This document shows, one piece after another, positions 1-64,000 of a stretch of 64,000 nucleotides of DNA. The position numbers and the translations under genes are program-made. How positions within the stretch are numbered: the stretch's first letter is position 1; each line of letters starts with the position of its first letter. Source of the stretch: a virus; IMG/VR virus record IMGVR_UViG_3300028653_000016, positions 1 to 64,000 of that record. One strand, 5' to 3'. A model generated the notes under the pieces. It searched no databases, was not told the origin of the DNA, and saw nothing but the letters and a program-made list of their open reading frames with translations.

Positions 1-72
1 ACCAGAGCAATACTTCATATGAGCCCTCTTACTTACGATATAGCAATCACAATTAGGACAGATTAGGTTCAT
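1..72 (-). CDS. Small zinc-ribbon protein, 3' end cut by window edge
   Basis: An ATG at position 72 follows the Shine-Dalgarno sequence GGAAGG and opens a frame that runs without a stop to the window edge, giving 24 residues. They contain CPNCDC and a later YCS, which looks like a Cys-rich zinc site. It starts one base after the stop of the upstream gene, as in the rest of this compact operon. The C-terminus is missing and no function can be given. Confidence 0.5.
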   Translation of the reverse strand, partial: MNLICPNCDCYIVSKRAHMKYCSG

Positions 73-73
73 A

Positions 74-307
74 TTATACCTTCCTTGAATATTGATAGCT
101 TCTAACTTCATCCTCATAAATTATATCATCTTCCAAATAAAGATGAGTAATCAAAATAGAATTATACCCATTCTCAACAGGAGTTGCTGTCTTTGCATAA
201 GTCTTAGCAAAAGTTGCAGCTTGTTTTTCTGTGCGAAATTTACCAACCTCTTTATCGTTGGTATTATAAGCACGATACGGAGCTTTTAAAACTTTTCGAG
301 TAGTCAT
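74..307 (-). CDS. Hypothetical protein, 77 aa
   Basis: The start at 307 is chosen because GGAGGT lies eight bases upstream; a longer frame to 370 would overlap the preceding gene and has no ribosome site. The protein begins MTTRKVLKAPYRAY and is basic at the N-terminus. It carries an acidic IDE-like patch near the C-terminus (EDDIIYEDE). I see no known motif. The second gene of a short operon that starts at the promoter at 554-582. Confidence 0.6.
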   Translation of the reverse strand: MTTRKVLKAPYRAYNTNDKEVGKFRTEKQAATFAKTYAKTATPVENGYNSILITHLYLEDDIIYEDEVRSYQYSRKV

Positions 308-308
308 A

Positions 309-536
309 TTAACTACCTCCCAAAACTTCTTTTCGATACCTAGCGCGAAGAAGCAAATCAGGAACTTCATTATTCACTTCTCTTAGAAATTTTCCATAAG
401 AAGTATATTTAAGACGATCCCAGTTAAAAGAATCCCAAAGATAACCAGCAGCCTCATGAATATTCTCACGAGTATTAGCTGATCCATTAGCAATATTTCT
501 AACTAAATTTTCCCAATCCTGATCATCTCTAAGCAT
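309..536 (-). CDS. Hypothetical protein, 75 aa
   Basis: First gene after the promoter at 554-582, with an AGGGAGGA ribosome site just before the ATG. The product is small, soluble and rich in Asn, Arg and aromatic residues (MLRDDQDWENLVRNI at the start). No zinc motif, membrane segment or recognisable domain is visible. It ends next to the ribosome site of the following gene, so the two are probably co-translated. Confidence 0.6.
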   Translation of the reverse strand: MLRDDQDWENLVRNIANGSANTRENIHEAAGYLWDSFNWDRLKYTSYGKFLREVNNEVPDLLLRARYRKEVLGGS

Positions 537-553
537 TGTGTCCTCCCTGATTA

Positions 554-582
554 AGTCTATCAGATAATGGTTATCTTGTCAA
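554..582 (-). promoter_or_regulatory. Promoter of the recurrent phage type
   Basis: On the minus strand TTGACA (582-577) is followed by a 17-base spacer ending in TGA and then TAGACT (559-554). The -10 is a 4/6 match. The same layout recurs at many sites here. It sits inside the 3' end of the zinc-protein gene at 571-795 and reads into the gene starting at 536. Confidence 0.7.
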
Positions 583-795
583 GGCCCATTTCTTCATTTG
601 AGAAAATATATCTATATTAAGATGAGTGGATAAACCCTTACTTTTATGTAAATGACACCATTCTAAATACTCTAGATTATCTATTGGAACATACTCTTTG
701 CAATGCCAACCATAGTACCAATTTGAGCACCTAGTTTTTTGTGAATAGGGATAATGGCAATTAGCATGGCCGCAATTTCTACAAATAATAGCCAC
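571..795 (-). CDS. Small zinc protein, NLxYLE family
   Basis: A 74-residue member of the small Cys/His family that is expanded in this window. It has CRNCGH near the N-terminus, a Cys pair further on (CSNWYYGWHC), and the DNLEYLE signature. Unlike most members it has a further 30-residue tail after the signature. Probably binds one zinc ion; its role is unknown. It lies directly downstream of the SprT-like protease gene. Confidence 0.65.
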   Translation of the reverse strand: MAIICRNCGHANCHYPYSQKTRCSNWYYGWHCKEYVPIDNLEYLEWCHLHKSKGLSTHLNIDIFSQMKKWALTR

Positions 796-796
796 A

Positions 797-1279
797 TTAT
801 CTCACTTTCTCAAAAGCCAATCTACCATATGACTTCTCTCTTCCACAAGTCTTGCACCACATCTGACTGATATTATTTGTATACCTCTTAGTCACCCTAT
901 ATAGGTTCCAAGTGCTATTGCAGCTATGGCACAACACTACAGCCTTTGGAGTAGCCTTAACCGCTATAGTCCCACATCTCTTACCACTATGCCCAAGCTC
1001 TATTGCTTTAGCTCTCCATACCTCATCGTGGCCATGCCTAGCATCCACAAGAGCATGAGCTATCTCATGCAAGCAGGTATCAATCACTTGCTCTTCACTA
1101 TTGACCTCAGTAGCGTACTTTCCAAGTGAAATAGTTTTGATCCTATGCTGGCAATATCCCAACCGTGTCAATGCTCTGTCAAACCTAAAAGTCCAATTAT
1201 CCTTTGGGCAAAAAGACCAGCTATGAAGATAATACTTCATTAAATCTTCTGCCATCATTTGAGCACGTTGAAGATTCAT
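797..1279 (-). CDS. SprT-like zinc metallopeptidase
   Basis: The 160-residue protein has the zincin motif HEIAH at about residues 90-94 with a further His in RHGHD, followed by a C-terminal zinc ribbon (CHSC, then CKTCG). This layout, with a catalytic HExxH and a Cys4 ribbon, is that of SprT/Spartan-like proteins, which in cells cut DNA-crosslinked proteins. The C-terminal YGRLAF fits the end of the ribbon. In a phage with Mre11/Rad50, RecA and ligase, a role in clearing protein-blocked DNA is plausible but inferred. Its start codon overlaps the stop of the upstream gene. Confidence 0.75.
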   Translation of the reverse strand: MNLQRAQMMAEDLMKYYLHSWSFCPKDNWTFRFDRALTRLGYCQHRIKTISLGKYATEVNSEEQVIDTCLHEIAHALVDARHGHDEVWRAKAIELGHSGKRCGTIAVKATPKAVVLCHSCNSTWNLYRVTKRYTNNISQMWCKTCGREKSYGRLAFEKVR

Positions 1280-1596
1280 TATTTAGACTCCTTTGACTCA
1301 GCCAATAAGAGTTTCATAATAGACCAAGCTTTATTTTGCTTGGCAAGTTTCTTGCACTTATTCCAAACTGCTCTGGCTTTAGCTATGTGATTAGTTTCAA
1401 AATCTGCTCTCCACCATCCATAAGATTCATCCCATAAAAGAACAGCATAACGTTTATCATTTGCTCGTTCATCAATATTAGCTTGCTCAATAAAGAATCT
1501 TGTTTCGCCATCAACCAATTCACCAAATTGGATCATATCAGAAAAAGGTAAACAAGGTTTAGGATTATCTTGAATTGATTGAAGTCCTCGATTCAT
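1279..1596 (-). CDS. Hypothetical protein, 105 aa
   Basis: Soluble protein with a Trp-rich middle (YGWWRADF) and a basic C-terminal helix rich in Lys. It contains no recognisable motif. Both ends overlap neighbouring genes by one base (TAATG), so it is translationally coupled to 1596-1808 upstream and the SprT-like protease downstream. Confidence 0.6.
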   Translation of the reverse strand: MNRGLQSIQDNPKPCLPFSDMIQFGELVDGETRFFIEQANIDERANDKRYAVLLWDESYGWWRADFETNHIAKARAVWNKCKKLAKQNKAWSIMKLLLAESKESK

Positions 1597-1808
1597 TATT
1601 TCACTTCCACGTTCTTTCGATAGAAAGCAACAATGCGTTCCATTTCCTGGATTGAAAGGGTGATAGATTCTTGACGACCTCCAGCTCGATCAACCAAGTC
1701 AATCCCAATGTACCCATGCATAGCACTCGTGCTGACTGTAATTGTTCTATATGAAGTAGAGTCAAAACACTCCTGGTCTGCATCTTTCAGAAAGGTTATT
1801 GTTTTCAT
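1596..1808 (-). CDS. Hypothetical protein, 70 aa
   Basis: First gene after the promoter at 1829-1857, with AGGAGG about 10 bases before the ATG. The product begins MKTITFLKDADQE and looks like a small beta-rich fold with a C-terminal helix (SIQEMERIVAFYRK). No family recognised. A 60-aa overlapping frame at 1601-1783 is a shadow. Confidence 0.65.
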   Translation of the reverse strand: MKTITFLKDADQECFDSTSYRTITVSTSAMHGYIGIDLVDRAGGRQESITLSIQEMERIVAFYRKNVEVK

Positions 1809-1828
1809 TGTTTGTTTCCTCCTACTTT

Positions 1829-1857
1829 AGTATAACAGGAAGTAGATAACAATGCAA
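1829..1857 (-). promoter_or_regulatory. Promoter of the recurrent phage type
   Basis: TTGCAT (1857-1852), a 17-base spacer ending in TGT, then TATACT (1834-1829) on the minus strand. It has the TGn extended -10 and the TTATCT spacer element shared with other promoters here. It reads into the gene starting at 1808. Confidence 0.7.
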
Positions 1858-1903
1858 TGGGCACAAAGACCCTATTTTAATCATTTAAGTGAGTTTAAAT
1901 GCG

Positions 1904-2668
1904 TTATTTGGTCTCTTTCTTGGTATTTTTATTTAGGTTTTCTATAGAGGTGGGATAAGTCTTAAGGGAGTCAGTAATAGATACATCCACTTTACCAGCG
2001 AACTCAGAAAAATGAGACTGGTCTGTGTGGGTTAAACGGTACGCATTATACACTGCAGCTAATATAACTTGCACCAATGAACGCGCTTCAGCAAGCCAAT
2101 CTTTATCAGCATCTTTTGACAATTGATCCTGTAAAGTGGCGATTGTTTTAATAAGAGAATGTTGTTCTTTTACATTAATTGCGATAAGACCTTCTATGGC
2201 AGGATCTACAAAATTTGTCTGCCTTGCTATTAGTATCTCAATTCGAGCTTGACAAGCATTAAACAAAGCAATCAAAGCTGCTCGTTTATCCTGTAATCTG
2301 ACAGATTCATCAGTTATTTTATCAATAACATTTAGCATCTCTCTAGGAGGAGCTACACTTTCAAGCTGCATAGCGAGAGCTTTTGAATTTTTTACATTAT
2401 GCTGTTTATAATATTGGTAGAAAGAAGCTGGGCTTAATTCCTTTAACATAGGGAATTGCTCTCCATATTTATCCACCATATATTTAACTGCAGCATTAGA
2501 ATTCTTTTCCCGCATAAACTTTTCCATATCCTCCCTCACTTCAACAGGAAGACTTCGCAAAAGTCCTTTTCCAGGTAAATTATGCTTTTTAGGTTTAGCT
2601 GAAGTTTCAGGAATTACCTCTTGAGGCTGATTCTCTGGTGCTGATTGCTGCTGATTTTCTTCGCTCAT
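1904..2668 (-). CDS. Hypothetical protein with acidic Gln/Pro-rich N-terminus, 254 aa
   Basis: The first 30 residues are low-complexity (Gln, Glu, Pro), followed by a basic linker and then a mostly helical body. The region around residues 40-85 (VEVREDMEKFM, KYGEQFPML, SPASFYQYYK) resembles a small DNA-binding helical domain, as in some small terminase subunits or phage regulators, but I cannot assign it. It ends about 95 bases before the next promoter. It starts inside the stop of the sigma-like gene upstream and may be part of the transcription module. Confidence 0.6.
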   Translation of the reverse strand: MSEENQQQSAPENQPQEVIPETSAKPKKHNLPGKGLLRSLPVEVREDMEKFMREKNSNAAVKYMVDKYGEQFPMLKELSPASFYQYYKQHNVKNSKALAMQLESVAPPREMLNVIDKITDESVRLQDKRAALIALFNACQARIEILIARQTNFVDPAIEGLIAINVKEQHSLIKTIATLQDQLSKDADKDWLAEARSLVQVILAAVYNAYRLTHTDQSHFSEFAGKVDVSITDSLKTYPTSIENLNKNTKKETK

Positions 2669-3237
2669 AAATTTATCTCCATCTCTTTCAATGTTTGAGT
2701 CAATTGATTATAAATAATCTTGATTTCCCTATAAGTCATTACCCCTCGTTTACCAAAACGTTTTGATATCTCTGCATAGGTAACAGTAGGATCATGATAG
2801 ATAGCCATTAGCATAACCAATTGCATATCTTTTAATTCCCTGTTTAAGACCCCAAAAATTTCCCCTATCATACGTTTAGGCTGTAATTTGACCTTCTCCA
2901 AGACCTCTAGAAGCTTGTCAAAGGGCTTTCTCTTATCCAAATCGGGCCATATCACCCTATTTGCCTGATCTGGATAGGTGTTCTCATAATAGGCTCTTAA
3001 ATCAGCTATTACAGTGGTTTTCACTAAATCTCCTAAACTACCATCCTGGCCAAACTTATAAGCATCGAGCACACGTTCAACAGCATTCTTAACTACTTCT
3101 TCTAGTACAAGACTAGGCAAAACCAAATTTTTAATCTTTGAAATGAAGTAAATAGAGTTATTTATAAGATCGAGTTTCAAAAGAGAAAGCTCTTTTTCTG
3201 AAAATTTTGATCTAAGATATATAGAATTTCTTCGCAT
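2665..3237 (-). CDS. Putative sigma-factor-like protein
   Basis: A 190-residue all-helical protein. The middle (GDLVKTTVIADLRAYYE) resembles the end of sigma region 2. The C-terminus (TYAEISKRFG followed by a long helix) resembles the region 4 helix-turn-helix. It lies in a block with a second sigma-region-4-like protein and a NusG homologue, which supports a role in switching transcription. Similarity is judged by eye and is weak in the N-terminal third; a small terminase subunit is the main alternative. Confidence 0.4.
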   Translation of the reverse strand: MRRNSIYLRSKFSEKELSLLKLDLINNSIYFISKIKNLVLPSLVLEEVVKNAVERVLDAYKFGQDGSLGDLVKTTVIADLRAYYENTYPDQANRVIWPDLDKRKPFDKLLEVLEKVKLQPKRMIGEIFGVLNRELKDMQLVMLMAIYHDPTVTYAEISKRFGKRGVMTYREIKIIYNQLTQTLKEMEINL

Positions 3238-3240
3238 AAA

Positions 3241-3510
3241 TCATTCTTCTATTATAGAATCTGAGGAACGTCTAACTTCTTTATCTACAAATCGATTCAC
3301 ATCACCTGAATGGCCGTACATTCGATCACTATTCACCTCTCGCTTTAGACAACCACAGGATTTTGTATTACCTCCCCATAGAGCAGATGCAGTGACTTCT
3401 TTAAGACTCCCGCAGTCACAATAACATAACCAAAAACTTTTTACAGATTTTGTATAAGTAACTAATCTACCAAATCTCATGCCAACTTTAAGTTCAATCT
3501 TCGGTTTCAT
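3241..3510 (-). CDS. Stand-alone zinc-finger module related to HNH-endonuclease DNA-binding domains
   Basis: 89 residues with the pattern GMRFGRLV, CYCDCG and KSCGC, the Cys-rich module that precedes HNH nuclease domains in homing endonucleases. The same module occurs at the N-terminus of the HNH protein at 38648-39517 and twice in the helicase at 29085-32207. No HNH residues follow here. It may be a remnant of an endonuclease gene or a domesticated DNA-binding protein. It is inserted between the two sigma-like genes and overlaps the upstream one by 17 bases. Confidence 0.65.
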   Translation of the reverse strand: MKPKIELKVGMRFGRLVTYTKSVKSFWLCYCDCGSLKEVTASALWGGNTKSCGCLKREVNSDRMYGHSGDVNRFVDKEVRRSSDSIIEE

Positions 3511-3928
3511 TTTTTCGTTCTCTGCTAAATCCTTTTAGATTAATCTCAACTCTTAGTCTCTTCTGAATCTTTTTAATACATGCTTTAAGAACTCTAGCTA
3601 CATAGTTTTGAATGCATCCTACCTGCTTAGCAATCTCTTCCTCTGGTAGCAAATACACGAAACGCATGGTGAAGATCTGAAATTGTTGTGTTGTTAACAC
3701 TTGAGATGCTGCCTTAAATACTTTTCTTAATAGTTTCTCTTGCCTTCGAACGAATTTACGTCTTAGTACAGGATCATTTCGCTGTTCAAGCAATATAGCA
3801 TTATCTTGGGCAACCTTCTCAAGCCCCTCATGTGTCATGCTAATTTCTATATAATCAACATTCTTAGGGGTCTCAATTTCAGCGTTTGCTTTCTCCGTTT
3901 CTTTAAGCTTCAGTTGCTTTTTCTTCAT
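3494..3928 (-). CDS. Sigma region 4-like helix-turn-helix protein
   Basis: 144 residues. A Lys-rich N-terminus is followed by a domain with the pattern of sigma70 region 4: LTTQQFQIFTMRF, then EEEIAKQVG, then a recognition-like helix (VARVLKACIKKIQ). Such proteins bind -35 elements or act as phage transcription adaptors. It directly follows nusG and overlaps it by 26 bases, so the two are probably made together. No region 2 is visible, so it is not a complete sigma factor. Confidence 0.5.
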   Translation of the reverse strand: MKKKQLKLKETEKANAEIETPKNVDYIEISMTHEGLEKVAQDNAILLEQRNDPVLRRKFVRRQEKLLRKVFKAASQVLTTQQFQIFTMRFVYLLPEEEIAKQVGCIQNYVARVLKACIKKIQKRLRVEINLKGFSRERKNETED

Positions 3929-4484
3929 GACTATTCTCCGTCAGTTTTGACAAATGTGCAATATTTACCGATACAGGTGCTGAACGCCCAAATACTATTG
4001 TCTCAATAACCGCTGTCCTGCCTTTGATCTCTTCTATGATGCCTTTTATCCCCATAAATGGACCAACACACACTTCAACCAAATTTCCTACTTGGACATC
4101 TATAATTTCTTCTTCAACAGGCTCGACATCAGCTTCTTCCAATGATTTAATATGCTCAATATCTTCTTGAGAAATGGGAGTAGGCAAATCATGAGCCTCG
4201 TCATGAGGCAGTTTAAGAAAATGCCCAAGTTTAGCTTCCATCAAAGCTTGTTCCAATTTTGAGTCAATTATCGTCTTGGTATTTATAAATACATACCCGC
4301 TAAATAGACTCTTATTATCATAGACCTCTTTATTGTGTTTAACTACTTTTGATTTTAAACTTGGGGTCCAAATCATAGTGTCAGGATATTCCAAACGATC
4401 AAGAAGGGATTGGATTAACAACGCTCCGCGATTTCCAATACCTTGGGTGCTTATCACGTACCAATTGCGATTATCATTACTCAT
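3903..4484 (-). CDS. nusG: NusG-like transcription elongation factor
   Basis: The N-terminus (NWYVISTQGIGNR, then SLLDRL, then LFSGYVFI) matches the NGN domain, which binds RNA polymerase and bridges the clamp. An acidic linker leads to a C-terminal KOW domain (VGNLVEVCVGPFMGIKG, at about residues 131-185). At 193 aa it is close to bacterial NusG in length. Host NusG couples transcription to Rho or ribosomes; a phage copy could act as an antiterminator or replace the host factor. It sits between the sigma-like genes and the primase gene. Confidence 0.8.
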   Translation of the reverse strand: MSNDNRNWYVISTQGIGNRGALLIQSLLDRLEYPDTMIWTPSLKSKVVKHNKEVYDNKSLFSGYVFINTKTIIDSKLEQALMEAKLGHFLKLPHDEAHDLPTPISQEDIEHIKSLEEADVEPVEEEIIDVQVGNLVEVCVGPFMGIKGIIEEIKGRTAVIETIVFGRSAPVSVNIAHLSKLTENSHEEKATEA

Positions 4485-5134
4485 ACTATTAGCTCCTGTT
4501 CAGGAATAGATAGAAAGCTGCCAAATTTTTTCACATAGTCATCGGGATCTGTCTTTGGGGGAAGCTGAATAAAAGAGAACTTAAGGTCTGCATCATAAAA
4601 TTTAGAAGGAATATTTTCTTTCATCTTAGCAATAAAATTATTTCCTGCTTTATCTCCATCAGGTACAAAACAAACTGACTTAGCAAATCGACTAATAAGG
4701 CAGAGCTGAGTATGGGATATGTTAGATCCAAGAAGAGCAACAATATTCTTAATTCCCGCTTGCCAAGGGGTGAGCATGGACAGATTACCCTCAACCACAT
4801 ACACCTTCTGAGTCTTCAATATCTCTTTATAATTCTGGAATAGCCCATAAAGATGGTCTGCCTTCTCATACGTTGTATTTATGTACTTTGTAGAGGAAAG
4901 CCCCAAAGGACGACAACTCACAGCCACTGTAGATCCATAAACATCTTGAATCGGAAACATAGTAGAATGATGGAACCTTTTATCAAACTTAGGAAGCTGC
5001 CCTTGGTAATCAGCATCTAAGTAAATCTCACCTGAATGGTCTACATACCCCAAATGGAACGCTCTTATAGTGTCCTCATTAAGCTTACGCTCTTCAACCA
5101 AATATTTATAGGCTGGAAGTACTGTTGAAATCAC
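4481..5134 (-). CDS. DnaG-type primase, catalytic TOPRIM part
   Basis: 217 residues starting at a GTG after AAAGGA. The N-terminal YLVEERKLNEDTIRAFHLGY matches the start of the DnaG catalytic core. The TOPRIM motifs are VYVVEGNLSML (the catalytic Glu) and CFVPDGDKAGN (the DxD-type metal site). The zinc-binding domain is absent; a matching CHC2-like protein is encoded at 25128-25613, about 20 kb away. The C-terminal helicase-binding domain is also missing or very short. It makes RNA primers, probably with the separate zinc subunit. Confidence 0.75.
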   Translation of the reverse strand: MISTVLPAYKYLVEERKLNEDTIRAFHLGYVDHSGEIYLDADYQGQLPKFDKRFHHSTMFPIQDVYGSTVAVSCRPLGLSSTKYINTTYEKADHLYGLFQNYKEILKTQKVYVVEGNLSMLTPWQAGIKNIVALLGSNISHTQLCLISRFAKSVCFVPDGDKAGNNFIAKMKENIPSKFYDADLKFSFIQLPPKTDPDDYVKKFGSFLSIPEQELIV

Positions 5135-5469
5135 TTTTGATCCTTTAGCGTTGAATATCGATCATCAAAACTTCTATGCTCTTTATTCTTTGTGTAATCA
5201 AGTAGCATCAATGCATCATAAATAAGATGGGCCAAATGGGATCGTCCACTTTCAGGATCAATCTCTTCCCCTTTAATAAAAGCTCGAAGATGTCTACTAC
5301 AAGAGCCAAGCAATTTCATCCAATTCATGCCCTTCTTGAAGTTATACCTGTCACCATACTTTCTTTGCCCATGAGTACCACACGCTGCTACCTCTTCTAA
5401 TCCATCCATTTCTAATAAATATTGAAGCTCTGGTTTTCCATCATCAAAATGCTTTGCATCACCAGTCAT
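5131..5469 (-). CDS. DUF5664 / MazZ-like dATP/dGTP diphosphohydrolase-like protein
   Basis: 112 residues with the family's conserved blocks: GKPELQYLLEM, GTHGQRKYGDR, NFKKGMNWMKLLGSCSRHL and HLAHLIYDALMLLDY. Related proteins in 2-aminoadenine phages (MazZ) hydrolyse dGTP and dATP, but many phages with normal DNA also carry DUF5664. It is one of three nucleotide-pool genes in a row (with 5492-6001 and 6177-6503). No purZ or datZ is seen in this window. Confidence 0.65.
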   Translation of the reverse strand: MTGDAKHFDDGKPELQYLLEMDGLEEVAACGTHGQRKYGDRYNFKKGMNWMKLLGSCSRHLRAFIKGEEIDPESGRSHLAHLIYDALMLLDYTKNKEHRSFDDRYSTLKDQK

Positions 5470-5491
5470 GATTTATATCCTTTCCCTTCTA

Positions 5492-6001
5492 TTATCTAAA
5501 TTGGTACATCTGATCAACCATCCACTTCGGCAAACTTCTAATTAGCATCTTAATGCGCCAAGTGATTCTCTTCTTTCTAGTTCCAAAATTATCCTGAAGA
5601 TACTTACCAATCACCTCCAAATCATCTGATACAAAGTCATCCTCAAATTGAGATACATTCAAAAAAGTCTTGGGCATATATAAAACCGTTGGTTTCCACA
5701 TACAGTATCGTGATAGGCCATATTCCCTCTCTACCCCAAATGATTTCTGATCTGCTCCATCGATCACTACAGCATGTACTTCTCGTGTTATAATCTCTTT
5801 GTCGCGTTTCCAAAATCCTCTAAGCTTCTTTTCATCCGTATTCAATAAAGGACCAGGAAGGGCAAGTACCTTTTCTTCTAGCACAGGGCTAACCACTTGA
5901 ACATCATATTTCTTAAGAACCTCAGTAACATATTGGGCATGTTCTACTTGCTCTTTCTTATCCTTGCCAGTCATTTTCGTGGCGAGATAGATCTTAATCA
6001 T
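5492..6001 (-). CDS. Nucleoside 2-deoxyribosyltransferase-like protein
   Basis: 169 residues. The N-terminal IYLATKMTG and the block REVHAVVIDGA followed by VEREYGLSRY and PTVLYMP match the Rossmann-like fold of nucleoside deoxyribosyltransferases and the DUF4406 relatives. The Glu in EREYG is in the place of the catalytic or active-site Glu of that superfamily. The C-terminal 40 residues are basic. It lies with MazG- and MazZ-like genes, so base salvage or nucleotide turnover is likely; the substrate is unknown. Confidence 0.6.
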   Translation of the reverse strand: MIKIYLATKMTGKDKKEQVEHAQYVTEVLKKYDVQVVSPVLEEKVLALPGPLLNTDEKKLRGFWKRDKEIITREVHAVVIDGADQKSFGVEREYGLSRYCMWKPTVLYMPKTFLNVSQFEDDFVSDDLEVIGKYLQDNFGTRKKRITWRIKMLIRSLPKWMVDQMYQFR

Positions 6002-6180
6002 TATCGATTATCCTTTGGGATATACACAGGTTGAGCATAATGGAGCCTAATGCCATCTTCATTTATATATTTACAACATTCATGTGTAAAAGGACGCGAC
6101 CCAGAATGGCAACAACACTTACATAATGTCTCAAGACTATTTATATGACTATAATCAGAATCACGATATCCACTAATCAT
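6001..6180 (-). CDS. Cys-rich small protein, 59 aa
   Basis: The ATG at 6180 overlaps the mazG stop (ATGA) and the TAA overlaps the next start (TAATG), so coupling supports it as a real gene. The product has CKCCCHSG followed by HECCKY, a compact Cys/His cluster that probably binds zinc. It lacks the NLxYLE tail, so membership in the expanded family is uncertain. Confidence 0.6.
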   Translation of the reverse strand: MISGYRDSDYSHINSLETLCKCCCHSGSRPFTHECCKYINEDGIRLHYAQPVYIPKDNR

Positions 6181-6503
6181 CGATTATCTCCTGATCCTTT
6201 AATTACATTTCGAGCAAGTCTATCTTCCAGCTTATCATGATTCTTCTGCATCATATCTTCAAGTGTAGTTCCAAGTTCTTCTGCGAGACGAGCTAAGTAC
6301 CACAGGACATCTCCCCCTTCATCAATAAGCTGGTTCTTTCGCTCTTCAGTAAGAATACCGTTATCATCTCTGATACACTTCTTATACTTACCTGCTACTT
6401 CTCCAGCCTCATTGGTAAGTCCTAGGATCACATACGGAAGAGATTCATTTTTAGGATAAATAGCTGTCTTCTCTGACCACTTCTGATATTCGTTAGCTTG
6501 CAT
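6177..6503 (-). CDS. MazG-like nucleotide pyrophosphohydrolase
   Basis: 108 residues, all helical. The MazG pattern is clear: LGLTNEAGEVAGKYKK carries the first metal-binding Glu residues and LIDEGGDVLWYLARLAEELG carries the second ExxD pair. Such enzymes hydrolyse non-canonical NTPs or lower ppGpp levels. The gene is coupled to zinc proteins on both sides and stands next to other nucleotide-pool genes. Confidence 0.85.
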   Translation of the reverse strand: MQANEYQKWSEKTAIYPKNESLPYVILGLTNEAGEVAGKYKKCIRDDNGILTEERKNQLIDEGGDVLWYLARLAEELGTTLEDMMQKNHDKLEDRLARNVIKGSGDNR

Positions 6504-6628
6504 TATCTTGCCTTCTTAAATTTCTTACACTTACAAGTTACATTCCTGCATGTATAATCATATTCCCCATAATCCATCCAACTAAAATGAGAATTTTCTT
6601 TATGGCCGCATTTACATTTCTTTTCCAT
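6503..6628 (-). CDS. Small CxCGH zinc protein, 41 aa
   Basis: Starts at an ATG with GAGGT upstream, 16 bases downstream of the -10 box at 6645-6650, and ends in a TAATG overlap with mazG. It has CKCGHKENSH and a later C..V.CKCKK, the core Cys/His pattern of the expanded family but without the NLxYLE tail. It is the shortest member seen. Confidence 0.65.
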   Translation of the reverse strand: MEKKCKCGHKENSHFSWMDYGEYDYTCRNVTCKCKKFKKAR

Positions 6629-6644
6629 ATTTGTACCTCACTAA

Positions 6645-6673
6645 AGTATAATACAAATCTCTCTAATTTGCAA
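6645..6673 (-). promoter_or_regulatory. Promoter within the polA 3' end
   Basis: TTGCAA (6673-6668), a 17-base spacer, then TATACT (6650-6645) on the minus strand. The -35 lies in the last codons of the polymerase gene. It would start transcription of the zinc, mazG, deoxyribosyltransferase and primase group. Confidence 0.65.
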
Positions 6674-9221
6674 CCTGTTTTTGAGCATTGTTAACTACTT
6701 CAATCTTATGCATACGCCCCCAGCGAACCCCAATCTTGGCATCCACCGTTAGGGGTACTTGTATTCCTAAAATCCTACGAGTCATCTCCTCATGCATGAT
6801 CTGCAAAGTTTGCCGTATCTCTGTCTTGGGAACTTCTACATAGATAGCATCATGAACAAGATTTCTCAACTTACCATGTAGTCCTTCTTCTTGTAACCGA
6901 AGAAATACTCTATTAGCTGCATTAGAAACATAGTCAGAGGCTGAACCCTGAATGGGAGCATTACAGGCTGCTTGCTCATCTTTGTAAGCAATCTTATTAT
7001 CAGGATTATTAATGGCCAACAAATGACGACGACGACCAAACCTACTCTGCACAAATAGATTCTTTCTAGCAAATTTCACAATCTCATATCGCCACTGTTT
7101 AGCTGTTGGGTATCGGGAGAAAAATGTATCTTTAATTGTCTGAGCATATTCTATAGTAACACCATGTTTCCTAGAAAGATCGTCTACGCCTTCTCCGAAC
7201 ATGAGACCGAACACAATACTCTTAGCTTTCTTACGTTGTTCATCAGTAACTTGCTCTTGAGGAATTTTATTGGCCAATGATGCAATAAATCTGTGAATAT
7301 CTACCCCATCATTTAAGTCTCGAACAAGCTGAGGATCACCTGATAGAATTCCCCACCATCTGAACTCATTCTGCCCCTCATCTGCCTCAATCAGCACATT
7401 TCCTTTTTTGACTATGAACATGTTCTTAATAAGTTTCTCACTGCGAGGGAAGTTCTGAAAATTTGGGTCGGTACTAGAGAGCCTACCAGTGGTAGTCCCT
7501 GGTTGATGATACTTCGTATGCAAAATAGCATTACCATCAAGCCTCTCCTCAATACCAATAACATAAGTATTAAGCATCTTGGCAAGACCACGATACTCTA
7601 CAATTTTCTGACAAATGGGATGCTTATCTGCTAACTGATTAAGTACATCCTCATCCGTAGAGGGTACTGGCTTAGTGACACTCTTAGTCATCTTGATAAT
7701 GGGCAATTTTAAAGTTTCAAACAACAACTTTGACAATTGCTTAGGGGAATCCAGATTGATCTCTTCTGAGGTAACTTTAGCAATCTCTTCTTTAATTCCC
7801 TTCTCCTCCTCAGTAAGTAGAGTCTGATAATGCTCTTTGGCTTTGCTCAATGCCTTTCTATCTATTTGGAATCCTTCAAATTCCATATGAGTAAGCGTAT
7901 GATCAAGTGGCATTACAAGCTTTGATAGAAGATCAGCCATACCTTCTTGCTCAATCCTGGGGAGAAATACTTGCTTAAGCTCCAATGTCACATCGGCATC
8001 ACAGGCTCCATAAGAGTAAAGAAGTGCTTCTGGCACCCTTGCATAATTTCGTTTCTCGTCATCTCCCATCTTGTTAGCTTTAAACCAATCATCCAATTCT
8101 TTCTTATGCTGCCCTCTACCTAAATACTGAAGAGACATATCCTCAAGATTATGTCCTCCCTTATCTGTCTCCCTGAGAAGGTAATGCATGAGTAATGTAT
8201 CGTACCCAGATTGTTTAACATTCCAGCCCATTTGTAAAAAGAACTTTTTATCGAACTTACCATTCTGATAAATAAACTTGATATTGCTTTCCATGATCTG
8301 ACGAAATTTCATCATGACGTACTGCTGATGCTCACCCCACCAAGGAGCATAAGTATCTTCCATCCATTTCTCTACCACTTCAACTTGTTTAATCTCCTCT
8401 TTACCTTTACGTCTTACTTTTTTGTCTTTAAGCACGATCTTCTCATGAGGAATACCAACCCATTTAGTCACAGGCAGAAGCACACCTGTACCAACCTTCC
8501 AAGAGAAAGACGAGCAGATGATTTTATCCTTCTGCCAATCAAATCCAGTTGTTTCTAAGTCTACTGCTACTTCTTCTTGTTCCATAATGCGCTCAAAGAA
8601 ACTTTCCAGCTTTTCTAGGGTATCAATTACAATATAATTGCCTTTATTAGCTTGAGTCATTTCAGGAACTTTAGATGATTCGATAGCTCGTCTAATATCC
8701 TGGGATAGTACTTCTTCCTGATTAGGATTCCTCAATATGGCACCAACACTCAAAGTAGGCAATATCTTGCATTTAAACCTCTCAGACCACTGCTCAATAC
8801 CCCTCAAATCCCCTACCTTTGGCTTTTTAAGGTCCAAAACTGCTGAAATAGCCTCTAACCCCATAGGTACTACAATATTAGGCTTAATCTCTTCTATTTC
8901 AGCTTTCAAATACTCGCTACAGGCTTGAATCTCCTCAAAATGGGCTGGCCTTACCCCTTCCACTGTACGAAGATTAGCCCTGCAGCGTGTTGCATATGTA
9001 TAGTATACCTGAGATCGATGAATTCCAAATTGAGCAAGCACTGAATCTAACTTCCTAGCTGCAGGACCTGAAAATGGTTTACCAGTGACATCATCTTCAG
9101 CAGAGGGAGCATCAAAAACAAAGATGACCTTACTAGATAAATTTCCTTGTCCTGATAACGGAGGGCAATTTCTCAGCTCTGCCAAAGGACAATTTTTGCA
9201 GTCTTTATTACATTGATTCAC
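6663..9221 (-). CDS. polA: DNA polymerase I family with N-terminal uracil-DNA-glycosylase-like domain
   Basis: 852 residues. Residues about 1-190 resemble family-4-type UDG: a CxxxCxxC cluster, EDDVTGKPFSGPAARKLD and IKPNIVVPMG. The 3'-5' exonuclease follows with DLETTG, NGKFDKKFF and YGACDAD intact. The polymerase has TGRLSSTDPNFQN, motif A (ADEGQNEFR), motif B (RKKAKSIVFGLMFG) and motif C (VHDAIYVE). Motif B has Phe where E. coli has Tyr766. UDG-like N-termini on PolA enzymes are known from SPO1-type phages. This is the phage replicative polymerase. Confidence 0.93.
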   Translation of the reverse strand: MNQCNKDCKNCPLAELRNCPPLSGQGNLSSKVIFVFDAPSAEDDVTGKPFSGPAARKLDSVLAQFGIHRSQVYYTYATRCRANLRTVEGVRPAHFEEIQACSEYLKAEIEEIKPNIVVPMGLEAISAVLDLKKPKVGDLRGIEQWSERFKCKILPTLSVGAILRNPNQEEVLSQDIRRAIESSKVPEMTQANKGNYIVIDTLEKLESFFERIMEQEEVAVDLETTGFDWQKDKIICSSFSWKVGTGVLLPVTKWVGIPHEKIVLKDKKVRRKGKEEIKQVEVVEKWMEDTYAPWWGEHQQYVMMKFRQIMESNIKFIYQNGKFDKKFFLQMGWNVKQSGYDTLLMHYLLRETDKGGHNLEDMSLQYLGRGQHKKELDDWFKANKMGDDEKRNYARVPEALLYSYGACDADVTLELKQVFLPRIEQEGMADLLSKLVMPLDHTLTHMEFEGFQIDRKALSKAKEHYQTLLTEEEKGIKEEIAKVTSEEINLDSPKQLSKLLFETLKLPIIKMTKSVTKPVPSTDEDVLNQLADKHPICQKIVEYRGLAKMLNTYVIGIEERLDGNAILHTKYHQPGTTTGRLSSTDPNFQNFPRSEKLIKNMFIVKKGNVLIEADEGQNEFRWWGILSGDPQLVRDLNDGVDIHRFIASLANKIPQEQVTDEQRKKAKSIVFGLMFGEGVDDLSRKHGVTIEYAQTIKDTFFSRYPTAKQWRYEIVKFARKNLFVQSRFGRRRHLLAINNPDNKIAYKDEQAACNAPIQGSASDYVSNAANRVFLRLQEEGLHGKLRNLVHDAIYVEVPKTEIRQTLQIMHEEMTRRILGIQVPLTVDAKIGVRWGRMHKIEVVNNAQKQVAN

Positions 9222-9432
9222 TTAACATCTCCAGATATTTTAAATTGTCTTTAGGAGCAAATTTAGTACAACCACATTCATTATGCCAAAAACTTAAACG
9301 CCAATTACAGCTACCCCAAAAGTTTACTTTAAAATAACCAAGCATTTCCCCATCTCTACCATAGGGTCCAATATGAGTATGAACAGAATGATTACAAGTT
9401 CTACAAAAGTCTGCAATAGTATAAATAATCAC
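9208..9432 (-). CDS. Small zinc protein, NLxYLE family
   Basis: 74 residues. A CRTCNH near the N-terminus, an internal spacer with aromatic residues, HNECGC, and then the DNLKYLE signature near the end. It is the last of three tandem family members (with 9429-9629 and 9626-9799), which overlap each other and the polymerase start. The tandem layout suggests duplication, although the sequences have diverged. Confidence 0.7.
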   Translation of the reverse strand: MIIYTIADFCRTCNHSVHTHIGPYGRDGEMLGYFKVNFWGSCNWRLSFWHNECGCTKFAPKDNLKYLEMLSESM

Positions 9433-9629
9433 TTGGAAGCCTTTTCATAACAGTATTCTAAATAATCCAAATTGCTATAAGCCTCAAATTGTTCACAAGG
9501 GCATGTTTCATAGTCAGAATAATACCCACCATTATGACCACATTTATCTTTAATAGTATTCTCATCGAAATCATAATGATTATTATGAAAGCAATTCCTG
9601 CAACGTAACCCTTCTTCTTTATAGCTCAC
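9429..9629 (-). CDS. Small zinc protein, NLxYLE family
   Basis: 66 residues starting at a GTG that overlaps the previous stop (GTGA). It has CRNCFH, a middle Cys with KCGH, CPCEQF and the SNLDYLE signature. Its first residues (MSYKEE) resemble those of the next paralogue at 9626-9799 (MSYRYE), which supports a recent tandem duplication. Confidence 0.7.
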   Translation of the reverse strand: MSYKEEGLRCRNCFHNNHYDFDENTIKDKCGHNGGYYSDYETCPCEQFEAYSNLDYLEYCYEKASK

Positions 9630-9799
9630 TTCTTATTCTCCAAACAATATTCCAAATACTTAAGATTATCCAACGGAACAAAATCTTTGCAACCACATGA
9701 CATACCATTATGCCTATACGTTAAACACATAGAATGGACACTATGCCAATGCCCACAAGTCCTGCAATCCCCTATGCATTCTTCATATCTATAACTCAC
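9626..9799 (-). CDS. Small zinc protein, NLxYLE family, GTG start
   Basis: 57 residues. The GTG start at 9799 overlaps the stop of the upstream gene as GTGA, and its own TGA overlaps the next GTG. It contains CRTCGHWH, SCGCKDF and DNLKYLE, with the tail ending in basic residues. There is no ATG start, which is why the gene could be missed. Confidence 0.7.
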   Translation of the reverse strand: MSYRYEECIGDCRTCGHWHSVHSMCLTYRHNGMSCGCKDFVPLDNLKYLEYCLENKK

Positions 9800-10182
9800 T
9801 TCTTTGCCTTTTTCTGTTTCGGGTACAGAATAGCCCCATTCGCATCCTGTAGGGAGAAATTGAAAGCTTTCAATACCTTAGCTACTTTCTTATCTTTAGA
9901 CCATACAGTAGCAGCTAAGTACATAATCATTACCATAGAGGCTTGCCAAGGATCTGTAGGTACTTTAAGAGCGACATCATTAATTGCAATTGTAATGAAG
10001 TTATTAGAAGGAACTTCAGGCTTTTGAGGCAAAGGACTAGCACTAGGAGTATTCTTAGCTAGAGCTTCAAGTATTCCTCCAAGGCCCTCCGTGTCCACTT
10101 TAGTACTTTGTAGCATACTTTGGACCAAATCAGCGGGTATGTGTGAAAGGGCCTTTGCCTTAAATGAGTTATTCTCTTCCAT
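9796..10182 (-). CDS. Hypothetical protein, 128 aa
   Basis: Helical N-terminus (KALSHIPADLVQSM) followed by a Ser/Pro-rich linker near residues 45-60, then a compact domain ending in a Lys-rich tail (KQKKAKK). No motif is recognised. It sits between zinc-family genes upstream of the DNA polymerase and overlaps both neighbours. Confidence 0.6.
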   Translation of the reverse strand: MEENNSFKAKALSHIPADLVQSMLQSTKVDTEGLGGILEALAKNTPSASPLPQKPEVPSNNFITIAINDVALKVPTDPWQASMVMIMYLAATVWSKDKKVAKVLKAFNFSLQDANGAILYPKQKKAKK

Positions 10183-10360
10183 TGCTAAGCTCCTCTAAAT
10201 ATCTAAGATTGTCTGCTATAAATTCTTTACAATTATCAGCCCAGGCCGTTCCGTTTATACCCCAGCCAATTCTCTTCCTACAAGCGGTAGATTTAACATT
10301 GCTATGTAATATATGATCATTATACATGTGACCACATGTACAAATAAAATCTCTTGTCAC
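10169..10360 (-). CDS. Small zinc protein, NLxYLE family
   Basis: 63 residues: CTCGHMYNDH, a middle Cys, DNCKEF and the DNLRYLE signature. It follows the DUF3850 gene with a four-base overlap and overlaps the 128-aa gene downstream by 14 bases. Typical length and layout for this family. Confidence 0.7.
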   Translation of the reverse strand: MTRDFICTCGHMYNDHILHSNVKSTACRKRIGWGINGTAWADNCKEFIADNLRYLEELSNGRE

Positions 10361-10605
10361 TTTATCTCCTCAAATCCAAAAATACATAGATCAGAGGGCA
10401 ATCCCCACGTTCCTGCTTGAGTTATATAAGTAATCTTACCTAGAAAATTCCTACCTGTATACACTCCTAAAGTAGACTCATATTCATTTAACAACACTTC
10501 ATCATCAAGATGAAATACTCTATCTTTAACTGATCTCACTTCATATCTCTTTTTGCCAGATATGACCATTTCAAATGGTTCAGTCCAAATTTTTAGTTCT
10601 ATCAT
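10357..10605 (-). CDS. DUF3850 / ASCH-fold protein
   Basis: 82 residues matching DUF3850 blocks: LKIWTEPFEMVISGKKRYEVR, then DDEVLLNEY, then YTGRNFLGKITYI and a C-terminal Gly-Leu turn. The ASCH/PUA-like fold usually binds RNA or modified nucleotides. Its target in phages is not known. Overlaps both neighbours by four bases. Confidence 0.75.
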   Translation of the reverse strand: MIELKIWTEPFEMVISGKKRYEVRSVKDRVFHLDDEVLLNEYESTLGVYTGRNFLGKITYITQAGTWGLPSDLCIFGFEEIK

Positions 10606-11081
10606 GGCTTACCTAGCATAAGACAGTCGATGATTAGCGGGACTTTTGATATAAGCTGTTCCATCGTATTAATAGTTGGTGCAGTAAGTTTATCAATATC
10701 AGTTGCAACTTGGATAGCCGCCTCTCGTACATCAATCTGTTCATCTGCACTCGTACATACTGGGTCAACAAATACCCGTTGCACATTCCAGGCTTCATCC
10801 AATTTTTGAAGCTCTTCCCTCTTATAAAGAAAATATCCCTTCACACTGCTCGTTTCAACTACAGGAAGCTCTGGATAAATAGCATTCCCTGGACACTCAA
10901 TAGAATAATAGTAATCTGTTCCGACCGCAACCATACTGTCGATTACGCCAATCGAATTAAGACTCTTAGGCAAAAATGCAGTATTACCAGAAGAGTTTAT
11001 TTCAGCTGGTTTAATTTTACCCATTATTTTTTTGGCCAATTCTGGTGAAAGTCTATACATTAGTTTTTCCTGTATTTCCAA
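10602..11081 (-). CDS. Hypothetical protein, 159 aa
   Basis: An alpha/beta protein of 159 residues with a C-terminal helical part (REAAIQVATDIDKL). It has a YYYSIEC segment near the middle and no motif that I can place. It overlaps the SemiSWEET-like gene by 22 bases, so the two are likely co-expressed. Confidence 0.6.
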   Translation of the reverse strand: MEIQEKLMYRLSPELAKKIMGKIKPAEINSSGNTAFLPKSLNSIGVIDSMVAVGTDYYYSIECPGNAIYPELPVVETSSVKGYFLYKREELQKLDEAWNVQRVFVDPVCTSADEQIDVREAAIQVATDIDKLTAPTINTMEQLISKVPLIIDCLMLGKP

Positions 11082-11311
11082 TATAATAGCATGAATACTA
11101 CCGATATAAGCATACCATATACACTACCTAAAATCAAGGGAAATTGATGGATCTGCAGCCCGAAGACCAAACCAAAGATATAGCCAACTATTTGAATATA
11201 CCACATTCCTAAACTAACACCTCTTACATGCTTTACTCTATACGTCATTATCGGTTGAGGTAAAAGACAAAGCATGAATGCAATCTGGCTTATCATTCCC
11301 CAAATATTCAT
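11060..11311 (-). CDS. PQ-loop / SemiSWEET-like membrane protein
   Basis: 83 residues with three membrane helices at about 3-22, 32-52 and 56-78. The first helix carries the PQ motif (LLPQPIMTYR) followed by RGVSLGMWY, the layout of bacterial SemiSWEET sugar transporters, which are three-helix half-transporters that dimerise. The C-terminus is basic (YWKYRKN), as expected for the cytoplasmic side. A phage copy is unusual. It could change solute flow in the infected cell, or be an unrelated three-helix protein with a chance PQ motif. Confidence 0.65.
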   Translation of the reverse strand: MNIWGMISQIAFMLCLLPQPIMTYRVKHVRGVSLGMWYIQIVGYIFGLVFGLQIHQFPLILGSVYGMLISVVFMLLYWKYRKN

Positions 11312-11862
11312 TAATCTTCCTTAAGCTTATTAATTATAACCTGCTTCAATTTTAAAGCTCGTTCTCTTGTAGAATCTGCTTTAGTCTTACTAAGGAACTT
11401 ATTAACCCTTTTCTTAAGATCCTTTTCACCCTCTAACGTCCAGGTTCCTTTTAATTCTTCTTCAAGTTTATCTAGTAGTACTTTATCGTGGAGAGCATTT
11501 CTCCTTCTTCTCTCTTCAAGGGATTTTTTATCATGATCCTTTTTACAAATTCGTTGTAGATTGCTTGGGTCACAATCGATTCTTGCTATAAAAGTGTTCC
11601 AATCTTGGAAACCTTCTTCAACAGAAACTACCGGAATGATATGATCTACCCCTCCCATTAGCTTAGCGGGAACCCAGCTATGACAAACTTGGCATTCAAA
11701 TTCTACTCTATCTACCTTAGCTCTAGAGCCATCTTTGTTAAAATGAGGCACCTTTCTCTTACCTGCATTCATCACTTCAATTACCTTCGGTGAACGGGCA
11801 AATGAACGTCTTATAGCTGACCTCACTACAGCATTCCAATTATAAGGAGGTTTGTTTTTCAT
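11311..11862 (-). CDS. HNH endonuclease
   Basis: 183 residues. The nuclease core has CQVC, GGVDHIIPV, and NLQRICKKDHDKKS, a complete HNH layout with a zinc-binding Cys pair. The N- and C-terminal parts are basic. This small type is common in phages next to terminase or polymerase genes. It overlaps the endonuclease VII-like gene upstream by 23 bases, so two nuclease genes are nested here. Confidence 0.8.
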   Translation of the reverse strand: MKNKPPYNWNAVVRSAIRRSFARSPKVIEVMNAGKRKVPHFNKDGSRAKVDRVEFECQVCHSWVPAKLMGGVDHIIPVVSVEEGFQDWNTFIARIDCDPSNLQRICKKDHDKKSLEERRRRNALHDKVLLDKLEEELKGTWTLEGEKDLKKRVNKFLSKTKADSTRERALKLKQVIINKLKED

Positions 11863-12631
11863 AGTTTTTTAAGTACTCCTCAGCTTTTTGTAAAATCTCA
11901 ATTGATTCTCTAGAATGACCTAACATCCAATTACAGGAAATACATAGTAATGACCTTAGAGCATTAGTTTTATGATTATGATCCACAACTAACCTTCTGC
12001 CATCTACTCTTTCATCAATACCACAAATGGCACATTTAAAATCTTGCTCTCCCAATAACTGGTCATGCATTTCCATAGTAATGCTATATTTGCGTCTAAA
12101 ATTGTTTTCTCTTAATTCTATAGCTCTACACTTACCACATCTACTGCCATTTTCGATGCCAAATTTGGATCTTTCATGTCCATTTTTGCAGAATTTTCCA
12201 GCTTTCCTCCCACGAGGTTGCGGATTTTCAACGAATCGACATGCTAGGCAAGCTCCTCTTTTGAGTCTCCCCATAATGGAAAGCTTGTGCCCATGAACGC
12301 AAAATAATTTTTTCTTTCGTTTACTTACACATAATTTACAACGATTAGCCTTTCCCACTCGTCCTACAATATCCTTATCATGCCCTTTTTTGCAAAATCT
12401 AGGATCATATACACATTTTTTGCATCTACCACCTTTTTCATACCTGCCACAAATAAAAGTATCATGTCCATTAGGACAAAACTGTTTCCTTTGGCCACCT
12501 AATTTTAAAGGATGTGTTTCACGATAACATTTTCTGCAAACCCCATGCTTATCTCTGGCATTCAGAAGGAATGTATCATGCCCTCTTTTACAAAATTGTT
12601 GTTTAGGTCTACCTACTTTTCGCTTTTTCAT
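11840..12631 (-). CDS. Endonuclease VII-like protein with five zinc-ribbon repeats
   Basis: 263 residues. The first 170 contain five repeats of the form FCxxGH...GxCxxC (for example FCKRGHD, FCPNGHD, FCKKGHD, FCVHGH, FCKNGH). The C-terminus has CAICG, VVDHNHKT, LRSLLCISCN and LGHSRES, the pattern of recombination endonuclease VII, which cuts branched DNA. In phages such proteins also act as free-standing homing nucleases. The gene lies just downstream of a mini-protein made of one such repeat (12695-12859). Confidence 0.8.
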   Translation of the reverse strand: MKKRKVGRPKQQFCKRGHDTFLLNARDKHGVCRKCYRETHPLKLGGQRKQFCPNGHDTFICGRYEKGGRCKKCVYDPRFCKKGHDKDIVGRVGKANRCKLCVSKRKKKLFCVHGHKLSIMGRLKRGACLACRFVENPQPRGRKAGKFCKNGHERSKFGIENGSRCGKCRAIELRENNFRRKYSITMEMHDQLLGEQDFKCAICGIDERVDGRRLVVDHNHKTNALRSLLCISCNWMLGHSRESIEILQKAEEYLKNYEKQTSL

Positions 12632-12658
12632 ATATGGTTATCTCCTTGTTTGAGTACA

Positions 12659-12690
12659 TTGTGTATGTTCATATACACAATTTTATTATA
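12659..12690 (-). promoter_or_regulatory. Possible -10 box with overlapping palindromic operator
   Basis: A perfect inverted repeat TTGTGTAT/ATACACAA with a 6-base centre (12659-12680) lies just downstream of TATAAT (12690-12685) on the minus strand. A start site driven by this -10 would fall inside the palindrome. The TATAAT flank is conserved at 21244-21249 and 40956-40961. No good -35 is seen, so promoter activity is uncertain. Confidence 0.4.
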
Positions 12691-12694
12691 CTTT

Positions 12695-12859
12695 TTACAA
12701 GGATTCTTTTGTAGGAAAATGCTCCTTAAGGAACTCTCTACGAACTTTATAATACTCTTGGTTACATTTCTTGCAATTACCACTCTTAGTACGACCTACC
12801 TCAGCTATAATATGCCCTTTGGAACAAGTTTCTTTAGCTGGAAAACCATGTTTAGACAT
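12695..12859 (-). CDS. Single-repeat zinc-ribbon mini-protein, 54 aa (copy 1 of 3)
   Basis: The product carries one CSKGHIIAEVGRTKSGNCKKC repeat followed by a conserved YYKVRREF segment and an ESL C-terminus. Close paralogues lie at 21253-21411 and 40966-41127. The same repeat occurs in arrays in the two endonuclease VII-like proteins. The start overlaps the stop of the Rad50 C-half gene. The stop codon lies within a conserved 3' flank that leads into the endonuclease gene. A DNA-binding role is likely but unproven. Confidence 0.75.
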   Translation of the reverse strand: MSKHGFPAKETCSKGHIIAEVGRTKSGNCKKCNQEYYKVRREFLKEHFPTKESL

Positions 12860-13478
12860 TATCTACCACCTTAGAAATTCCATTTTCTTTAATAATTTCA
12901 AATGTTTTAGAAGCACTTCTAGTAATAGTCTCACTATGAGAAATTAAAATAAGCTGCAAATTGAGCTTCTCACAAAGAATTTTAATGAATTCAGCTACTT
13001 TCTCTTGATCCTTTACCGACACATGTTTAAATGCCTCATCAGCAATAATAACCTTGGATAACTGGGGTTGCCACTTTGTTAAAAGGGCCACCCGTAACAC
13101 GAAAGAAACTGCATCAGCTACTCCACCACCCATACTGTTTAAAATATCAAAAGTTTGACCATTCTGAGCATCCAATATACCCATCTCAAGTGTCGGTTGG
13201 TTATTCTTATTTGTAAGTTGCATTTTAAACTCAAGGTTAGGATCTTTAATTGTTCTAAGTGCATCAGTCACAATTCCACTAATCTTATCTAGTACTTGCA
13301 AACGAGTCTCATCCGAAAGTGACTGGAGGAACAAGGATGCCTTAGCTAAATGATCTTCATTAACTGTTAGCTCTATAACTTTTTGATCTAAAGAAGCCTT
13401 TCGCTCTTTTAGACTCTCAAGTTGGCCAACCTTACGGTTGAACTCTTGTTGAATCTGTTTAAATTGCTCGAATATCAC
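12852..13478 (-). CDS. Rad50/SbcC-like ATPase, C-terminal half
   Basis: About 208 residues from a GTG at 13478, chosen for its AAGG site; a GTG at 13511 is possible but has none. A coiled-coil start (KQIQQEFNRKVGQLESL) leads to the SMC C-lobe with the signature-like LNSMGGGVADAVSF, the Walker B VIIADEAFKHVS and the switch His in LISHSE. The N-lobe with Walker A is encoded separately at 15691-16941, so Rad50 is split. Both should join with the Mre11-like nuclease at 13710-14630 in DNA end processing. Confidence 0.75.
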   Translation of the reverse strand: MIFEQFKQIQQEFNRKVGQLESLKERKASLDQKVIELTVNEDHLAKASLFLQSLSDETRLQVLDKISGIVTDALRTIKDPNLEFKMQLTNKNNQPTLEMGILDAQNGQTFDILNSMGGGVADAVSFVLRVALLTKWQPQLSKVIIADEAFKHVSVKDQEKVAEFIKILCEKLNLQLILISHSETITRSASKTFEIIKENGISKVVDNV

Positions 13479-13713
13479 TGAGTACCTTATCCAATTGTTC
13501 TTGCAATGCACTCACTTCAGCCTGGATAGCTGCTTCCTCATTTTTAAGTGTTTGCTCAATAGCTTCAGGTGCAATACCTAGCTCTTTAGCTTCTAACAGC
13601 AGCTTCTCTTTTTCTTGTTCAAGCCCTTGAAGCTTTGTTTGGTTAGCTACCCGTAAATTATTAAGCTGTTCACCTTTAGATTTTAAAGCTAGTAGATCAT
13701 TTTCAATACTCAT
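13459..13713 (-). CDS. Coiled-coil protein, probable Rad50 coil segment
   Basis: 84 residues of almost unbroken heptad-like sequence (NDLLALKSKGEQLNNLR, EQEKEKLLLEAKEL, VSALQEQLDKVL). It lies between the Mre11-like gene and the Rad50 C-half, overlapping both. It probably forms part of the descending coiled coil of the split Rad50. It contains no Cys hook. Confidence 0.6.
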   Translation of the reverse strand: MSIENDLLALKSKGEQLNNLRVANQTKLQGLEQEKEKLLLEAKELGIAPEAIEQTLKNEEAAIQAEVSALQEQLDKVLSDIRAI

Positions 13714-14630
13714 CGTAACTCCTCCTTAGCCTGTTCCACTTTCTCTAAACACAAATCCAATATCTCTTTAAGCATACCACTTTTCTTTCCCTCTGTCAAG
13801 ACCACTTGAGATACATCCACGTTTTCAAAACTTGCACTCTCCAAGCTATCTACAAAGTTTTGGAGATTCATTTCTGTACTCTTTAACTCTGCAGCACTAG
13901 CTAAATCAAATATTTCGCTGGCTGGCAATGAACTCTTTAGCTGATGAGGAGTAATCATACCTGTCACTGTATCTAAAATGAACACTTGCGGTTGCCATTG
14001 TTCATTTATAGCCCATCGACTGATAGAGCCTGGATTAACAAATGCTGTAATTCCTTCAAAATGAGAAAAAGCCTTATGATAATGACCAAAAACAAGAACT
14101 TGAGCATTAGTCTTTATCTGAGATGGTAACACAGCATCAAATGGGACTTGATGGGGAATGCAAAAATTATGGCTGCACACAATCTTATAATAATCCTTAA
14201 ACTTATCGTCAAAGAAATAATCCCCCTGTTTTGGATCTAAATAGGCATGAATACCTCGGAGCACAATTTTCTCTTTCTCAAATACCAATTCATCTAATCG
14301 CTCAATAGCTTGCGATTCCATCAGTACACCTAGCCCATTATTCTTATCTGAGGTAACGTAGGCATTAATATCGTGGTTGCCGATCAGACTGAACAATGAG
14401 CAAGGCAAAGTTTTACACCAAGCTACCACATCGTTAACAAGTTGGAATGAAACCCTAGTATTATCAAAGAAATCACCCAAACTCACCATCATATCTACTT
14501 TGTTAGCTGCAGCAATATCTCGAATTTCCCCAAGCTCCTGAAATTGGCTCTCATAATGATTGTCCAGCCTCCACTTGGGACGATCAGACAAACTTCGAAG
14601 ATGAAGATCACCTATTAGAAGAATTTTCAT
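13710..14630 (-). CDS. Mre11/SbcD-like DNA nuclease
   Basis: 306 residues with all calcineurin-type metal motifs: GDLHLRS, SLGDFFDN, IGNHD, CSHNFC and FGHYHKAF. This is the pattern of SbcD/Mre11 and of T4 gp47. The C-terminal part is helical and would bind the Rad50 coiled coil. It is encoded between the two Rad50 halves. It processes DNA ends for recombination and replication. Confidence 0.87.
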   Translation of the reverse strand: MKILLIGDLHLRSLSDRPKWRLDNHYESQFQELGEIRDIAAANKVDMMVSLGDFFDNTRVSFQLVNDVVAWCKTLPCSLFSLIGNHDINAYVTSDKNNGLGVLMESQAIERLDELVFEKEKIVLRGIHAYLDPKQGDYFFDDKFKDYYKIVCSHNFCIPHQVPFDAVLPSQIKTNAQVLVFGHYHKAFSHFEGITAFVNPGSISRWAINEQWQPQVFILDTVTGMITPHQLKSSLPASEIFDLASAAELKSTEMNLQNFVDSLESASFENVDVSQVVLTEGKKSGMLKEILDLCLEKVEQAKEELR

Positions 14631-14815
14631 CTATACACCTTTTCACAAGAACATTCCTCATAATCATAAGCATTATATTCTAGAAGATTCTTATGGCACC
14701 CACCACTATTTCTTTTGTCGCATATACTATAATGATACTGAGTTTTTTTAACTAAATCATCATAAGTCAGATGAAAAGTAAGCTCATGGCCACATTTACA
14801 AAGTTTATTCATCAA
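14627..14815 (-). CDS. Small CxCGH zinc protein
   Basis: 62 residues: CKCGHELTFH, then CDKRNSGGCH and a terminal CSCEKVY. The Cys/His spacing is that of the expanded family but the NLxYLE tail is replaced by NLLEYNAYDYEE upstream of the last Cys pair. It lies between the SLOG-like gene and the Mre11-like gene, overlapping both. Confidence 0.65.
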   Translation of the reverse strand: MMNKLCKCGHELTFHLTYDDLVKKTQYHYSICDKRNSGGCHKNLLEYNAYDYEECSCEKVYR

Positions 14816-15170
14816 CTTTCTCTTCCTTCTTCACCAAATGAACATATACTTTCAAATCTTTAGCATTAGCCTTATTCAACATATCCTTGCTTCCCTTACT
14901 CAAACCATCCCAAACTAAAATAAGTGCTTCTGCATCTGCAGCCATTAAACTGTTTCTTATAGGTCCAGCCTTCTTACCAAATGTGTCCCAATCAGGACAA
15001 TAGAATCTAACAGGAATTCTATTCTTATTTGCCCAAGCTTCTCCTAATGAATCAGGTCCCATAGCTCCACCTGAAAAAACCTCTGTAATATCAAAGCCGC
15101 TAAGCTTAATAGCCTTCTCAAGCTCTAATGGATCTGTAATTGTTCTACTACCAGCAATGATTACACGCAT
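14805..15170 (-). CDS. DUF2493 / YspA-type SLOG-domain protein
   Basis: 121 residues matching DUF2493: VIIAGSRTI at the start, then FSGGAMGPDSLGEAWA, then CPDWDTFGKKAGPIRNSLMA and ALILVWDGLSKGSKDM. The SLOG fold binds nucleotides or NAD-like ligands, and related proteins act in nucleotide signalling or DNA processing. It stands between zinc-family genes inside the Mre11/Rad50 cluster. Exact ligand unknown. Confidence 0.8.
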   Translation of the reverse strand: MRVIIAGSRTITDPLELEKAIKLSGFDITEVFSGGAMGPDSLGEAWANKNRIPVRFYCPDWDTFGKKAGPIRNSLMAADAEALILVWDGLSKGSKDMLNKANAKDLKVYVHLVKKEEKVDE

Positions 15171-15352
15171 AAATCTTCGAGGTACTTTAAATTGTCTCTT
15201 TTAAAATCATTACAAGAACACTTCTTAATTGAGTAAGTCCAATCTCCATAGCAAGCATTTAATAAAATATTACCTTCTTCATCGAGCCAACCAATATCAT
15301 GCTTTTCAGCTTCATGACCACATTTACAATAATCAATTACTTTTATGCACAT
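15161..15352 (-). CDS. Small zinc protein, NLxYLE family
   Basis: 63 residues with CKCGHEAEKH, a middle Cys, KCSCNDF and DNLKYLE. Start and stop overlap the neighbouring paralogue (15333-15533) and the SLOG gene. Its CGHEAEKH is shared with the member at 41111-41326, which hints that those two are close relatives. Confidence 0.7.
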   Translation of the reverse strand: MCIKVIDYCKCGHEAEKHDIGWLDEEGNILLNACYGDWTYSIKKCSCNDFKRDNLKYLEDLCV

Positions 15353-15533
15353 ATTGTTCCTCTAAATATTTTAAATTATCTGGTGTATATTTTTTACATT
15401 TATGATCTGTAGTATAATGTGTTTTTCTTAAATCTACTCGCAATCCTTCAAAGCATTCCCCGAGAGCCCAAAAACTATTATCACGGCTATGCATTTCTTT
15501 TATATGCCCACAAACACAAGGATAACTATTCAT
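15333..15533 (-). CDS. Small zinc protein, NLxYLE family
   Basis: 66 residues: CVCGHIKEMHS, a middle Cys, HKCKKY and DNLKYLE near the end. It overlaps the paralogue downstream by 20 bases and the one upstream by 4 bases. It forms the centre of a three-gene tandem group (15161-15691) within the split Rad50 locus. Confidence 0.7.
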   Translation of the reverse strand: MNSYPCVCGHIKEMHSRDNSFWALGECFEGLRVDLRKTHYTTDHKCKKYTPDNLKYLEEQYVHKSN

Positions 15534-15691
15534 ACCCTACTCTCTAAATAAATAAGATTATCATTACTTTCCCAATTATTGCATCTACAATTGGTATGCT
15601 CACAGATTCTTTTCAAATCTTTAAGAATGAGAAAAGAAGTAACGTGCCAATGCTTGCAATTTCTACAACGCCATTTATTAAAGTCTACCAT
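15530..15691 (-). CDS. Small zinc protein, NLxYLE family
   Basis: 53 residues. The ATG at 15691 overlaps the stop of the Rad50 N-half (TAATG) and the TGA overlaps the next ATG. It has CRNCKHWH, CEHTNCRC and DNLIYLE. The Cys-x-x-Cys-His-x-His start resembles CRTCGHWH of the member at 9626-9799. Confidence 0.7.
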   Translation of the reverse strand: MVDFNKWRCRNCKHWHVTSFLILKDLKRICEHTNCRCNNWESNDNLIYLESRV

Positions 15692-16941
15692 TATAAATTA
15701 ACCGTTTCCTGATTACAAACTGGGCATGTACCATTTAATCTAAGCATTTCACTATACTGTTCCTTAGCCTCTTGATACTGCTGCTCAACTCGTCCCAACT
15801 CTTCGGTTTTACCTAATAGTTCCTTTTGATTCTTACCTATCCTAACTGATAAATCCTTAATCTTCTTTAAGTCAGACGCTTTCTCAGCCAATACAGGTAT
15901 AACAGAAATATCAACAGGTGTCAATAGATTATTTATCCTGCTTTGTGCAGAGTACATTCCCTGCCAAGCATTGTACTTGTCATTTAACATAATCAGTTTC
16001 TTTACTCTATTCACCTTTGGCTCTAATTGGCTAATTGAATCAAGGTCTATTTGGGTTAAAAGAACTTGTAGTTTAGTTTGATGCTCAAACGTATACTGAT
16101 GATTTACAAATTTGCTATGAAATGTTCTAATTTTTCCAATCTTATCCACTCTTTGGGCTAATTGATCTATATTACTAAGGTCAATATTGACTAGAAGGGC
16201 CTCCTTTTCTGTTTCAGCTACCCAGTTAGCCCTTAAGATAGATACACGCTCAAATAGGCTCTGGATTCGCTGCAATCGGGCTTCCTGAACACTCAAAGAA
16301 CTCAAACGAGCCTCTATATCACTTATCTGGCTACTGAAAGTCTCAATTGGAGCTAATTTATCAATTTGACTATTTAAATCAACTACTTCTAACTCTTTAG
16401 AACCCTTTTCCGCTGTAGTTTGTCTTTTATCTTTATTAAGTTCTCTTATTGCATGATCCAGGAAAGTTGCACCTGAAAGCTTACCCAAAATACGAGCACG
16501 AAGACTGGGAACTGAGCTTAACAGGAACAGGTTGTCATGCTGCAGGGCTACATTGAGGTTTAGGGACTCTGCAGCATCAATCTGTACCTCATGAATCTTT
16601 AAGGCTTGCTGAATCGCTTCAGGTACACTTGTTCCAAATGATTCAAAGACCTGTGGTTCTTGATTAGGGAGTATAAGGGTATATTTATTAACCTTATCTC
16701 CCTTTTCACGCAACACAGTTATACCTGTACTAGTCTCAAGAGTTATCTTACAATACTTAGCCCCAAATCGAACCCAACTTTTATCCCACGGCGAACCCAT
16801 TAAGATGAACTGAAGGGCTCGACTGATCGACGATTTTCCAGCGTTACTTAATCCAACAATTACGTTCAAACCTTTGTCAAGATTAAATACAGATTTCTCG
16901 TGTGATTGGAAATCTTCTAGAGTTAAAGTTTTAAGAAACAT
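15691..16941 (-). CDS. Rad50/SbcC-like ATPase, N-terminal half ending at the zinc hook
   Basis: 416 residues. The SMC N-lobe has LEDFQSHEKSVF and the Walker A GLSNAGKSS, then a Q-loop-like NVALQHDNLF, then about 230 residues of coiled coil. The last residues are NGTCPVCNQE, the CxxC zinc hook at the tip of the Rad50 coil. The protein stops just after the hook, and the returning coil and ATPase C-lobe are encoded at 13459-13713 and 12852-13478. In normal Rad50/SbcC all parts are one chain. The natural break at the hook suggests a working two-chain protein. Confidence 0.82.
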   Translation of the reverse strand: MFLKTLTLEDFQSHEKSVFNLDKGLNVIVGLSNAGKSSISRALQFILMGSPWDKSWVRFGAKYCKITLETSTGITVLREKGDKVNKYTLILPNQEPQVFESFGTSVPEAIQQALKIHEVQIDAAESLNLNVALQHDNLFLLSSVPSLRARILGKLSGATFLDHAIRELNKDKRQTTAEKGSKELEVVDLNSQIDKLAPIETFSSQISDIEARLSSLSVQEARLQRIQSLFERVSILRANWVAETEKEALLVNIDLSNIDQLAQRVDKIGKIRTFHSKFVNHQYTFEHQTKLQVLLTQIDLDSISQLEPKVNRVKKLIMLNDKYNAWQGMYSAQSRINNLLTPVDISVIPVLAEKASDLKKIKDLSVRIGKNQKELLGKTEELGRVEQQYQEAKEQYSEMLRLNGTCPVCNQETVNL

Positions 16942-17285
16942 TACAGTAAAGGTAAATCCTTTGTAAACCTATCAATCAACTCTGAAGAAGCTGGCCCTAC
17001 CCCAAGACAGGTATAGGTTGATTCTCCATGAAACTCTGTCCTACCTGCATCCCTTACTAAGTACATAGGTAAACTAGCTAAAGCAACTTTATTATTTAAC
17101 TCTATCAAAGCAGCCTCATCGTCAACATAGACACAGATTTTTGTACAACCTTCCTGTTCCCATTGTTTAATGTCTTTAGATGAGGCTTCTTTTAATGCCC
17201 CAATAGCAGCATGAGCACCCTGGGCAATCAATTTGCCCTTACGTACTTTTAAGTCATGCCGCATCACAAGAACTTGCTTAATCAT
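16941..17285 (-). CDS. Peptidyl-tRNA hydrolase, PTH2 type
   Basis: 114 residues, full length for PTH2. The conserved blocks are present: QVLVMRHDLKVRKGKLIAQGAHAA at the start, KICVYVDDEAAL in the middle, and LVRDAGRTEFHGES followed by TCLGVGP at the end. The enzyme frees tRNA from stalled peptidyl-tRNA. PTH2 is mainly archaeal and eukaryotic, with scattered bacterial and phage copies. It overlaps both neighbours by one base. Confidence 0.82.
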   Translation of the reverse strand: MIKQVLVMRHDLKVRKGKLIAQGAHAAIGALKEASSKDIKQWEQEGCTKICVYVDDEAALIELNNKVALASLPMYLVRDAGRTEFHGESTYTCLGVGPASSELIDRFTKDLPLL

Positions 17286-17704
17286 TACTTTGATTCTAGA
17301 ACTTTTGCGAAAAATACGTCAACTGTCTCCTTATGGAGTCCAACTTTATCCAAAATCTTAACGAAGTCTGTAAGATCTGGCTTGATCAACTTATAGTCTT
17401 TCGTTTTTTCATTTAGATCCACTCTATACAGCTCCCGATAAAGTGTCAAAAGTCTCTCTGCTGGCTTATCCAATTCCCAACCCTGCTTCCACAGCTCAAT
17501 GACTATTTTCTTTTTGGTCAACATGCGGTAAAAGCCGTTAAGAATTTTCGTCTTCGCTCCATATGAACATTTCGGACTATCACGTAGCACAATCAGTAAG
17601 TCGTTCCTCTGAATGTGAATGAATCTATCGGGGAAGGACGACATAATTTTCGTTACCATCTCTTCAACGCTTGCTCCTGCTGGCTCGTACTTGGTCTTGG
17701 CCAT
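17285..17704 (-). CDS. Possible degenerate phage metallopeptidase-like protein
   Basis: 139 residues. The layout resembles the putative phage metallopeptidase family: an N-terminal helix, IVIELWKQGWEL, a helix where the family has HExxH, then DLTDFVKILDKVGL in place of its HDvEEF block. Here the expected HELxH reads RELYR, so both zinc His are lost and only Glu remains. If the match is right, the protein is an inactive form used for binding. The similarity is from memory and short; a plain hypothetical protein is the alternative. Confidence 0.4.
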   Translation of the reverse strand: MAKTKYEPAGASVEEMVTKIMSSFPDRFIHIQRNDLLIVLRDSPKCSYGAKTKILNGFYRMLTKKKIVIELWKQGWELDKPAERLLTLYRELYRVDLNEKTKDYKLIKPDLTDFVKILDKVGLHKETVDVFFAKVLESK

Positions 17705-17724
17705 TGTCTTATATCTCCTTTTAA

Positions 17725-19131
17725 TTAGTCAAAATCAGAACCACAAATGTCATCCAACCGATTACTAATTGGTGACGATGCCCCAGTTGGATTGAATCCT
17801 GTCACCTTATTAAAGTCTTTACCTTCTACAGCCTTCATTGCCTTCCTAAAATGCTCTTCAGTTACAATAAGCTTCTCATTCTTATCATAGGACTTTTCAT
17901 CCAATGCAAAAATAATTGACATATTAACCAATTCACGAACTTGTGCACCTGTCTTCTTAGAGAACTCTTTTGCAATAGATTCTAAATAAGGAAGAGACTC
18001 ATCCAATAGCCCGTTACTAAACGTCTTGATCATCTGTAAACGTTCTTCCATATCAGGCAATGGGAAGTCAATGCAAATATCAAAACGACCTGGACGATCT
18101 AGTAATGCCTTCTCCAACACCTCTTTATTATTTGTAGTGGCAATTGTAATAATGTCTGTATTGTCCTGAACCCCATCTAGACCATTCATCAATTCACCAA
18201 GCAACGCTGGATTATGGTTGCCAGATCGATCTCCTGCATAAAGATCCAAATCCTCTAGCAGCATAATTGTTGGAGAAAGTGCTTTACACAGATCAATAAT
18301 AGCTGCGACATTCTTTGCTCTATCCAAATGCTTAGGCGTGACCCAAACGATTGTCCAAGGGATCTGATTACAAAGAATTTTAAAAAGCTGCGTCTTGCCC
18401 GTACCTGGGCTACCACTTAGGACAATTCCGCGCTTAATAGAAAGTCCATTCTTCTTATAAATCTCTCTTGAGTCAATAAGGTTCGTAATATTTCGACGAA
18501 TCTTATTTTTAATCTTCTCAGGCAAAATAAGATCCTTCCAATCGTAAATTTTGTCAAATTTAACGAATGAGCAATTAGGATCAATCTTCTTACCCTTAAG
18601 GAAATTATGATCTTCTCCATACTTAATCATTTCTTCAGAAAGTTTATGCACATCAGGATTTACATCCTTCTTACCACCAATCTTAAAAAGAAATGCGTCA
18701 GGATAGCAACTTTCCAAATGAACAATGTACTTCTGTTCTTTATTAGAAACGAAATAATCCCCAAAGTCCAATCTGCTCTCTTTTACATCAGGAGAAATCT
18801 CAATGGAACTAAAGGAAGCTGCATAATCCCCATCTGAATCAACAACAGCTATTTTGTCAATATTCAATCCTTTACTCTTAAAGAAATCAGGAAGAACATA
18901 GCGTAACACAAGGGCCATTGCAATAGAACACTTGTATTCAGAATATACAATATCATCAATGGTAACTGCCCCTAAATATTCCGTGTATACCTTATTCTTA
19001 TAGTCATTATTCCAACGGGATTCCTTTAGAATCTGAATATAATCTTTCTGAGTACAATTGGTCATCAACTGTGGAGGAAGAGAATCGAATTGTGAACTAA
19101 TATGTCTATGACGACGAGGTTGATTTGACAT
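17725..19131 (-). CDS. AAA+ ATPase
   Basis: 468 residues. An N-terminal domain of about 200 residues has no clear family. The AAA+ core has Walker A LSGSPGTGKT, Walker B MLLEDLDLY, sensor 1 ATTN and arginine-finger region DRPGRFD, with a helical lid (SKKTGAQVRELVN). The sequence is closest in type to FtsH/Cdc48-like AAA proteins but has no protease domain or membrane segment. Phage homologues are often of unknown role; remodelling of protein-DNA complexes is possible. Confidence 0.8.
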   Translation of the reverse strand: MSNQPRRHRHISSQFDSLPPQLMTNCTQKDYIQILKESRWNNDYKNKVYTEYLGAVTIDDIVYSEYKCSIAMALVLRYVLPDFFKSKGLNIDKIAVVDSDGDYAASFSSIEISPDVKESRLDFGDYFVSNKEQKYIVHLESCYPDAFLFKIGGKKDVNPDVHKLSEEMIKYGEDHNFLKGKKIDPNCSFVKFDKIYDWKDLILPEKIKNKIRRNITNLIDSREIYKKNGLSIKRGIVLSGSPGTGKTQLFKILCNQIPWTIVWVTPKHLDRAKNVAAIIDLCKALSPTIMLLEDLDLYAGDRSGNHNPALLGELMNGLDGVQDNTDIITIATTNNKEVLEKALLDRPGRFDICIDFPLPDMEERLQMIKTFSNGLLDESLPYLESIAKEFSKKTGAQVRELVNMSIIFALDEKSYDKNEKLIVTEEHFRKAMKAVEGKDFNKVTGFNPTGASSPISNRLDDICGSDFD

Positions 19132-19143
19132 AGGGCTCCTTAA

Positions 19144-20451
19144 TTAGCAAAGCTCGTGATTAAAAGGCTTGATGATCTTCTGATATTTCTTTTCTTTATC
19201 TGCTTCAGCGACGAAAAGCCAACGACTATCTCCTACGACGAATTTAGAATTTGTTTCCCACATAACCTGCACAGGATTATTACTCATAACTCCCACACCC
19301 TGAGCATAACTATCTGTCCCGATCATGCTGCCATTAATAATAATCTGAATTCCTGAGTTAGTCTGAAAGTGGCAAGCCTGATGTACATGTCCAAAAACGA
19401 AAAGTTGAAACGGCTTTCTATGGTGGTTACGTTCCTCTTCGTTGACTCGGTGCGCCTGAATTTCAATTCGTTCTGTGTTAATACTCTTTCCAGGATTACC
19501 TGTGATAAATACTCCATCCGAGTGAGTCATATATACTCGATGCTTTTGAACGCGCAATTCTGCATAAGGACTCTTAGGAACAATCACTTCTACTTTCGGA
19601 TCTTTAGAAAAGTACTTAGCCAAAGAATAGAATATAATATTCTCAAAGGAGTCATACTTCTGTGAAAGAGCACGACCTTTATCAGATTTATGCATCATGC
19701 GACCATGATTACCTGGCTGGCAAACAATACGAATCTTGGGAAAGAAATTCTTCACATATTCGAATCCTTGAATAAAATAACTTAATGCTCCATTGACTTG
19801 ATGTGTAATCAAATCATAATCTGGACCTTCTTGATTATGGATAATTCCACCAATCAAATCTCCTCCAAGAAGAAACACCACTTCTTCATGCAGAGCACGT
19901 TGCTCCATCTTATAGGTAGCCAACTGATCCATAATAAACCCAAAACGACGAGCTGCTACTTCCCAATTGAACTCATTCTTACCACCCAATTCATCTTTAT
20001 CAATAAATGTACCAAAGTGAACATCAGTAAGAGCTACACAAAGAGAACGGGGTGATCCATCATGCAAATCCTTTGTGGCAACACCCTTAATGTACTCCAT
20101 AGTTGTCTTTTCATCAAGAGTAACTGGTTCTACCTTAATGTTTTTAAGAGTTTTAACTAAAGAGTCAGTTAAATTATCTGCGAACAACTGCCAACTCCCA
20201 AAACGCTTTTCGAGGCTAGTCAAATAACCTTGTCTTGCTTTTAATAGCTGAATCTCTTTTAGATCTTTTTCATAAGGAAAATATGTAGAAACAATTGTCT
20301 GGAATCCTCCAACAGAACGCAATTGCCATGGGGAAATTCCTGACAGTTCGATAAATTTTGCTTTCGATAATTCTGATGGATGATTTAATCCAAGATTGCT
20401 TGAAATCTTTTCTATTTTGTTAACAATATCAGTAACTAGTTTATTTGCCAT
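19144..20451 (-). CDS. Calcineurin-like metallophosphoesterase
   Basis: 435 residues. Residues about 1-135 form a helical domain with a possible DNA-binding character (SELSKAKFIELSGIS, WQLF). The phosphoesterase domain follows with TDVHFGT, GGDLIGG, PGNHGRM, THSDG and FGHVHQA, so all metal ligands appear present. Phage proteins of this build are often annotated as DNA repair exonucleases. It is distinct from the Mre11-like gene at 13710-14630. It lies just downstream of an endonuclease VII-like gene and overlaps it by 11 bases. Confidence 0.75.
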   Translation of the reverse strand: MANKLVTDIVNKIEKISSNLGLNHPSELSKAKFIELSGISPWQLRSVGGFQTIVSTYFPYEKDLKEIQLLKARQGYLTSLEKRFGSWQLFADNLTDSLVKTLKNIKVEPVTLDEKTTMEYIKGVATKDLHDGSPRSLCVALTDVHFGTFIDKDELGGKNEFNWEVAARRFGFIMDQLATYKMEQRALHEEVVFLLGGDLIGGIIHNQEGPDYDLITHQVNGALSYFIQGFEYVKNFFPKIRIVCQPGNHGRMMHKSDKGRALSQKYDSFENIIFYSLAKYFSKDPKVEVIVPKSPYAELRVQKHRVYMTHSDGVFITGNPGKSINTERIEIQAHRVNEEERNHHRKPFQLFVFGHVHQACHFQTNSGIQIIINGSMIGTDSYAQGVGVMSNNPVQVMWETNSKFVVGDSRWLFVAEADKEKKYQKIIKPFNHELC

Positions 20452-21190
20452 TTAAATTCTCCTTATTGTTTCTATCTATATAATTAGCCAATCGTCTTAA
20501 AATTTCAGGACTATCTAATAATTTTCCAATAGCTGTATTACAATCTTCACACAATAAACCCCTTATTCTACCTGTCTTATGATCATGATCTACAGCAAAA
20601 GCTCTTTTAAATTCAGATTGATCTCGTAAGCAACCAATACATTTACCCTCTTGACTAAAAAATATCTCATTATAATCATCTAATGTAATACCATATTGCC
20701 TTTTAAGCCTATCATTACGTCTTTCATTTAAATGCAATGCAGCATATTTTTTCTGATAATCACTAACACATTTTTTGCAGTTACCTCTTTTTGTTCGACC
20801 AAAAATAAAAATATCGTGCCCATGAGGACAAAATTGTTTAAGTCTAGAATCTTTCGTAGGATCTATACGACGTAATTCCTCACACTTTATACATTTATCA
20901 TATTTAGTTCTTCCACACTCAAAAGTATCATGATTTCTTGGACAGAATTGTTTAATTGAAGAATTTTTAGTTGGATCTATACGCCGATCTAAGGAACATC
21001 CTAAACAATTACCTCCATTATCTCTACCGACTATTGCTATTTCATGACCATGGATACAAAATTCTTTTCTCTGAAATTTATGAAAACATATTGATGAGCA
21101 ATATTTAGTTTTTTCTACCCTTGCTTTTGGAACATAAAATTCTATTCCACAAATCTCACAATTTATAATTTTTCCATCTCTTTTATTCAT
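20441..21190 (-). CDS. Endonuclease VII-like protein with three zinc-ribbon repeats
   Basis: 249 residues from the ATG at 21190, chosen for its GGAGAG site. The N-terminus has CEICG and CSSICF, followed by three repeats (FCIHGHE, FCPRNHD, FCPHGHD, each ending in CxxC). The C-terminus carries CIGC, AVDHDHKTGRIRGLLCEDCN and a helix, the endonuclease VII core. It is a second copy of the arrangement at 11840-12859, again behind a single-repeat mini-protein. Probably a free-standing mobile nuclease. Confidence 0.78.
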   Translation of the reverse strand: MNKRDGKIINCEICGIEFYVPKARVEKTKYCSSICFHKFQRKEFCIHGHEIAIVGRDNGGNCLGCSLDRRIDPTKNSSIKQFCPRNHDTFECGRTKYDKCIKCEELRRIDPTKDSRLKQFCPHGHDIFIFGRTKRGNCKKCVSDYQKKYAALHLNERRNDRLKRQYGITLDDYNEIFFSQEGKCIGCLRDQSEFKRAFAVDHDHKTGRIRGLLCEDCNTAIGKLLDSPEILRRLANYIDRNNKENLNGK

Positions 21191-21217
21191 ATAATTCTCT
21201 CCTTGTATAAGTCCATC

Positions 21218-21249
21218 GTGTATTATCATATATACACAATTTTATTATA
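21218..21249 (-). promoter_or_regulatory. Conserved TATAAT flank with short inverted repeat
   Basis: TATAAT on the minus strand (21249-21244) is followed by GTGTAT/ATACAC half-sites spaced by 8 bases (21218-21223 and 21232-21237). This is the diverged counterpart of the element at 12659-12690. It lies between the mini-protein stop and the endonuclease start. Confidence 0.35.
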
Positions 21250-21252
21250 CTT

Positions 21253-21411
21253 TTACAAGGATTTAGGGAAGTTATCTTTAACAAACTGTCTCCTTACTTT
21301 ATAATAATCACTTTTACACTGTTTGCAATTACCTGATTTGGTACGGCCTACTTCAGCAATAATATGTCCTTTAGAACATGTTTCTCTAGGTTGAAAGCCT
21401 CTTTTACCCAT
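21253..21411 (-). CDS. Single-repeat zinc-ribbon mini-protein, 52 aa (copy 2 of 3)
   Basis: Product has CSKGHIIAEVGRTKSGNCKQC, then YYKVRRQF and an SL C-terminus, nearly the same as copy 1. It starts with MGKRGFQ after GAGGT. It sits seven bases downstream of recA and just upstream of the endonuclease VII-like gene. The conserved 3' flank (TTGTAA then TATAAT) begins in its last codons. Confidence 0.75.
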   Translation of the reverse strand: MGKRGFQPRETCSKGHIIAEVGRTKSGNCKQCKSDYYKVRRQFVKDNFPKSL

Positions 21412-21417
21412 TGTTAT

Positions 21418-22407
21418 CTACCTCTTATTCTCCTGAATAGCCTTCCAAAGAGCCTCTTGAAGTTTTTCATCAGCCCTAAAAGCCTCAACAATTTTATCCT
21501 TACCCTTATAAGAAACTCCAGCATACTTATATGAAGGACCTGCTTGTTCAATGAATGAAAGGGTAAGGCCAAGATTAACTACTTCTTCCACTCGATCTAC
21601 TCCTGTTTCAAATCTAAGAGTAAATGTAGCCTTCTTACCTGGAGCAGCAACCTTATTCTTTACAACTGTTGCTTCTACTACATGACCGATTGGTTCTCCT
21701 TCAGCCCCTTTAATCTCTGATCCACTTACCTTCTTAACTGATAGACGCAAGGAACTATAAAACTTTAGGGCATTACCTCCAGGTGTCACCTCTTTAGGTC
21801 CATAAGGATTAAGACCATCTCTTACCTGATTAATAAAGAGAAGAATGGTATTTGTATCGCTCACCACTGGAACTAAACGTCTAAGAGCCTGACTTAGAAG
21901 CCTTGCCTGTGCTGCCATATTTTGCTGACCCAATTCGCCGTCTAGTTCACTCTGAGGTGTCAATCCTGCAACACTATCAACAACAATCATGCTCACTTGC
22001 TTTGTATTGGCAAGTTCTTCCACAATCTGCAAAGCTTGTTCTCCAGATTTAGGCTGAGTTAAAATTAAATCATCTGTATTAACCCCAAGCTTAGCTGCCC
22101 ATTCCAAGTCCAAACTATGCTCAACATCAATAAAGGCAGCTGTACCTCCAGCTTTCTGAGCTTCAGCAATAGAGAGAAGACTAAGTGTAGTTTTGCCTCC
22201 CGATGGTTTACCATAAATTTCTGCTATGGTCCCTTTAGGGAAACCACCACGGCCAAGAGCATGGTCAATTGAGTAAGATCCCGAACTAACAACCTCAACC
22301 TCTTTCATATCCATGTTCTTGATCTGAGAAACCACCGTCTCATGAACCTTTGAGATACGTTCAAGAGCCTTCTTTAAACTTTCCTTACCTTCATTCTCTT
22401 CACTCAT
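21418..22407 (-). CDS. recA: RecA recombinase
   Basis: 329 residues from the ATG at 22407, which has GAGGAG upstream. Walker A is GKPSGGKTT, then IDVEHSLDLEWAAKLGV, the Walker B region MIVVDSVAGLTP, the loop L1/L2 region with LGQQNMAAQARLLSQALRRL and FINQVRDGLNPYG, and TPGGNALKFYSSLRL. All core RecA motifs are present, with the Walker B pattern of a bacterial-type RecA and not of T4 UvsX. It pairs homologous DNA in phage recombination and replication restart. Confidence 0.93.
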   Translation of the reverse strand: MSEENEGKESLKKALERISKVHETVVSQIKNMDMKEVEVVSSGSYSIDHALGRGGFPKGTIAEIYGKPSGGKTTLSLLSIAEAQKAGGTAAFIDVEHSLDLEWAAKLGVNTDDLILTQPKSGEQALQIVEELANTKQVSMIVVDSVAGLTPQSELDGELGQQNMAAQARLLSQALRRLVPVVSDTNTILLFINQVRDGLNPYGPKEVTPGGNALKFYSSLRLSVKKVSGSEIKGAEGEPIGHVVEATVVKNKVAAPGKKATFTLRFETGVDRVEEVVNLGLTLSFIEQAGPSYKYAGVSYKGKDKIVEAFRADEKLQEALWKAIQENKR

Positions 22408-22408
22408 G

Positions 22409-22603
22409 TTATTTCTCCTCACTTATCTGTTTAATAACTTTTGCTGTAGAATATGTAATAGATACATCATGATAAACTTCATAGGTCTTACCACATTCCC
22501 CACATTCAAATTCTCCATCATCTATCTCAAACGAATCACGTTCTTCATGTCCACACCATGGGCATGTAATCAAGTCTGTATATGATGTATCGAATACTTT
22601 CAT
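22409..22603 (-). CDS. Zinc-ribbon protein, 64 aa
   Basis: Two CxxC pairs (CPWCGH and CGECG) separated by an acidic spacer form a classic zinc ribbon, followed by a beta-rich tail and a short helix. The start at 22603 has AGAGG four bases upstream; an ATG at 22615 inside the preceding gene is the alternative. It directly precedes recA. Function unknown. Confidence 0.65.
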   Translation of the reverse strand: MKVFDTSYTDLITCPWCGHEERDSFEIDDGEFECGECGKTYEVYHDVSITYSTAKVIKQISEEK

Positions 22604-22604
22604 G

Positions 22605-22823
22605 TTACCTCTCATGTGAATTGTAAACTCGATCCACTAGTTTAATATTCTTAAGCATATGATACTTTATTAAATCATCTACTTTATCATACCCTTCTCC
22701 ACCGTAAACAGAGAAATAATGAATCACCATTTCTCCATTCAGCCAATCAGTTACTCCATGTTCCCAACCATCACGTTTTCCTACTTTAACATGAAGTCCA
22801 ATTCTCAGATCTCGCTTACGCAT
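22605..22823 (-). CDS. Hypothetical protein, 72 aa
   Basis: A small basic protein beginning MRKRDLRIGLHVKVG, with a beta-rich pattern (HVKVGKRDGWEHGVTD) that could be a small SH3-like barrel. No family recognised. It ends one base before the start of the zinc-ribbon gene that precedes recA. Confidence 0.6.
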   Translation of the reverse strand: MRKRDLRIGLHVKVGKRDGWEHGVTDWLNGEMVIHYFSVYGGEGYDKVDDLIKYHMLKNIKLVDRVYNSHER

Positions 22824-22831
22824 ATAACTCC

Positions 22832-23497
22832 TTAGAACGGAAAGCTACTTGTTCTCTTAGGTGCCACAGGTGCTGGTGCAACTGGTGCTACCACTGGCTG
22901 AGTTGCAATAGGCTGGACTGGTGCTGCCAGAGGTTGCATAGGACTAAATGCAAGATTGACTCCAGGAGCATTTGCAATAATTGGTGCAGGGACCACTGGA
23001 GCTACAATAGCTGCAGGTGCCATATGAACAACAGGAGCACTTGCCTGTACAGCTACCTTAATAGGACCTGCTGGAGGAAGCTGCGCCAAGAATCCCTGAA
23101 GAACCTGGGTATCAACATCGTTCATCGGGAGCAAATCCGTGACCCCTTGCTTTGTCCCACCTGATTCCTTTTCCCATGTCTTCAATAGAATCTTAACGTA
23201 AGCTCCAACTAGCATATCTGTATCAAACTTAGTCTCATCTGCAAGCTGCTCTCTACTATAGCCCAAAACAGCCCCCCATGCAGTAATACGAGCTTTAGGT
23301 GTTGGAACTGTGCCTGTTGTTCCCCATACCCAAACCTTTTTACCTAAAAACGGAGGTTGGCAAATTTCAAATGTCCAATTAAATGTAATATTCTCCTCAC
23401 TCCATTTCTTCAGTTCAATTTTCTTAATCTGAGCATAGTACAAATTGTCAGGTACTTCTACCTTTTCTCTTGGTTGGTAACTTCCTAGTTTTGCCAT
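22832..23497 (-). CDS. Putative single-stranded-DNA-binding protein
   Basis: 221 residues. The first 130 form a beta-rich domain (YYAQIKKIEL, NITFNWTFEI, KVWVWGTTG) of the kind found in phage OB-fold proteins (DUF669-like). A Pro/Ala/Val-rich disordered linker of about 80 residues follows. The protein ends in SSFPF, which resembles the acidic DIPF tip of SSB that recruits partner proteins, although the acidic residues are missing. Its place between recA and primase-helicase genes supports the assignment. Confidence 0.5.
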   Translation of the reverse strand: MAKLGSYQPREKVEVPDNLYYAQIKKIELKKWSEENITFNWTFEICQPPFLGKKVWVWGTTGTVPTPKARITAWGAVLGYSREQLADETKFDTDMLVGAYVKILLKTWEKESGGTKQGVTDLLPMNDVDTQVLQGFLAQLPPAGPIKVAVQASAPVVHMAPAAIVAPVVPAPIIANAPGVNLAFSPMQPLAAPVQPIATQPVVAPVAPAPVAPKRTSSFPF

Positions 23498-23520
23498 ATC
23501 TTATCTCCTTTAATGTTTTA

Positions 23521-24036
23521 TTAAAAAGTCTTTAGCGTACCACGTTGCAAATTACTACCACTATTTCCTTGCAAATTTTGATCGAGCTGTACGACTGTGA
23601 TCTGCCTAGACAAATTACTATTAGCAGACTCCAAATTAGAATGCACGAGCTGGATGCACTTCATAAACCACTGACCCTTAATTAAAGAAATGTCCCTATG
23701 ATGCAGGTCTAATACTTTTTCAGGCATCTTGATACGGGCAGCTACATTTCTAGCATCAGCTGATTTAGCAGCTAGACAGGACTGCTCTGTGACCATAAGA
23801 AGCTCAAGTTGCCTATCATGTTCATTCTGACAAATTTCTTTAAGGATCTCCAACTCGGCAACATTCTTCATTGCTTCTAGCAGTAAGGAAGTGACACGAT
23901 CCTTGGCCAGTTGCATTTCGGTTAGCTTCAAATTCAAACTAGCGAGCCCTTTGGTCGTCGGATCAGGATCAAGGATCACTTGGATCTTCTTTACTTCTTC
24001 CAATCGTTCTGCCATCTGTTCTTCTGATAGAGCCAT
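23521..24036 (-). CDS. Hypothetical helical protein, 171 aa
   Basis: Almost entirely alpha-helical with heptad-like stretches (SEEQMAERLEEVKKI, KLTEMQLAKDRVTSLLL). A central Cys/His-containing helix and a Gln/Asn-rich C-terminus follow. No known family. It lies directly upstream of the SSB-like gene and may act with it. Confidence 0.6.
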   Translation of the reverse strand: MALSEEQMAERLEEVKKIQVILDPDPTTKGLASLNLKLTEMQLAKDRVTSLLLEAMKNVAELEILKEICQNEHDRQLELLMVTEQSCLAAKSADARNVAARIKMPEKVLDLHHRDISLIKGQWFMKCIQLVHSNLESANSNLSRQITVVQLDQNLQGNSGSNLQRGTLKTF

Positions 24037-24053
24037 ATTATTCTCCTTAATTA

Positions 24054-24230
24054 TTACTCATATTCCTCAGAATATATTTTTTCCAATAAGATCTCATTAT
24101 CAGGATTAGGAATAGCCCTATACTTCTTACAATGACAACCAATAGTAAAACATTCGTAGGCCATCTCATCGTGTGCAATTCTTCCATGCAAGCATCTGCA
24201 TAAATGGATAAAAACAGCAAATTCGCCCAT
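24054..24230 (-). CDS. Small Cys/His zinc protein, 58 aa
   Basis: Start at 24230 is set by GGAGAATAAT just upstream. The product has CRCLHGRIAHD, CFTIGCHCKKY and a C-terminal acidic helix (NEILLEKIYSEE) in the place of the NLxYLE tail. It fits the expanded family with a diverged first motif (CxCLHG instead of CxCGH). An overlapping frame at 24047-24283 is rejected. Confidence 0.65.
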   Translation of the reverse strand: MGEFAVFIHLCRCLHGRIAHDEMAYECFTIGCHCKKYRAIPNPDNEILLEKIYSEEYE

Positions 24231-24231
24231 A

Positions 24232-24435
24232 TTATTCTCCTTGAACTCCAAATACTTTCTCTTGATCTCGTTCTACCAACCACTTAACCTGGGCGAATAA
24301 CTTATCACTGGCTGCAATTATTTCCTCAGCAGATGGTCCACTAGGAATCTCATCACCTTCTATCTCAGTAGTGAAGCATTTTAAACTTCCATCAGCCATC
24401 TTCACACTATCAGTAAATCGTTTAGAAATTTTCAT
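24232..24435 (-). CDS. Hypothetical protein, 67 aa
   Basis: Acidic soluble protein (MKISKRFTDSVKMADGS at the start) with a C-terminal helix (EEIIAASDKLFAQVKWLV). No motif recognised. It overlaps the charged protein upstream by 14 bases and ends two bases before the zinc gene. Confidence 0.55.
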   Translation of the reverse strand: MKISKRFTDSVKMADGSLKCFTTEIEGDEIPSGPSAEEIIAASDKLFAQVKWLVERDQEKVFGVQGE

Positions 24436-24772
24436 TTTTCACCTCTGGAGGTGGTACTTGTTCCTCTACCTGTTGTTCTTGTTGAGCAAAATATTCGGCT
24501 TCTTGCTGTTGTTGGTATAGATACTCTTCCTCTTGTCTATGTTCTTCTAAATGCCTCTCATGAGCTCGTCTTTCAGCAGCCTCTTCTTCTCTACGTTCTT
24601 CTTGCCTTCTCTCTTCATCTCTTTCTGCTGCTCGTTGTCCTTCAAAATAAGCCTCATCCTGATCAGAGTGTCTATCTCTATTCCCATCTCTATGATGATC
24701 CTCTCTATCACGATATCCCTGATCAAAATCTTCTCTCTCATCACCATAATAATGATTACTAAAAATGCTCAT
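24422..24772 (-). CDS. Highly charged low-complexity protein, 116 aa
   Basis: Composed mostly of Glu, Arg, Asp, His and Gln. The N-terminal half is rich in Asp/Arg/His (RDREDHHRDGNRDRH) and the rest forms one long single helix or coiled coil (EERRQEERREEEAAERR), ending in a Gln-rich and Pro-rich tail. It has no enzyme motifs and is probably a flexible adaptor. Several frames are open here because of the biased composition, but this frame has coupled overlaps at both ends. Confidence 0.6.
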   Translation of the reverse strand: MSIFSNHYYGDEREDFDQGYRDREDHHRDGNRDRHSDQDEAYFEGQRAAERDEERRQEERREEEAAERRAHERHLEEHRQEEEYLYQQQQEAEYFAQQEQQVEEQVPPPEVKNENF

Positions 24773-25131
24773 CGAAGGGCCTCTAATAAAGGATCAAGAT
24801 AACTTCTAGGACATTTAACCTTTGCTTCTTTCAATAGCTGCTTCACTTGCTTCTTATTTAGATCCCTCTTCAATTGCTTAATAGCACGAGGCAACGAAAT
24901 ATGAGTATCAGCAAAAAAGGCAACCCTATCTCCAATTCCGCAATGATGACTAGGAATCCAATCAAACACATAGGTATCAATTCGACCTGGAACACAATAA
25001 CGACTTATAGAAGCTCCAGCATCAGTTATCCAGATACGGAAAAAATCCATTCCCCATTTTGTTCTGCCAACTTGAATATTGTCAGAGAATAATACTTTAT
25101 CATCGTTATTATAATCCAGTGTTAGACTCAT
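24769..25131 (-). CDS. Hypothetical protein, 120 aa
   Basis: First gene after the near-perfect promoter at 25168-25196, with GGGAGA seven bases before the ATG. N-terminal part is beta-rich (KVLFSDNIQVGRTKWGMDFFRIWI), the C-terminal part is a basic helix (KQLKRDLNKKQVKQLLKEAK). No family recognised. Its position in the primase-helicase-SSB block suggests a replication accessory role. Confidence 0.6.
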   Translation of the reverse strand: MSLTLDYNNDDKVLFSDNIQVGRTKWGMDFFRIWITDAGASISRYCVPGRIDTYVFDWIPSHHCGIGDRVAFFADTHISLPRAIKQLKRDLNKKQVKQLLKEAKVKCPRSYLDPLLEALR

Positions 25132-25613
25132 TTCCCAATCTCCCGACTTTCTTTAATCTTCTGCTCCATTATAACATGAGAAACAGGATTTGTCAAGGTC
25201 TTATCTAAATCTTTTAAATAATTCATAACATTGTTAACTAGTTCGGGTTTACGATACATCAAATCTCTTACATATTTGGATACTGCAAAGTTAAGTTCAT
25301 CTTTGAAATCTTTTTCATCTTTTACATCAATTCCGTCCAAGGTCATTGTTATCTCTTCAAGAACGTTTGTGTCACCATCCAAGGCTTCCTTGGCAACTCT
25401 GAAAGAACACCCTTTAAACTTACTGTAAAAGTTATAGATATCGCCTCCAACTGAACAGGGGAAACAAAAATAGCTGCTGGTGTGCTCGTAAATTACTAAA
25501 CTAGGCTTCTTATCCTCGTGCCAGGGACAGCAGATAGCTTTAAGCTCATTAGAGTATTGAACTGCCTTCTGCCCAGTTAGTTCCTCTATGACTTCAAGAA
25601 TTGTTTTCTTCAT
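25128..25613 (-). CDS. DnaG-type primase, zinc-binding domain subunit
   Basis: 161 residues. The CHC2-type zinc finger is clear: CCPWHEDKKPSL, then FCFPCSVGGDIYNF, as in the N-terminus of DnaG. The rest is helical and lacks TOPRIM motifs. The catalytic part is a separate gene at 4481-5134. It overlaps the DnaB-like helicase gene by four bases, as expected of a primase-helicase pair. It recognises template sequence for priming. Confidence 0.8.
   Translation of the reverse strand: MKKTILEVIEELTGQKAVQYSNELKAICCPWHEDKKPSLVIYEHTSSYFCFPCSVGGDIYNFYSKFKGCSFRVAKEALDGDTNVLEEITMTLDGIDVKDEKDFKDELNFAVSKYVRDLMYRKPELVNNVMNYLKDLDKTLTNPVSHVIMEQKIKESREIGK
25168..25196 (-). promoter_or_regulatory. Near-consensus sigma70-type promoter inside the primase gene
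   Basis: TTGACA (25196-25191), a 17-base spacer with TGT before the -10, and TATAAT (25173-25168) on the minus strand. Both hexamers are perfect. It lies in the 3' part of the primase zinc-domain gene and reads into the gene starting at 25131. Confidence 0.7.
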
Positions 25614-26977
25614 ACTACAGGAGTGCTCGTTCCACCGATCTGAATCTCTTGTATTTGCATGTATTTGCCATTAATCTGCAAAGTAGCTGTTCCTGTTTCT
25701 GAATGCCTTGATAGCATTAATGCTAAACGTGCAAATCCCTTCTTCCCATTTCTATCAAATCCTTCTCTATCCTCAATTCTCCAGGAAAAAACATAATCTA
25801 CGTCCTTCAGGGGCTGGCCTGAACGCTCGATATCGTAGGCATCAAAATCCTTATTATCCTCTAGAGCATCTTTAGCACTCTGAGCTTTCACATGGGTAAG
25901 CAAAATAAAAGGAATACGTTCCTGCAAAGCCATGCTACAAATATTTTGAGCAATGATACCCTTCTTTTGCCAATCTTGCATAGCCTCTTTGGAGGTAGTA
26001 GTCATTCTTCCAAAGTGATCGACTACAACCAATCCAACCTTCTTACCATCCTCTTTAAGCTTTTTAATTCGTTCTCCAATTAACTCTGGAGTACTGATAG
26101 CTGCAGGTACTTCATCAAAATAAATCTTATTCAGAATCTGATGCTTACCCTCTTTTACTGAAGTAATAAACTGAATCCAACGAGATTCTTCCATAGCATC
26201 CATCTGATTAGAATAGATATGAGACAAGGGGATACAAAGCTCCATGGCAGCGTAACGCATGTAGAAAAGTTCAACAGTCCCTTCGTTAGCATGATAATAG
26301 GAATACACGCCACGTTTAGCTGCTCTATAGCAAATATTCATAGCAAGAGCTGACTTAAATTCTTTCGGTGGAGCCATTATGATAGACACACTCGATGGGG
26401 CAAGTCCACCAGTCAAAGAATCGATACCAGCATACCCAATCTTTAATCCTTCGTACTTCTGAGGATTTGCCTTCCTGTCCTCATATTCCCAATGAATGCG
26501 ATCACCAAAAGTATCAAGCTGCCCTGATCGTACTATCTCAGTTCTAAATTTACTTTCAATCCTACCTAGTGAATTCTTAAGCTCCTCAATAGCCTGATCA
26601 GTCTTATTGCTAGAAAGATCCTCCACGCTTCTGCGTAACGCTTGCTCCACCAAATTACGTTTATGGTAGGATAACATGGTATCAATGAGAAATTCAATAC
26701 TACTGTCATCTGGGGTCTCAACAGCAAGCTCATTCCACAACACAGACACACTGCTTGCCAAATCTTCCTGAATATTCTGTTGCTGAAGAACTGAAATCAC
26801 TTCAGTTGCATTTGGAGAAGTACCATAAGTCCTTGCAGCCCAAACTAATACTCTATATAACGTTCGAGAGGTAGACCAGACAAAAGCATCATTAGGAAGT
26901 CTATCCCCAGCGATTTGAGCTTTTGCAGGATCTCTTATAATATGTCTAAGAAGATTTTTCTCTAATTGTTGATCCAT
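25610..26977 (-). CDS. DnaB-like replicative helicase
   Basis: 455 residues. An N-terminal helical domain (EKNLLRHIIRDP) is followed by a linker and a RecA-fold motor with LKIGYAGIDSLTGGLAPSS, a P-loop, the Walker B GLVVVDHFGRM, LTHVKAQ and a SRHSETG region before the C-terminal strand. The P-loop reads APPKEFKSA, so the usual Gly before Lys is Phe. It follows the primase subunit gene and should unwind DNA at the phage fork. Confidence 0.83.
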   Translation of the reverse strand: MDQQLEKNLLRHIIRDPAKAQIAGDRLPNDAFVWSTSRTLYRVLVWAARTYGTSPNATEVISVLQQQNIQEDLASSVSVLWNELAVETPDDSSIEFLIDTMLSYHKRNLVEQALRRSVEDLSSNKTDQAIEELKNSLGRIESKFRTEIVRSGQLDTFGDRIHWEYEDRKANPQKYEGLKIGYAGIDSLTGGLAPSSVSIIMAPPKEFKSALAMNICYRAAKRGVYSYYHANEGTVELFYMRYAAMELCIPLSHIYSNQMDAMEESRWIQFITSVKEGKHQILNKIYFDEVPAAISTPELIGERIKKLKEDGKKVGLVVVDHFGRMTTTSKEAMQDWQKKGIIAQNICSMALQERIPFILLTHVKAQSAKDALEDNKDFDAYDIERSGQPLKDVDYVFSWRIEDREGFDRNGKKGFARLALMLSRHSETGTATLQINGKYMQIQEIQIGGTSTPVV

Positions 26978-26981
26978 TATA

Positions 26982-27176
26982 TTACCTCAATTCAAATGAC
27001 AAACAAGAGCATCTTCCAGCCCTGCACCAAACATCTGGTGCTAATTGACTATGGGGAGGACAATAATCTAAAAATTCTCTTGGTAAAGCTCTAATAGCAC
27101 AATGATACTTAAGCAAATGCCCACACACAGAACATTTTCGAGTCATAGCTATTCTTTCTAGCATCTCTCTATTCAT
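26982..27176 (-). CDS. Small CxCGH-type zinc protein, 64 aa
   Basis: Start at 27176 is set by GGAGAAG upstream, overlapping the previous stop by four bases. The product has CSVCGHLLKYHC, CPPH and a C-terminal CRAGRCSCLSF. It belongs to the Cys/His family but lacks the NLxYLE tail. It is placed directly before the DnaB-like helicase gene. Confidence 0.65.
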   Translation of the reverse strand: MNREMLERIAMTRKCSVCGHLLKYHCAIRALPREFLDYCPPHSQLAPDVWCRAGRCSCLSFELR

Positions 27177-27376
27177 GCAATCTTCTCCATAGCCTTCATT
27201 TCCAACCATTCTAAATTAGACATAGGCTTATATATGCCACAACATTTCCAATTAGCTTTTTCGTCAGCATAACAACCCCAACAAGTATCTTCAAAATCCC
27301 AATTCTCAAATCTACTAAGAAACGTTCTTGTATGATGAGATGCCTTACTATGGCTGCAGATACAAGGGCGATCCAT
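27173..27376 (-). CDS. Small zinc protein, NLxYLE family
   Basis: 67 residues: CICSHSKASHH, CWGCYAD, WKCCGIY and the signature in the form SNLEWLE. The first motif has CSH in place of CGH. It overlaps neighbours on both sides and pairs with the member at 26982-27176. Confidence 0.7.
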   Translation of the reverse strand: MDRPCICSHSKASHHTRTFLSRFENWDFEDTCWGCYADEKANWKCCGIYKPMSNLEWLEMKAMEKIA

Positions 27377-27654
27377 TATTCATCATCCTCTACATCGCCA
27401 TGATCATGAGATTCAACATCATAAAATTCTTCTACTTCCTCTGGTGTCATCTCAGTAATATAGTAGGTGCCTGAATAGAAAATTTTTGTCGTGAATGGAA
27501 CATCACTCCAGACCCTATCAGCCTCGACCACGCCTGAAGGAGAGATTTTCACATTTTTGACGACAAACATATCGTCATTTCTCTTTTGCAAATCGTCATT
27601 CAGTAAGGATACTCTGTAATGTCTTTCTGGAACTAAATTTTCTCCATCTTTCAT
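27376..27654 (-). CDS. Hypothetical protein, 92 aa
   Basis: Beta-rich acidic protein (RHYRVSLLNDDLQ, MFVVKNVKISPSG) with a strongly acidic C-terminus (EVEEFYDVESHDHGDVEDDE). No family recognised. One-base overlap with the zinc protein downstream; a ribosome site GGAGAGATAAT precedes the start. Confidence 0.6.
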   Translation of the reverse strand: MKDGENLVPERHYRVSLLNDDLQKRNDDMFVVKNVKISPSGVVEADRVWSDVPFTTKIFYSGTYYITEMTPEEVEEFYDVESHDHGDVEDDE

Positions 27655-27668
27655 ATTATCTCTCCTTT

Positions 27669-27827
27669 TTACTTAGAACTCAAGTGCCATCCCATGCAGA
27701 CAGTACAGTGATATGATCTCACTATCACTGCTTTATACTCATACAAATACATAGCTGTCTGCTCAGCTTCAGCTTGGCTATTGTATTTTTTCTTTGTTTG
27801 GCAGCTCGTAATAGCGTTAGGTTTCAT
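27669..27827 (-). CDS. Small zinc-binding protein, 52 aa
   Basis: The ATG overlaps the stop of the glycosylase-like gene (TAATG). The product ends in SYHCTVCMGWHLSSK, a short Cys/His motif common in small phage proteins of unknown role, and begins with a Cys (SCQTKKKYNS) and a helix. Not part of the NLxYLE family. Confidence 0.65.
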   Translation of the reverse strand: MKPNAITSCQTKKKYNSQAEAEQTAMYLYEYKAVIVRSYHCTVCMGWHLSSK

Positions 27828-28240
27828 TAATACCCTTCTTTACTCGGCCAAAAATAAGGTGTAGCAGGATCTTCAACCCATCCAAATTTTCCATACCATA
27901 TAGGATCTTTTCTAAGAAGATTAGCTCTCATAGCGGAATGATATTTCTCATTACCTAGCCAAGGAGGAAGTTCTCTATATAGGAATGGACAAAACTTTGT
28001 ATGGATTGTACTATTAAATCCCCTATTGATCCATTCTACACACATGACCCATCCATAATAAGAAAGAGCACCTTCATAGCCTTTCCATTGCTGCACAGCG
28101 GGATGATGAGCCCACCCTTTGGATTTACCCGTTAAGGTATTAAGAATCTGCAGAGCTTCCACTCTCTGTTTTCCGAGCCTCTTATTATCTAAGCACTCAG
28201 CTGACTTTTTAAAGTCACTATAGGGTAAGAATGTTTGCAT
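27827..28240 (-). CDS. Pyrimidine-dimer DNA glycosylase-like protein (MSMEG_6728 type)
   Basis: 137 residues starting MQTFLPYSDFKKSAECLDNK, then RLGKQRVEALQIL, HHPAVQQWKGYEGAL and a C-terminal block rich in Trp and Pro. This matches a family of small proteins related to T4 endonuclease V, which removes UV-induced pyrimidine dimers. The conserved N-terminal region fits, but catalysis has not been shown for this branch. It is the first gene after the promoter at 28256-28284. Confidence 0.7.
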   Translation of the reverse strand: MQTFLPYSDFKKSAECLDNKRLGKQRVEALQILNTLTGKSKGWAHHPAVQQWKGYEGALSYYGWVMCVEWINRGFNSTIHTKFCPFLYRELPPWLGNEKYHSAMRANLLRKDPIWYGKFGWVEDPATPYFWPSKEGY

Positions 28241-28255
28241 TATATGCCTCGATAT

Positions 28256-28284
28256 AGTATATCACACTTGCTCGTTATTTGCAA
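28256..28284 (-). promoter_or_regulatory. Promoter of the recurrent phage type
   Basis: TTGCAA (28284-28279), a 17-base spacer ending in TGA, and TATACT (28261-28256) on the minus strand. It lies in the end of the 101-aa gene and is 15 bases from the glycosylase-like start, with a GAGG ribosome site between. Confidence 0.7.
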
Positions 28285-28567
28285 GCTCTCTTTTGGCTCT
28301 TTCTTCAGCCTCTTTTTTATATTTTGCCTCATACGCTTTTTGACAATAAGTACATTCATTTGAAAAAGGACAATGGTGAATAACTAATTGCTCTATCTCT
28401 TCTGATTCCTGTTCTTCCTTCACCCACTTAGGTTTAGTCAAATAATAGGGAAACAGCTTGGCTATAGCTGTAGCTGCTTTCCAATCGGTAGCTTTGATAG
28501 CTTTAAGATATTTTTTTACTATCGTTGCGCTATCAAGAGTATCGGTTAGTTTGGTTGATTTATTCAT
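28262..28567 (-). CDS. Hypothetical protein, 101 aa
   Basis: Helical protein (SATIVKKYLKAIKATDW) with a central Cys/His cluster (HHCPFSNECTYCQKAY) that could bind a metal ion, followed by a charged helix (KYKKEAEERAKREL). No family recognised. Promoter elements of the next transcription unit lie in its last codons. Confidence 0.6.
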   Translation of the reverse strand: MNKSTKLTDTLDSATIVKKYLKAIKATDWKAATAIAKLFPYYLTKPKWVKEEQESEEIEQLVIHHCPFSNECTYCQKAYEAKYKKEAEERAKRELANNEQV

Positions 28568-28579
28568 TGTTATTTAATT

Positions 28580-28729
28580 CTATTCTCTAAAAATAAACAT
28601 CTCACATTTTTTGTCACAAGGTATAGTTAGAGTTCCTAACCCACAACAGCTTCCATTTGATGAATTATGTGCTATTCTATTGTGAACACATGTTTGACAA
28701 GCATCATAATCTCTTTGATTATCACTCAT
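28580..28729 (-). CDS. Small Cys-rich protein, 49 aa
   Basis: An ATG with GGAGAAATAAA upstream opens a 49-codon frame with CQTCVHNRIAH, SCCG and CDKKCEMF. The paired Cys and His suggest one zinc ion and a distant link to the expanded small zinc family. It has no NLxYLE tail. It lies in the gap between the 101-aa gene and the membrane protein gene. Confidence 0.6.
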   Translation of the reverse strand: MSDNQRDYDACQTCVHNRIAHNSSNGSCCGLGTLTIPCDKKCEMFIFRE

Positions 28730-28743
28730 TTTATTTCTCCTTA

Positions 28744-29088
28744 TTATAAATCAAAATAAGACCAATCTTTCTTATTAAAAAATCTAACTATTCTAAAACC
28801 AAACCAATTATATCTATTCTTAAGAATGGGCAAAAGAATAGCAGCTCTCCCTTTGTCATAAGCTCCACTACTAGAAGACTGAACAATATTATTTAATTGA
28901 TTAATTATCCACTCAATTGTTTGTTTTTTCCATGGTTCCCAACCCCCGCTACTTTCATTAAATACATCGTCAAGAATATGTTGAAGATATCTTTTTTGAT
29001 CTTCCCATTTAGTTATTGAAAACACAAATAACGTGACAATACTAACAACTAAACTGCTCAGGTCAACACAAACATGGAAAAATTTCAT
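28744..29088 (-). CDS. Membrane-anchored hypothetical protein, 114 aa
   Basis: A hydrophobic N-terminal segment (LSSLVVSIVTLFVFSI, about residues 10-27) is followed by a soluble helical part with a Ser-rich stretch (IVQSSSSGAYDKG) and an aromatic, basic C-terminus. No family recognised. It overlaps the helicase gene by four bases and could act with it. Confidence 0.6.
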   Translation of the reverse strand: MKFFHVCVDLSSLVVSIVTLFVFSITKWEDQKRYLQHILDDVFNESSGGWEPWKKQTIEWIINQLNNIVQSSSSGAYDKGRAAILLPILKNRYNWFGFRIVRFFNKKDWSYFDL

Positions 29089-32000
29089 AGTAACCCATTC
29101 TCTTTCATAAATTTATCTCTGTATTCAATTGCTTCTTCTTTTGTTCTAAAATATTTTCTATGTGTTTTACCCTCAAGTGTAATGATAAAAGTATAGCTGT
29201 CATCATTTTTTCTATGCCCTAAATGATGCAACGGACTTTTTTCAATAGAAATCTTTCGTTGAAGTTCTCTATTAAAGCAACCACAAGACTTAGTATGCCC
29301 TCTAAGTAAAGATTGTTCATCAACTACTTTCTCAGTACCACAATCACATTTTACTCTATAAAGTATTGTATTATATTTGTTAAATCCCTCTCGATTTAAA
29401 ATAACAAGCTTTTCAAAACGTGTCCCAATCTCTAAACCATCAGATTTTCTAATACAACCACAAGATTGGGTGCCTCCACTCTCTAAAATGCTTCTACGAA
29501 CTATTTTTGTATTGCCACAGTCACATTTACATACCCAGGTATATTGTCCTTTTTCATCTATATTATTAAGTTTCTCTACCGTTAATCTTCCAAATACTTT
29601 CCCAATTAGATCTGTTTGTTTAAAAAATGTTTTGGTGGTAGGAAATTTTTGAAATGCTGAAAAAGAAGGATGCTTTCTAAAATTTAAAATCTGATAAAAA
29701 TGAGCCAAAAATCTCTCCTCAGAATTTGGGGAAATTTGACTTGGTAGATACTTATTAATTTCACAAAATTGTTCTAATTTCTTAAGATTAGAATTAAATA
29801 CAAAATCTCTTCGGGAAGGTATTTTACTAAAATATTCGAAATATTCTGGCTTTTCTGTACATATACTTTTTTGTAAAACAGCATGCATAAATTCTGCTAT
29901 TTCTTTTTCATCCTTTTTTCTACTATAAGGTCTATATCCGACCTTGTCACAAAATTCCTTAGCTTGTAGAAATTTTTCATTAAGTTCTAGATCAATAAGT
30001 CTTTTATAAGGAGCCATTTCCTGAGCAAAAATAGAGTCATATGATTTATTACTATCTGAATCAATTGTGTAATTAGTTAAAAGAACTGCTAATTGATATT
30101 CTTCTGTATCTTCAATATGTCTACTAGGTAGGTAATGCTGACCTTTATAAATATGCTTTGTGATCCAATCTCGTATACGTTGTTTATTACCATCTGAATT
30201 TTGGTATATACTTTCTCTCACCACAGTAAAAATCTTGTCTTCCATTGAAGGAATATAAGTTGAGATCTCCAAAATCTTCTCTTCCTTAGCCCCGCTTGAT
30301 CCTCTGCTGTCAGGTGTAACCTTTCTCTTGCCATCTCCTGTCTTCAAAGCATTAATCTCAGCCATCAACACTTCATCCACATCCTGGAGAGCATTCAGAA
30401 TAGCTTTCACATCTTTGAATACACTCTCATCAATCTCAGACTCCATAGTAGCAGTATCTTTGAAATAAACTGGAAGAAGAATAACTGCTTGCTTATCTGG
30501 ATTATTTTTGTCAATCCTCATAGCTCTACCAGCAGCTTGGACGATATCAATCTTAGATTTCTTAGGATCACAGAACATTACCAAATCAATATTAGGCACA
30601 TCAATGCCTTCTGTTAAGCAACGGGCATTAGTCATGATAGCATCTTGTGACGCTTTGAAGGTATTCATCGTCCCAAGACGTTCTGAAGCACTCTGCTCAC
30701 CATTCACATGCACAACTTGCCCACCAAAGCCTGAAATAGCTGCATGATCTTTCTGAAAGGCTTTAGCATTACTGATAGTACTATGAAATGTGATTGCATG
30801 TTTTGCATGATACTCAGCCATTACCTTATTCAAGGCAATGTGATTTGCAGCCGTTTCAAAATTCAATAAGCTACCATCTTTGGTATGCCCATAAGTCCTA
30901 TCTTTAATAAGCTTCTGCAAATCTTCATCTGTGAGCCCAGTAATAACAATCTTATAGGGAGCTAACAATTTAAGATCAATTGCTTGTCGGAAAGACATTT
31001 TATAGAAAGGCTTCCCATAAACCTTCTCATCTGCCATATCAAATACTTGAAAGCCTTTTAAAACTTGTGAAGTTTTCACTCCATCTTTATATACTTTCGG
31101 GGTAGCCGTTTGAAACAGTCTCTTACCCAAATTTAATTTAATATCTAATGGAAGTGTAAAAGCTCGCTTACTTTCTCCTACGGTCTTATGTGCCTCATCA
31201 AAAACTGTCAATCCAAAAGGAAGAGCTTTCTTACCTTTAACCAATTTCTCAAGAACATGAAAGCTTTGATAGGTACTATAAACAATTGCCTTGGGATTAT
31301 TCTTCAGAAAATCCTTCACTACTTTAACATCCGTAGTAACTCTGCTATCCACACTATGCAGCCGAATCTCAGCATCATCTTCAGATTTCTTATAAACCTT
31401 TGTACCATCCTCTGCCTCTTTGTCAATATCGTACTCAGAACAGATACACAGATAGGGAACTGATAAATCCTTACGATTAGCATTCCAAACATTCTTGGTC
31501 TGCTTCAAAAGACTCAAAGAAGGAACTAAAATTAAAGCCCTATCAAACTTACCTTCTTCATAGACCCACAAAGCCTCTAAACTCTTGCCCCAACCACATG
31601 GAACCAAAAGCTGCCCCTTATCCCCTTCCCTAAACCCCGCTAGGATAGCATTTAAGGCTTCTAGCTGGTCTGGCCTTGGCTTTTTAGGGGCTCGAACGAC
31701 TTCAGACACCTTTTCATCTAAAAGGGCTAAAATCTGCCCAAATACCTCAGTTTCAATTGTAGCTACAGTTTCAAAGCCTACAAACTCCCATTTATCAAAT
31801 TTCTCTGTATATTCAGATATCCCAGCAACATTTGTAAAGATAATCCGATAATCAGCCTTTTCTCCTTCAAGAAACAAATTACCAAGCTTATCCCCATTCC
31901 AATCTAGGGAACCTTGCTGATCCCTATGAAACTTACATTGAATAGCTGACAACTTCCCTTGAAAGTCTTCTAGGACTAAATCAATTCCATGATCCCCTTT

Positions 32001-32207
32001 ATCCCATAAACCAAGCTGTACCCGAATCTCTTGAGGGATTTCCTTGCTAAGCCATACATTCTTATATTGCCCAAGCACCTTATAATAAGCTTGGCAAAAT
32101 CTTTCAAATTCGTATCCATCCATTCCAGGAACATTTCCCTGTGGAAGTGTAGCTAAATAAGAATAGTACGAATCCCAAGTAGGTTCAATCTTAGTTAAAT
32201 TTTCCAT
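29085..32207 (-). CDS. Nuclease-helicase with C-terminal homing-endonuclease-type zinc fingers
   Basis: 1040 residues. About 1-170 form a PD-(D/E)xK nuclease-like domain (HGIDLVLEDF, AIQCKFH). The SF2 helicase follows: VPCGWGKSLEA, VFDEAHKT, TATP, GIDVPNIDLVMF and QAAGRAMR. Residues about 690-860 look like helicase-associated repeats. From residue 867 come two finger modules (KVFGRLTV, CKCDCG, QSCGC; then TRFEKLVI, VKCDCG, KSCGC) and an AP2-like end (YTFIITLEGKTH, FRTKEEAIEY). Such modules belong to HNH homing nucleases, so the tail looks like a gene fusion. The mRNA appears leaderless. A defence-like or DNA-processing role is possible. Confidence 0.78.
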   Translation of the reverse strand: MENLTKIEPTWDSYYSYLATLPQGNVPGMDGYEFERFCQAYYKVLGQYKNVWLSKEIPQEIRVQLGLWDKGDHGIDLVLEDFQGKLSAIQCKFHRDQQGSLDWNGDKLGNLFLEGEKADYRIIFTNVAGISEYTEKFDKWEFVGFETVATIETEVFGQILALLDEKVSEVVRAPKKPRPDQLEALNAILAGFREGDKGQLLVPCGWGKSLEALWVYEEGKFDRALILVPSLSLLKQTKNVWNANRKDLSVPYLCICSEYDIDKEAEDGTKVYKKSEDDAEIRLHSVDSRVTTDVKVVKDFLKNNPKAIVYSTYQSFHVLEKLVKGKKALPFGLTVFDEAHKTVGESKRAFTLPLDIKLNLGKRLFQTATPKVYKDGVKTSQVLKGFQVFDMADEKVYGKPFYKMSFRQAIDLKLLAPYKIVITGLTDEDLQKLIKDRTYGHTKDGSLLNFETAANHIALNKVMAEYHAKHAITFHSTISNAKAFQKDHAAISGFGGQVVHVNGEQSASERLGTMNTFKASQDAIMTNARCLTEGIDVPNIDLVMFCDPKKSKIDIVQAAGRAMRIDKNNPDKQAVILLPVYFKDTATMESEIDESVFKDVKAILNALQDVDEVLMAEINALKTGDGKRKVTPDSRGSSGAKEEKILEISTYIPSMEDKIFTVVRESIYQNSDGNKQRIRDWITKHIYKGQHYLPSRHIEDTEEYQLAVLLTNYTIDSDSNKSYDSIFAQEMAPYKRLIDLELNEKFLQAKEFCDKVGYRPYSRKKDEKEIAEFMHAVLQKSICTEKPEYFEYFSKIPSRRDFVFNSNLKKLEQFCEINKYLPSQISPNSEERFLAHFYQILNFRKHPSFSAFQKFPTTKTFFKQTDLIGKVFGRLTVEKLNNIDEKGQYTWVCKCDCGNTKIVRRSILESGGTQSCGCIRKSDGLEIGTRFEKLVILNREGFNKYNTILYRVKCDCGTEKVVDEQSLLRGHTKSCGCFNRELQRKISIEKSPLHHLGHRKNDDSYTFIITLEGKTHRKYFRTKEEAIEYRDKFMKENGLL

Positions 32208-32212
32208 ACTTC

Positions 32213-32241
32213 AGTATAACATACTTATCTAGTCTTGTCAA
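32213..32241 (-). promoter_or_regulatory. Promoter giving a leaderless helicase mRNA
   Basis: TTGACA (32241-32236), a 17-base spacer ending in TGT, and TATACT (32218-32213), preceded by AAATATCCC. Only five bases (GAAGT) separate the -10 from the ATG at 32207, so the transcript should begin at or near the start codon. Confidence 0.75.
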
Positions 32242-33407
32242 GGGATATTTTTCACCTCTAGGTAAGGAATAAAGGGTAGACACATCAATGTTGTCAAACC
32301 TGAAATAATAATCAACCCATTATACCCAAATAAAGCAAAACACTTTGCCCCTACTATATTTGAAAAGAAAGAAGCACAATTAACAAGTGAGCATAACAAA
32401 GCATAAGTTGTTGCTTCCGTTTTTTCTGGGCAAGTCATGGCCATGAGATTTAGCATAGTTAAATGAACAAATTGCGTAGCGATCCCAAAAATAATAGCAT
32501 ACCATAAAATCGTAGTAGGAGTTAAATACAAGTAAGCAAAAGTTCCAATTGCACTTATAAGTGTTCCATAGTATAACCAACGTTTCATATCAATATTTTT
32601 ACTCACTTTAAAGTATACTATAGCCCCCACAATTCCACAAGCAGATCCAATAGTATCTAACCAACCGATATACACTTTCGACATGTGCAGACCATTTAAC
32701 ATTTTATCTAGCAAAGGAGTTCCAAAAGAAGGACTAAACCAAAGGAAAAATAGAAATAAACTGCAAAGAAGAATCTGTTTATTTTTTAATTTTGCTAAAA
32801 AATCCTTAATTATAGGCCCAACTGCCTTTTTAGTCTTTTCAGATTTCACTTCAGGGTATCTAAGAGCCATTATAGCGATTAGAATAGGGAAAATAGCGAG
32901 AATTATATAAGCAAGATGGTAAGAAGCCTTTTCTGCGATATAACCTCCAGAAACGCCTGTAAGAACGCTTCCAACGCCTAAAGCAGCCCATGTCACAGAT
33001 TGAAAGCGGCCAGTTGTACCATCTTTATTACCTGCTTCAATTCCCATGCCATTTACAGCTACATTTCCACCTGCTTCCCCAATAGATCCAACAATCATTA
33101 AGCCAATTAAAACAGACAAGGAAATAAAAGGAGATACACCAATAACAAGAAATGCGAGAGTGCCTAAAATGGCAAATAAAACAACATAGCTTTTCCTACG
33201 GTAGCCAAAGATACTTATAGAATCACTAAGAATCCCCCACACTGGTTTTATCATCCAAGGTATATTGGCTAAAGCCCCAAGCATCATGATTTGGGATACC
33301 GAAATCCCAAGGGTCTCCCTTAAAAAACAAAAAAGAGGCAGAGAAGCAAGCCCTCCAATCCCCTGATTAAAAAATACGAGAATAGCTAAGACGTATAGAA
33401 AATTCAT
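32238..33407 (-). CDS. BT1-type folate/biopterin transporter-like MFS protein
   Basis: 389 residues with 11-12 membrane helices. The segment PWMIKPVWGILSDSISIFGYRRKSY is the signature of the BT1 folate-biopterin transporter family, a branch of the MFS. Loop charges and the central cytoplasmic loop (SEKTKKAVGPIIKDFLAKLK) fit a two-bundle MFS. It would import a pterin, folate or amino-acid-like substrate. I know of no standard phage role for BT1 proteins; folate supply for thymidylate synthesis is an attractive idea. The stop overlaps the next promoter's -35. Confidence 0.8.
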   Translation of the reverse strand: MNFLYVLAILVFFNQGIGGLASLPLFCFLRETLGISVSQIMMLGALANIPWMIKPVWGILSDSISIFGYRRKSYVVLFAILGTLAFLVIGVSPFISLSVLIGLMIVGSIGEAGGNVAVNGMGIEAGNKDGTTGRFQSVTWAALGVGSVLTGVSGGYIAEKASYHLAYIILAIFPILIAIMALRYPEVKSEKTKKAVGPIIKDFLAKLKNKQILLCSLFLFFLWFSPSFGTPLLDKMLNGLHMSKVYIGWLDTIGSACGIVGAIVYFKVSKNIDMKRWLYYGTLISAIGTFAYLYLTPTTILWYAIIFGIATQFVHLTMLNLMAMTCPEKTEATTYALLCSLVNCASFFSNIVGAKCFALFGYNGLIIISGLTTLMCLPFIPYLEVKNIP

Positions 33408-33595
33408 TTACTCATTTCTTCTAAATACTTTAAATTATCACCTTTAAAATTATGATAATTTGTTTCACGATCTCTATGAGTTTGCTCAAAACATTCCTCA
33501 CACCAAAAATCTACATTAAAATATCGCTTATGAATATTATCGTGATGCTTAGATAACAAATGACCGCAGAGACAAGGGTATTCTAAATTAGTCAT
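33404..33595 (-). CDS. Small zinc protein, NLxYLE family
   Basis: 63 residues with CLCGHLLSKHH, CEECFEQTH, HNF and DNLKYLE. It overlaps the transporter gene by four bases. No ribosome site is seen before its ATG, where the sequence is AACAAATTT; it may depend on read-through from the upstream gene or be poorly expressed. Confidence 0.7.
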   Translation of the reverse strand: MTNLEYPCLCGHLLSKHHDNIHKRYFNVDFWCEECFEQTHRDRETNYHNFKGDNLKYLEEMSK

Positions 33596-33656
33596 AAATT
33601 TGTTGGGGTTTTTAAAGAGACCCCTAAACTCTAGTCACCAGGACGGGCAACATCTG

Positions 33657-33824
33657 TCAGCCTCCGAAGGATCTTTTATGCTTTCTATAATATCTAACTG
33701 CAAAAATCAATCCCAATATAGCGTACCCAATCAAAAGATTTACCAATTTGACCTGAGCTGTCATATTGAACAAGCCATGAGAAACATGCACTTCTAAAAA
33801 ACTACTCTGCCTTTCTATTCTCAT
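33657..33824 (-). CDS. Small membrane protein, 55 aa
   Basis: Start at 33824 with GGGAA nine bases upstream, overlapping the previous gene by 23 bases. The product has one membrane helix (VNLLIGYAILGLIFAV) followed by a strongly basic end (RYYRKHKRSFGG), so the C-terminus should be cytoplasmic. No family recognised. Other in-frame starts are possible. Confidence 0.5.
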   Translation of the reverse strand: MRIERQSSFLEVHVSHGLFNMTAQVKLVNLLIGYAILGLIFAVRYYRKHKRSFGG

Positions 33825-33969
33825 ACTGTTCCCAGAATCCCTTTGCAAAATTCTCATCATAGATGACATCCGTTGGATCTGTCAATCTTGAGATAAGAGC
33901 AGCAATATGGTCCTGAGTAGGAACCTTTTCCCGTTTATCGAGCAACACTTTCTTCAGTAGCTTCTTCAT
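33802..33969 (-). CDS. Hypothetical protein, 55 aa
   Basis: ATG preceded by AAGGAG. The product (MKKLLKKVLLDKREK at the start) is a small helical protein ending in FAKGFWEQYENRKAE. No motif recognised. It is the first in a run of small genes that follow the 74-aa gene at 33988-34212. Confidence 0.55.
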   Translation of the reverse strand: MKKLLKKVLLDKREKVPTQDHIAALISRLTDPTDVIYDENFAKGFWEQYENRKAE

Positions 33970-33987
33970 TTGATGTCATCTCCTTTT

Positions 33988-34212
33988 TTATGGTGCCTCT
34001 GACTCTAACATGTAACCGCAATCTTCCAAAGTATCTCTTGACAAGGTACTCCCAATAATATGCCTAGATCCTATTGGTTTTGTCAAAGTATATAATGCAA
34101 AATCTGGATAATTATTAATACCCACTTCCTGAATTCCCTCAAATATAACAAATTGATCCTGCTGATTCGGTACAATACTCTTAGCTAGAAATCGATCTCC
34201 TCGATTTGGCAT
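33988..34212 (-). CDS. Hypothetical protein, 74 aa
   Basis: Beta-rich protein starting MPNRGDRFLAKSIVPN and containing YTLTKPIGSRHIIGS. No membrane segment, Cys cluster or known motif. It lies two bases downstream of the small membrane protein gene at 34215. Confidence 0.55.
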   Translation of the reverse strand: MPNRGDRFLAKSIVPNQQDQFVIFEGIQEVGINNYPDFALYTLTKPIGSRHIIGSTLSRDTLEDCGYMLESEAP

Positions 34213-34214
34213 AA

Positions 34215-34367
34215 TTATTCCCCCACCCCAGAATTACCTTCTGGATAGTAGCTTGCTGTGACACTATTCACATTTGCAACAAACACTTTAGCTACAGATA
34301 AAGTGATTGCCACAAACCCTCCCACGACCACTGCCAAGAACAATACAAGCAATAATTTCTCTCTCAT
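34215..34367 (-). CDS. Small single-helix membrane protein, 50 aa
   Basis: The ATG overlaps the stop of the exported protein gene (TAATG). A hydrophobic segment (LLLVLFLAVVVGGFVAITL, residues 5-23) follows a short charged N-terminus, and the rest is polar, so the C-terminus probably faces the periplasm. It could be a membrane anchor or part of a lysis or envelope system, but there is no direct evidence. Confidence 0.6.
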   Translation of the reverse strand: MREKLLLVLFLAVVVGGFVAITLSVAKVFVANVNSVTASYYPEGNSGVGE

Positions 34368-34702
34368 TACACACTCCTTAGAACAACAATAGTAACATCT
34401 ACTATCCGTCGAATATCATAAGCCTCATCAGACAAAAATCCCCACCTTGAATTCAAAGGATGAATCCATAGAGCATCACTATGAGGATAGTACCCAACCA
34501 AAGTACCTTTTACAGATGTCCCATCTTTCAGAAACACTTCAATCGTTGTACCTGTAGGAATCTTCTCCACCTTAGCCTCTAGCAGCTGAATATAAACCAT
34601 CGTAAATTCTCTCATGAGATGCTGGTAACTCTCTTCAGCATATAAAGGAGAGAGCAGCCCAATAAGAACTAATGAAAGAATTAATCGTCTCACTTTGTCC
34701 AT
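34367..34702 (-). CDS. Exported protein with LSm-like beta barrel, 111 aa
   Basis: A clear signal peptide (MDKVRRLILSLVLIGLLSPLYA, with cleavage expected after YA) is followed by about 88 residues. The middle (TIEVFLKDGTSVKGTLVGYY) resembles the Sm1 part of an LSm-type barrel. It lies in a cluster with two membrane proteins and the adhesin gene, so an envelope function in the infected cell is likely. Target unknown. Confidence 0.65.
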   Translation of the reverse strand: MDKVRRLILSLVLIGLLSPLYAEESYQHLMREFTMVYIQLLEAKVEKIPTGTTIEVFLKDGTSVKGTLVGYYPHSDALWIHPLNSRWGFLSDEAYDIRRIVDVTIVVLRSV

Positions 34703-34869
34703 CCATTATCGATCAGATGCTCAGCCAGTTCCCAAATATAAGAAGGAGCACTATTAACATCCCATTCAGGAAGTCCTGTAAGGTCTGAAATTAATTGCTC
34801 TTTCAAAGAATGTTTTGTAGCGACGGTCCCAAAATCCTCTTGAGTAAAATCTACTTTTGTTTTCTTCAT
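34690..34869 (-). CDS. Hypothetical protein, 59 aa
   Basis: The ATG has GGAGAATAAG upstream and the gene ends inside the start of the exported protein gene (13-base overlap). The sequence (TQEDFGTVATKHSLKEQL, APSYIWELAEHLIDN) is helical and soluble. No family recognised. Confidence 0.55.
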   Translation of the reverse strand: MKKTKVDFTQEDFGTVATKHSLKEQLISDLTGLPEWDVNSAPSYIWELAEHLIDNGWTK

Positions 34870-34870
34870 C

Positions 34871-35107
34871 TTATTCTCCTCTCAATTCTTGACTTATTCG
34901 CAGATTAGCAACCGCTTTAGCAAACAATTCTGTATACATAGCATGAAACTTTTCTTCAGCTTTTTCAACTTTCTGTTCTAATGTTTCAAGAACTTCAACA
35001 GCAGGAACAATTTCATTTACTCCAAAGAAATGCTGCACTCCAAGCCTCGCTTCACCCTTTGCCACAATCCTAGCCTTCGCTGCTGCTGTATACGGTTGTC
35101 TTACCAT
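34871..35107 (-). CDS. Hypothetical helical protein, 78 aa
   Basis: N-terminal basic stretch (AAAKARIVAKGEARLG) and a long helix (VLETLEQKVEKAEEKFHAMY) with heptad character. No family recognised. It follows the zinc-protein gene at 35130 and starts after GGGAGG. Confidence 0.55.
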   Translation of the reverse strand: MVRQPYTAAAKARIVAKGEARLGVQHFFGVNEIVPAVEVLETLEQKVEKAEEKFHAMYTELFAKAVANLRISQELRGE

Positions 35108-35129
35108 GTTATAACCCTCCCTTGAGCTA

Positions 35130-35315
35130 TTAATAGCCTCTAATTATCTGAAGATTGACATACTCACGACTTTCAATGTACCTAGCTTTATACTGCCAAC
35201 AGTCACAAGCTTTCTGATTCAATTCACACCATAGAGGAGCAAATTTGTTATCATGAGCGTGATTGGCTCTTGGATGCCCACATTCACACGAATTATCATT
35301 TATGAGAAAGCTCAT
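35130..35315 (-). CDS. Small CxCGH zinc protein, 61 aa
   Basis: First gene after the promoter at 35337-35365, with GGGAGGATT upstream. It has CECGHPRANHAHD, a middle Cys and CDCWQYKARY, then VNLQII at the place of the NLxYLE tail. A diverged member of the expanded family. Confidence 0.65.
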   Translation of the reverse strand: MSFLINDNSCECGHPRANHAHDNKFAPLWCELNQKACDCWQYKARYIESREYVNLQIIRGY

Positions 35316-35336
35316 TGGTGAATCCTCCCTACAGCT

Positions 35337-35365
35337 AGTATAGCATACTTATCTAGTAAAGTCAA
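35337..35365 (-). promoter_or_regulatory. Promoter of the recurrent phage type
   Basis: TTGACT (35365-35360), a 17-base spacer ending in TGC, and TATACT (35342-35337), preceded by AAAATAGCCC. The 22-base leader before the ATG has a normal ribosome site. Confidence 0.75.
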
Positions 35366-35376
35366 GGGCTATTTTT

Positions 35377-35429
35377 GAGACCTTATCCCTATTCTCAGTG
35401 CTGCCCCGCTGAGAACAGAGGAAAGTCTC
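35377..35429. terminator. Long imperfect hairpin after the adhesin gene
   Basis: Outer arms GAGAC/GTCTC and inner arms TTCTCAG/CTGAGAA enclose a 10-base loop, with partial pairing between. It begins three bases after the adhesin stop codon. A T-run follows only on the plus strand, so on the coding strand it is more likely an RNA-stabilising or processing hairpin than a classic terminator. Confidence 0.4.
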
Positions 35430-35431
35430 TT

Positions 35432-36817
35432 TTACTGATTAGCAATCTTATTTAAAACTCTCTCCAAGGCTTCAATCTGCTTCAATTGCTTCTCAAGTTG
35501 TGTTTCCTCGTAACTCTTGCCCAACTTGTATGTTAGACGCGCACCAAAGGCAAAGTTCCGATTATTAGACACGTCCCAAGTATCGAAGAAACCTACTGAA
35601 TACTTCTTTGCATCAAGAATACGAACATTCATATCAACCATAGCCTTAACCTGCTCCAATTTATCTACACGATTATCTAAATTAGCTACCTTACTATTGG
35701 TAGCATTAACCTGATTCTGCAGCCCTGCTTCAGCACCTTGGGCTCGTACTGTTTCGTTATTCAGACCAGTATACAGATTCCCAATGTTTGCTGTGTTATT
35801 ATTGACCTGGGTATTTGTCTGTGCAAGACCAACTGTATTTGCTTTAACTGCATTTGTAATGACACTATCATCTGTCATATTCTGAGTACCTGCAAGACTT
35901 GCATTCGTTGCTGTCAACCCTGTATTCAAAGTATTGATACTTTGTGTATTGGTATTGACCTGTGTATTAGTAGCTGCAAGACCAGTATTTAAATCATTAA
36001 TCTGTATTGTATGTTGATTAACAGTATTGCTTAATACACTTCCATCTGTTAAATTCTGAATACCCCTCTCCACACCTGTAGCTCTCACAGTTTCATTTGT
36101 AATGGCAACAGCATTAGCCTGATCTCCTGCAATTCTAGCACCCGTTTCAGTATTTAAGTTAGTGCCAAGTGTTGCAATATTCGACGTATTGGTATTCACT
36201 TGAGTATTGGTCTGAGTTAGATCATTAATCAAAGTTGTTTCAGCTCCTGTAGCTCGTAATGTTTCGTTTGTAATTGCTGTAGCATTATTTGTCACATTTA
36301 CATTCGTTGTAGCAAGGCCATTCTGTAAGGTACTGATATTACCTGTGTTTGTACCAATGTTTGTAGCATCTGTTGTCTCACGAGTATTCAATGATTGATT
36401 CGATAAAGCATTATACTGTGAAGTTGGAACCCAAACTGTCTGGGCAGACCTGGGATCTCCTTCTAGACCCATTATAGTAATAGGAGTATAAGATACATTT
36501 GTCGGCAATGGCGTACCATAGGGATTACTTCCATTATCTGCTGAAAACTTCACAGGAGCATTTGGATTATAATCTAGGGCCTGGGTATACCCCATCGTAG
36601 CCAAAAGATTCTTCTCAGCTAGTTCACCTATGAAATCATTGGTCCCTAAATTCTGAGTAGGTGTAATAAACTCAGAAATTGTGGACTTATCTCCTGTTGA
36701 ATTAACAATGAGATCAGTTGATTGACTATATGTTTGGGAACCCCAATTATAATAATCAGCAAATCCATTCACCGATATCAAACTAACGACAGCAACCAAT
36801 GCAAGTAACTTTTTCAT
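35432..36817 (-). CDS. Secreted trimeric-adhesin-like coiled-coil protein
   Basis: 461 residues. A signal peptide (MKKLLALVAVVSLISVNGFA) is followed by a unique head of about 120 residues. About 240 residues of Asn/Thr-rich repeats come next (TNTQVNTNT, INTLNTGL, with NETVRA-type blocks), with the heptad spacing of trimeric autotransporter stalks. The C-terminus (DNRVDKLEQVKAM, then alternating strands YSVGFFD, FAFGARLTYKLG) resembles a YadA-type membrane anchor plus a final helix. It has its own promoter and is far from the tail genes. It may be shown on the infected or lysogenic cell surface; a virion fibre is the alternative. Confidence 0.65.
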   Translation of the reverse strand: MKKLLALVAVVSLISVNGFADYYNWGSQTYSQSTDLIVNSTGDKSTISEFITPTQNLGTNDFIGELAEKNLLATMGYTQALDYNPNAPVKFSADNGSNPYGTPLPTNVSYTPITIMGLEGDPRSAQTVWVPTSQYNALSNQSLNTRETTDATNIGTNTGNISTLQNGLATTNVNVTNNATAITNETLRATGAETTLINDLTQTNTQVNTNTSNIATLGTNLNTETGARIAGDQANAVAITNETVRATGVERGIQNLTDGSVLSNTVNQHTIQINDLNTGLAATNTQVNTNTQSINTLNTGLTATNASLAGTQNMTDDSVITNAVKANTVGLAQTNTQVNNNTANIGNLYTGLNNETVRAQGAEAGLQNQVNATNSKVANLDNRVDKLEQVKAMVDMNVRILDAKKYSVGFFDTWDVSNNRNFAFGARLTYKLGKSYEETQLEKQLKQIEALERVLNKIANQ

Positions 36818-36832
36818 TTTATCATCTCCTAT

Positions 36833-36853
36833 TATTTATTTATTTATTTATTT
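36833..36853. repeat. TTTA simple repeat in the adhesin leader
   Basis: About five tandem 4-base units in the 5' leader, between the -10 box and the GGAG ribosome site. Such repeats can slip and change leader length. Here that would alter the distance from promoter to ribosome site, not the reading frame. Confidence 0.6.
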
Positions 36854-36868
36854 AGCATCTTCAAATTA

Positions 36869-36897
36869 AGTCTATCAGACAATTGCCATCTTGTCAA
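36869..36897 (-). promoter_or_regulatory. Promoter of the adhesin gene
   Basis: TTGACA (36897-36892), a 17-base spacer ending in TGA, and TAGACT (36874-36869). The leader to the ATG at 36817 is about 50 bases and contains the TTTA repeat. Confidence 0.75.
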
Positions 36898-36902
36898 GGA
36901 CT

Positions 36903-37775
36903 TTATAGATCATTCTCGTTTCGGAATCCAATAAACACTGGAAACCTGGGAGCCTCTTTAGCTCCAGATGCCTGACTTTTATACTTGACCAGCAGCTTTG
37001 AATACTTATCTTTATTGTCCCAAATCTCCTGCCGCAAAGCATCGTCATAACCAGTTCCAATCTTAAACTCAACCTGGGTCTTTACATCCCTCACCCTCAG
37101 CGCACCAAGCGTACCAGTCTTAACCATGTTCTCCTGGTGAGAGGATCGTTTCGTATGCCCCAACAGATCCGTAGTAGCTTCATTAGCGTTATGTTCTCGC
37201 TCTTCAAAGTCTATAATTGCTGCCTCGCTATCGGTAAAGCGTTTGATCTTCTGCAGATAACCCTCACGAGAAGTAGAGCGTCCACACTTGTAAGGGCTAT
37301 TAGGAGTCCGAATCATCACACCTTCATAGCCTTCACCAACGCATTTGTTCTCATAGGCCAACAGGGTAGACAGATCGTTAATCACCTTTGGCAGCAGCTT
37401 CACGCAGAAAGAAGGGAGAGGCAGCTTATCTAATTCAGCCATCCGTTCATTATAAGGTTTGCCTAATTCATCTGAAACATAATCAAAGACGTAGTAGCGG
37501 AAATCAGGTTCTCCATCTCCACTCATCACAGCTGAGGATACTTCATTAAACTTTTTCCCTTCAAGGATAAGCTCACCATCCAGGCCATCGGGAAGAGGGT
37601 ACATCTGCTCTCTAATATAGGAGTTTTGAATAGGCTTGAAGTTACGTGATACAGCTTGCCCATTTTGAATAAGGCAGCGTATGCCGTCCAGTTTAGGGGT
37701 AGCAAGCACAGGAAACACAATGGAATCCATTCCTTCAAGGGTACAGGCCAACATTGGTTTAGTGATTTTATTCAT
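36903..37775 (-). CDS. ATP-dependent DNA ligase
   Basis: 290 residues. The adenylation motif I is PKLDGIRC, followed by SRNFKPI (motif Ia), DGELILEG (motif III), EGYEGVMIR (motif IV) and YLQKIKRF (motif V). The C-terminal OB domain has GTLGALRV and VEFKIGTG. The short single-chain form is like T7 ligase. It seals nicks in phage DNA. The promoter is only five bases from the ATG, so the mRNA is probably leaderless. Confidence 0.9.
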   Translation of the reverse strand: MNKITKPMLACTLEGMDSIVFPVLATPKLDGIRCLIQNGQAVSRNFKPIQNSYIREQMYPLPDGLDGELILEGKKFNEVSSAVMSGDGEPDFRYYVFDYVSDELGKPYNERMAELDKLPLPSFCVKLLPKVINDLSTLLAYENKCVGEGYEGVMIRTPNSPYKCGRSTSREGYLQKIKRFTDSEAAIIDFEEREHNANEATTDLLGHTKRSSHQENMVKTGTLGALRVRDVKTQVEFKIGTGYDDALRQEIWDNKDKYSKLLVKYKSQASGAKEAPRFPVFIGFRNENDL

Positions 37776-37780
37776 ATTTA

Positions 37781-37809
37781 AGTCTATCAGATAAATAACA
37801 ATCTGTCAA
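37781..37809 (-). promoter_or_regulatory. Promoter giving a leaderless ligase mRNA
   Basis: TTGACA (37809-37804), a 17-base spacer ending in TGA, and TAGACT (37786-37781). TAAAT (five bases) separates the -10 from the ATG at 37775. No ribosome site is possible in that space. Confidence 0.75.
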
Positions 37810-37810
37810 G

Positions 37811-37828
37811 AGTTATTTTAAAATAACT
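37811..37828. promoter_or_regulatory. Perfect 18-base palindrome upstream of the ligase promoter
   Basis: AGTTATTTTAAAATAACT is its own reverse complement and ends one base before the -35 box. It could be an activator or repressor site, or an AT-rich UP element that is palindromic by chance. The rest of 37829-37904 is AT-rich without a gene. Confidence 0.4.
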
Positions 37829-37904
37829 ACAATTGTATATAATTTCAGTCTAGATTATATGCTAAAGTATATAATCCTATCCTATTTTGATATGTTTTAG
37901 CATA

Positions 37905-38204
37905 TCATTTCTTAGGGAAATTTGGATCACTGCAGCAGCCATCACAACCGTGAATACCTCTGCTATGCCCTATATAATGAGGACAGGAATATTCAGGACC
38001 GTCTGACATTCTCTGGAAAGGCCAATTCCAAGGCTTATCTTTCTTCTTGGATTTCTTTATTAATCCCTTATCCTCAGCTTTTTCCTCAAGTAAAGACAAA
38101 TTATCCGATTCAAACGTATGATTAGCATTCTCTTGGCAATACATGCAAATAGGCCATGCCCCAATTAAATGCTTACTCTTGTAATGGCCACATTTACAAA
38201 TCAC
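37905..38204 (-). CDS. Small zinc protein, NLxYLE family, with C-terminal extension
   Basis: 99 residues. The first part has CKCGHYKSKH, CMYCQ and DNLSLLE. A Lys-rich linker then leads to a second Cys/His cluster (CPHYIGHSRGIHGCDGCC), so it may bind two zinc ions. It is the last of three tandem members (with 38201-38467 and 38451-38651). Confidence 0.68.
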   Translation of the reverse strand: MICKCGHYKSKHLIGAWPICMYCQENANHTFESDNLSLLEEKAEDKGLIKKSKKKDKPWNWPFQRMSDGPEYSCPHYIGHSRGIHGCDGCCSDPNFPKK

Positions 38205-38467
38205 TTTCTCTTCTCCTTAGCTTTCTCTTCCAAATATCTCAAATTGTCTCTCTTGAAAGATTCACAATTGCATTGGGTACATTTCCATTCTTCCTGTGTA
38301 CCTTCCGAAAGGTACTTTTTCCAAAATTTCTCTCTATCTACCATGCTAGATTCTTTATACCCTTCAAGCTGCTTATCCAGCCTATCCCAAGCCTTTTTAC
38401 CCATCTCAGTATGCTGAGTATTTGAATGGCCACAAATACAAAAAGATTTTTCAATCTCTGGATTCAC
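38201..38467 (-). CDS. Small zinc protein, NLxYLE family
   Basis: 88 residues: CICGHSNTQHT, a long charged middle helix (DRLDKQLEGYKE, DREKFWKKYL), CTQCNCESF and DNLRYLE. The spacer between Cys pairs is the longest in the family. Overlaps both tandem neighbours. Confidence 0.7.
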   Translation of the reverse strand: MNPEIEKSFCICGHSNTQHTEMGKKAWDRLDKQLEGYKESSMVDREKFWKKYLSEGTQEEWKCTQCNCESFKRDNLRYLEEKAKEKRK

Positions 38468-38651
38468 TTAGTTGCTCCAAGTATTTAAGATTATCTGGCA
38501 CAAATTCATGGTACATGTAATCCACATTTATTAATTTAGGATGATCCTCCGTTGATAAAATATTCCAACATGAGGTACAATACATATCACTAGCATTATC
38601 ACACCTATGATATCTTCCTGTATGCCCACATATGCAAGGGAAATTATTCAA
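38451..38651 (-). CDS. Small zinc protein, NLxYLE family
   Basis: 66 residues: CICGHTGRYHRC, CTSCWN, an aromatic stretch (YMYHEF) and DNLKYLE followed by a short polar end. It follows the HNH endonuclease gene with a four-base overlap. Confidence 0.7.
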   Translation of the reverse strand: MNNFPCICGHTGRYHRCDNASDMYCTSCWNILSTEDHPKLINVDYMYHEFVPDNLKYLEQLSESRD

Positions 38652-39517
38652 AGGACACCTCTCCTTACACTTTTCTTAATATGATCTTTATACCAATAAG
38701 GACGATAATTAGTATAGTGAAAGCATTTAAGTCTATCTTCCTCTTTACTCAAATCAAAGTTATTACAACCAATAATATGATCAAATTGCCATTTACCTTT
38801 TCCTTGTCCATGGTTATTCCAATTCATGCCTTCTGTGAATTGAGACTCTATATGTTTTATAAATTCTGGAATTGTGCATCCCAAATAAGGCTCTAATAAT
38901 TTAGACCTAGAATTTCTGTTTACAGCTTTGCCCAAGTTAGCTATTAATCTCAATCTCCAGTACATGTGCTCTTCGTAATTCTCCGTTTTAGCTGAGGTTC
39001 TTCTATTTTGAGATTGCTTTTTTACAGTAGACCATTCACAATTGACAAGTGTATAATTACCATCATTGTCTATTCTGTTAATACTTGTATTCTTTTCTCC
39101 AAATTCTTTAGCATGTTTAAGATACAAGGCATACATATCATCTCTAAAATTTTCAAATTCCATCCATCTTTCACAAACAGTAATTCCTCTACCGCCATAA
39201 TTATAATAGTCTTTATCTGAAATTGTTAGACAACGTTTCTTCATCATATGCCAAATTGTATAAAATCTCGTTGTACTCATGCCATGGGTTTTATGTTTTT
39301 TACCATTTTTCGTGGATATTTCACTTCGTAAACAACCACAAGATCTTGTTATTCCTTGTTTTAAGCTACTAGCAGTAACATTCCGAACAGTTCCACAAGT
39401 ACATCTGCAAACCCACAAAATAATATTCCTTATACGACTATCTCCTTGTTTAAGAACAGTCCATCTACTAAAAGTTTGACCAGTAAGATCTTCAAAATTA
39501 TATGAATGCCTACTCAT
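38648..39517 (-). CDS. HNH homing endonuclease-like protein with N-terminal finger
   Basis: 289 residues. The N-terminal module (GQTFSRWTVL, CRCTCG, RSCGC) is the finger also seen at 3241-3510 and in the helicase tail. A central part (GRGITVCERWMEFENFRDDM, NRIDNDGNYTLVNCEW) is typical of one phage endonuclease family. The C-terminus has WQFDHIIG, NFDLSKEEDRLKCFHYTN, the HNH core. Related to the truncated gene at 63509. It follows the UvsW-like helicase gene with a four-base overlap and may be an inserted mobile gene. Confidence 0.78.
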   Translation of the reverse strand: MSRHSYNFEDLTGQTFSRWTVLKQGDSRIRNIILWVCRCTCGTVRNVTASSLKQGITRSCGCLRSEISTKNGKKHKTHGMSTTRFYTIWHMMKKRCLTISDKDYYNYGGRGITVCERWMEFENFRDDMYALYLKHAKEFGEKNTSINRIDNDGNYTLVNCEWSTVKKQSQNRRTSAKTENYEEHMYWRLRLIANLGKAVNRNSRSKLLEPYLGCTIPEFIKHIESQFTEGMNWNNHGQGKGKWQFDHIIGCNNFDLSKEEDRLKCFHYTNYRPYWYKDHIKKSVRRGVL

Positions 39518-40902
39518 AGCAGTATCTCCCCAATAGCTTTAACTGGAATAAGCTTATACAAAGGTTCTTTAGAATACACACTAATACGTGAACTAGTATG
39601 GCTTTCTAAATATTTAACACCACTATCACAAATGTCAACTACGACAGCCTTTGTTTTGCCTTTAGAAAGACGTAATGTTCTACCTAAAGCTTGATATGCT
39701 GCCACTGTAGACGCTTCAGCTCTCGCGGTAATCAGAACATCTAATTTTACAATATCTACACCTTCTCCTAAAATATTAGAACTAATAATTAACTTCCTAG
39801 TTCCTGCTTTAAATTCTCGTAGCACTTTTAAACGTTTCTCAGGTTCAGTACTACCATGGATAAATACTGCTTCAGGATATACTTTCTCCAAAATCTTTAA
39901 AAGATTTTCACCATGTTCAATATAATTAATCAAAATTAAAGTACTTTTATCAGCCTTCACTGCTTTCATAGCGATATCAATAACTAATTTATTTCTTTCA
40001 TGGTTATTTGTAATCTCAGTGGAATAAATTTCTGAATAGGGCATTCCTTTTCTAGCCTTTCTCTCATGTTTAAAATCATAGAGAAAAATTTCTGGGGGAA
40101 CTAGCCAACCATCCTGAATAAGTTTCGATGCATTAATATCTACAAATTTTTTAGCTGCAAATCCATCTAATAAAATTCCCATATTATCTTCTCGCCAATC
40201 GGTTCCTGTAAAAAGATACCTGTAATATGCTTTAGGACAAGCTTGAGCTACTTCCCAATAAGTTTCGGAAGGAGCATGGTGTCCCTCATCTCCGATTAAT
40301 ACGTCAACTAAAGGAAAAAAATCTTTCAACTCATGTGAAGATTGCACCATAGCCACAGTAATATTTTGAATATCAACCACACCTGCTCCTACACTCCCAA
40401 TAGGTACTTGCAATATTCGTTCAAGAGTTTCTTTAATCTGCTGCATAATTTCTTGCCTATGAATTAAAATAAGAGTAGTGAGATTCAATTTACCAGTTAA
40501 AGCAGCAATGCAAGTAGTCTTCCCACCACCTGTAGAAATTCTTATAACTCCCCGTTCTCTTTTTATCGCTTCTTCTACACTTTGTTCCTGATAAGGTCTA
40601 AGAGTTACATTATGCAAAGGAAGAGAGGGCTGCTCTTTAGGTTTTACTCGCAAATCTATATGCTCATATTCAATATGATGTTTATCTAACACTTCTCTTA
40701 CCATCCAAACCAGACCTGTAGCAAAAGACATTCCTTTTTTAGTGAAAAAATGCTTCTTTCCATCCCAATATGGATTTCGTTGCTGAGCATAATAACTACC
40801 CACTACTTCTGCTGATAACTTATTATAGAGAGCAGAGATAATCTTAGGATCAAGATCCCCCACTAGTTTTGATTTAATGTTACTTACTTCAATTGTTATC
40901 AT
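39514..40902 (-). CDS. UvsW-like SF2 DNA helicase
   Basis: 462 residues. A short N-terminal domain (about 90 residues) is followed by the two RecA lobes: LRPYQEQSVEEA (Q-like motif), RISTGGGKTTC (Walker A), IGDEGHHAP (motif II), LFTGTDWRED (motif III), LILINYIEHGE, and QALGRTLRL (motif VI). The length and motif forms match T4 UvsW and T5 D10 helicases, which remodel branched DNA. It lies behind the third mini-protein copy, a link to branched-DNA endonucleases at the other two copies. Confidence 0.83.
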   Translation of the reverse strand: MITIEVSNIKSKLVGDLDPKIISALYNKLSAEVVGSYYAQQRNPYWDGKKHFFTKKGMSFATGLVWMVREVLDKHHIEYEHIDLRVKPKEQPSLPLHNVTLRPYQEQSVEEAIKRERGVIRISTGGGKTTCIAALTGKLNLTTLILIHRQEIMQQIKETLERILQVPIGSVGAGVVDIQNITVAMVQSSHELKDFFPLVDVLIGDEGHHAPSETYWEVAQACPKAYYRYLFTGTDWREDNMGILLDGFAAKKFVDINASKLIQDGWLVPPEIFLYDFKHERKARKGMPYSEIYSTEITNNHERNKLVIDIAMKAVKADKSTLILINYIEHGENLLKILEKVYPEAVFIHGSTEPEKRLKVLREFKAGTRKLIISSNILGEGVDIVKLDVLITARAEASTVAAYQALGRTLRLSKGKTKAVVVDICDSGVKYLESHTSSRISVYSKEPLYKLIPVKAIGEILL

Positions 40903-40955
40903 ATTATTTTCCTTATAATTAGCATAATCTATGGTATCTATATATGCACAATTTT

Positions 40956-40961
40956 ATTATA
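40956..40961 (-). promoter_or_regulatory. Conserved TATAAT flank behind mini-protein copy 3
   Basis: The TATAAT with the same surrounding bases as at 12685-12690 and 21244-21249. The inverted repeat seen at the other two sites is weak here. It could be a -10 box for the helicase gene starting at 40902. Confidence 0.3.
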
Positions 40962-40965
40962 CTTT

Positions 40966-41127
40966 TTACAAGGATTCTTCCTTTGGAAAATGCTCCTTAA
41001 TGAATTCTCTACGAACTTTATAATAATCACTTTGGCATTTCTTACAGTTACCAGATTCTGTATGTCCTACCTCTGCTATAACATGACCTTTTGCACAAGT
41101 AGGTTTAACTTTAGGACCTGACTTCAT
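40966..41127 (-). CDS. Single-repeat zinc-ribbon mini-protein, 53 aa (copy 3 of 3)
   Basis: The product has CAKGHVIAEVGHTESGNCKKC, YYKVRREF and an ESL end. GGAGGT precedes the ATG. It overlaps the NLxYLE zinc gene by 17 bases. It is downstream of the tRNA and directly upstream of the UvsW-like helicase. Confidence 0.75.
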   Translation of the reverse strand: MKSGPKVKPTCAKGHVIAEVGHTESGNCKKCQSDYYKVRREFIKEHFPKEESL

Positions 41128-41326
41128 TGTTATCTACCTCCTTATCATTAGCCTTCCATTCCAAATACTCCAAATTAGTCATAGAATTATACACACCATT
41201 ACAATAGAAAAATGGTTCCCTACAATCCTCACAGAATTCAACAGTTTCCACCCCATGATCAGGATTAAAAACCCAATCATACCTATTATGCTTCTCGGCT
41301 TCATGCCCACAATAACAAGGTAACAT
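41111..41326 (-). CDS. Small zinc protein, NLxYLE family
   Basis: 71 residues from the ATG at 41326. A longer frame to 41365 is rejected because it would run into the tRNA gene. It has CYCGHEAEKH, CEDC, a further Cys and TNLEYLE. The start lies 13 bases after the tRNA 3' end, with only a weak AGAG upstream. Confidence 0.68.
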   Translation of the reverse strand: MLPCYCGHEAEKHNRYDWVFNPDHGVETVEFCEDCREPFFYCNGVYNSMTNLEYLEWKANDKEVDNNEVRS

Positions 41327-41338
41327 AAATAAATTCTC

Positions 41339-41411
41339 TGGACCCAGCAGGTCACGATCCTGCAACCTAACAATTATGAGTCGTTTGCTCTACCAGTTGA
41401 GCTATGGGTCC
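41339..41411 (-). tRNA. tRNA with CAU anticodon, probably tRNA-Ile(AUA)
   Basis: A 73-base cloverleaf on the minus strand: acceptor GGACCCA/TGGGTCC, D stem GCTC/GAGC, anticodon stem AACGA/TTGTT with loop CTCATAA, T stem GCAGG/CCTGC, discriminator A, no encoded CCA. The anticodon CAU could read Met or, after lysidine modification, Ile at AUA. C4-G69 and C5-G68 and the CGACUCAUAAU core resemble E. coli tRNA-Ile2 more than elongator Met. The T loop is odd: A at 54 and T at 58 are swapped relative to the usual. Confidence 0.82.
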
Positions 41412-41421
41412 AAACAATCTA

Positions 41422-41538
41422 CTATTTACCTGATACTTTGACCAACCAAAATGCCCACTTAAAGAATAAGACCATAGAAATTACAATCAAGGTAAATCCT
41501 ACATCTCCTCGATTCAAGAAATTATAAATCCTATTCAT
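41422..41538 (-). CDS. Small membrane protein, 38 aa
   Basis: An ATG with GGGAGAG upstream opens a 38-codon frame with one membrane helix (FTLIVISMVLFFKWAFWLV). The N-terminus is basic and polar. It ends ten bases before the tRNA 5' end. Function unknown. Confidence 0.55.
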   Translation of the reverse strand: MNRIYNFLNRGDVGFTLIVISMVLFFKWAFWLVKVSGK

Positions 41539-41540
41539 AA

Positions 41541-41735
41541 TTACTCTCCCTTAACCTTAATACTCAGCAGCTTAGCATCATCACACTTATTATAAATCTT
41601 TCGAATATTCTTCCTGATCTGACCTGTATCTCCTACTCCCTCACCAATAGCAAGCTTAAAGAATTCAAGCATATCATGAGCCACTAATTGGTCAATCAAT
41701 ACTTTGCGTTCTTCTGGAGTGAGGAGATTATTCAT
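41541..41735 (-). CDS. Hypothetical protein, 64 aa
   Basis: Helical protein (NLLTPEERKVLIDQLVAHDM, then IRKNIRKIYNKCDDAK). No motif recognised. Four-base ATGA overlap with the gene upstream. Confidence 0.55.
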   Translation of the reverse strand: MNNLLTPEERKVLIDQLVAHDMLEFFKLAIGEGVGDTGQIRKNIRKIYNKCDDAKLLSIKVKGE

Positions 41736-41878
41736 TCTATCACCTCGTACTCATAGGCTTGAGCAAAGACTCCTTCAGTATCTTTAACAGCCTTTGTAGC
41801 TTTCTTTTTAGTAGCATAAACTTTATAAGAAGGTGTTCCACCTAAATTCACTTCAAATAGAATCCAAACCGTTTTCAT
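41732..41878 (-). CDS. Hypothetical protein, 48 aa
   Basis: ATG overlaps the upstream stop and the TGA overlaps the next start. The product (MKTVWILFEVNLGGTPSYKV, then a Lys-rich helix and an acidic end) is a small alpha/beta fold of unknown role, perhaps related to the 77-aa protein at 74-307, which has a similar AYxTxxK pattern. Confidence 0.55.
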   Translation of the reverse strand: MKTVWILFEVNLGGTPSYKVYATKKKATKAVKDTEGVFAQAYEYEVIE

Positions 41879-42090
41879 GCTGTCACCTCAAATGTTACTA
41901 TCCCAACTAGTTCACCTACACAGTTAAATTTAAATTTCAAATTTTTAACTGTGATAAAATAATCATCCCCATTTCGCTTCACCTTAGCTTCTCGTTTAAA
42001 ATCAAAATTCTGTCTCTCTAAAGCATAAACAAGTTTATTGTATTGAGTTGCACCAACTCCCTTATTCACTTTACCTAATACTATTTTCAT
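41875..42090 (-). CDS. Hypothetical protein, 71 aa
   Basis: Basic alpha/beta protein (KIVLGKVNKGVGATQYNKLVYALE) ending in a beta-rich part (YFITVKNLKFKFN). No family recognised. Overlaps neighbours by four bases on both sides. Confidence 0.55.
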   Translation of the reverse strand: MKIVLGKVNKGVGATQYNKLVYALERQNFDFKREAKVKRNGDDYFITVKNLKFKFNCVGELVGIVTFEVTA

Positions 42091-42719
42091 ATTGTAACCT
42101 CCTCTTCTTTAGCTGCACTTAGAGATTCAAGATACTGCAAAGTACCCCCAATCTGAGGGATCAAGTGTGTAAGAGAATTAATCTTCCTCTGGATAGATTT
42201 AAGATCCTCGATCTTATCAATTTTCTGGAGCATCTTACGATAAACATCATACTTATGCCACACTTCATAATTATACCCACGCTGCTTAACAGCAGCAATA
42301 ACATCACGATTCTTATAATTCAAGAAGGTAATTACATTCACCTTAATTCTATTTTTAGCTGCAGCCATACGCTTGATACGAGCCAAATAGTCCGAATTTC
42401 CATTTAATAAATCCTTCTCTACAACTTCTAACTTGCCCACAACTTTATCAAATACAACCAATCGATGGGTGCCATGATTCTCATTAGCACAAACGCAGTC
42501 ACATTTTGGGCCTACCGCCGAGGTGCAACGGAGGTCACACGCAGCCTTCACACCACCACGAACAATATTTGTCTTTCGTACTTGACCCATATAACGAAGA
42601 GCCAACTCACCGCAAAGAGGACAAGCTTGTTTCAAAATAAAGCCTAGTTCTTCTCGTGACTCAACATTAACTGAAAGCGGTCTTTCACAGAATGTACACT
42701 TCAGAAATTCTCTAGTCAT
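42087..42719 (-). CDS. Cys-rich zinc protein, 210 aa
   Basis: The N-terminal 100 residues have several Cys clusters: CTFCERPL, CPLCGEL, then CDLRCTSAVGPKCDCVCANENHG. A basic helical C-terminal half follows. The CxC cluster with NHG is seen in other phage proteins of unknown role. At least two zinc ions are likely. It is the first gene after the promoter at 42747-42775, with GGGAGG before the ATG. Confidence 0.65.
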   Translation of the reverse strand: MTREFLKCTFCERPLSVNVESREELGFILKQACPLCGELALRYMGQVRKTNIVRGGVKAACDLRCTSAVGPKCDCVCANENHGTHRLVVFDKVVGKLEVVEKDLLNGNSDYLARIKRMAAAKNRIKVNVITFLNYKNRDVIAAVKQRGYNYEVWHKYDVYRKMLQKIDKIEDLKSIQRKINSLTHLIPQIGGTLQYLESLSAAKEEEVTI

Positions 42720-42746
42720 TGTAGTGCCTCCCTTTCTTACTTTCTA

Positions 42747-42775
42747 AGTATAACAGAACATTGTTATCTTGTCAA
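42747..42775 (-). promoter_or_regulatory. Promoter of the recurrent phage type
   Basis: TTGACA (42775-42770), a 17-base spacer ending in TGT, and TATACT (42752-42747), preceded by AAAATAACCC. It has a 27-base leader with a good ribosome site for the gene at 42719. Confidence 0.77.
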
Positions 42776-42784
42776 GGGTTATTT

Positions 42785-43549
42785 TTAAAAAGTTTCGTTA
42801 TAACGCTTTGTTAATACTGTAGGAGGTAGAGGAAAATGATTTACAACGAGGGTATGTTCCCAGTGACTAACAATCCCGCCATCTAGCATCCACGTATTCC
42901 ACTCTTTTGGCTTATAATAGATAGCGGGATCTCCTGTGCAAAAAATTGGCTCAATACATAGCACTTGTCCAGCAACAATCAAAGCGTTCTTCTCTTTCAC
43001 TACCACATTAGGAATGGAAGGACCTTCATGTATATTTCTCCCTATTCCATGCCCAGTAAATTCTTTAATTACTCCACATTTGCCCTTAGAAGCGTTAAAT
43101 ATAGCCTGACTGATATCTAAGACCGTTTTACCCTCTACAGCTTGTTCTATGCCATCTAGCATTGCTGTATAGGTCGTTTCTGCAAGCATTCTAACCTCTG
43201 GTTTTACTGGGGGTATCAAAACAGTGATAGCTGAATCTGCTTTAAAACCATTGTAATCTACTACAAGATCTAGTTTTACTACATCCCCATCCAAAAATGG
43301 TTTATTTGTAGGTATATTATGAACAGCCCCAGAATTGATCGAAATACACATGGCAGCAGGAAATCCTTCAAAATTCTTACAAGCAGCCGTTCCTCCAAAA
43401 GAAATTATAAAATCTTCGGCCATTTTGTCAATCTGCAGCCCCGTAACCCCTGGTTTTACCTGTAACGACAAAAAGCTGAGACATTCACTTAGAATGTTCC
43501 CAGCTTTCCTGATTTGCTCCATATCTGAATCTGATTTTAAAAATATCAT
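42785..43549 (-). CDS. map: Methionine aminopeptidase, type I
   Basis: 254 residues, the usual length. The five metal ligands are in place: the two Asp (KLDLVVDYNGFKADSA), the His of GHGIGRNIHEGP, the Glu of CIEPIF and the Glu of WEHT. The substrate His in SGAVHNIP is also present. It removes the initiator Met from new proteins. Phage copies are rare and may help mature large amounts of phage protein. It overlaps the Cys-rich gene upstream by one base. Confidence 0.88.
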   Translation of the reverse strand: MIFLKSDSDMEQIRKAGNILSECLSFLSLQVKPGVTGLQIDKMAEDFIISFGGTAACKNFEGFPAAMCISINSGAVHNIPTNKPFLDGDVVKLDLVVDYNGFKADSAITVLIPPVKPEVRMLAETTYTAMLDGIEQAVEGKTVLDISQAIFNASKGKCGVIKEFTGHGIGRNIHEGPSIPNVVVKEKNALIVAGQVLCIEPIFCTGDPAIYYKPKEWNTWMLDGGIVSHWEHTLVVNHFPLPPTVLTKRYNETF

Positions 43550-43830
43550 TATTTCTTTCTAAATCTCTTATCCTTTTTCTTTGGCAACCATGCATCTTTT
43601 CGGATCTCGTTGAACGATTTTATATCTTTATCTTGATTAGGTAATGCTTTTATTTCAGCATTATCAATAGCTAAAAAGTTAGGATGAATAATCCTCATAC
43701 CCTCTTCCTGCAGATTCTCCCCCATTTTATAAATCTGGTTCACACAGGGGCAAGAACACTCTGCACTTAGGCAGCATGAGAATTTATGGGTAGCTTTTTT
43801 CGTTTCACAATTATAGCATTTACTTTCCAT
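43549..43830 (-). CDS. Cys-rich hypothetical protein, 93 aa
   Basis: N-terminal zinc-like cluster (CYNCETKKATHKFSCCLSAECSCPC) followed by a soluble linker and a very basic C-terminus (LPKKKDKRFRKK). No known family. It lies between the metallopeptidase gene and another zinc protein gene and could bind nucleic acid. Confidence 0.6.
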   Translation of the reverse strand: MESKCYNCETKKATHKFSCCLSAECSCPCVNQIYKMGENLQEEGMRIIHPNFLAIDNAEIKALPNQDKDIKSFNEIRKDAWLPKKKDKRFRKK

Positions 43831-44254
43831 TTAGACCTCTAATCACATCTGAAGGTGTAACAGCTTTTTCAATAATAGATTTCAAATCCTTTTTCTCTGG
43901 AGTAGTTGAATCCTGATTAAAATGAGGATTAATATTTTCAGCATTTGGACTTGGAAGGTAATTCTCATATGGATCTATCTGCTTTTCGGATTGTTCTACT
44001 TGTTCTAAATATTCTCTTAATGGAGTTCTCTTCTCTGCTGCACGAATAATATCATACTCTTGTTCAGGTTCAAGACGAGTAGGCTCCACTACAATCACCG
44101 CTTTACCTTCAAAATTCTCTAGCACTTCAATATAGTAAAGGGCTCTGCATACGTCACAGCAGACAAAAGGGCACTGCCCAGTACTGGAAAGAAGAAGTCC
44201 AGTTTCAAGGAGTTGGTTTCCACATGCATGACAGATGAAATTAAAAGCTTGCAC
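43820..44254 (-). CDS. Zinc-ribbon protein, leaderless GTG start, 144 aa
   Basis: The frame is open to 44269, but a TTG there would contain the -10 box itself. The GTG at 44254 lies six bases past the -10, so it is taken as a leaderless start. The product has CHACG and CPFVCCDVC, a zinc ribbon, then an acidic region and a Pro/Asn-rich tail. No ribosome site is visible. Function unknown. Confidence 0.55.
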   Translation of the reverse strand: MQAFNFICHACGNQLLETGLLLSSTGQCPFVCCDVCRALYYIEVLENFEGKAVIVVEPTRLEPEQEYDIIRAAEKRTPLREYLEQVEQSEKQIDPYENYLPSPNAENINPHFNQDSTTPEKKDLKSIIEKAVTPSDVIRGLNGK

Positions 44255-44260
44255 AAGGAG

Positions 44261-44289
44261 AGTATACAACGAGTTTATTGATTTGTCAA
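44261..44289 (-). promoter_or_regulatory. Promoter giving a leaderless mRNA
   Basis: TTGACA (44289-44284), a 17-base spacer, and TATACT (44266-44261), preceded by AATAACCC. It lies after the tail-gene block and starts the accessory block. The GTG at 44254 falls at the expected start site. Confidence 0.75.
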
Positions 44290-44310
44290 GGGTTATTAAG
44301 GTAGGTAAGT

Positions 44311-44814
44311 TTATTCTGAGACGGTAATTCTGACTGGCTTCGACCAGTCGATTTGAGCCATAAATTTATTAAAAGTAGCTTTCGAATTATACACAACATC
44401 AGTATCTTCTGAATCTCCAAGAGCAATACACCCTAAAAGGAAAGCATGGTGAGTTTTTGGGTCTAGAGCGTAGTTCGATGGGTGGATTTCTATGGAGCTA
44501 CGACCTGGAACATCTTGCAAGAGAGGAACTTCAAATCCCCAATGTGGAGAGAGATATTTTTGTAAAAAATAAGTTCCTGTTGGAATACAAACATTTGAAC
44601 CATAAGCAGACACTTTAGGCAACTCAATGGTATAACAGAAAAAATTTCCATTGATATACATCTCACCTTCAGTAGAAAGTGTATCTGAAGTTTTTCGTAC
44701 AAGTTTTAAATCTGTACCATCAAACTTAGGTTCAGCAGGAGATGGGACAGGAGGAGTATTTCCTGAAGGAGAAAACACGCTTATGATTTGATTAATAATG
44801 TTTGACCAATCCAT
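44311..44814 (-). CDS. DUF5675 family protein
   Basis: 167 residues from the ATG at 44814 (GAGGGG five bases upstream). A short helix and a Pro/Ser linker (SPSGNTPPVPSPAEP) lead to the DUF5675 domain: LVRKTSDTLSTEGEM, CIPTGTYFLQ, VPGRSSIEIHPSN and LLGCIALG. The family is often found beside phage lysis genes, and its enzyme activity is not settled. It follows the papain-like protease gene. Confidence 0.72.
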   Translation of the reverse strand: MDWSNIINQIISVFSPSGNTPPVPSPAEPKFDGTDLKLVRKTSDTLSTEGEMYINGNFFCYTIELPKVSAYGSNVCIPTGTYFLQKYLSPHWGFEVPLLQDVPGRSSIEIHPSNYALDPKTHHAFLLGCIALGDSEDTDVVYNSKATFNKFMAQIDWSKPVRITVSE

Positions 44815-44825
44815 ATTCATCCCCT

Positions 44826-45608
44826 CTAACGTCTTATTGTCCAAAAATCCGAAGCAAGATTAGGATTCACCATGTACTGATAGGGCATCTTAAAATAACC
44901 CTGCAATCCCCAATTTGATCCCCACGAATTTCTAACAATGAACATCTGCTCAGCATCATTATAGCCAACACAACAGACTGCATGGCCTCCAACACATCCC
45001 TCGTTCCATCCAGGCATCTTTAATATGCCCGTTTGAGCTGTTTCCTCTGACTCGAATGAATCATAGACAGTAAAGCCAAAGACGAAAGGGAAACCTTCAC
45101 TTAGGCAGTGCTTCATATCGGAAATTGAAGAGAGACTTTGATAAGAAGTAATTTTATGATTAAGAGCTTCTTGATAAGCTACTTCTGAAGGTTTTACAAA
45201 TACTTGAGATTCATTATATGGCCAAGTAATCTCGCTACATGCTCCTAATGAGGCTAAAGTCTTAATTCCATCTCGCAACTGCCCCCCTCCGTCTTCGTTT
45301 ACATCACCTTCCATATCTCGTTCATTATAATAAATGAAAAGATGGGAAAAGCTGGAATAGAAATTGGGGGAGAGAATTTCAGGGGAAGCAGTTTTAGTTA
45401 CAAGAGATTGCTCTTCTAGAAATTCAAGAGCACCTGCTAATGCAAAGGATGTGCAGCTTCCTAGTGTGTTCTGATTCTCCACAGGAGACATCTTAGGACG
45501 AAGATCCACAGAAGAAGGAAGCTCTTGAATACTGTATTTATGAACAGCTTTATAGATCAAATCCCTAAAGTCAGGCAAATCTGGATGCCATCCATAGTTC
45601 TTTTTCAT
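44826..45608 (-). CDS. Papain-like (C1) cysteine protease
   Basis: 260 residues from the ATG at 45608 (AAGGAA upstream). It begins YGWHPDLPDFRD, as in bacterial and phage C1 proteins, then the active-site block ENQNTLGSCTSFALAGALE (Cys), VGGHAVCCVGYND (His) and VRNSWGSNWG (Asn). No signal peptide or pro-region is visible. Its place between tail fibres and the DUF5675 gene suggests a virion or lysis protease that acts on host surface protein; the substrate is unknown. Confidence 0.85.
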   Translation of the reverse strand: MKKNYGWHPDLPDFRDLIYKAVHKYSIQELPSSVDLRPKMSPVENQNTLGSCTSFALAGALEFLEEQSLVTKTASPEILSPNFYSSFSHLFIYYNERDMEGDVNEDGGGQLRDGIKTLASLGACSEITWPYNESQVFVKPSEVAYQEALNHKITSYQSLSSISDMKHCLSEGFPFVFGFTVYDSFESEETAQTGILKMPGWNEGCVGGHAVCCVGYNDAEQMFIVRNSWGSNWGLQGYFKMPYQYMVNPNLASDFWTIRR

Positions 45609-45618
45609 AATAAATTCC

Positions 45619-45876
45619 TTAAAGAATAACTTCCCCATTAAGATCAGTAATTATAGCAACTGTAGAACACCAAACCTTAATAGTGCTTGCTCGTTGACAA
45701 GCTACTTTTTTCACTTCAATTAAATCATTTGAATTAACTAAATCATAACCCATTACACGAACTGGATTATACATAGAAGGAACTGTTACCCCACCAAATG
45801 AAAATGTAACATCATAAGAATATACAGACCCATCTAAATTTTTATATACTATACAATTTGTAATAGAATCAATCAT
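45619..45876 (-). CDS. Hypothetical protein, 85 aa, tail region
   Basis: Beta-rich protein (DGSVYSYDVTFSFGGVTVPSMY) with two Cys. It sits between the tail-collar fibre and the protease gene. Probably a small structural or accessory tail protein; no family recognised. Confidence 0.55.
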   Translation of the reverse strand: MIDSITNCIVYKNLDGSVYSYDVTFSFGGVTVPSMYNPVRVMGYDLVNSNDLIEVKKVACQRASTIKVWCSTVAIITDLNGEVIL

Positions 45877-45891
45877 GATATATTTTTCCTC

Positions 45892-47766
45892 TTAATATTT
45901 GATAATATAATTAACACCTAATGAAGGTTGCACAATACTATGCGCTGCACCACCACCACCTACTGAAATACCTGTTGTTGCATTTGCTATGAAACCTGAA
46001 TTTCCAGCAGGTAAAAAGTTTCCAGCACCAGCTCCTGCGATAGTTGCAGTTCCATTACCTACAGTAGCTTTAGTACCTGTAGCTGAATCATTGTGATAAT
46101 GTCCTGGATCATTAACTGTTAGACCTGCTGGAATTTCTGAAACAGTTAATGTATGAGTATCAGATCCTACTGGAGTTGGCGAGAATGTAGGAGCAATACT
46201 ACCTCCTATACCAACAGGAACATTATTAACCATATTAGGAAGATTAAAGCTTGCCCCAGCTCCTCCATAATTATATCCAATGGTAGCAAACAAACTTGGA
46301 TAAGTAACCGTGGAAACGGATGCCCCATTAGCTAACAAAAATCCAAGGGGTGCCACTGATCCTGCAAAAGGCAACAATGAACCCGTTGGAACAGTACTAT
46401 TGGAAGAAGCAGTAACAACCTGTTGCCATGCCGTTCCATCCCAGTATTCAAAGGTATTTAATGTAATATTAAAACCGAATTCTCCTACGATTGGATTTAC
46501 AGGTCTTGCCGTGGTAATCCAACGTTGTAATAAACTGTTTGTACCTCCAATGAGTCTACGATCTATTAAATCTGAAAGAGGATTATTATTTGAGACAGGT
46601 GATCCAACATACGTATACGTAACAGTAGCAAGCCAAAGATACACAGGATTAGAAGAAATATCAGTTGTAGTAACTCCAAATGATCGTGTACTTGAATTCC
46701 AATATACATTATATACTCCTGTTGTATTTGGAAATGTCACTGTGACACTCAAAAGAGCCCCAAAAATATCACTAGCACTATAAGCTGCTCCATTTACAAT
46801 GGCATACTCAGGAATACCTCCATACGATGAAAGAGCATAAATTGTAAGAGTATCACTTCCAAAAGGCAACACATAATTAATATAAGAAGCCATGGCAGAA
46901 GAAACAGGATTAGGATTTGTAGTGATAATAACATTATTATTACCTTCAATCTGACTACGCCCCACCACAGTATCCAATGTGGATATCCCTAAATCAGCTA
47001 GAGACGTATTATGGGGATTAAAAGGACTAATCCCAGGACCAGTTCCGACTGCTTTGATATGATCTTCAAGTACCAGTCTCGTAGCAGGAGGGTAGGAAAC
47101 GGTTCTATCAGACAAATTTGCTAGGGGGGTGATTATTGGAACAATTTTAGGCAGAATTGCATAATAAGTTCTACCTACTTGGGAAATATTGGACGGAGCA
47201 ACAGCACCTCCACCTATCATATCTATAGACGCTAAGAAAATAGAATTAGCATCTGGAGGAACATTTGTTGTAGTGACTCGAATATTATATCCATCTATTT
47301 GTTTGAAGAAAATTTTTGCATCCGTAATTTCATTAGTAGTAAATGCTGACGTATCAATAGTAGGAAGATAATCGACCCAAAGATAATTTTGTGAAGTCTG
47401 AGTAAGAGGGATATTAACCACTCCAGTAGACTGTGGTGTAGGTAAGAAATTTCCGAGACCATCATTAGTTGTGCTTAAAGGATTTGAAGCATTATATAGA
47501 GTAGTATCGGAAGGAGAAATATATATCCTATTCCCAACGGAATCATAAGCTATCCCTCCTAAAGTCACATTCACAGAAGGAGTTAAACTAGTATTGTTAT
47601 TTCCAGGAACAACAAGGAATCCTTCACCTGAAGTAGTGGCATTATCTATACCTGCACTAAAGGTATCGGTAATAAGATTACTAGTCTTTGTTTGGTCACT
47701 TGTTTGCAACCATTGAAAAATAGCCGAAATTATTCTTTGCCCATTACTAAAAATTACTGAACTCAT
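45892..47766 (-). CDS. Tail fibre with tail-collar domain
   Basis: 624 residues, Ser/Thr/Asn-rich and beta-rich. The C-terminal part has VPTGSLLPFAGSVAPLGFLLANG, then a PNMVNNVPVG block and an end of the form VQPSLGVNYIIKY, the phage tail-collar (microcystin-dependent-protein-like) pattern. The N-terminus would attach to the baseplate. Long open plus-strand frames opposite this gene (such as 46310-46783) are shadows. Confidence 0.78.
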   Translation of the reverse strand: MSSVIFSNGQRIISAIFQWLQTSDQTKTSNLITDTFSAGIDNATTSGEGFLVVPGNNNTSLTPSVNVTLGGIAYDSVGNRIYISPSDTTLYNASNPLSTTNDGLGNFLPTPQSTGVVNIPLTQTSQNYLWVDYLPTIDTSAFTTNEITDAKIFFKQIDGYNIRVTTTNVPPDANSIFLASIDMIGGGAVAPSNISQVGRTYYAILPKIVPIITPLANLSDRTVSYPPATRLVLEDHIKAVGTGPGISPFNPHNTSLADLGISTLDTVVGRSQIEGNNNVIITTNPNPVSSAMASYINYVLPFGSDTLTIYALSSYGGIPEYAIVNGAAYSASDIFGALLSVTVTFPNTTGVYNVYWNSSTRSFGVTTTDISSNPVYLWLATVTYTYVGSPVSNNNPLSDLIDRRLIGGTNSLLQRWITTARPVNPIVGEFGFNITLNTFEYWDGTAWQQVVTASSNSTVPTGSLLPFAGSVAPLGFLLANGASVSTVTYPSLFATIGYNYGGAGASFNLPNMVNNVPVGIGGSIAPTFSPTPVGSDTHTLTVSEIPAGLTVNDPGHYHNDSATGTKATVGNGTATIAGAGAGNFLPAGNSGFIANATTGISVGGGGAAHSIVQPSLGVNYIIKY

Positions 47767-47777
47767 ATACGTCTCCT

Positions 47778-48920
47778 TTACTCAACTATTTTAAAATAAG
47801 TCTTAATATTTGCAGGGACCAACTGATTAACCAATTGTTCAACGACTGGAATTGTGACAGGTGCTAAATGGCTGCTTTGAATCGAAAATGAACCTGGCGT
47901 TGAATCAGATACAACCACACTATCTGATACTGATTGTGCTCGTGCTAATGACGTTGCATCAGAAAGTAAAACTGAGTCTACTAAAGTTATTTCATCTTCT
48001 TTAGTGGTTACATCACTAGAAGAAATAGAATCTGTTAATAATAAAGACAAAAGACCTGATGTTATTACACCAATGTTATTACCAGCATTTTCAGTAAACC
48101 ATAAATTCCCATCAGGACCTAAAGCAATATAAAGGGGTGTGCTATTAGGAGTGGGGACAGTATAATTAGTGGAAGTTCCAGATGTTGTAATTTTACCAAT
48201 ATTATTCCCACTAAGTTCAGTAAACCACAAGTTACCATCAGGTCCTGCACAAATATCATATGGAGAAGAAGAGACAGCATAATCAATTATAGTACCAGAT
48301 GTTGTAATTTTACCAATTTTTCCTACTTGATTTTCAGTAAACCACAAGTTACCATCAGGTCCTGCACAGATACTAATAGGTAAGGTATTACCAGGAAGAA
48401 TATTATATTCAGTTACACTACCCGATGTAGTCATTTTGGCAATATGATTTGCATTAGGTTCAGTAAACCATAAATTCCCATCAGGACCAGAACAGATGCC
48501 ATATGGATGACTACCACTAGGAATAGGATATTCTGTAATAACACCTAATGGTGTAATTTTACCAATTTTATTACCCAAGTATTCAGTAAACCATAAGTTA
48601 CCATCAGGTCCTAGACAAATACCATATGGTTGACTATTGGGAGTAGGAATAGCGTATTCTGTAATAACACCTAATGGTGTAATTTTACCAATATTATTCC
48701 CACTAAGTTCAGTAAACCATAAGTTACCATCAGGTCCTAGACAAATACCAACAGGAGCACTACTCATAAAAAGAGGGTATTCTGTAATAACACCAGCAGA
48801 GGTACATTTACCAATATTATTTGCATTTTCCTCTGTGAACCATAAGTTACCATCTGAACCTAGACAAATACCATATGGCCCAGCTCCCACTGTAGGAACA
48901 GGATATTCTGTAATAGACAT
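47778..48920 (-). CDS. Seven-bladed streptogramin-lyase-like beta-propeller tail protein
   Basis: 380 residues. Seven repeats of about 42 residues, each with DGNLWFTE, an NNIGKIT-like strand and a GVITEYP-like strand, make a complete propeller of the virginiamycin B lyase (Vgb) type. The His and Glu residues used by Vgb are not evident, so it is probably a binding module. The last 90 residues are a Ser/Asp/Val-rich linker and an end segment. It is encoded among tail fibres and may recognise the host surface. Confidence 0.75.
   Translation of the reverse strand: MSITEYPVPTVGAGPYGICLGSDGNLWFTEENANNIGKCTSAGVITEYPLFMSSAPVGICLGPDGNLWFTELSGNNIGKITPLGVITEYAIPTPNSQPYGICLGPDGNLWFTEYLGNKIGKITPLGVITEYPIPSGSHPYGICSGPDGNLWFTEPNANHIAKMTTSGSVTEYNILPGNTLPISICAGPDGNLWFTENQVGKIGKITTSGTIIDYAVSSSPYDICAGPDGNLWFTELSGNNIGKITTSGTSTNYTVPTPNSTPLYIALGPDGNLWFTENAGNNIGVITSGLLSLLLTDSISSSDVTTKEDEITLVDSVLLSDATSLARAQSVSDSVVVSDSTPGSFSIQSSHLAPVTIPVVEQLVNQLVPANIKTYFKIVE
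48065..48905 (-). repeat. Tandem 123-126-base repeats encoding propeller blades
   Basis: The DNA of the blades is itself repetitive, with a period of 126 bases between the clearest copies and 123 at one end. Seven units are present. High DNA similarity between units would allow gain or loss of blades by recombination. Confidence 0.75.
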
Positions 48921-48937
48921 AATTTTACCTTATATTT

Positions 48938-49411
48938 TTAATTAAAAGTTACTTGCCAAGTCAAAATAAAAGTATCTCCCGCACCTTTATTAACAGCCCC
49001 AAATGTTTGACGAGCAAACATGGTTCCTGCTGGAGTAGGGAAAGTCCAATCTATAGAAAATAAACCAGCTTCAGTAATAGATCCAGTATTCACTCCAGGA
49101 CCAAATGTAGCAACATTTTGCCAGATATTTACAGAACCTGGAGTAGAAAGAACCCCTTGAACACGAGTTGGAAGAGGTGTTTGTAAATCTGTATTTCCAA
49201 TAACGGGCGAAGTTGCACCAGTTCCCAATCCAATATAGGACATAAATTCCCCAGCCTGTGATGCAGCAGCAAGCCAAGCAGCTAGGTATTGTTTGCCAAT
49301 TGTCACAACAAGATTAGAATCAGTATGATCATATTTTAGAGTACCGTCTTCTCCAAATAATTGTTTTCTCACTGATCCTGTAATTTTTAAACTATCATTC
49401 ATTTCTGTCAT
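48938..49411 (-). CDS. Tail-fibre-associated structural protein
   Basis: 157 residues. The N-terminus (LKITGSVRKQLFGEDG, then VTIGKQYLAAWL) and the middle (YIGLGTGATSP) match a common group of small phage tail or base-fibre proteins; the end (AVNKGAGDTFILTWQVTF) is also typical. No catalytic motif. Probably links fibres or decorates the tail tip. Confidence 0.6.
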   Translation of the reverse strand: MTEMNDSLKITGSVRKQLFGEDGTLKYDHTDSNLVVTIGKQYLAAWLAAASQAGEFMSYIGLGTGATSPVIGNTDLQTPLPTRVQGVLSTPGSVNIWQNVATFGPGVNTGSITEAGLFSIDWTFPTPAGTMFARQTFGAVNKGAGDTFILTWQVTFN

Positions 49412-49430
49412 ATAAGTCTCCTAATTTTAC

Positions 49431-51851
49431 TCAGTATAAGGGAAAATTTCCTGGATTTACAATAGTGATAAGTACTCCAAAAGCTAACGTAGAAGCATCC
49501 CAAAGTACAGGGATAGGCAATTGAGTTTCAGTATACTGCAATCTATAAGCTGTTATTACTTCAGTTGGACCTGCCCATAGTGAGGCTAATGTAAGATGGG
49601 TATTATCTGCAATTAATTCTATTGTACCTAAATAAATTCCATTTGGATCTGTAATCTGATCTCCAACTGAAAGGGATAAAAAGGATGTTCCACTACCTGT
49701 AACTGTAGCACTTCCATTTGTAAATGTTACAAATCCTGCTAAGGGTGTAGCCCCCTGTAAGGCATTGACTATCTTAATAGGACTACCTGTATCAAATATA
49801 GCTTGTAGGGTACTTGTTGTTGGAACAAGCATAGTCCAGTATCCTAATGCTCCATTTGTAGTATAGGTACTAGGTGGTACAAGAAGACCTGGAGTAATAC
49901 CACCAGCAGGAACAACTACTGTTCCAGCACTAGGGAATGCAACAGTTGTGCCAGAAGGACCATAAGTTAATGCTCTACCATGAAGAACACTGTTAGAGGC
50001 AAAGGTAATGGATGTTCCAGCAAGAATTGTTCCATTAACAGTGTCATTAGCCCCAAAGGTAAATGTTGTACCAGTTACAAAGTAAACATTATCCGCTGTA
50101 GCACCACCTGTTAGAACTACGTTACAATTAGCTCCCATTGTAAGAGCAGTACCAAAGAGGAACACATACGTTCCTGCACCATTAAGAGTGAGATTCCCTG
50201 TTGCTGTCCATGTTCCTGCTGCAATTGCACTATAAACACCTGGAGTTGCAACAAACCCATTTAAATCAGTAGAAGAAATATCTGTCCCAGGACCCATTGC
50301 TTGAAGAGCTATTGCTGCTGTGGTAGCATCTGTATGAGCTTGAGCTGCAGCTGAATCTCCACTATGCAATATACCTGTATATGTACCTGGAGGAAAACCA
50401 GTAATTGAAGTAGGAGCTACATTACCTAAATCTCCAGTTAAAATAGTAAACCCCGTATTTGCAACTCCAGTATCACCTAAGACGGCATAGGTAGCTGCTG
50501 TACCAAGGAGAGAAGGGGAAGCACTTGGAGTAATATTTTCTACGACTAAAGTATTATCAATAAAAGGAGAAGAAGTACGAAATACAGATTCTTCAATCGT
50601 ATCTCCTGCATACATACCTGCTGTTGAAGAAACAATTAGATGAGTGCTATCTTCCACATCTGTAATAGTAAAAGGAATAGAAGTAGTTGTATCTAAGGCA
50701 GAACCAGGAACCCAACCATTTTCTACCCTAGTAACAGTAAAAGAAATAGGGACGGTTGTATCTAATGCATTACCAGTAATCCACCCAGCTGTATTACCAA
50801 CAACTAAATGAGTACCATCTATTACTGAAGCAATAGTTGTAGTATTAGATCCTTGTACAATAGTATCCCCAGGACTCATGCCTGTAGTAGAGGAAACAAT
50901 TAAATGTGTTAAATCTACTGTAGAAGTTACTTCTAAATGAGTACCATCTATAACATTTATAATTGTAGTTGTATTAAGTGTTTGAGTTATTGGCCCATCT
51001 TGAGTTGTAGTTAAAACAAAATTATTTAAATCTCGTATATTTGTAATAACTGGGGGAACACCTGTAAAAGCTTGCACTGTTAAAATAACAGCTTCATTCG
51101 TTCCACCAACTAAAGAAGCCAAATACAAATTCATTAAAATCCAACGATAATCCACATACTGCATACTATTGGGCTTGGGGAAATTAAACATCACACCAAA
51201 ATTTTGGGCTAAATTCTCATCCACGCACATATCAACATAATTATCTGTCTGAGTAAGAAAATTAGCATAAAATACTTGATCCAACTGATTACCATACATA
51301 TCCTCAACAAGCCATAAATTTGTATTACGTTGGGATACAGGTTTAAGAAGATCCCCCTTCCCATATACATGATAATCGGGCAAAGATTCCATTAAAGCTT
51401 CTGCTGAAGATTGCTGTACACTTTGGGGAATAGTCCAAGTCAATGTGGATGACCAATCTGATATAAAAGAACCTGTATGAGTTCTCACTCTTGCATACCA
51501 AGTTTGAACTGTAGCATTAATACGAGCAGCAACAGGAACAGTGAGTCCTTTACGCACATTACCATTTTGAAAGGTAATTGGAGAAGGAAAACCGTATAGC
51601 CCAGATGAATTAAAAGTAACTAGATTTGGTGAATTGAATGTTGGAACAGTATCCAATTGTAAATCAAAATTTGCTGCAGCTAATGCAGGAGTAATAAAAG
51701 CAGGATCAAAGCCAAACCAGAATGTGTAAACCCCATCCTGGGATGTTCTATAGAAACGTAAATCTATAGGAATACCCTGAGCAGCCGTTGTGGTTGCACC
51801 AATGTAAAAACTTCCTGATCCGTAGAAAATTCCTGATCCGTAAAAACTCAT
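49431..51851 (-). CDS. Tail protein with embedded DUF3494 ice-binding-like domain
   Basis: 806 residues. An N-terminal part (about 1-270) is a baseplate or fibre attachment domain. Residues about 300-430 hold three or four short repeats of the form DGTHLVV...TAGM...GD, also found in the gpJ-like protein. Residues about 445-650 match DUF3494: AATYAVLGDTGVANTG, ILTGDLGN, GFPPGTYTG, LNGAGTYVF and a run of beta-solenoid-like strands (FTFGANDTVNGTILAG, NSVLHGRALTYG). DUF3494 is the microbial ice-binding fold, also used for adhesion. Probably a receptor-binding fibre. Confidence 0.7.
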   Translation of the reverse strand: MSFYGSGIFYGSGSFYIGATTTAAQGIPIDLRFYRTSQDGVYTFWFGFDPAFITPALAAANFDLQLDTVPTFNSPNLVTFNSSGLYGFPSPITFQNGNVRKGLTVPVAARINATVQTWYARVRTHTGSFISDWSSTLTWTIPQSVQQSSAEALMESLPDYHVYGKGDLLKPVSQRNTNLWLVEDMYGNQLDQVFYANFLTQTDNYVDMCVDENLAQNFGVMFNFPKPNSMQYVDYRWILMNLYLASLVGGTNEAVILTVQAFTGVPPVITNIRDLNNFVLTTTQDGPITQTLNTTTIINVIDGTHLEVTSTVDLTHLIVSSTTGMSPGDTIVQGSNTTTIASVIDGTHLVVGNTAGWITGNALDTTVPISFTVTRVENGWVPGSALDTTTSIPFTITDVEDSTHLIVSSTAGMYAGDTIEESVFRTSSPFIDNTLVVENITPSASPSLLGTAATYAVLGDTGVANTGFTILTGDLGNVAPTSITGFPPGTYTGILHSGDSAAAQAHTDATTAAIALQAMGPGTDISSTDLNGFVATPGVYSAIAAGTWTATGNLTLNGAGTYVFLFGTALTMGANCNVVLTGGATADNVYFVTGTTFTFGANDTVNGTILAGTSITFASNSVLHGRALTYGPSGTTVAFPSAGTVVVPAGGITPGLLVPPSTYTTNGALGYWTMLVPTTSTLQAIFDTGSPIKIVNALQGATPLAGFVTFTNGSATVTGSGTSFLSLSVGDQITDPNGIYLGTIELIADNTHLTLASLWAGPTEVITAYRLQYTETQLPIPVLWDASTLAFGVLITIVNPGNFPLY

Positions 51852-51864
51852 TGTTATTTACCTT

Positions 51865-53772
51865 TTATGATAACTTTTCAATTACAATATAAATTGAATA
51901 AAATGATGTATTAAAAAATCCAGTGTTTGTAGTAGAATATCTAATTGGATTTCCTGAAGTCGATTCAATAACAAATGTTGAACTAGTAAAACCTAATACG
52001 GCTAAGGATAAGGCAGAAGTAGATGCGGTTTCCAATTGAGCATCATCAGTCCATTCCATATTTGCTGTTACAGTACCTGCTGTAACATCAGCTGTAGTAG
52101 TTGCTAAATAAACAGATGCTCTATATACTCCTGTTGAAGCAGGTGTAAAAAGTGTCACAGGACCTAAATCTGTATTTTGTCCAGGCAAAGAAACATGTGC
52201 TACAATGCTTGGTGAAACATTTCCATTAGATATAGCTGTAATCAGACCTTTACCATTAGTTGTTACAGTAGCATTTGTAAAAGTACCTACATCTGTATTT
52301 ACAGTAGCTAATGTAGCAACTTCAACACCCCCAGAACCAGCAGGAACAATAATACCATTATCTGCTAAAGTTACAGAACCTGTAAGAGCAAGTAAACGAC
52401 CAGTAACAGATGCCCCTGTATTAGCTGTAATACTTGCTGTAGCAATAATAGTTCCAACAAATGCTGTTGTGGTTCCTAATGTAGCTGAAGTTCCCATAAG
52501 CCAATAAACATTATTTGCACTTCCCCCATTTATAATAATAGCAGAGGAAGAACTAGCTGTAGTTAATGCACTACCAACTTGAAATACCCATTGAGCATTG
52601 GGATCTCCACCTGCATCTAAGGTAAGTGTCCCTGTTAATTGAGCAGTTGAAGTAAATTTATAAACTCCAGGAACTAGGGAGGGTACTACCCCTCCTGTAC
52701 CCAAAACTTGACCTGTCAAATCCATTGTAAACGGAAGAGCAGCTAACGTTGTGTAAGCTGAAGAAGCATCCGTTTGCGCTTGAAGTGCAAAACTATTTGC
52801 AATTTGTTCAGTACCTGAAAATGTACCAGGAGGAAATCCTACAATTGAAGTACCTGGATTTAAACCGAGATCTCCAGTCAATACTGAAGAACCTGTATTC
52901 GTTACTGTAGTGGCACCTAAAACTGCATATGTAGCTGATGTTAAAAGAACAGGATTAGAAGAACTAGTTGTCACGTCACCAGTTAAAGCAGTAATACCTG
53001 TTCCACCTCCAGCAGCATTAATTGTAATAGCTTGACCAACTTGATTTAAAGTAATATTTGTACCAGAAACAAGTTGTACATTTGCTGTTAGATCAGGACT
53101 ACTATCTGCATGAAGTGACTTTACAGCAGCTGTAGATGACACTGTAGCAATAGCAGAACCAGGACCTGTTGCTGTTACCTCACCTGTTAAAGCAGTTATA
53201 CCAGATCCAGTAATACTATTTATCTGAGTTTGAATATCTGATGTAACTCCATGTACATACCCTAATTCCGTTACAGTAGTAGCTGAGGAAATCAAATACC
53301 CAGATGCATCAGTTACTGGAACAATAGAAGTATTCAATGGTTGAAGATTTGTTCTAGGAAGAATTACAGAACCATTAATACTAGAAGTGGTAACAATACC
53401 AGAAGATAAAGAACCATCAGCATTTAAAGCAATCCCAACGGGAATTTGAAGTTCATTAATATCCTCTGCTGCAATTTCAGAACCTAGTCCAGTATAAGAT
53501 ACTGAGACAACATTTCCATTTTGAGAAGCATCAAATGTAATGACCCCAGTAGCATAATCAACAAAGAATTGAACCCCTGTTGGAGAAGGAGTTATAATTT
53601 CATTATAACCAGGAATAGTAACAGCGGGAGCTGGGCCTTGAGGAACTTCAACTAACCGAATTACATTTGGGGCAACTGTAAATACCCCTACGATTCCTAT
53701 AGTATGGCTTTCTCCAGAAATTGGAGATCCGATAAGTCTTTCATTTACTTTTGATTTATATGCTATGCTCAT
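51865..53772 (-). CDS. Tail fibre with DUF3494 ice-binding-like domain
   Basis: 635 residues. A beta-rich N-terminus (about 1-270, with ALTGEVTATGPG-type repeats) leads to a DUF3494 domain at about 274-477: TSATYAVLGATTVTNTG, VLTGDLGLNPG, GFPPGTFSG, LDAGGDPNAQWVFQ and NVYWLMGTSATLG. The C-terminus looks like a small trimeric tip. It is a second, diverged copy of the domain in the neighbouring gene. Confidence 0.7.
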   Translation of the reverse strand: MSIAYKSKVNERLIGSPISGESHTIGIVGVFTVAPNVIRLVEVPQGPAPAVTIPGYNEIITPSPTGVQFFVDYATGVITFDASQNGNVVSVSYTGLGSEIAAEDINELQIPVGIALNADGSLSSGIVTTSSINGSVILPRTNLQPLNTSIVPVTDASGYLISSATTVTELGYVHGVTSDIQTQINSITGSGITALTGEVTATGPGSAIATVSSTAAVKSLHADSSPDLTANVQLVSGTNITLNQVGQAITINAAGGGTGITALTGDVTTSSSNPVLLTSATYAVLGATTVTNTGSSVLTGDLGLNPGTSIVGFPPGTFSGTEQIANSFALQAQTDASSAYTTLAALPFTMDLTGQVLGTGGVVPSLVPGVYKFTSTAQLTGTLTLDAGGDPNAQWVFQVGSALTTASSSSAIIINGGSANNVYWLMGTSATLGTTTAFVGTIIATASITANTGASVTGRLLALTGSVTLADNGIIVPAGSGGVEVATLATVNTDVGTFTNATVTTNGKGLITAISNGNVSPSIVAHVSLPGQNTDLGPVTLFTPASTGVYRASVYLATTTADVTAGTVTANMEWTDDAQLETASTSALSLAVLGFTSSTFVIESTSGNPIRYSTTNTGFFNTSFYSIYIVIEKLS

Positions 53773-53776
53773 ATTA

Positions 53777-55447
53777 TTATCCTTCTACTGTTATAATGGG
53801 GGGATTTGCAATGGGATATGCTTCATTTCCAACAGAAATCTGTTGCCCAGGTGGGATTGTAGTTGTTACAACCCCTTCTGTACTCTGTAAAAGCAAACTA
53901 CTCAAATCAACTTCTGAAACTCCAGGCACGTCTTGGGCAATGGCAACCAATTCACTTAGAACAAGATTTGCTCCAAGACCAAGAGAATTTATATAAGTAG
54001 AAAGTGCTGTCTGCACATTTGTTACAACCGTAGCTGGCACATAACCTGGGACTATAAAAATACCCATACTTACTGAAATAAAGGCTTCAATAGCTTCCAC
54101 CACAAGAATATCTGACCCTACAATATGATTTGAATTATTATCTAAAAGAGCTTGCAGAGTAGCAATCAAACTATCATAAGTATAATTAACTGTAACCACT
54201 GTATTATTATCTGGTTTAAATCCAGAAAATGTTGCACTTCCTGCGCCAAAACCCGCTGTATTACCAACAACAATATGTGTGCTATCAATCACAGTAGTAA
54301 TAGTAGTTGAGAAAGTTCCTTGTATGATTGCATTCCCAGGATTCATGCCACTTGTAGTATTCACAACCAAATGAGTACCATCAGTAACAAGTGTAATATT
54401 AAAATAGGTAGAAACATTGAAATTAATATAACTAGCTGCCTCAGTACTACCTGCAAACAGGAGATTCGGATTTAATACAAATTGATAATCTGTTCCAGCT
54501 ACAAATGTGTAAGGAACCCCTCCAACAATACCTGTAACAGAGCCTACTGATAGAGCTGGCTGATTCAATAGAACATATTGCTGACTTCCAGTTGCTGAAT
54601 AAGTAAAAGTTTCTGCTGTAATAGTGACAGGGAATTGACCACGAATATAAACATTAGTACTTCCACCATATTGATTACGTAATGGAGGATTAGGATCATT
54701 AGGGCCAACGATGAGAGCTTGAATAACATTTGGATTTGTTTCCATAAGGGAAATAATTCCATTAGGAGTGCCAACATTATTACCTTCAAGCTTAATCTGA
54801 ATACGAGCAGCAAATTGAACGTTAGATTCAATATTCGTTCCACCACTGGTTACAGTTTGATTTGTTACAGCATCAATGCCAAGACCAGGGCCAACAAGAG
54901 AGACAATAGTATTTGCTCCAACATTACCAACCGTTCCAATTGTTTGACTTATAATTCCTACAGTTTGCTCATAAAAGCCACTTACTGGATTGTAATAAGC
55001 AGGAGCATTTGAAGGAGTAAAAGTTACTGTAGCTGTTGTCGCAAAGGAAACTGCAGGTGCTGCTGAGGTAGACAAAGTAGAAACAGTTGTACCTGAAGGA
55101 ACAGTAATAATAGGAGAGGAAGTTGTATAATTACGAATTCTTAAAGTGATAAATCCGATTGACTGAGTACCTGGATTTCTTGTCATGCCATAGTTATTAG
55201 CAATGGCATCCATATCTGCTGGAAGAATAGTGGCAGCATTTGTAACAAAGGCTTGAAGATTTTGCGTATATTGAAGAGACGAATATACAGAAGGATCTGT
55301 GCCATTCTGTGCCGATAATTGGTTAGCAACAGTTGATACAACTACATCCGAAACAACTGTTCCTGGAGTAGTTGCGATATCGGGCCTTGATATCTGCAAG
55401 AATGACAGCATTGATTGGACGATTTGTGAAAATGTTGGAAGAGCCAT
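53777..55447 (-). CDS. Baseplate protein, gpJ/gp47-like
   Basis: 556 residues from the ATG at 55447 (AAGGAT upstream). The N-terminus (PDIATTPGTVVSDVV, then YGMTRNPGTQSIG) and the middle (VGNVGANTIV, EGNNVGTPNGI) match baseplate J-like proteins, which build the wedge of contractile tails. Residues about 345-410 contain the DGTHLVV repeats shared with the fibre at 49431-51851. The end has QDVPGVSEVDLSSLLL, typical of the C-terminal gpJ domain. Confidence 0.82.
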   Translation of the reverse strand: MALPTFSQIVQSMLSFLQISRPDIATTPGTVVSDVVVSTVANQLSAQNGTDPSVYSSLQYTQNLQAFVTNAATILPADMDAIANNYGMTRNPGTQSIGFITLRIRNYTTSSPIITVPSGTTVSTLSTSAAPAVSFATTATVTFTPSNAPAYYNPVSGFYEQTVGIISQTIGTVGNVGANTIVSLVGPGLGIDAVTNQTVTSGGTNIESNVQFAARIQIKLEGNNVGTPNGIISLMETNPNVIQALIVGPNDPNPPLRNQYGGSTNVYIRGQFPVTITAETFTYSATGSQQYVLLNQPALSVGSVTGIVGGVPYTFVAGTDYQFVLNPNLLFAGSTEAASYINFNVSTYFNITLVTDGTHLVVNTTSGMNPGNAIIQGTFSTTITTVIDSTHIVVGNTAGFGAGSATFSGFKPDNNTVVTVNYTYDSLIATLQALLDNNSNHIVGSDILVVEAIEAFISVSMGIFIVPGYVPATVVTNVQTALSTYINSLGLGANLVLSELVAIAQDVPGVSEVDLSSLLLQSTEGVVTTTIPPGQQISVGNEAYPIANPPIITVEG

Positions 55448-55457
55448 AATGATATCC

Positions 55458-55934
55458 TTAGATGTTACCGATTTGAACGCCTGTCGTAATTTCTTGCCCA
55501 CTAGCTGCAATAACTGTGAGAAGGGCTGCTATATTTGTTTCACTCTGAAGTGATACATTTAACGAATAGAGTGTTTGTACAATCTCTGCTGGATTAGATC
55601 TATTTTGTGTAAGTAAATATAAAATTTGCAATGCCTGAGTAATTTGCTGTTGCACAGTTCCTGAAATTGTTGCTGGATTCATTCTGTTACCAATTAATGA
55701 CTGAAGTGTAGTACCATAGAGAGGGAACAATGTAATAGGCGTTCCTTGTTCAGTTAACAGAATCTTCTGAACATCTTGAACTGTCTCTTGTAATCCAGAT
55801 ACCAGAACAAAATCATTATTCGAACCAATAACTAAGTCATTAGTCTGCTCTCCAAAAAACGGACCAGCAACCTGCTGAGGTGGATACTCAGGTTGACCTG
55901 GGACTGGAATTGTTATTAATTGCAAATCGCTCAT
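55458..55934 (-). CDS. Baseplate wedge protein, gp25/gpW-like
   Basis: 158 residues. The block DFVLVSGLQETVQDVQKILLTEQGTPITLFPLYGT followed by LIGNRMN is the gp25-type lysozyme-fold wedge protein. It lies just upstream of the gpJ-like gene, the standard order in contractile tails. It joins the sheath base to the wedge. Confidence 0.78.
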   Translation of the reverse strand: MSDLQLITIPVPGQPEYPPQQVAGPFFGEQTNDLVIGSNNDFVLVSGLQETVQDVQKILLTEQGTPITLFPLYGTTLQSLIGNRMNPATISGTVQQQITQALQILYLLTQNRSNPAEIVQTLYSLNVSLQSETNIAALLTVIAASGQEITTGVQIGNI

Positions 55935-55946
55935 TTTATATTACCT

Positions 55947-56435
55947 TTAACCACAAATTTGATCAATTAAATTTAAAAAGGTCTGTGCTTGATTAACAAA
56001 GTTCTGCAAACTTTTTACTTTATTTGAAATGGCAGTGGCAACATAGGCACGTCTGTTGTAAGTGTATATTAGATTTTGAAGTCCTGCCAATGCTTTGAGA
56101 GTAGCACCACTTTCAGCCTGTGTTAAAAAGTTGCTAATCACTGGACAAGTTGAAGCTCCAACCATCGGTCCAAGAACTACATTCAGGTCTGCCTGTATCT
56201 TATTCTGTACTGCAGCTAAAGTATTAATTTCCAATTGGGCAAAGGAATTCAAAATATCAAGTCTAACAATCTGAGCACCAAGTATTGCAATCTCTGCGTT
56301 AGCTGCCAATATCTGACTATTCAAAAAAGTCTTGAATGTAGCCTTAAGAACAGCATTCCCACAGAGCACTTGCACAATAAAATTATAAACACAAGTACCT
56401 AATGTTGTTAAAGCAGATGTAGGAGGATTAGGCAT
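55947..56435 (-). CDS. Hypothetical helical tail-region protein, 162 aa
   Basis: Mostly helical with long hydrophobic repeats (ILAANAEIAILGAQIVRL, INTLAAVQNKIQADL), four Cys and a final helix. It is placed between the spike and gp25-like genes, so a baseplate or spike-assembly role is likely. No family recognised. Confidence 0.6.
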   Translation of the reverse strand: MPNPPTSALTTLGTCVYNFIVQVLCGNAVLKATFKTFLNSQILAANAEIAILGAQIVRLDILNSFAQLEINTLAAVQNKIQADLNVVLGPMVGASTCPVISNFLTQAESGATLKALAGLQNLIYTYNRRAYVATAISNKVKSLQNFVNQAQTFLNLIDQICG

Positions 56436-56436
56436 C

Positions 56437-57483
56437 TTAATTACCCGCCGTTACAGTAAGAGAAGCTGTAGATATCTTGCTTGTCAAAGAAGGTGGGGCA
56501 ATTGGTGACTGTGCTAAAAAGGCTGCTCCTAATGCTCCAAGTTGTGATTGTATTACAGGACTTCCACCTTGAAATCCAGAGAGTGCTGTAAAAAACGATT
56601 GAATGGCATTTATAAATAACCAATAAATCGGGTCCGTAGATGTATTTGAAATTGTTAAATCATTCAATCGAGCTACACCTTGGCCAACTCCACCATTTAA
56701 AGAAATTGTAGTCCCAGTTAAAGAAATATCTCCAAGGGGGTCCATCTTTAAAGAAGCCAAACTTACCCCAGTCCCAAAAGTAGTATTATTAAGAGATATA
56801 TTTCCAATTGTATCCATTGTTAACTGACAAATAGGAGTTTCTACAGTTGTAGCCCCAGTGGGAACAGATAATTGTGTAGCTACTTGGAGCCCTTCCGTAA
56901 GACCTGTTATAGAATTTGTTGTAAAATTGAAAGTACTTTGTATATTGTCAGTTCCTGTGTTTGACTCGAAGTAACCATTATCTGCTGAAAGAAGTACCTC
57001 ATGATCATCATCGGAACCTGTGCCACCTACTACCAAACGCTCACCAGTGGACCCAGATTCAATTTGAGCAGTCCCATTGTTGCCAAGGTATAGGTGAGCC
57101 CCAAAACCTGGAATCCCCTGCCCTGTAGGTGAAGTAGGGCCTGTTGCTTCCATATAGATTTCACCATCTTGAATAGGATTGGCATGATTATGAATATCTT
57201 GAGCAGCATTTCCTACTGATGGAATAAAACCTCTATACTGATCATTTGTAGATAAAAAGGTGTATGGTTCTCTTAGCACCATTAAAATATAAGATCGATA
57301 AGCATCCAATTGCAACACTAAAACAAGACTACCTAGCAATGGAGCACTTTGATCCTTTAAGGCATTCCCAAGCTGCACCCCAACCAATTTTTGTCCATTA
57401 GGAATCTCAACCACTGAGTACTGCCTAGGGGTTACTGGATCTTTGGCTAAAATTTGAGCTTGAAAAATTCTATATTCTGACAT
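56437..57483 (-). CDS. Baseplate spike or hub protein, gpV-like
   Basis: About 348 residues from the ATG at 57483 (AGGAT upstream). The N-terminus has an OB-like part (QLGNALKDQSAPLLGSLVLV), then DIHNHANP and a set of short strands (GNISLNNTTFG, LGDISLTGTTISLNGG) that form a spike-like beta region, as in gpV/gp45 membrane-piercing proteins. No metal-binding HxH tip is seen. It would be the central needle of the tail. Confidence 0.6.
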   Translation of the reverse strand: MSEYRIFQAQILAKDPVTPRQYSVVEIPNGQKLVGVQLGNALKDQSAPLLGSLVLVLQLDAYRSYILMVLREPYTFLSTNDQYRGFIPSVGNAAQDIHNHANPIQDGEIYMEATGPTSPTGQGIPGFGAHLYLGNNGTAQIESGSTGERLVVGGTGSDDDHEVLLSADNGYFESNTGTDNIQSTFNFTTNSITGLTEGLQVATQLSVPTGATTVETPICQLTMDTIGNISLNNTTFGTGVSLASLKMDPLGDISLTGTTISLNGGVGQGVARLNDLTISNTSTDPIYWLFINAIQSFFTALSGFQGGSPVIQSQLGALGAAFLAQSPIAPPSLTSKISTASLTVTAGN

Positions 57484-57484
57484 G

Positions 57485-59866
57485 TTAAGATCCTGATGCA
57501 AACGAATTTTCAATATCAGTTAGAACTGGAAGCAAGTCAACATTAATACCTGTAATTGCATTGGTATTAGAATAAGTAGGAACTGCATCTCTAACATATG
57601 ATAGATTAAGAGACATTGTGGCTGTGCCTGTTACAGAAACGTGCTTACTAAGTCCTACAACATACCCAAACTTATAATGTGCCTCATCAATGAACGTTTG
57701 TCCAACTTGAATTGTGTTATCCAAATCGCAAGTAATTGCACCTGTCTTAAGTTTAGCATTAGATAATTCCATCAAATATTCAGCATATCCAAATATGCCA
57801 GTTGTTTTACTATTATTAGTTGAAGTGTTAGACACAGAAGCCGTTGCAGTATTCGGATTTGCTGCTGTATTCATCTCCAAAAGACCATTTTGAATTAAAA
57901 GCTTACCATCACAATAACCAAACTGTTGCAAAACTGAAATGGGTGTTATATTAGGAGAATATCCAGCAAATAATTTTGTCACCAAATTCTCAACTGTTTC
58001 TCCATAATTAGAAGAAAGAATATTTAAATTAGTGCTACGAATCATGGCTATGTCAGAGCGACCCGTAACTGAAGCAGCCATATTATTATACTGTGGAGAT
58101 CTTACTATGAACTGACCATTAGGCTGTTCAAAAATTTCAACAAAGGCAATAGTTCTAATTTGATCCAAAATTTCATAAGGTGTTTGCAATTGAGGGCTAA
58201 AAGCCTGAAAAACTTCTGTTAAAAATTGAAAGTAAGCTGTTAAATTCTGTACTTGTGGTTCAACATAAACAGGACTAGTACTCTTATAGTTTATTACCTG
58301 TTCACTAGGACTATAATTCTGAATAGCTTGTTGAAATGTAAGTGGAGGAACTTGAACTGCAAAATCATTAGTCTCTACATTTGTTTGAGCAACAGCAAAC
58401 TGAGAACCCGTTAAACTATTAGCTGTCATTTGTGCTGCACTTGCAATAGCCCCTTCAATAAAGCTTTCAGAAGCAGGGACAACTAAAGGTTCAATATAAG
58501 CAAAAGGTCTAAGCTTCATTACTGTTGAAAGCAAATATGGGGGCAAATTAAACAAATTTGCTGGGTAAGCATTAGCCACAATTAAAGATGTAATATTATA
58601 AAAACTATTCTCCAATATCAGCTGTGGAGTTGTAGTTGTTGAAGCTATTGATGAAGTCGTAAGAGAAAGACTTGTATTACCCAAAGGGCTTGCAAAAAAT
58701 TCTGATTGAATCTGTGTTGAGCTAAACAAATTGGTTGAATTATTTGGATTCAACACAACAGGAGCAGGTGTAGCTGAATTTACCAAAGTATTTGTATACG
58801 TTTGAAAATCAATCTTGTATACCAAATCAAATAAATCACGTATAATATTAGAAATAGGTTGACCAGCATAAATAGTTTCAAAAGCGGATACATCCTGCAA
58901 TCCAAGTACTTGACCTGTCTGATATAGAGAATTCTGAAATAAAGAAGGTTTTACAGCGCGGCGAGTTGATCCAAATAATCTACTCCATCCATTTCCACTC
59001 ATTATAACTCTATCAACCTGATTAATAGCACTTGCTAAATTCTTCTTCATTACAAAGCCATTAAATTCATTTGAGAAAAGTGTTTGACCATTTGGCATCT
59101 TAGTCAAGAGAACTGATTCATACTGAAGATAGGGATCTGTAGGACTTTGTAATCCAACAGGAGGAACATCCGTAGTAGTGGTGTATTGAAAAATAACTAA
59201 TGGATTATTCGCAGGAGTAGAAGGAGCAGGTATAAATGACCCATAAATATTCGATAGAGGAGTCTGATTCTTATAAAGGAATAAAGAAATGAAATCATAC
59301 TCTTGAATTAGATCACTAAGTCTTAAACCAGGAGTTGTTGAAAGCACAGTCGTAAGATTAGTATTCTGAACGGTCAAAGGTCCAGGTGTTGCTCCGCGCT
59401 TCTGTTTAGCTGCTTTAATAGGGTTAATCGTATTTAAACTATTAGAGCTTCCTGCTGTATCGTCATTGTTGTTCTCAATGTTATTAGCATTTGTTTCATA
59501 CTCTGCTAACAAAAGAGCTGAATCAGTCGAATTGGAGAAAGAAAGTCCTCCTTTAAGGGAACTTCCTGACGGAGGTTTAACTTTCAATTTGCTATTAATA
59601 GTACCATAACTCAAGGCTAGATCCTGCAACTCTACAGACCAAGAATAGGTTGTTTCGTCAATATTTTGTTCAAAGGAATATGAAGTAACAAAGGACGAAA
59701 TATCATACTTTGTAAAATACTTTGTATCATCTAAATCAATGGAATAAGGTGTAAAAGTGGACAACGAGGAGGTTACTCCAGCTTGGGGATTAAACTCTGG
59801 AGTATATTTATACAAGAAACACTTAATATATAAATATTCTTGACTTACCTGATCGTTTTGTGCCAT
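57485..59866 (-). CDS. Baseplate hub-type tail protein, 793 aa
   Basis: Large mixed alpha/beta protein. The N-terminus (SFVTSYSFEQNIDETTYSWSVELQDL) and the C-terminus (DLDNTIQVGQTFIDEAHYKFGYVVGLS, then a beta strand) resemble hub proteins of the gpD/gp27 class found between tail tube and spike. The middle is rich in Asn, Thr and Gln. It precedes the spike gene by one base. The assignment rests on gene order and general pattern. Confidence 0.6.
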   Translation of the reverse strand: MAQNDQVSQEYLYIKCFLYKYTPEFNPQAGVTSSLSTFTPYSIDLDDTKYFTKYDISSFVTSYSFEQNIDETTYSWSVELQDLALSYGTINSKLKVKPPSGSSLKGGLSFSNSTDSALLLAEYETNANNIENNNDDTAGSSNSLNTINPIKAAKQKRGATPGPLTVQNTNLTTVLSTTPGLRLSDLIQEYDFISLFLYKNQTPLSNIYGSFIPAPSTPANNPLVIFQYTTTTDVPPVGLQSPTDPYLQYESVLLTKMPNGQTLFSNEFNGFVMKKNLASAINQVDRVIMSGNGWSRLFGSTRRAVKPSLFQNSLYQTGQVLGLQDVSAFETIYAGQPISNIIRDLFDLVYKIDFQTYTNTLVNSATPAPVVLNPNNSTNLFSSTQIQSEFFASPLGNTSLSLTTSSIASTTTTPQLILENSFYNITSLIVANAYPANLFNLPPYLLSTVMKLRPFAYIEPLVVPASESFIEGAIASAAQMTANSLTGSQFAVAQTNVETNDFAVQVPPLTFQQAIQNYSPSEQVINYKSTSPVYVEPQVQNLTAYFQFLTEVFQAFSPQLQTPYEILDQIRTIAFVEIFEQPNGQFIVRSPQYNNMAASVTGRSDIAMIRSTNLNILSSNYGETVENLVTKLFAGYSPNITPISVLQQFGYCDGKLLIQNGLLEMNTAANPNTATASVSNTSTNNSKTTGIFGYAEYLMELSNAKLKTGAITCDLDNTIQVGQTFIDEAHYKFGYVVGLSKHVSVTGTATMSLNLSYVRDAVPTYSNTNAITGINVDLLPVLTDIENSFASGS

Positions 59867-59883
59867 TAGATATCCTGTTCTTA

Positions 59884-60381
59884 TTAGAACTTCTGTAATA
59901 GATTCGTAATATTTGCACTAGCTTTATTTAGTGGAATATTCAAAATATTCTGTAATCGACCAATTGCTCCTTCAATAACTCCATTATTCGTAGTAGAAAT
60001 TGAAAAATCTTCAATGGCGAATTGCTGTCCAAATAGCAACTGAAAATTTATAGTATAAGTAAACTCATTTAAATGACTCGTAGATGCTTCAACATCTAGA
60101 AGGGTGAGAAATCCTTGATAGAGTTGAGTTTTATAAAAGAGAGTACTCAATTTATTATTACTCTCAAACTGTTGCTTTAAGAACAAAAGTTCTTGATACG
60201 CTGTTTGACCTGCAGAAGCTCCAGTCATCACAAGCATCTCTGGAGAGTTGTACCAAATCTGGTACTGCACTCCTCCCTGTGTTGGGAGTGTTCCATAACT
60301 GACTGCCTTCGTGATATGCATCTGACGAGGATTCACATAGAAGTTAAGATTATTAAGACGAACAGGATAAATATTAGCCAT
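59884..60381 (-). CDS. Tail tube initiator or hub-associated protein, 165 aa
   Basis: The sequence NLNFYVNPRQMHITKAVSYGTLPTQGGVQYQIW is typical of small phage baseplate proteins that sit between the tape measure and hub genes. The following YQELLFLKQQFE and LFYKTQLYQGFL also fit. Likely a tube-hub adaptor. No enzyme motif. Confidence 0.6.
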   Translation of the reverse strand: MANIYPVRLNNLNFYVNPRQMHITKAVSYGTLPTQGGVQYQIWYNSPEMLVMTGASAGQTAYQELLFLKQQFESNNKLSTLFYKTQLYQGFLTLLDVEASTSHLNEFTYTINFQLLFGQQFAIEDFSISTTNNGVIEGAIGRLQNILNIPLNKASANITNLLQKF

Positions 60382-60394
60382 TATTAATTACCTT

Positions 60395-62149
60395 TTACCA
60401 AGAACCACTACTTCCATTAGTAGGGTGTGACCCATTGGGTTTATGCATAATATTCTTATCTACCCATTTTGGAATTCCTTTAAATACATTGAGAGGATTT
60501 GCTTTTCCCAAGGATTCAAATATTTTATTTATCTTATCATCTACCATTGTCCAGAAATTAGTAAATACATTTTCAAGACGTTTAATTGGATCAACAATCT
60601 GAACCAATGTGTTAATACCTTCAGCCATGGCAACTTGAGGAGTCTTGCCTTCTAAAGCTTGAAATCTATTACCAAACTCTTTATTAGAAATACTCCCATT
60701 CATCATCTGTTGGGTAAGCTCAAAAAACTTGGGTGTATCTTGTAAACGAAGTCCAGGTAAAAATTGTGTTTGTAATTGATTAGCTGCAAACATGCGCTGT
60801 GTAGGATCTTTAAATTGGCTTCCAACTTTAGTTAAGAAACTACCCATTAAACCAAAAACTCCACTACCCTTATTGCCTAGCATACCACCTTCACCGAACA
60901 AATCACCAGGACCAGGAATCTTACCACCATGAGTAAAAGCAAACATACCTGCAATTTGAGGAAGAGAAAGATTAGCTCCAGCTTGAACAACAGCACCACC
61001 AATGCGTAATTTTTCAGCTTCATTATTTCCAGCAATTGCATTCAAATACCCTGAGATATTATAAAGTGTATTTGAAGCTACTGCTCCATCATTTGTAATG
61101 TTACGTAGGGCCTTAGCCATGTCCATCTGAGCCTTAATAGCATCAAGCTGTGTTACCTTTAGGCGTTCTGCATTTACACGAGAGGAAACGAACGTATCAG
61201 TTATATCTTTCTGAGACATTCCTAAATTTTTAGTAGCGTCAGTAAAAAGCTCCATTTCCTTAGAGGCATCTGGAAGAATATTAGCAAAGAGTCCTAAATT
61301 GCCACGAATAGCCCCAAATCCACCTGCAGCTTGTGACTGATCTATCATCGTTCTAGATCCAGCCATCTGTCCTATAATAGCCCGTTGTTGCTCAGCCGAA
61401 AGTGCTTGCCCAAGACTACCAAAAGGACCAAGAGCACTTCCCCCATTAAAAAGATTTGTTGCAAAATTAAGTCCTGCTCCAGCCCCTGATCCAAGTCGAA
61501 GCCCAGCACCAGCCAGTTGCGCTCCTGTAGCAGTAAAAGCTGCTTTGGTATTCAACATCTCCATTGCAGCACCAATAATAGCTGCTGGAATAGCAACTGC
61601 AGGATTGGCTAAAAGAGTACCGACACCTGCTACAGTGCTTCCTACAGGTCCTCCTACATTAACTAGGGCATCTCTGGCACCTCTTACTAAACCACCAAAC
61701 CCTGTAGCTTGCTTTTCTTTACGTGCAGTTTCTTCTGTAATTCTCTGTGAATTTCTTGCTGAATCTGTTATAATTTTAGTCTTGGCTTTTTCAAATTCCT
61801 CCGTAGCCATCCTTTTTTCTTTTAAAGCGGCTATGCTGGCATCCCTTTCAGCTTCAATACCCTTTATGGCTTCAGAACTATATCGTTTTAAGGCTACTTC
61901 ATTCTCTTTATGCTTATCCCCCATGTAACGCCAAAATCGTTCTTGGGCCGCCATTCCATCATGGGAAGCTTTCTCCCAATTCACTCCAAAGTTCTTCATT
62001 AACCCATCTAGAACCTTCTGCAAATCAGCAAAAGCTCGTTCAGCAGGTTGAGTATTAACAGAAACATTAGCACTCACATTTTGAGACTGTGACTGTGTAA
62101 AAGGGTTAGGTGGCAAAGGTTGCCCAGAAGGGCCTAATAGATCTGGCAA
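60395..62149 (-). CDS. Tape-measure-like tail protein
   Basis: 584 residues from a TTG at 62149, with GAGG nine bases upstream. The N-terminus is Gln/Ser-rich, then comes a long coiled-coil-like helix (AEFEKAKT-type repeats around residues 80-150), a Gly/Ala-rich hydrophobic middle (GGPVGSTVAGVGTLLANPAVAIPAAIIGAAMEML) and a helical end. The gene follows the frameshifted chaperone genes, the usual place for a tape measure. At 584 residues it is short for a large myovirus, so the tail would be short or the gene is one of several. Confidence 0.62.
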   Translation of the reverse strand: MPDLLGPSGQPLPPNPFTQSQSQNVSANVSVNTQPAERAFADLQKVLDGLMKNFGVNWEKASHDGMAAQERFWRYMGDKHKENEVALKRYSSEAIKGIEAERDASIAALKEKRMATEEFEKAKTKIITDSARNSQRITEETARKEKQATGFGGLVRGARDALVNVGGPVGSTVAGVGTLLANPAVAIPAAIIGAAMEMLNTKAAFTATGAQLAGAGLRLGSGAGAGLNFATNLFNGGSALGPFGSLGQALSAEQQRAIIGQMAGSRTMIDQSQAAGGFGAIRGNLGLFANILPDASKEMELFTDATKNLGMSQKDITDTFVSSRVNAERLKVTQLDAIKAQMDMAKALRNITNDGAVASNTLYNISGYLNAIAGNNEAEKLRIGGAVVQAGANLSLPQIAGMFAFTHGGKIPGPGDLFGEGGMLGNKGSGVFGLMGSFLTKVGSQFKDPTQRMFAANQLQTQFLPGLRLQDTPKFFELTQQMMNGSISNKEFGNRFQALEGKTPQVAMAEGINTLVQIVDPIKRLENVFTNFWTMVDDKINKIFESLGKANPLNVFKGIPKWVDKNIMHKPNGSHPTNGSSGSW

Positions 62150-62187
62150 TGAATTATACCTCAGAATTGAACTACATTAGGTTGGAA

Positions 62188-62568
62188 CTACACTATCAAA
62201 TTGTGATTATTTTTAAGTCTTTCTCTTGTACTCTCAAAAGAATTATGCCGAATCTCTTTTCTCAAATTTTCGATATCCTGGCAAACCTTATTCAAATCAA
62301 GATCTATAAGAATTCTATCATACAAAGCAGAACGAGAATCACTAGTTAAATTATCCCGCATTTTATGCAATTCTGTTTCAAGCTTCTGTAAAAATACCAT
62401 GTCTGTAGAGCCGTTTTTATAATAGTATTTCTTACTATAACCGATATGACTCAATGCTTTCTCAAAGGTAGTCTTGAAAAAACCAAACTTTTTGAGAACC
62501 CAATCAATCAGGTTAAGCACTTGGAAGCCTATGGCCGCTACGAAGAAGAGTACAATTAAGATTTCCAT
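62188..62568 (-). CDS. Membrane-anchored coiled-coil protein, leaderless start
   Basis: 126 residues. One membrane helix (LIVLFFVAAIGFQVLNLI, residues 4-21) is followed by a basic loop and a long helix (KLETELHKMRDNL, DIENLRKEIRHN). The ATG is five bases after the -10 box at 62574-62579, so no ribosome site is possible in the mRNA. Its own promoter inside the tail block suggests separate timing. A lysis-spanin-like role is possible but unsupported. Confidence 0.62.
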   Translation of the reverse strand: MEILIVLFFVAAIGFQVLNLIDWVLKKFGFFKTTFEKALSHIGYSKKYYYKNGSTDMVFLQKLETELHKMRDNLTSDSRSALYDRILIDLDLNKVCQDIENLRKEIRHNSFESTRERLKNNHNLIV

Positions 62569-62573
62569 ACTAC

Positions 62574-62602
62574 AGTATAACAGGAGAAGATAACAATGTC
62601 AA
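62574..62602 (-). promoter_or_regulatory. Promoter giving a leaderless mRNA
   Basis: TTGACA (62602-62597), a 17-base spacer ending in TGT, and TATACT (62579-62574), preceded by AAAATAGCCC. GTAGT separates it from the ATG at 62568. It is one of two promoters of this type seen in 64000-44261. Confidence 0.75.
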
Positions 62603-62627
62603 GGGCTATTTTGGATGTTAAGGAATG

Positions 62628-62786
62628 TTAATTTCTTCGCTCATGCACCTGTTGTTGACACTCACCAGTTCTACATCCAAAACAATTAGAATTAAAACCA
62701 CATTTTGGATTTGTGCATTCCCAAACATCCTCAAGTACCCATTCAAAGGTATGTCGTTTACATGCAGGACATTGCTTTATAACCAT
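62628..62786 (-). CDS. Small zinc-ribbon protein, 52 aa
   Basis: CPACKRHTFEWV, CTNPKCGFNSNC, CFGC and a terminal Cys form a multi-Cys zinc ribbon. It begins four bases after the stop of the frameshifted chaperone gene. Similar small ribbons are common in tail regions of phages but their role is unknown. Confidence 0.6.
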   Translation of the reverse strand: MVIKQCPACKRHTFEWVLEDVWECTNPKCGFNSNCFGCRTGECQQQVHERRN

Positions 62787-62790
62787 ATTA

Positions 62791-63491
62791 TCAAGCTTTC
62801 TCAATTCTTGTCATATTTTCCCATCGTTTAGGATCATCCATCATAGCCTGAAGCTCTTCAGGAGTATATTTCCCTTTTAGATCACGAGCCATATTTTCAA
62901 ACATCGTATCTTTTGTACTCTCAGTCTTTTCAACTTTCTTACCATCAAATATTGTCTCAGCAGCAGCAGGATTTAAGAAGCGACATAATAATTTTGTACT
63001 CTCAAAATCTTCCTCTTGATCCTTAAAGTGATTAGTTAAAATCCATGTATACTGTGCAGGTGATAGGTTAGAAATTTCTTGGGAGAAGGGAGATACATGG
63101 AGGGATTTTGCAACTACCCAAAGATCACGGAAGGGGATTAACTCGGCTTTTTTTTTAACTCAATCAGGGTCGAATCTTGAGTTTGTGCCATTATATCATA
63201 ACAATTATAAATCTCATTGAAAATAGGAGCCTGAAGATTTTGAATGAACTTAGTAGCATCTTCAAGACTAATTTTCTCACCATTAACAGAATCTAATGCA
63301 TAGATTAATAGTGCCTGTTGAAGAACAACTGCACGAAGGGCTGGATCTTGACCCAATGGAGAAGTAGGCAACTGGCTCAATGCACTCTGTTGCTGAAGTA
63401 CACTTAAAGTATGCATCTTTACTTTCAAACCATTTACTACTTCAAATTCTTTTTCAACTCGATTCAAACTACTAAAGCTTGTCAAATCCAT
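62791..63491 (-). CDS. Tail-assembly chaperone, long form made by -1 frameshift
   Basis: Residues 1-115 are those of the short form. At the A AAA AAG heptamer the ribosome is expected to slip back one base and continue through 118 more codons to a TGA at 62791-62793. The extension (AELIPFRDLWVVAKSLHVSP at its start, TPEELQAMMDDPKRWENM near the end) has no start codon of its own and reads as normal coding sequence. This is the gpG/gpGT layout of lambda and many other tailed phages, next to the tape-measure gene. The fusion would be 233 residues. Confidence 0.75.
63138..63491 (-). CDS. Tail-assembly chaperone, short form
   Basis: 117 residues, mostly helical after a beta-rich start (EFEVVNGLKVKMHTLSVLQQQ). 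It ends with LIELKKKPS just after the slippery run. Tail chaperones of the gpG type bind the tape measure during tail assembly and are made in two forms. The gene lies upstream of the tape measure as expected. Confidence 0.72.
   Translation of the reverse strand: MDLTSFSSLNRVEKEFEVVNGLKVKMHTLSVLQQQSALSQLPTSPLGQDPALRAVVLQQALLIYALDSVNGEKISLEDATKFIQNLQAPIFNEIYNCYDIMAQTQDSTLIELKKKPS
63148..63156 (-). other. Slippery A9 run for -1 ribosomal frameshift
   Basis: The minus strand reads GAG TTA, then nine A and GCC. The zero-frame codons AAA AAG with the preceding A form the heptamer A AAA AAG, one of the strongest -1 slippage sites in bacteria. The zero frame ends nine bases past the heptamer; the -1 frame is open for 119 codons. 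Confidence 0.75.
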
Positions 63492-63508
63492 GTTATGACT
63501 CCTTGTAC

Positions 63509-64000
63509 TTATCTTTTATAATTGTTATCTTGCCACCAGAGTGGCTGCAAGTTCTTATAATTAAAGCATTCTAAACGATCTTTTTCTTTACTTAAATCAA
63601 AATGATGCTTTGCTTTACAATGATCTATTTGCCATACTTTTTTCTTCTTATTACATCTTCCACGATTACCCCAATTCATATCTGGAAGCCATAAAGACTC
63701 AATATACTTTTTAAACTCGTCAGAAGTTAACCCAACATAATGAAGAAAAAAAGGAGTAGTTTTATTTTTTATGATAGCTTGATACAAATCTGCTTCAAAT
63801 TTATGTCTATAATACTCATGTTGTTTATAATTTTCAGAGGTTACAGAACTTTTTGTATTTTGGGCTTGCTCTCTATAGGTTGCCCATCTAACATTTCCAG
63901 GTTCATAGTTACCTGTCTGATTAGGAAATCTATCTAAAGTTGTCTCTTTTACACCAAATTCAATTACATGTTTATTATATGATTCACCAACATCTTTGTA
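63509..64000 (-). CDS. HNH homing endonuclease-like protein, 5' part outside the window
   Basis: The frame is open from 64000 to a stop at 63509, about 163 residues. It contains TTLDRFPNQTGNYEPGNVRWATYREQAQN, a block typical of phage HNH proteins, and ends with VWQIDHCKAKHHFDLSKEKDRLECFNYKNLQPLWWQDN, the HNH core. The C-terminus closely resembles that of the protein at 38648-39517. It stands inside the tail operon, between the chaperone gene and whatever lies upstream, as expected for an inserted mobile gene. Confidence 0.75.
   Translation of the reverse strand, partial: YKDVGESYNKHVIEFGVKETTLDRFPNQTGNYEPGNVRWATYREQAQNTKSSVTSENYKQHEYYRHKFEADLYQAIIKNKTTPFFLHYVGLTSDEFKKYIESLWLPDMNWGNRGRCNKKKKVWQIDHCKAKHHFDLSKEKDRLECFNYKNLQPLWWQDNNYKR

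What the first reader, a model, noticed from the sequence alone, without database searches (positions are those of the whole stretch)
49431..53772. Two adjacent tail proteins with DUF3494 ice-binding-like domains
Both proteins contain the TYAVLG...NTG, TGDLG, GFPPGT and WVF/YVF blocks of the microbial ice-binding family. The fold is a flat beta-solenoid, in bacteria used for ice binding or adhesion. In a phage tail it could bind a host surface polymer, hold virions on ice crystals, or recognise a host that displays the same domain. I do not know of a described phage tail use.
Basis: partly seen in the sequence, partly recalled or inferred. Interest (0 to 1): 0.78.

Follow-up and report, generated by a model that had tools for sequence, protein, structure and literature searches.

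The report
Ice-binding domains decorating phage tails
A group of uncultured tailed phages carries copies of a domain known from antifreeze proteins, spliced into several outer parts of the tail (sheath, a probable fibre and a baseplate protein), with the ice-binding face intact, so the virion may stick to ice or to another surface in places that freeze.

Summary
Both proteins carry a genuine DUF3494 (PF11999, Ice_binding) domain (E 1e-31 and 8e-53), and predicted structures of two of the phage's three domains match solved ice-binding proteins. A third domain, just outside the window in the same 70-kb record, is inserted in the tail sheath.

Relatives in IMG/VR show a mobile virion domain. It is present or absent at the same site of the sheath, baseplate and fibre genes. 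Long records carry either 3-5 copies or none. The domain tree rejects one origin per protein slot, so copies have moved between slots. Unrelated viral contigs have it inside 2,600-aa baseplate-J proteins.

The surface that binds ice in the solved homologue AnpIBP is kept and sharpened: outward B-face residues are 47% Thr and 92% Thr/Ser/Ala/Gly, against 14% Thr elsewhere in the domain and 26% on cellular DUF3494 B-faces. dN/dS is 0.11-0.28.

Best reading: a promiscuous virion-surface adhesion domain, comparable to phage Ig-like domains, that probably still binds ice through many copies. Surface display is inferred and ice binding is untested. Host and habitat are unknown. Phage DUF3494 genes were published as host-protecting auxiliary genes; I found no report of them as tail-structural domains.

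The parts
51865..53772 (-). p2: 635-aa tail protein, probably a fibre or fibre connector, directly downstream of baseplate J; carries one DUF3494 domain
   Evidence: ORF; PF11999 E 7.8e-53; N-terminal ~120 aa conserved in relatives and the rest variable (A3); some relatives lack the domain (L008, L073, L077), one has two (L028/L009). The third copy of the domain is in the tail sheath gene outside this window, at record C1:65032-67296(-).
52351..52923 (-). DUF3494 / Ice_binding domain of p2 (aa 284-474), W-type
   Evidence: B-face segments TSIV, TTVTNT, GSVTLA, ASITAN, TSATLG, SALTTA, STAQLT
49431..51851 (-). p1: 806-aa tail/baseplate-region protein; conserved N-terminal ~290 aa; DUF3494 domain and a second small repeat inserted in the C-terminal half
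   Evidence: ORF; PF11999 E 1.1e-31; aa 705-777 match phrog_17834 and aa 706-772 match phrog_9922 minor tail protein and a distal tail protein gp20, 23gd_B; relatives L073 and L077 have the same protein without the domain, L070 and L075 have two
49965..50483 (-). DUF3494 / Ice_binding domain of p1 (aa 457-629), F-type
   Evidence: AlphaFold2 pLDDT about 67-90 over it; Foldseek 6eio E 3e-13, 7bwx TM 0.88 of target
50583..50984 (-). repeats of a second small mobile beta domain ('DGTHLVVxxTxGM..') in p1, about aa 290-423
   Evidence: sequence; absent from p1 relatives L071-L073, L077, L075; partly present in L068-L070; fairly confident beta strands in the model
53777..55510 (-). baseplate J / wedge protein, marks the tail module; no DUF3494 in this phage
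   Evidence: PF04865 E 1.6e-17; phrog_6 E 4e-31
47778..48920 (-). Vgb-lyase-like beta-propeller whose C-terminal peptide (LVNQLVPANIKTYFKIVE) is shared with C-termini of p1 relatives; probable further virion surface protein
   Evidence: PF24684 E 1.4e-103; shared peptide seen in A2
45892..47766 (-). tail collar/fibre protein, end of the tail module
   Evidence: PF07484 E 1.3e-14; phrog_9116 tail protein E 4e-15

Best explanation
DUF3494 here is a mobile virion-decoration domain. It has been inserted in the tail sheath, a fibre-like protein and a baseplate-region protein of one phage group, and shuffled between these slots, so that the finished tail carries it on several parts, with many copies if the sheath copy faces outwards. 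Each copy keeps a flat, Thr/Ser-rich B-face, the surface that binds ice in the solved homologue AnpIBP. The most likely action is multivalent adsorption of the virion to ice crystal surfaces (or to the ice-water interface) during freezing. This would either keep virions in the unfrozen liquid veins where cells are concentrated, or protect the tail from ice recrystallisation. Shown here: domain identity, predicted fold (sheath and p1 copies), insertion sites, presence/absence, movement between slots, purifying selection, conserved B-face. Inferred: surface display on the virion and copy number. Not shown: ice binding itself and its benefit.
For: Three PF11999 domains in the record, one inside a protein that is tail sheath by profile (phrog_2839 E 6e-37) and by fold (3lml and phi812 sheath, E 3-5e-4). 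The sheath domain is predicted with pLDDT mostly above 90 and matches the ice-binding protein 7bwx (TM 0.92 of target, 43% identity) and 6eio (0.86, 45%). Presence/absence at one site: 11 distinct relatives' sheaths with the domain and 7 without (559-664 aa); likewise for p1 and p2. Long records carry 3, 4 or 5 copies or none at all in 61-193 kb (G009, G012, G015, G016). The domain tree rejects one clade per slot (AU p from 1e-7 to 9e-56). B-face positions taken from the AnpIBP structure paper (PMC7277481): phage outward residues 47% Thr, 92% TSAG, 1% bulky, against 20% Thr on the neighbouring face, 14% elsewhere in the domain, and 26% Thr on cellular B-faces (p 7e-14, related sequences, so descriptive). 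The two residues whose mutation abolished most activity in AnpIBP (S153, T156) are Ser/Thr and Thr in nearly all phage copies. dN/dS 0.11-0.28.
Against: No experiment. A Thr-rich flat face could bind another ordered surface. Habitat of the contigs could not be verified, so exposure to ice is unproven. Exposure of the sheath insert on the assembled tail is inferred: the whole sheath model is poor (pTM 0.38). Host unknown. The phage record is a 70-kb linear record, probably a fragment.
Confidence: 0.55

Rival explanations
1. The domain is a general surface adhesin that has lost or never used ice binding here: it holds virions to host polysaccharide, peat/soil polymers or mineral surfaces, as is proposed for phage Ig-like domains.
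For: Same placement pattern as phage Ig-like domains, which occur in fibre, baseplate, tail tube and capsid proteins with unclear but adhesion-like roles (review PMC9022992). Other insert domains sit in the same proteins (the DGTHLVV domain, and another insert at the same sheath site in L057/L058). p1 also has a distal-tail/minor-tail-like region.
Against: The B-face is more Thr-rich than in cellular DUF3494 and in the active ice-binding proteins used as reference, which is the ice-binding trend. No polysaccharide-binding DUF3494 protein is known to me.
Confidence: 0.28
2. The domain is an anti-freezing part of the virion: it limits ice recrystallisation around the particle and so preserves infectivity over freeze-thaw, without a role in placing virions at ice.
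For: Same conserved ice-binding face; many copies would raise local recrystallisation inhibition. Published cryoprotection readings of phage PF11999 genes, though for host cells (PMC11515562).
Against: A soluble secreted protein would do this more simply; insertion in fibre and baseplate proteins suggests binding rather than bulk inhibition. Hard to separate from the best explanation without experiments.
Confidence: 0.12
3. Neutral passenger: recombination between Thr-rich beta-structural genes spreads a well-folded domain with no function of its own, tolerated at exposed loops.
For: Mosaic structure, several different inserted domains, swaps between slots.
Against: dN/dS 0.11-0.28; B-face outward columns less variable than the rest of the domain although exposed (entropy 0.95 vs 1.16); several copies at once or none in long records.
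Confidence: 0.04
4. Auxiliary gene that protects the infected host cell from freezing, as earlier papers read PF11999 genes in Arctic vOTUs.
For: PMC11515562 annotates PF11999 genes of three vOTUs as auxiliary metabolic genes.
Against: Here the domain is fused in frame inside the tail sheath and tail proteins, which go into virions.
Confidence: 0.01

Closest known systems
DUF3494 / type 1 ice-binding proteins (PF11999): EfcIBP 6eio, AnpIBP 7bwx/7bwy, FfIBP, ColIBP
   Same: Sequence, irregular six-coil beta-solenoid with flanking helix (predicted), Thr/Ser-rich B-face with the same segment pattern.
   Different: Known members are secreted or cell-surface proteins of cells; here the domain is inserted into phage structural proteins, several copies per genome.
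Ig-like domains on tailed phages (Big_1, Big_2, I-set, FN3)
   Same: Promiscuous domain present or absent at the same site, in several classes of virion protein, exposed in high copy number, binding role suspected (PMC9022992).
   Different: Unrelated fold; here the ligand is suggested by the fold (ice). Ig-like domains are described in tail tube, fibre, baseplate and capsid proteins; here the sheath is also used.
PF11999 genes in Arctic marine vOTUs, described as auxiliary metabolic genes (PMC11515562)
   Same: Same Pfam family in viral contigs.
   Different: Read there as host cryoprotection genes; virion location not considered in the passages read. S-SKS1, which that paper names as a viral homologue, gave no PF11999 match over threshold here.
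DUF3494 proteins of Hyperionvirus (giant virus)
   Same: Best viral structural match to the domain (45% identity).
   Different: Giant virus, 261-623-aa proteins, no tail.

Membership tests
PF11999 / DUF3494 ice-binding-like domain | Profile match above the curated cut-off | tested here: met
   110.5, 179.7 and 190.6 bits vs cut-off 28.7
PF11999 / DUF3494 ice-binding-like domain | Irregular beta-solenoid with long helix along it | tested here: met
   AlphaFold2 models of the sheath and p1 copies plus Foldseek: 7bwx TM 0.92 and 0.88 of target; the p2 copy was not folded
Active ice-binding protein | Flat B-face of small and hydroxyl residues; Ser153 and Thr156 (AnpIBP numbering) kept | tested here: met
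Active ice-binding protein | Measured ice affinity / thermal hysteresis / recrystallisation inhibition | not testable with these tools
   needs purified protein
Phage tail sheath | Sheath profile and fold outside the inserted domain | tested here: met
   phrog_2839 E 5.7e-37; PF17482 only 18.3 bits, below its 26.9 cut-off; Foldseek to 3lml and phi812
Promiscuous virion decoration domain (Ig-like pattern) | Present/absent at the same site in homologous virion proteins and found in several protein classes | tested here: met
Promiscuous virion decoration domain (Ig-like pattern) | Exposed on the assembled virion | not testable with these tools
   needs cryo-EM or proteomics; whole-sheath model confidence too low (pTM 0.38)
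Auxiliary metabolic gene for host cryoprotection | Stand-alone protein acting in or secreted by the host | tested here: not met
   all three domains of this record are in frame inside large tail-module proteins

The most novel reading that the evidence does not exclude
Some contractile-tailed phages coat much of the tail, including the sheath, with functional antifreeze-type domains and so physically adsorb to ice: an abiotic surface as a specific virion ligand, used to be at the ice-liquid interface where hosts gather or to survive freezing.
Probability: 0.45. Interest if true: 0.88.

Novelty: new variant of a known kind. Interest (0 to 1): 0.76.

Why it matters
Promiscuous virion-surface domains are known, but their ligands are mostly unclear. 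Here the fold predicts one unusual, easily testable ligand: ice. If true, phages have a way to place or preserve themselves in freezing places through a structural protein, not through an auxiliary host gene, and PF11999 genes read as auxiliary metabolic genes in polar viromes would need rechecking for virion fusions. It also gives a natural set of related phages with and without the domain for comparison.

Tried and rejected
Cultured phages: tblastn of p1, p2 and the p2 domain against 50,697 phage records gave nothing; BLAST's low-complexity filter may hide Thr/Ala-rich domains, so this does not prove absence. Direct PF11999 search of Tunturi_5, Bacillus phage G, S-SKS1 and LR745208 was empty.

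Host: baseplate J had no relative in genome contigs; the MFS transporter and RecA pointed to no one group. Host left open.

Habitat: IMG metagenome numbers occur in no held paper. I recall some of them as peatland, permafrost or soil samples but could not check, so I did not use it.

Comparison dN/dS of the non-domain parts failed (coordinates out of frame) and was dropped.

Considered and rejected: chance motif similarity; a stand-alone auxiliary gene; a misassembled host antifreeze gene (the domains lie in frame in tail genes in many independent contigs).
Full report
What was claimed and whether it is there. The two ORFs 49431-51851(-) (p1, 806 aa) and 51865-53772(-) (p2, 635 aa) each hold one DUF3494 domain: PF11999 at aa 457-629 (E 1.1e-31) and aa 284-474 (E 7.8e-53). 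phmmer finds the solved ice-binding proteins with both. No PHROG family covers the domain; PHROG hits fall only on the flanks. AlphaFold2 of p1 predicts the domain with fair confidence, and Foldseek matches it to 6eio and 7bwx.

The window is part of a tailed phage. It is bases 1-64000 of a 70,394-base IMG/VR virus record. Around the finding lie a sheath-initiator-like protein (PF10934, just below its cut-off), baseplate J, p2, p1, a small tail protein, a Vgb-lyase-like propeller and a collar protein.

The missing piece. A third PF11999 domain lies at C1:66223-66777, in a 754-aa ORF (C1:65032-67296). That ORF is the tail sheath: phrog_2839 E 5.7e-37. Its PF11999 domain spans aa 174-358 (E 3.5e-56). 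The AlphaFold2 model of the identical protein in L046 gives the domain pLDDT mostly above 90, but low confidence for much of the sheath (pTM 0.38). Foldseek finds 7bwx (TM 0.92 of target, 43% identity), 6eio (0.86, 45%) and, further down, sheath proteins 3lml and phi812. So the protein that forms the outer cylinder of the contractile tail has an antifreeze-type domain inserted in its N-terminal half.

Relatives: a mobile domain. Relatives of J, p2, sheath and p1 were collected from viral contigs. Of 18 relatives' sheaths compared, 11 carry the domain at the equivalent place and 7 do not; some of these are near-identical across re-assembled samples. L057 and L058 have a different insert near the same site, and L050-L053 and L059 a third small domain elsewhere. 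In p1, relatives have none (L073, L077), one, or two copies (L070, L075) in the C-terminal half, after a conserved 290-aa N-terminus. In p2, relatives have none, one or two. Where sheath and p1 are both visible, six records have the domain in both and two in neither (in one of those, p1 is cut at the locus end). Long records of this group have 3, 4 or 5 copies (G001, G007, G005) or none in 61-193 kb (G009, G012, G015, G016). These counts are of related sequences and fragments, so they are descriptive.

Movement between slots. The domains fall into a W-type (..NVYWQVGSSATLG..) and an F-type (..NVYFVTGTTFTFG..). The slots do not follow the types: this phage's p2 is W-type where several relatives' p2 is F-type, L069's p1 is W-type where others are F-type, L057's sheath is F-type. 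A maximum-likelihood tree of 42 domains rejects each of the four slots (sheath, p1, p2, and a set of roughly 315-aa proteins) as one clade (AU p 9e-56, 8e-45, 1e-7, 7e-43). The groups were named before the tree was built, but the 315-aa set was defined by length alone. Many inner branches are weakly supported, but the split of types is strong. Copies have therefore moved between virion genes.

Beyond this group. A scan with the domain alignment found 207 matching stretches in viral contigs, of which the best 80 were kept. In unrelated contigs the domain sits inside 2,583-, 2,589- and 2,621-aa proteins that match baseplate wedge subunit phrog_6 (E 5e-30 to 1.5e-24), and in many proteins without a PHROG match. 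A baseplate protein like ours was found in only one of twelve such records.

Does the ice-binding face survive? AnpIBP (7bwx), the best fold match, has its ice-binding site on the B-face; S153Y and T156Y cut activity to 17% (PMC7277481). Mapping the paper's seven segments on the alignment, the outward B-face residues of 40 phage domains are 47% Thr, 23% Ser, 92% Thr/Ser/Ala/Gly and 1% bulky; the rest of the same domains is 14% Thr and 28% bulky, and the neighbouring exposed face 20% Thr. The two reference proteins have 22% and 30% Thr, cellular DUF3494 domains have 26%. The assignment of outward residues on the neighbouring face was made by eye from the model's strands. Thr outside the domains in the same proteins is 12-15%. 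The segment S153-S-A-T-L-G158 is identical (SSATLG) in this phage's sheath; p2 has TSATLG and p1 TTFTFG. Pairwise dN/dS of the domain is 0.11-0.28, so it is under purifying selection.

How it probably works. Inserted at sites that tolerate other domains or none, the domain probably projects from the sheath and the tail tip. Many weak ice contacts would then add up to firm adsorption. In freezing soil or water, cells and particles are driven into liquid veins next to ice; a virion that adsorbs to ice would stay there, or be protected from recrystallising ice. The placing and protecting versions cannot be separated by sequence. The main rival keeps everything but the ligand: a general adhesin, like phage Ig-like domains, whose roles are also unsettled (PMC9022992).

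What is known. PF11999 genes in viral contigs were published as cryoprotective auxiliary genes (PMC11515562). The paper searches here found no description of DUF3494 as a virion domain; a catalogue of receptor-binding domains of extracellular contractile injection systems mentions ice-binding only in a reference (PMC12923769). The held library lacks many journals. Hence: new variant of a known kind.

Limits. Host and habitat are unknown. The record is probably incomplete. Surface display and ice binding are untested.

Noticed in passing
   Followed up: yes
window 47778-48920: Virginiamycin-B-lyase-like propeller among tail genes; its last ~20 residues match the C-termini of p1 relatives (L070-L072, L075), so it looks like another decorated virion protein and not a resistance enzyme.
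   Followed up: partly
window 50583-50984, 53777-55510; L004 7450-9217; L050-L053 and L059 sheaths: A second small mobile domain of about 65 aa ('VTDGTHLVVSSTTGM..GDTI.QG..TTTI..V') recurs in p1, baseplate J, sheaths and two further proteins near the sheath.
   Followed up: partly
L107, L112, L142: Giant 2,583-2,621-aa baseplate-J-like proteins with one or two DUF3494 domains in phages without a close relative of this J.
   Followed up: partly
window 21418-22422: Phage-encoded RecA (TIGR02012 just above its cut-off), at most about 48% identical to anything matched here.
   Followed up: partly
window 32238-33407: MFS transporter of the folate/biopterin BT1 family (PF03092 E 4e-38), unusual in a phage; source not found.
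   Followed up: partly
window 6663-9221: Family-A DNA polymerase fused to a uracil-DNA-glycosylase-family domain (PF03167 aa 24-168, PF00476 aa 463-835).
   Followed up: no
window 29085-32207: 1,040-aa helicase with an N-terminal Mrr-like nuclease domain (PF13156, PF04851, PF00271).
   Followed up: no
L004 9219-9815 and 3510-4403: By eye, a GIY-YIG-type ORF and a possible HNH-type ORF lie between the tail genes; probable homing endonucleases.
   Followed up: no
BFVD A0A3G5A745, A0A3G5ACG7, A0A3G5AEI1: Hyperionvirus (giant virus) has three DUF3494 proteins; the first is the closest viral structural match to the sheath's domain.
   Followed up: no
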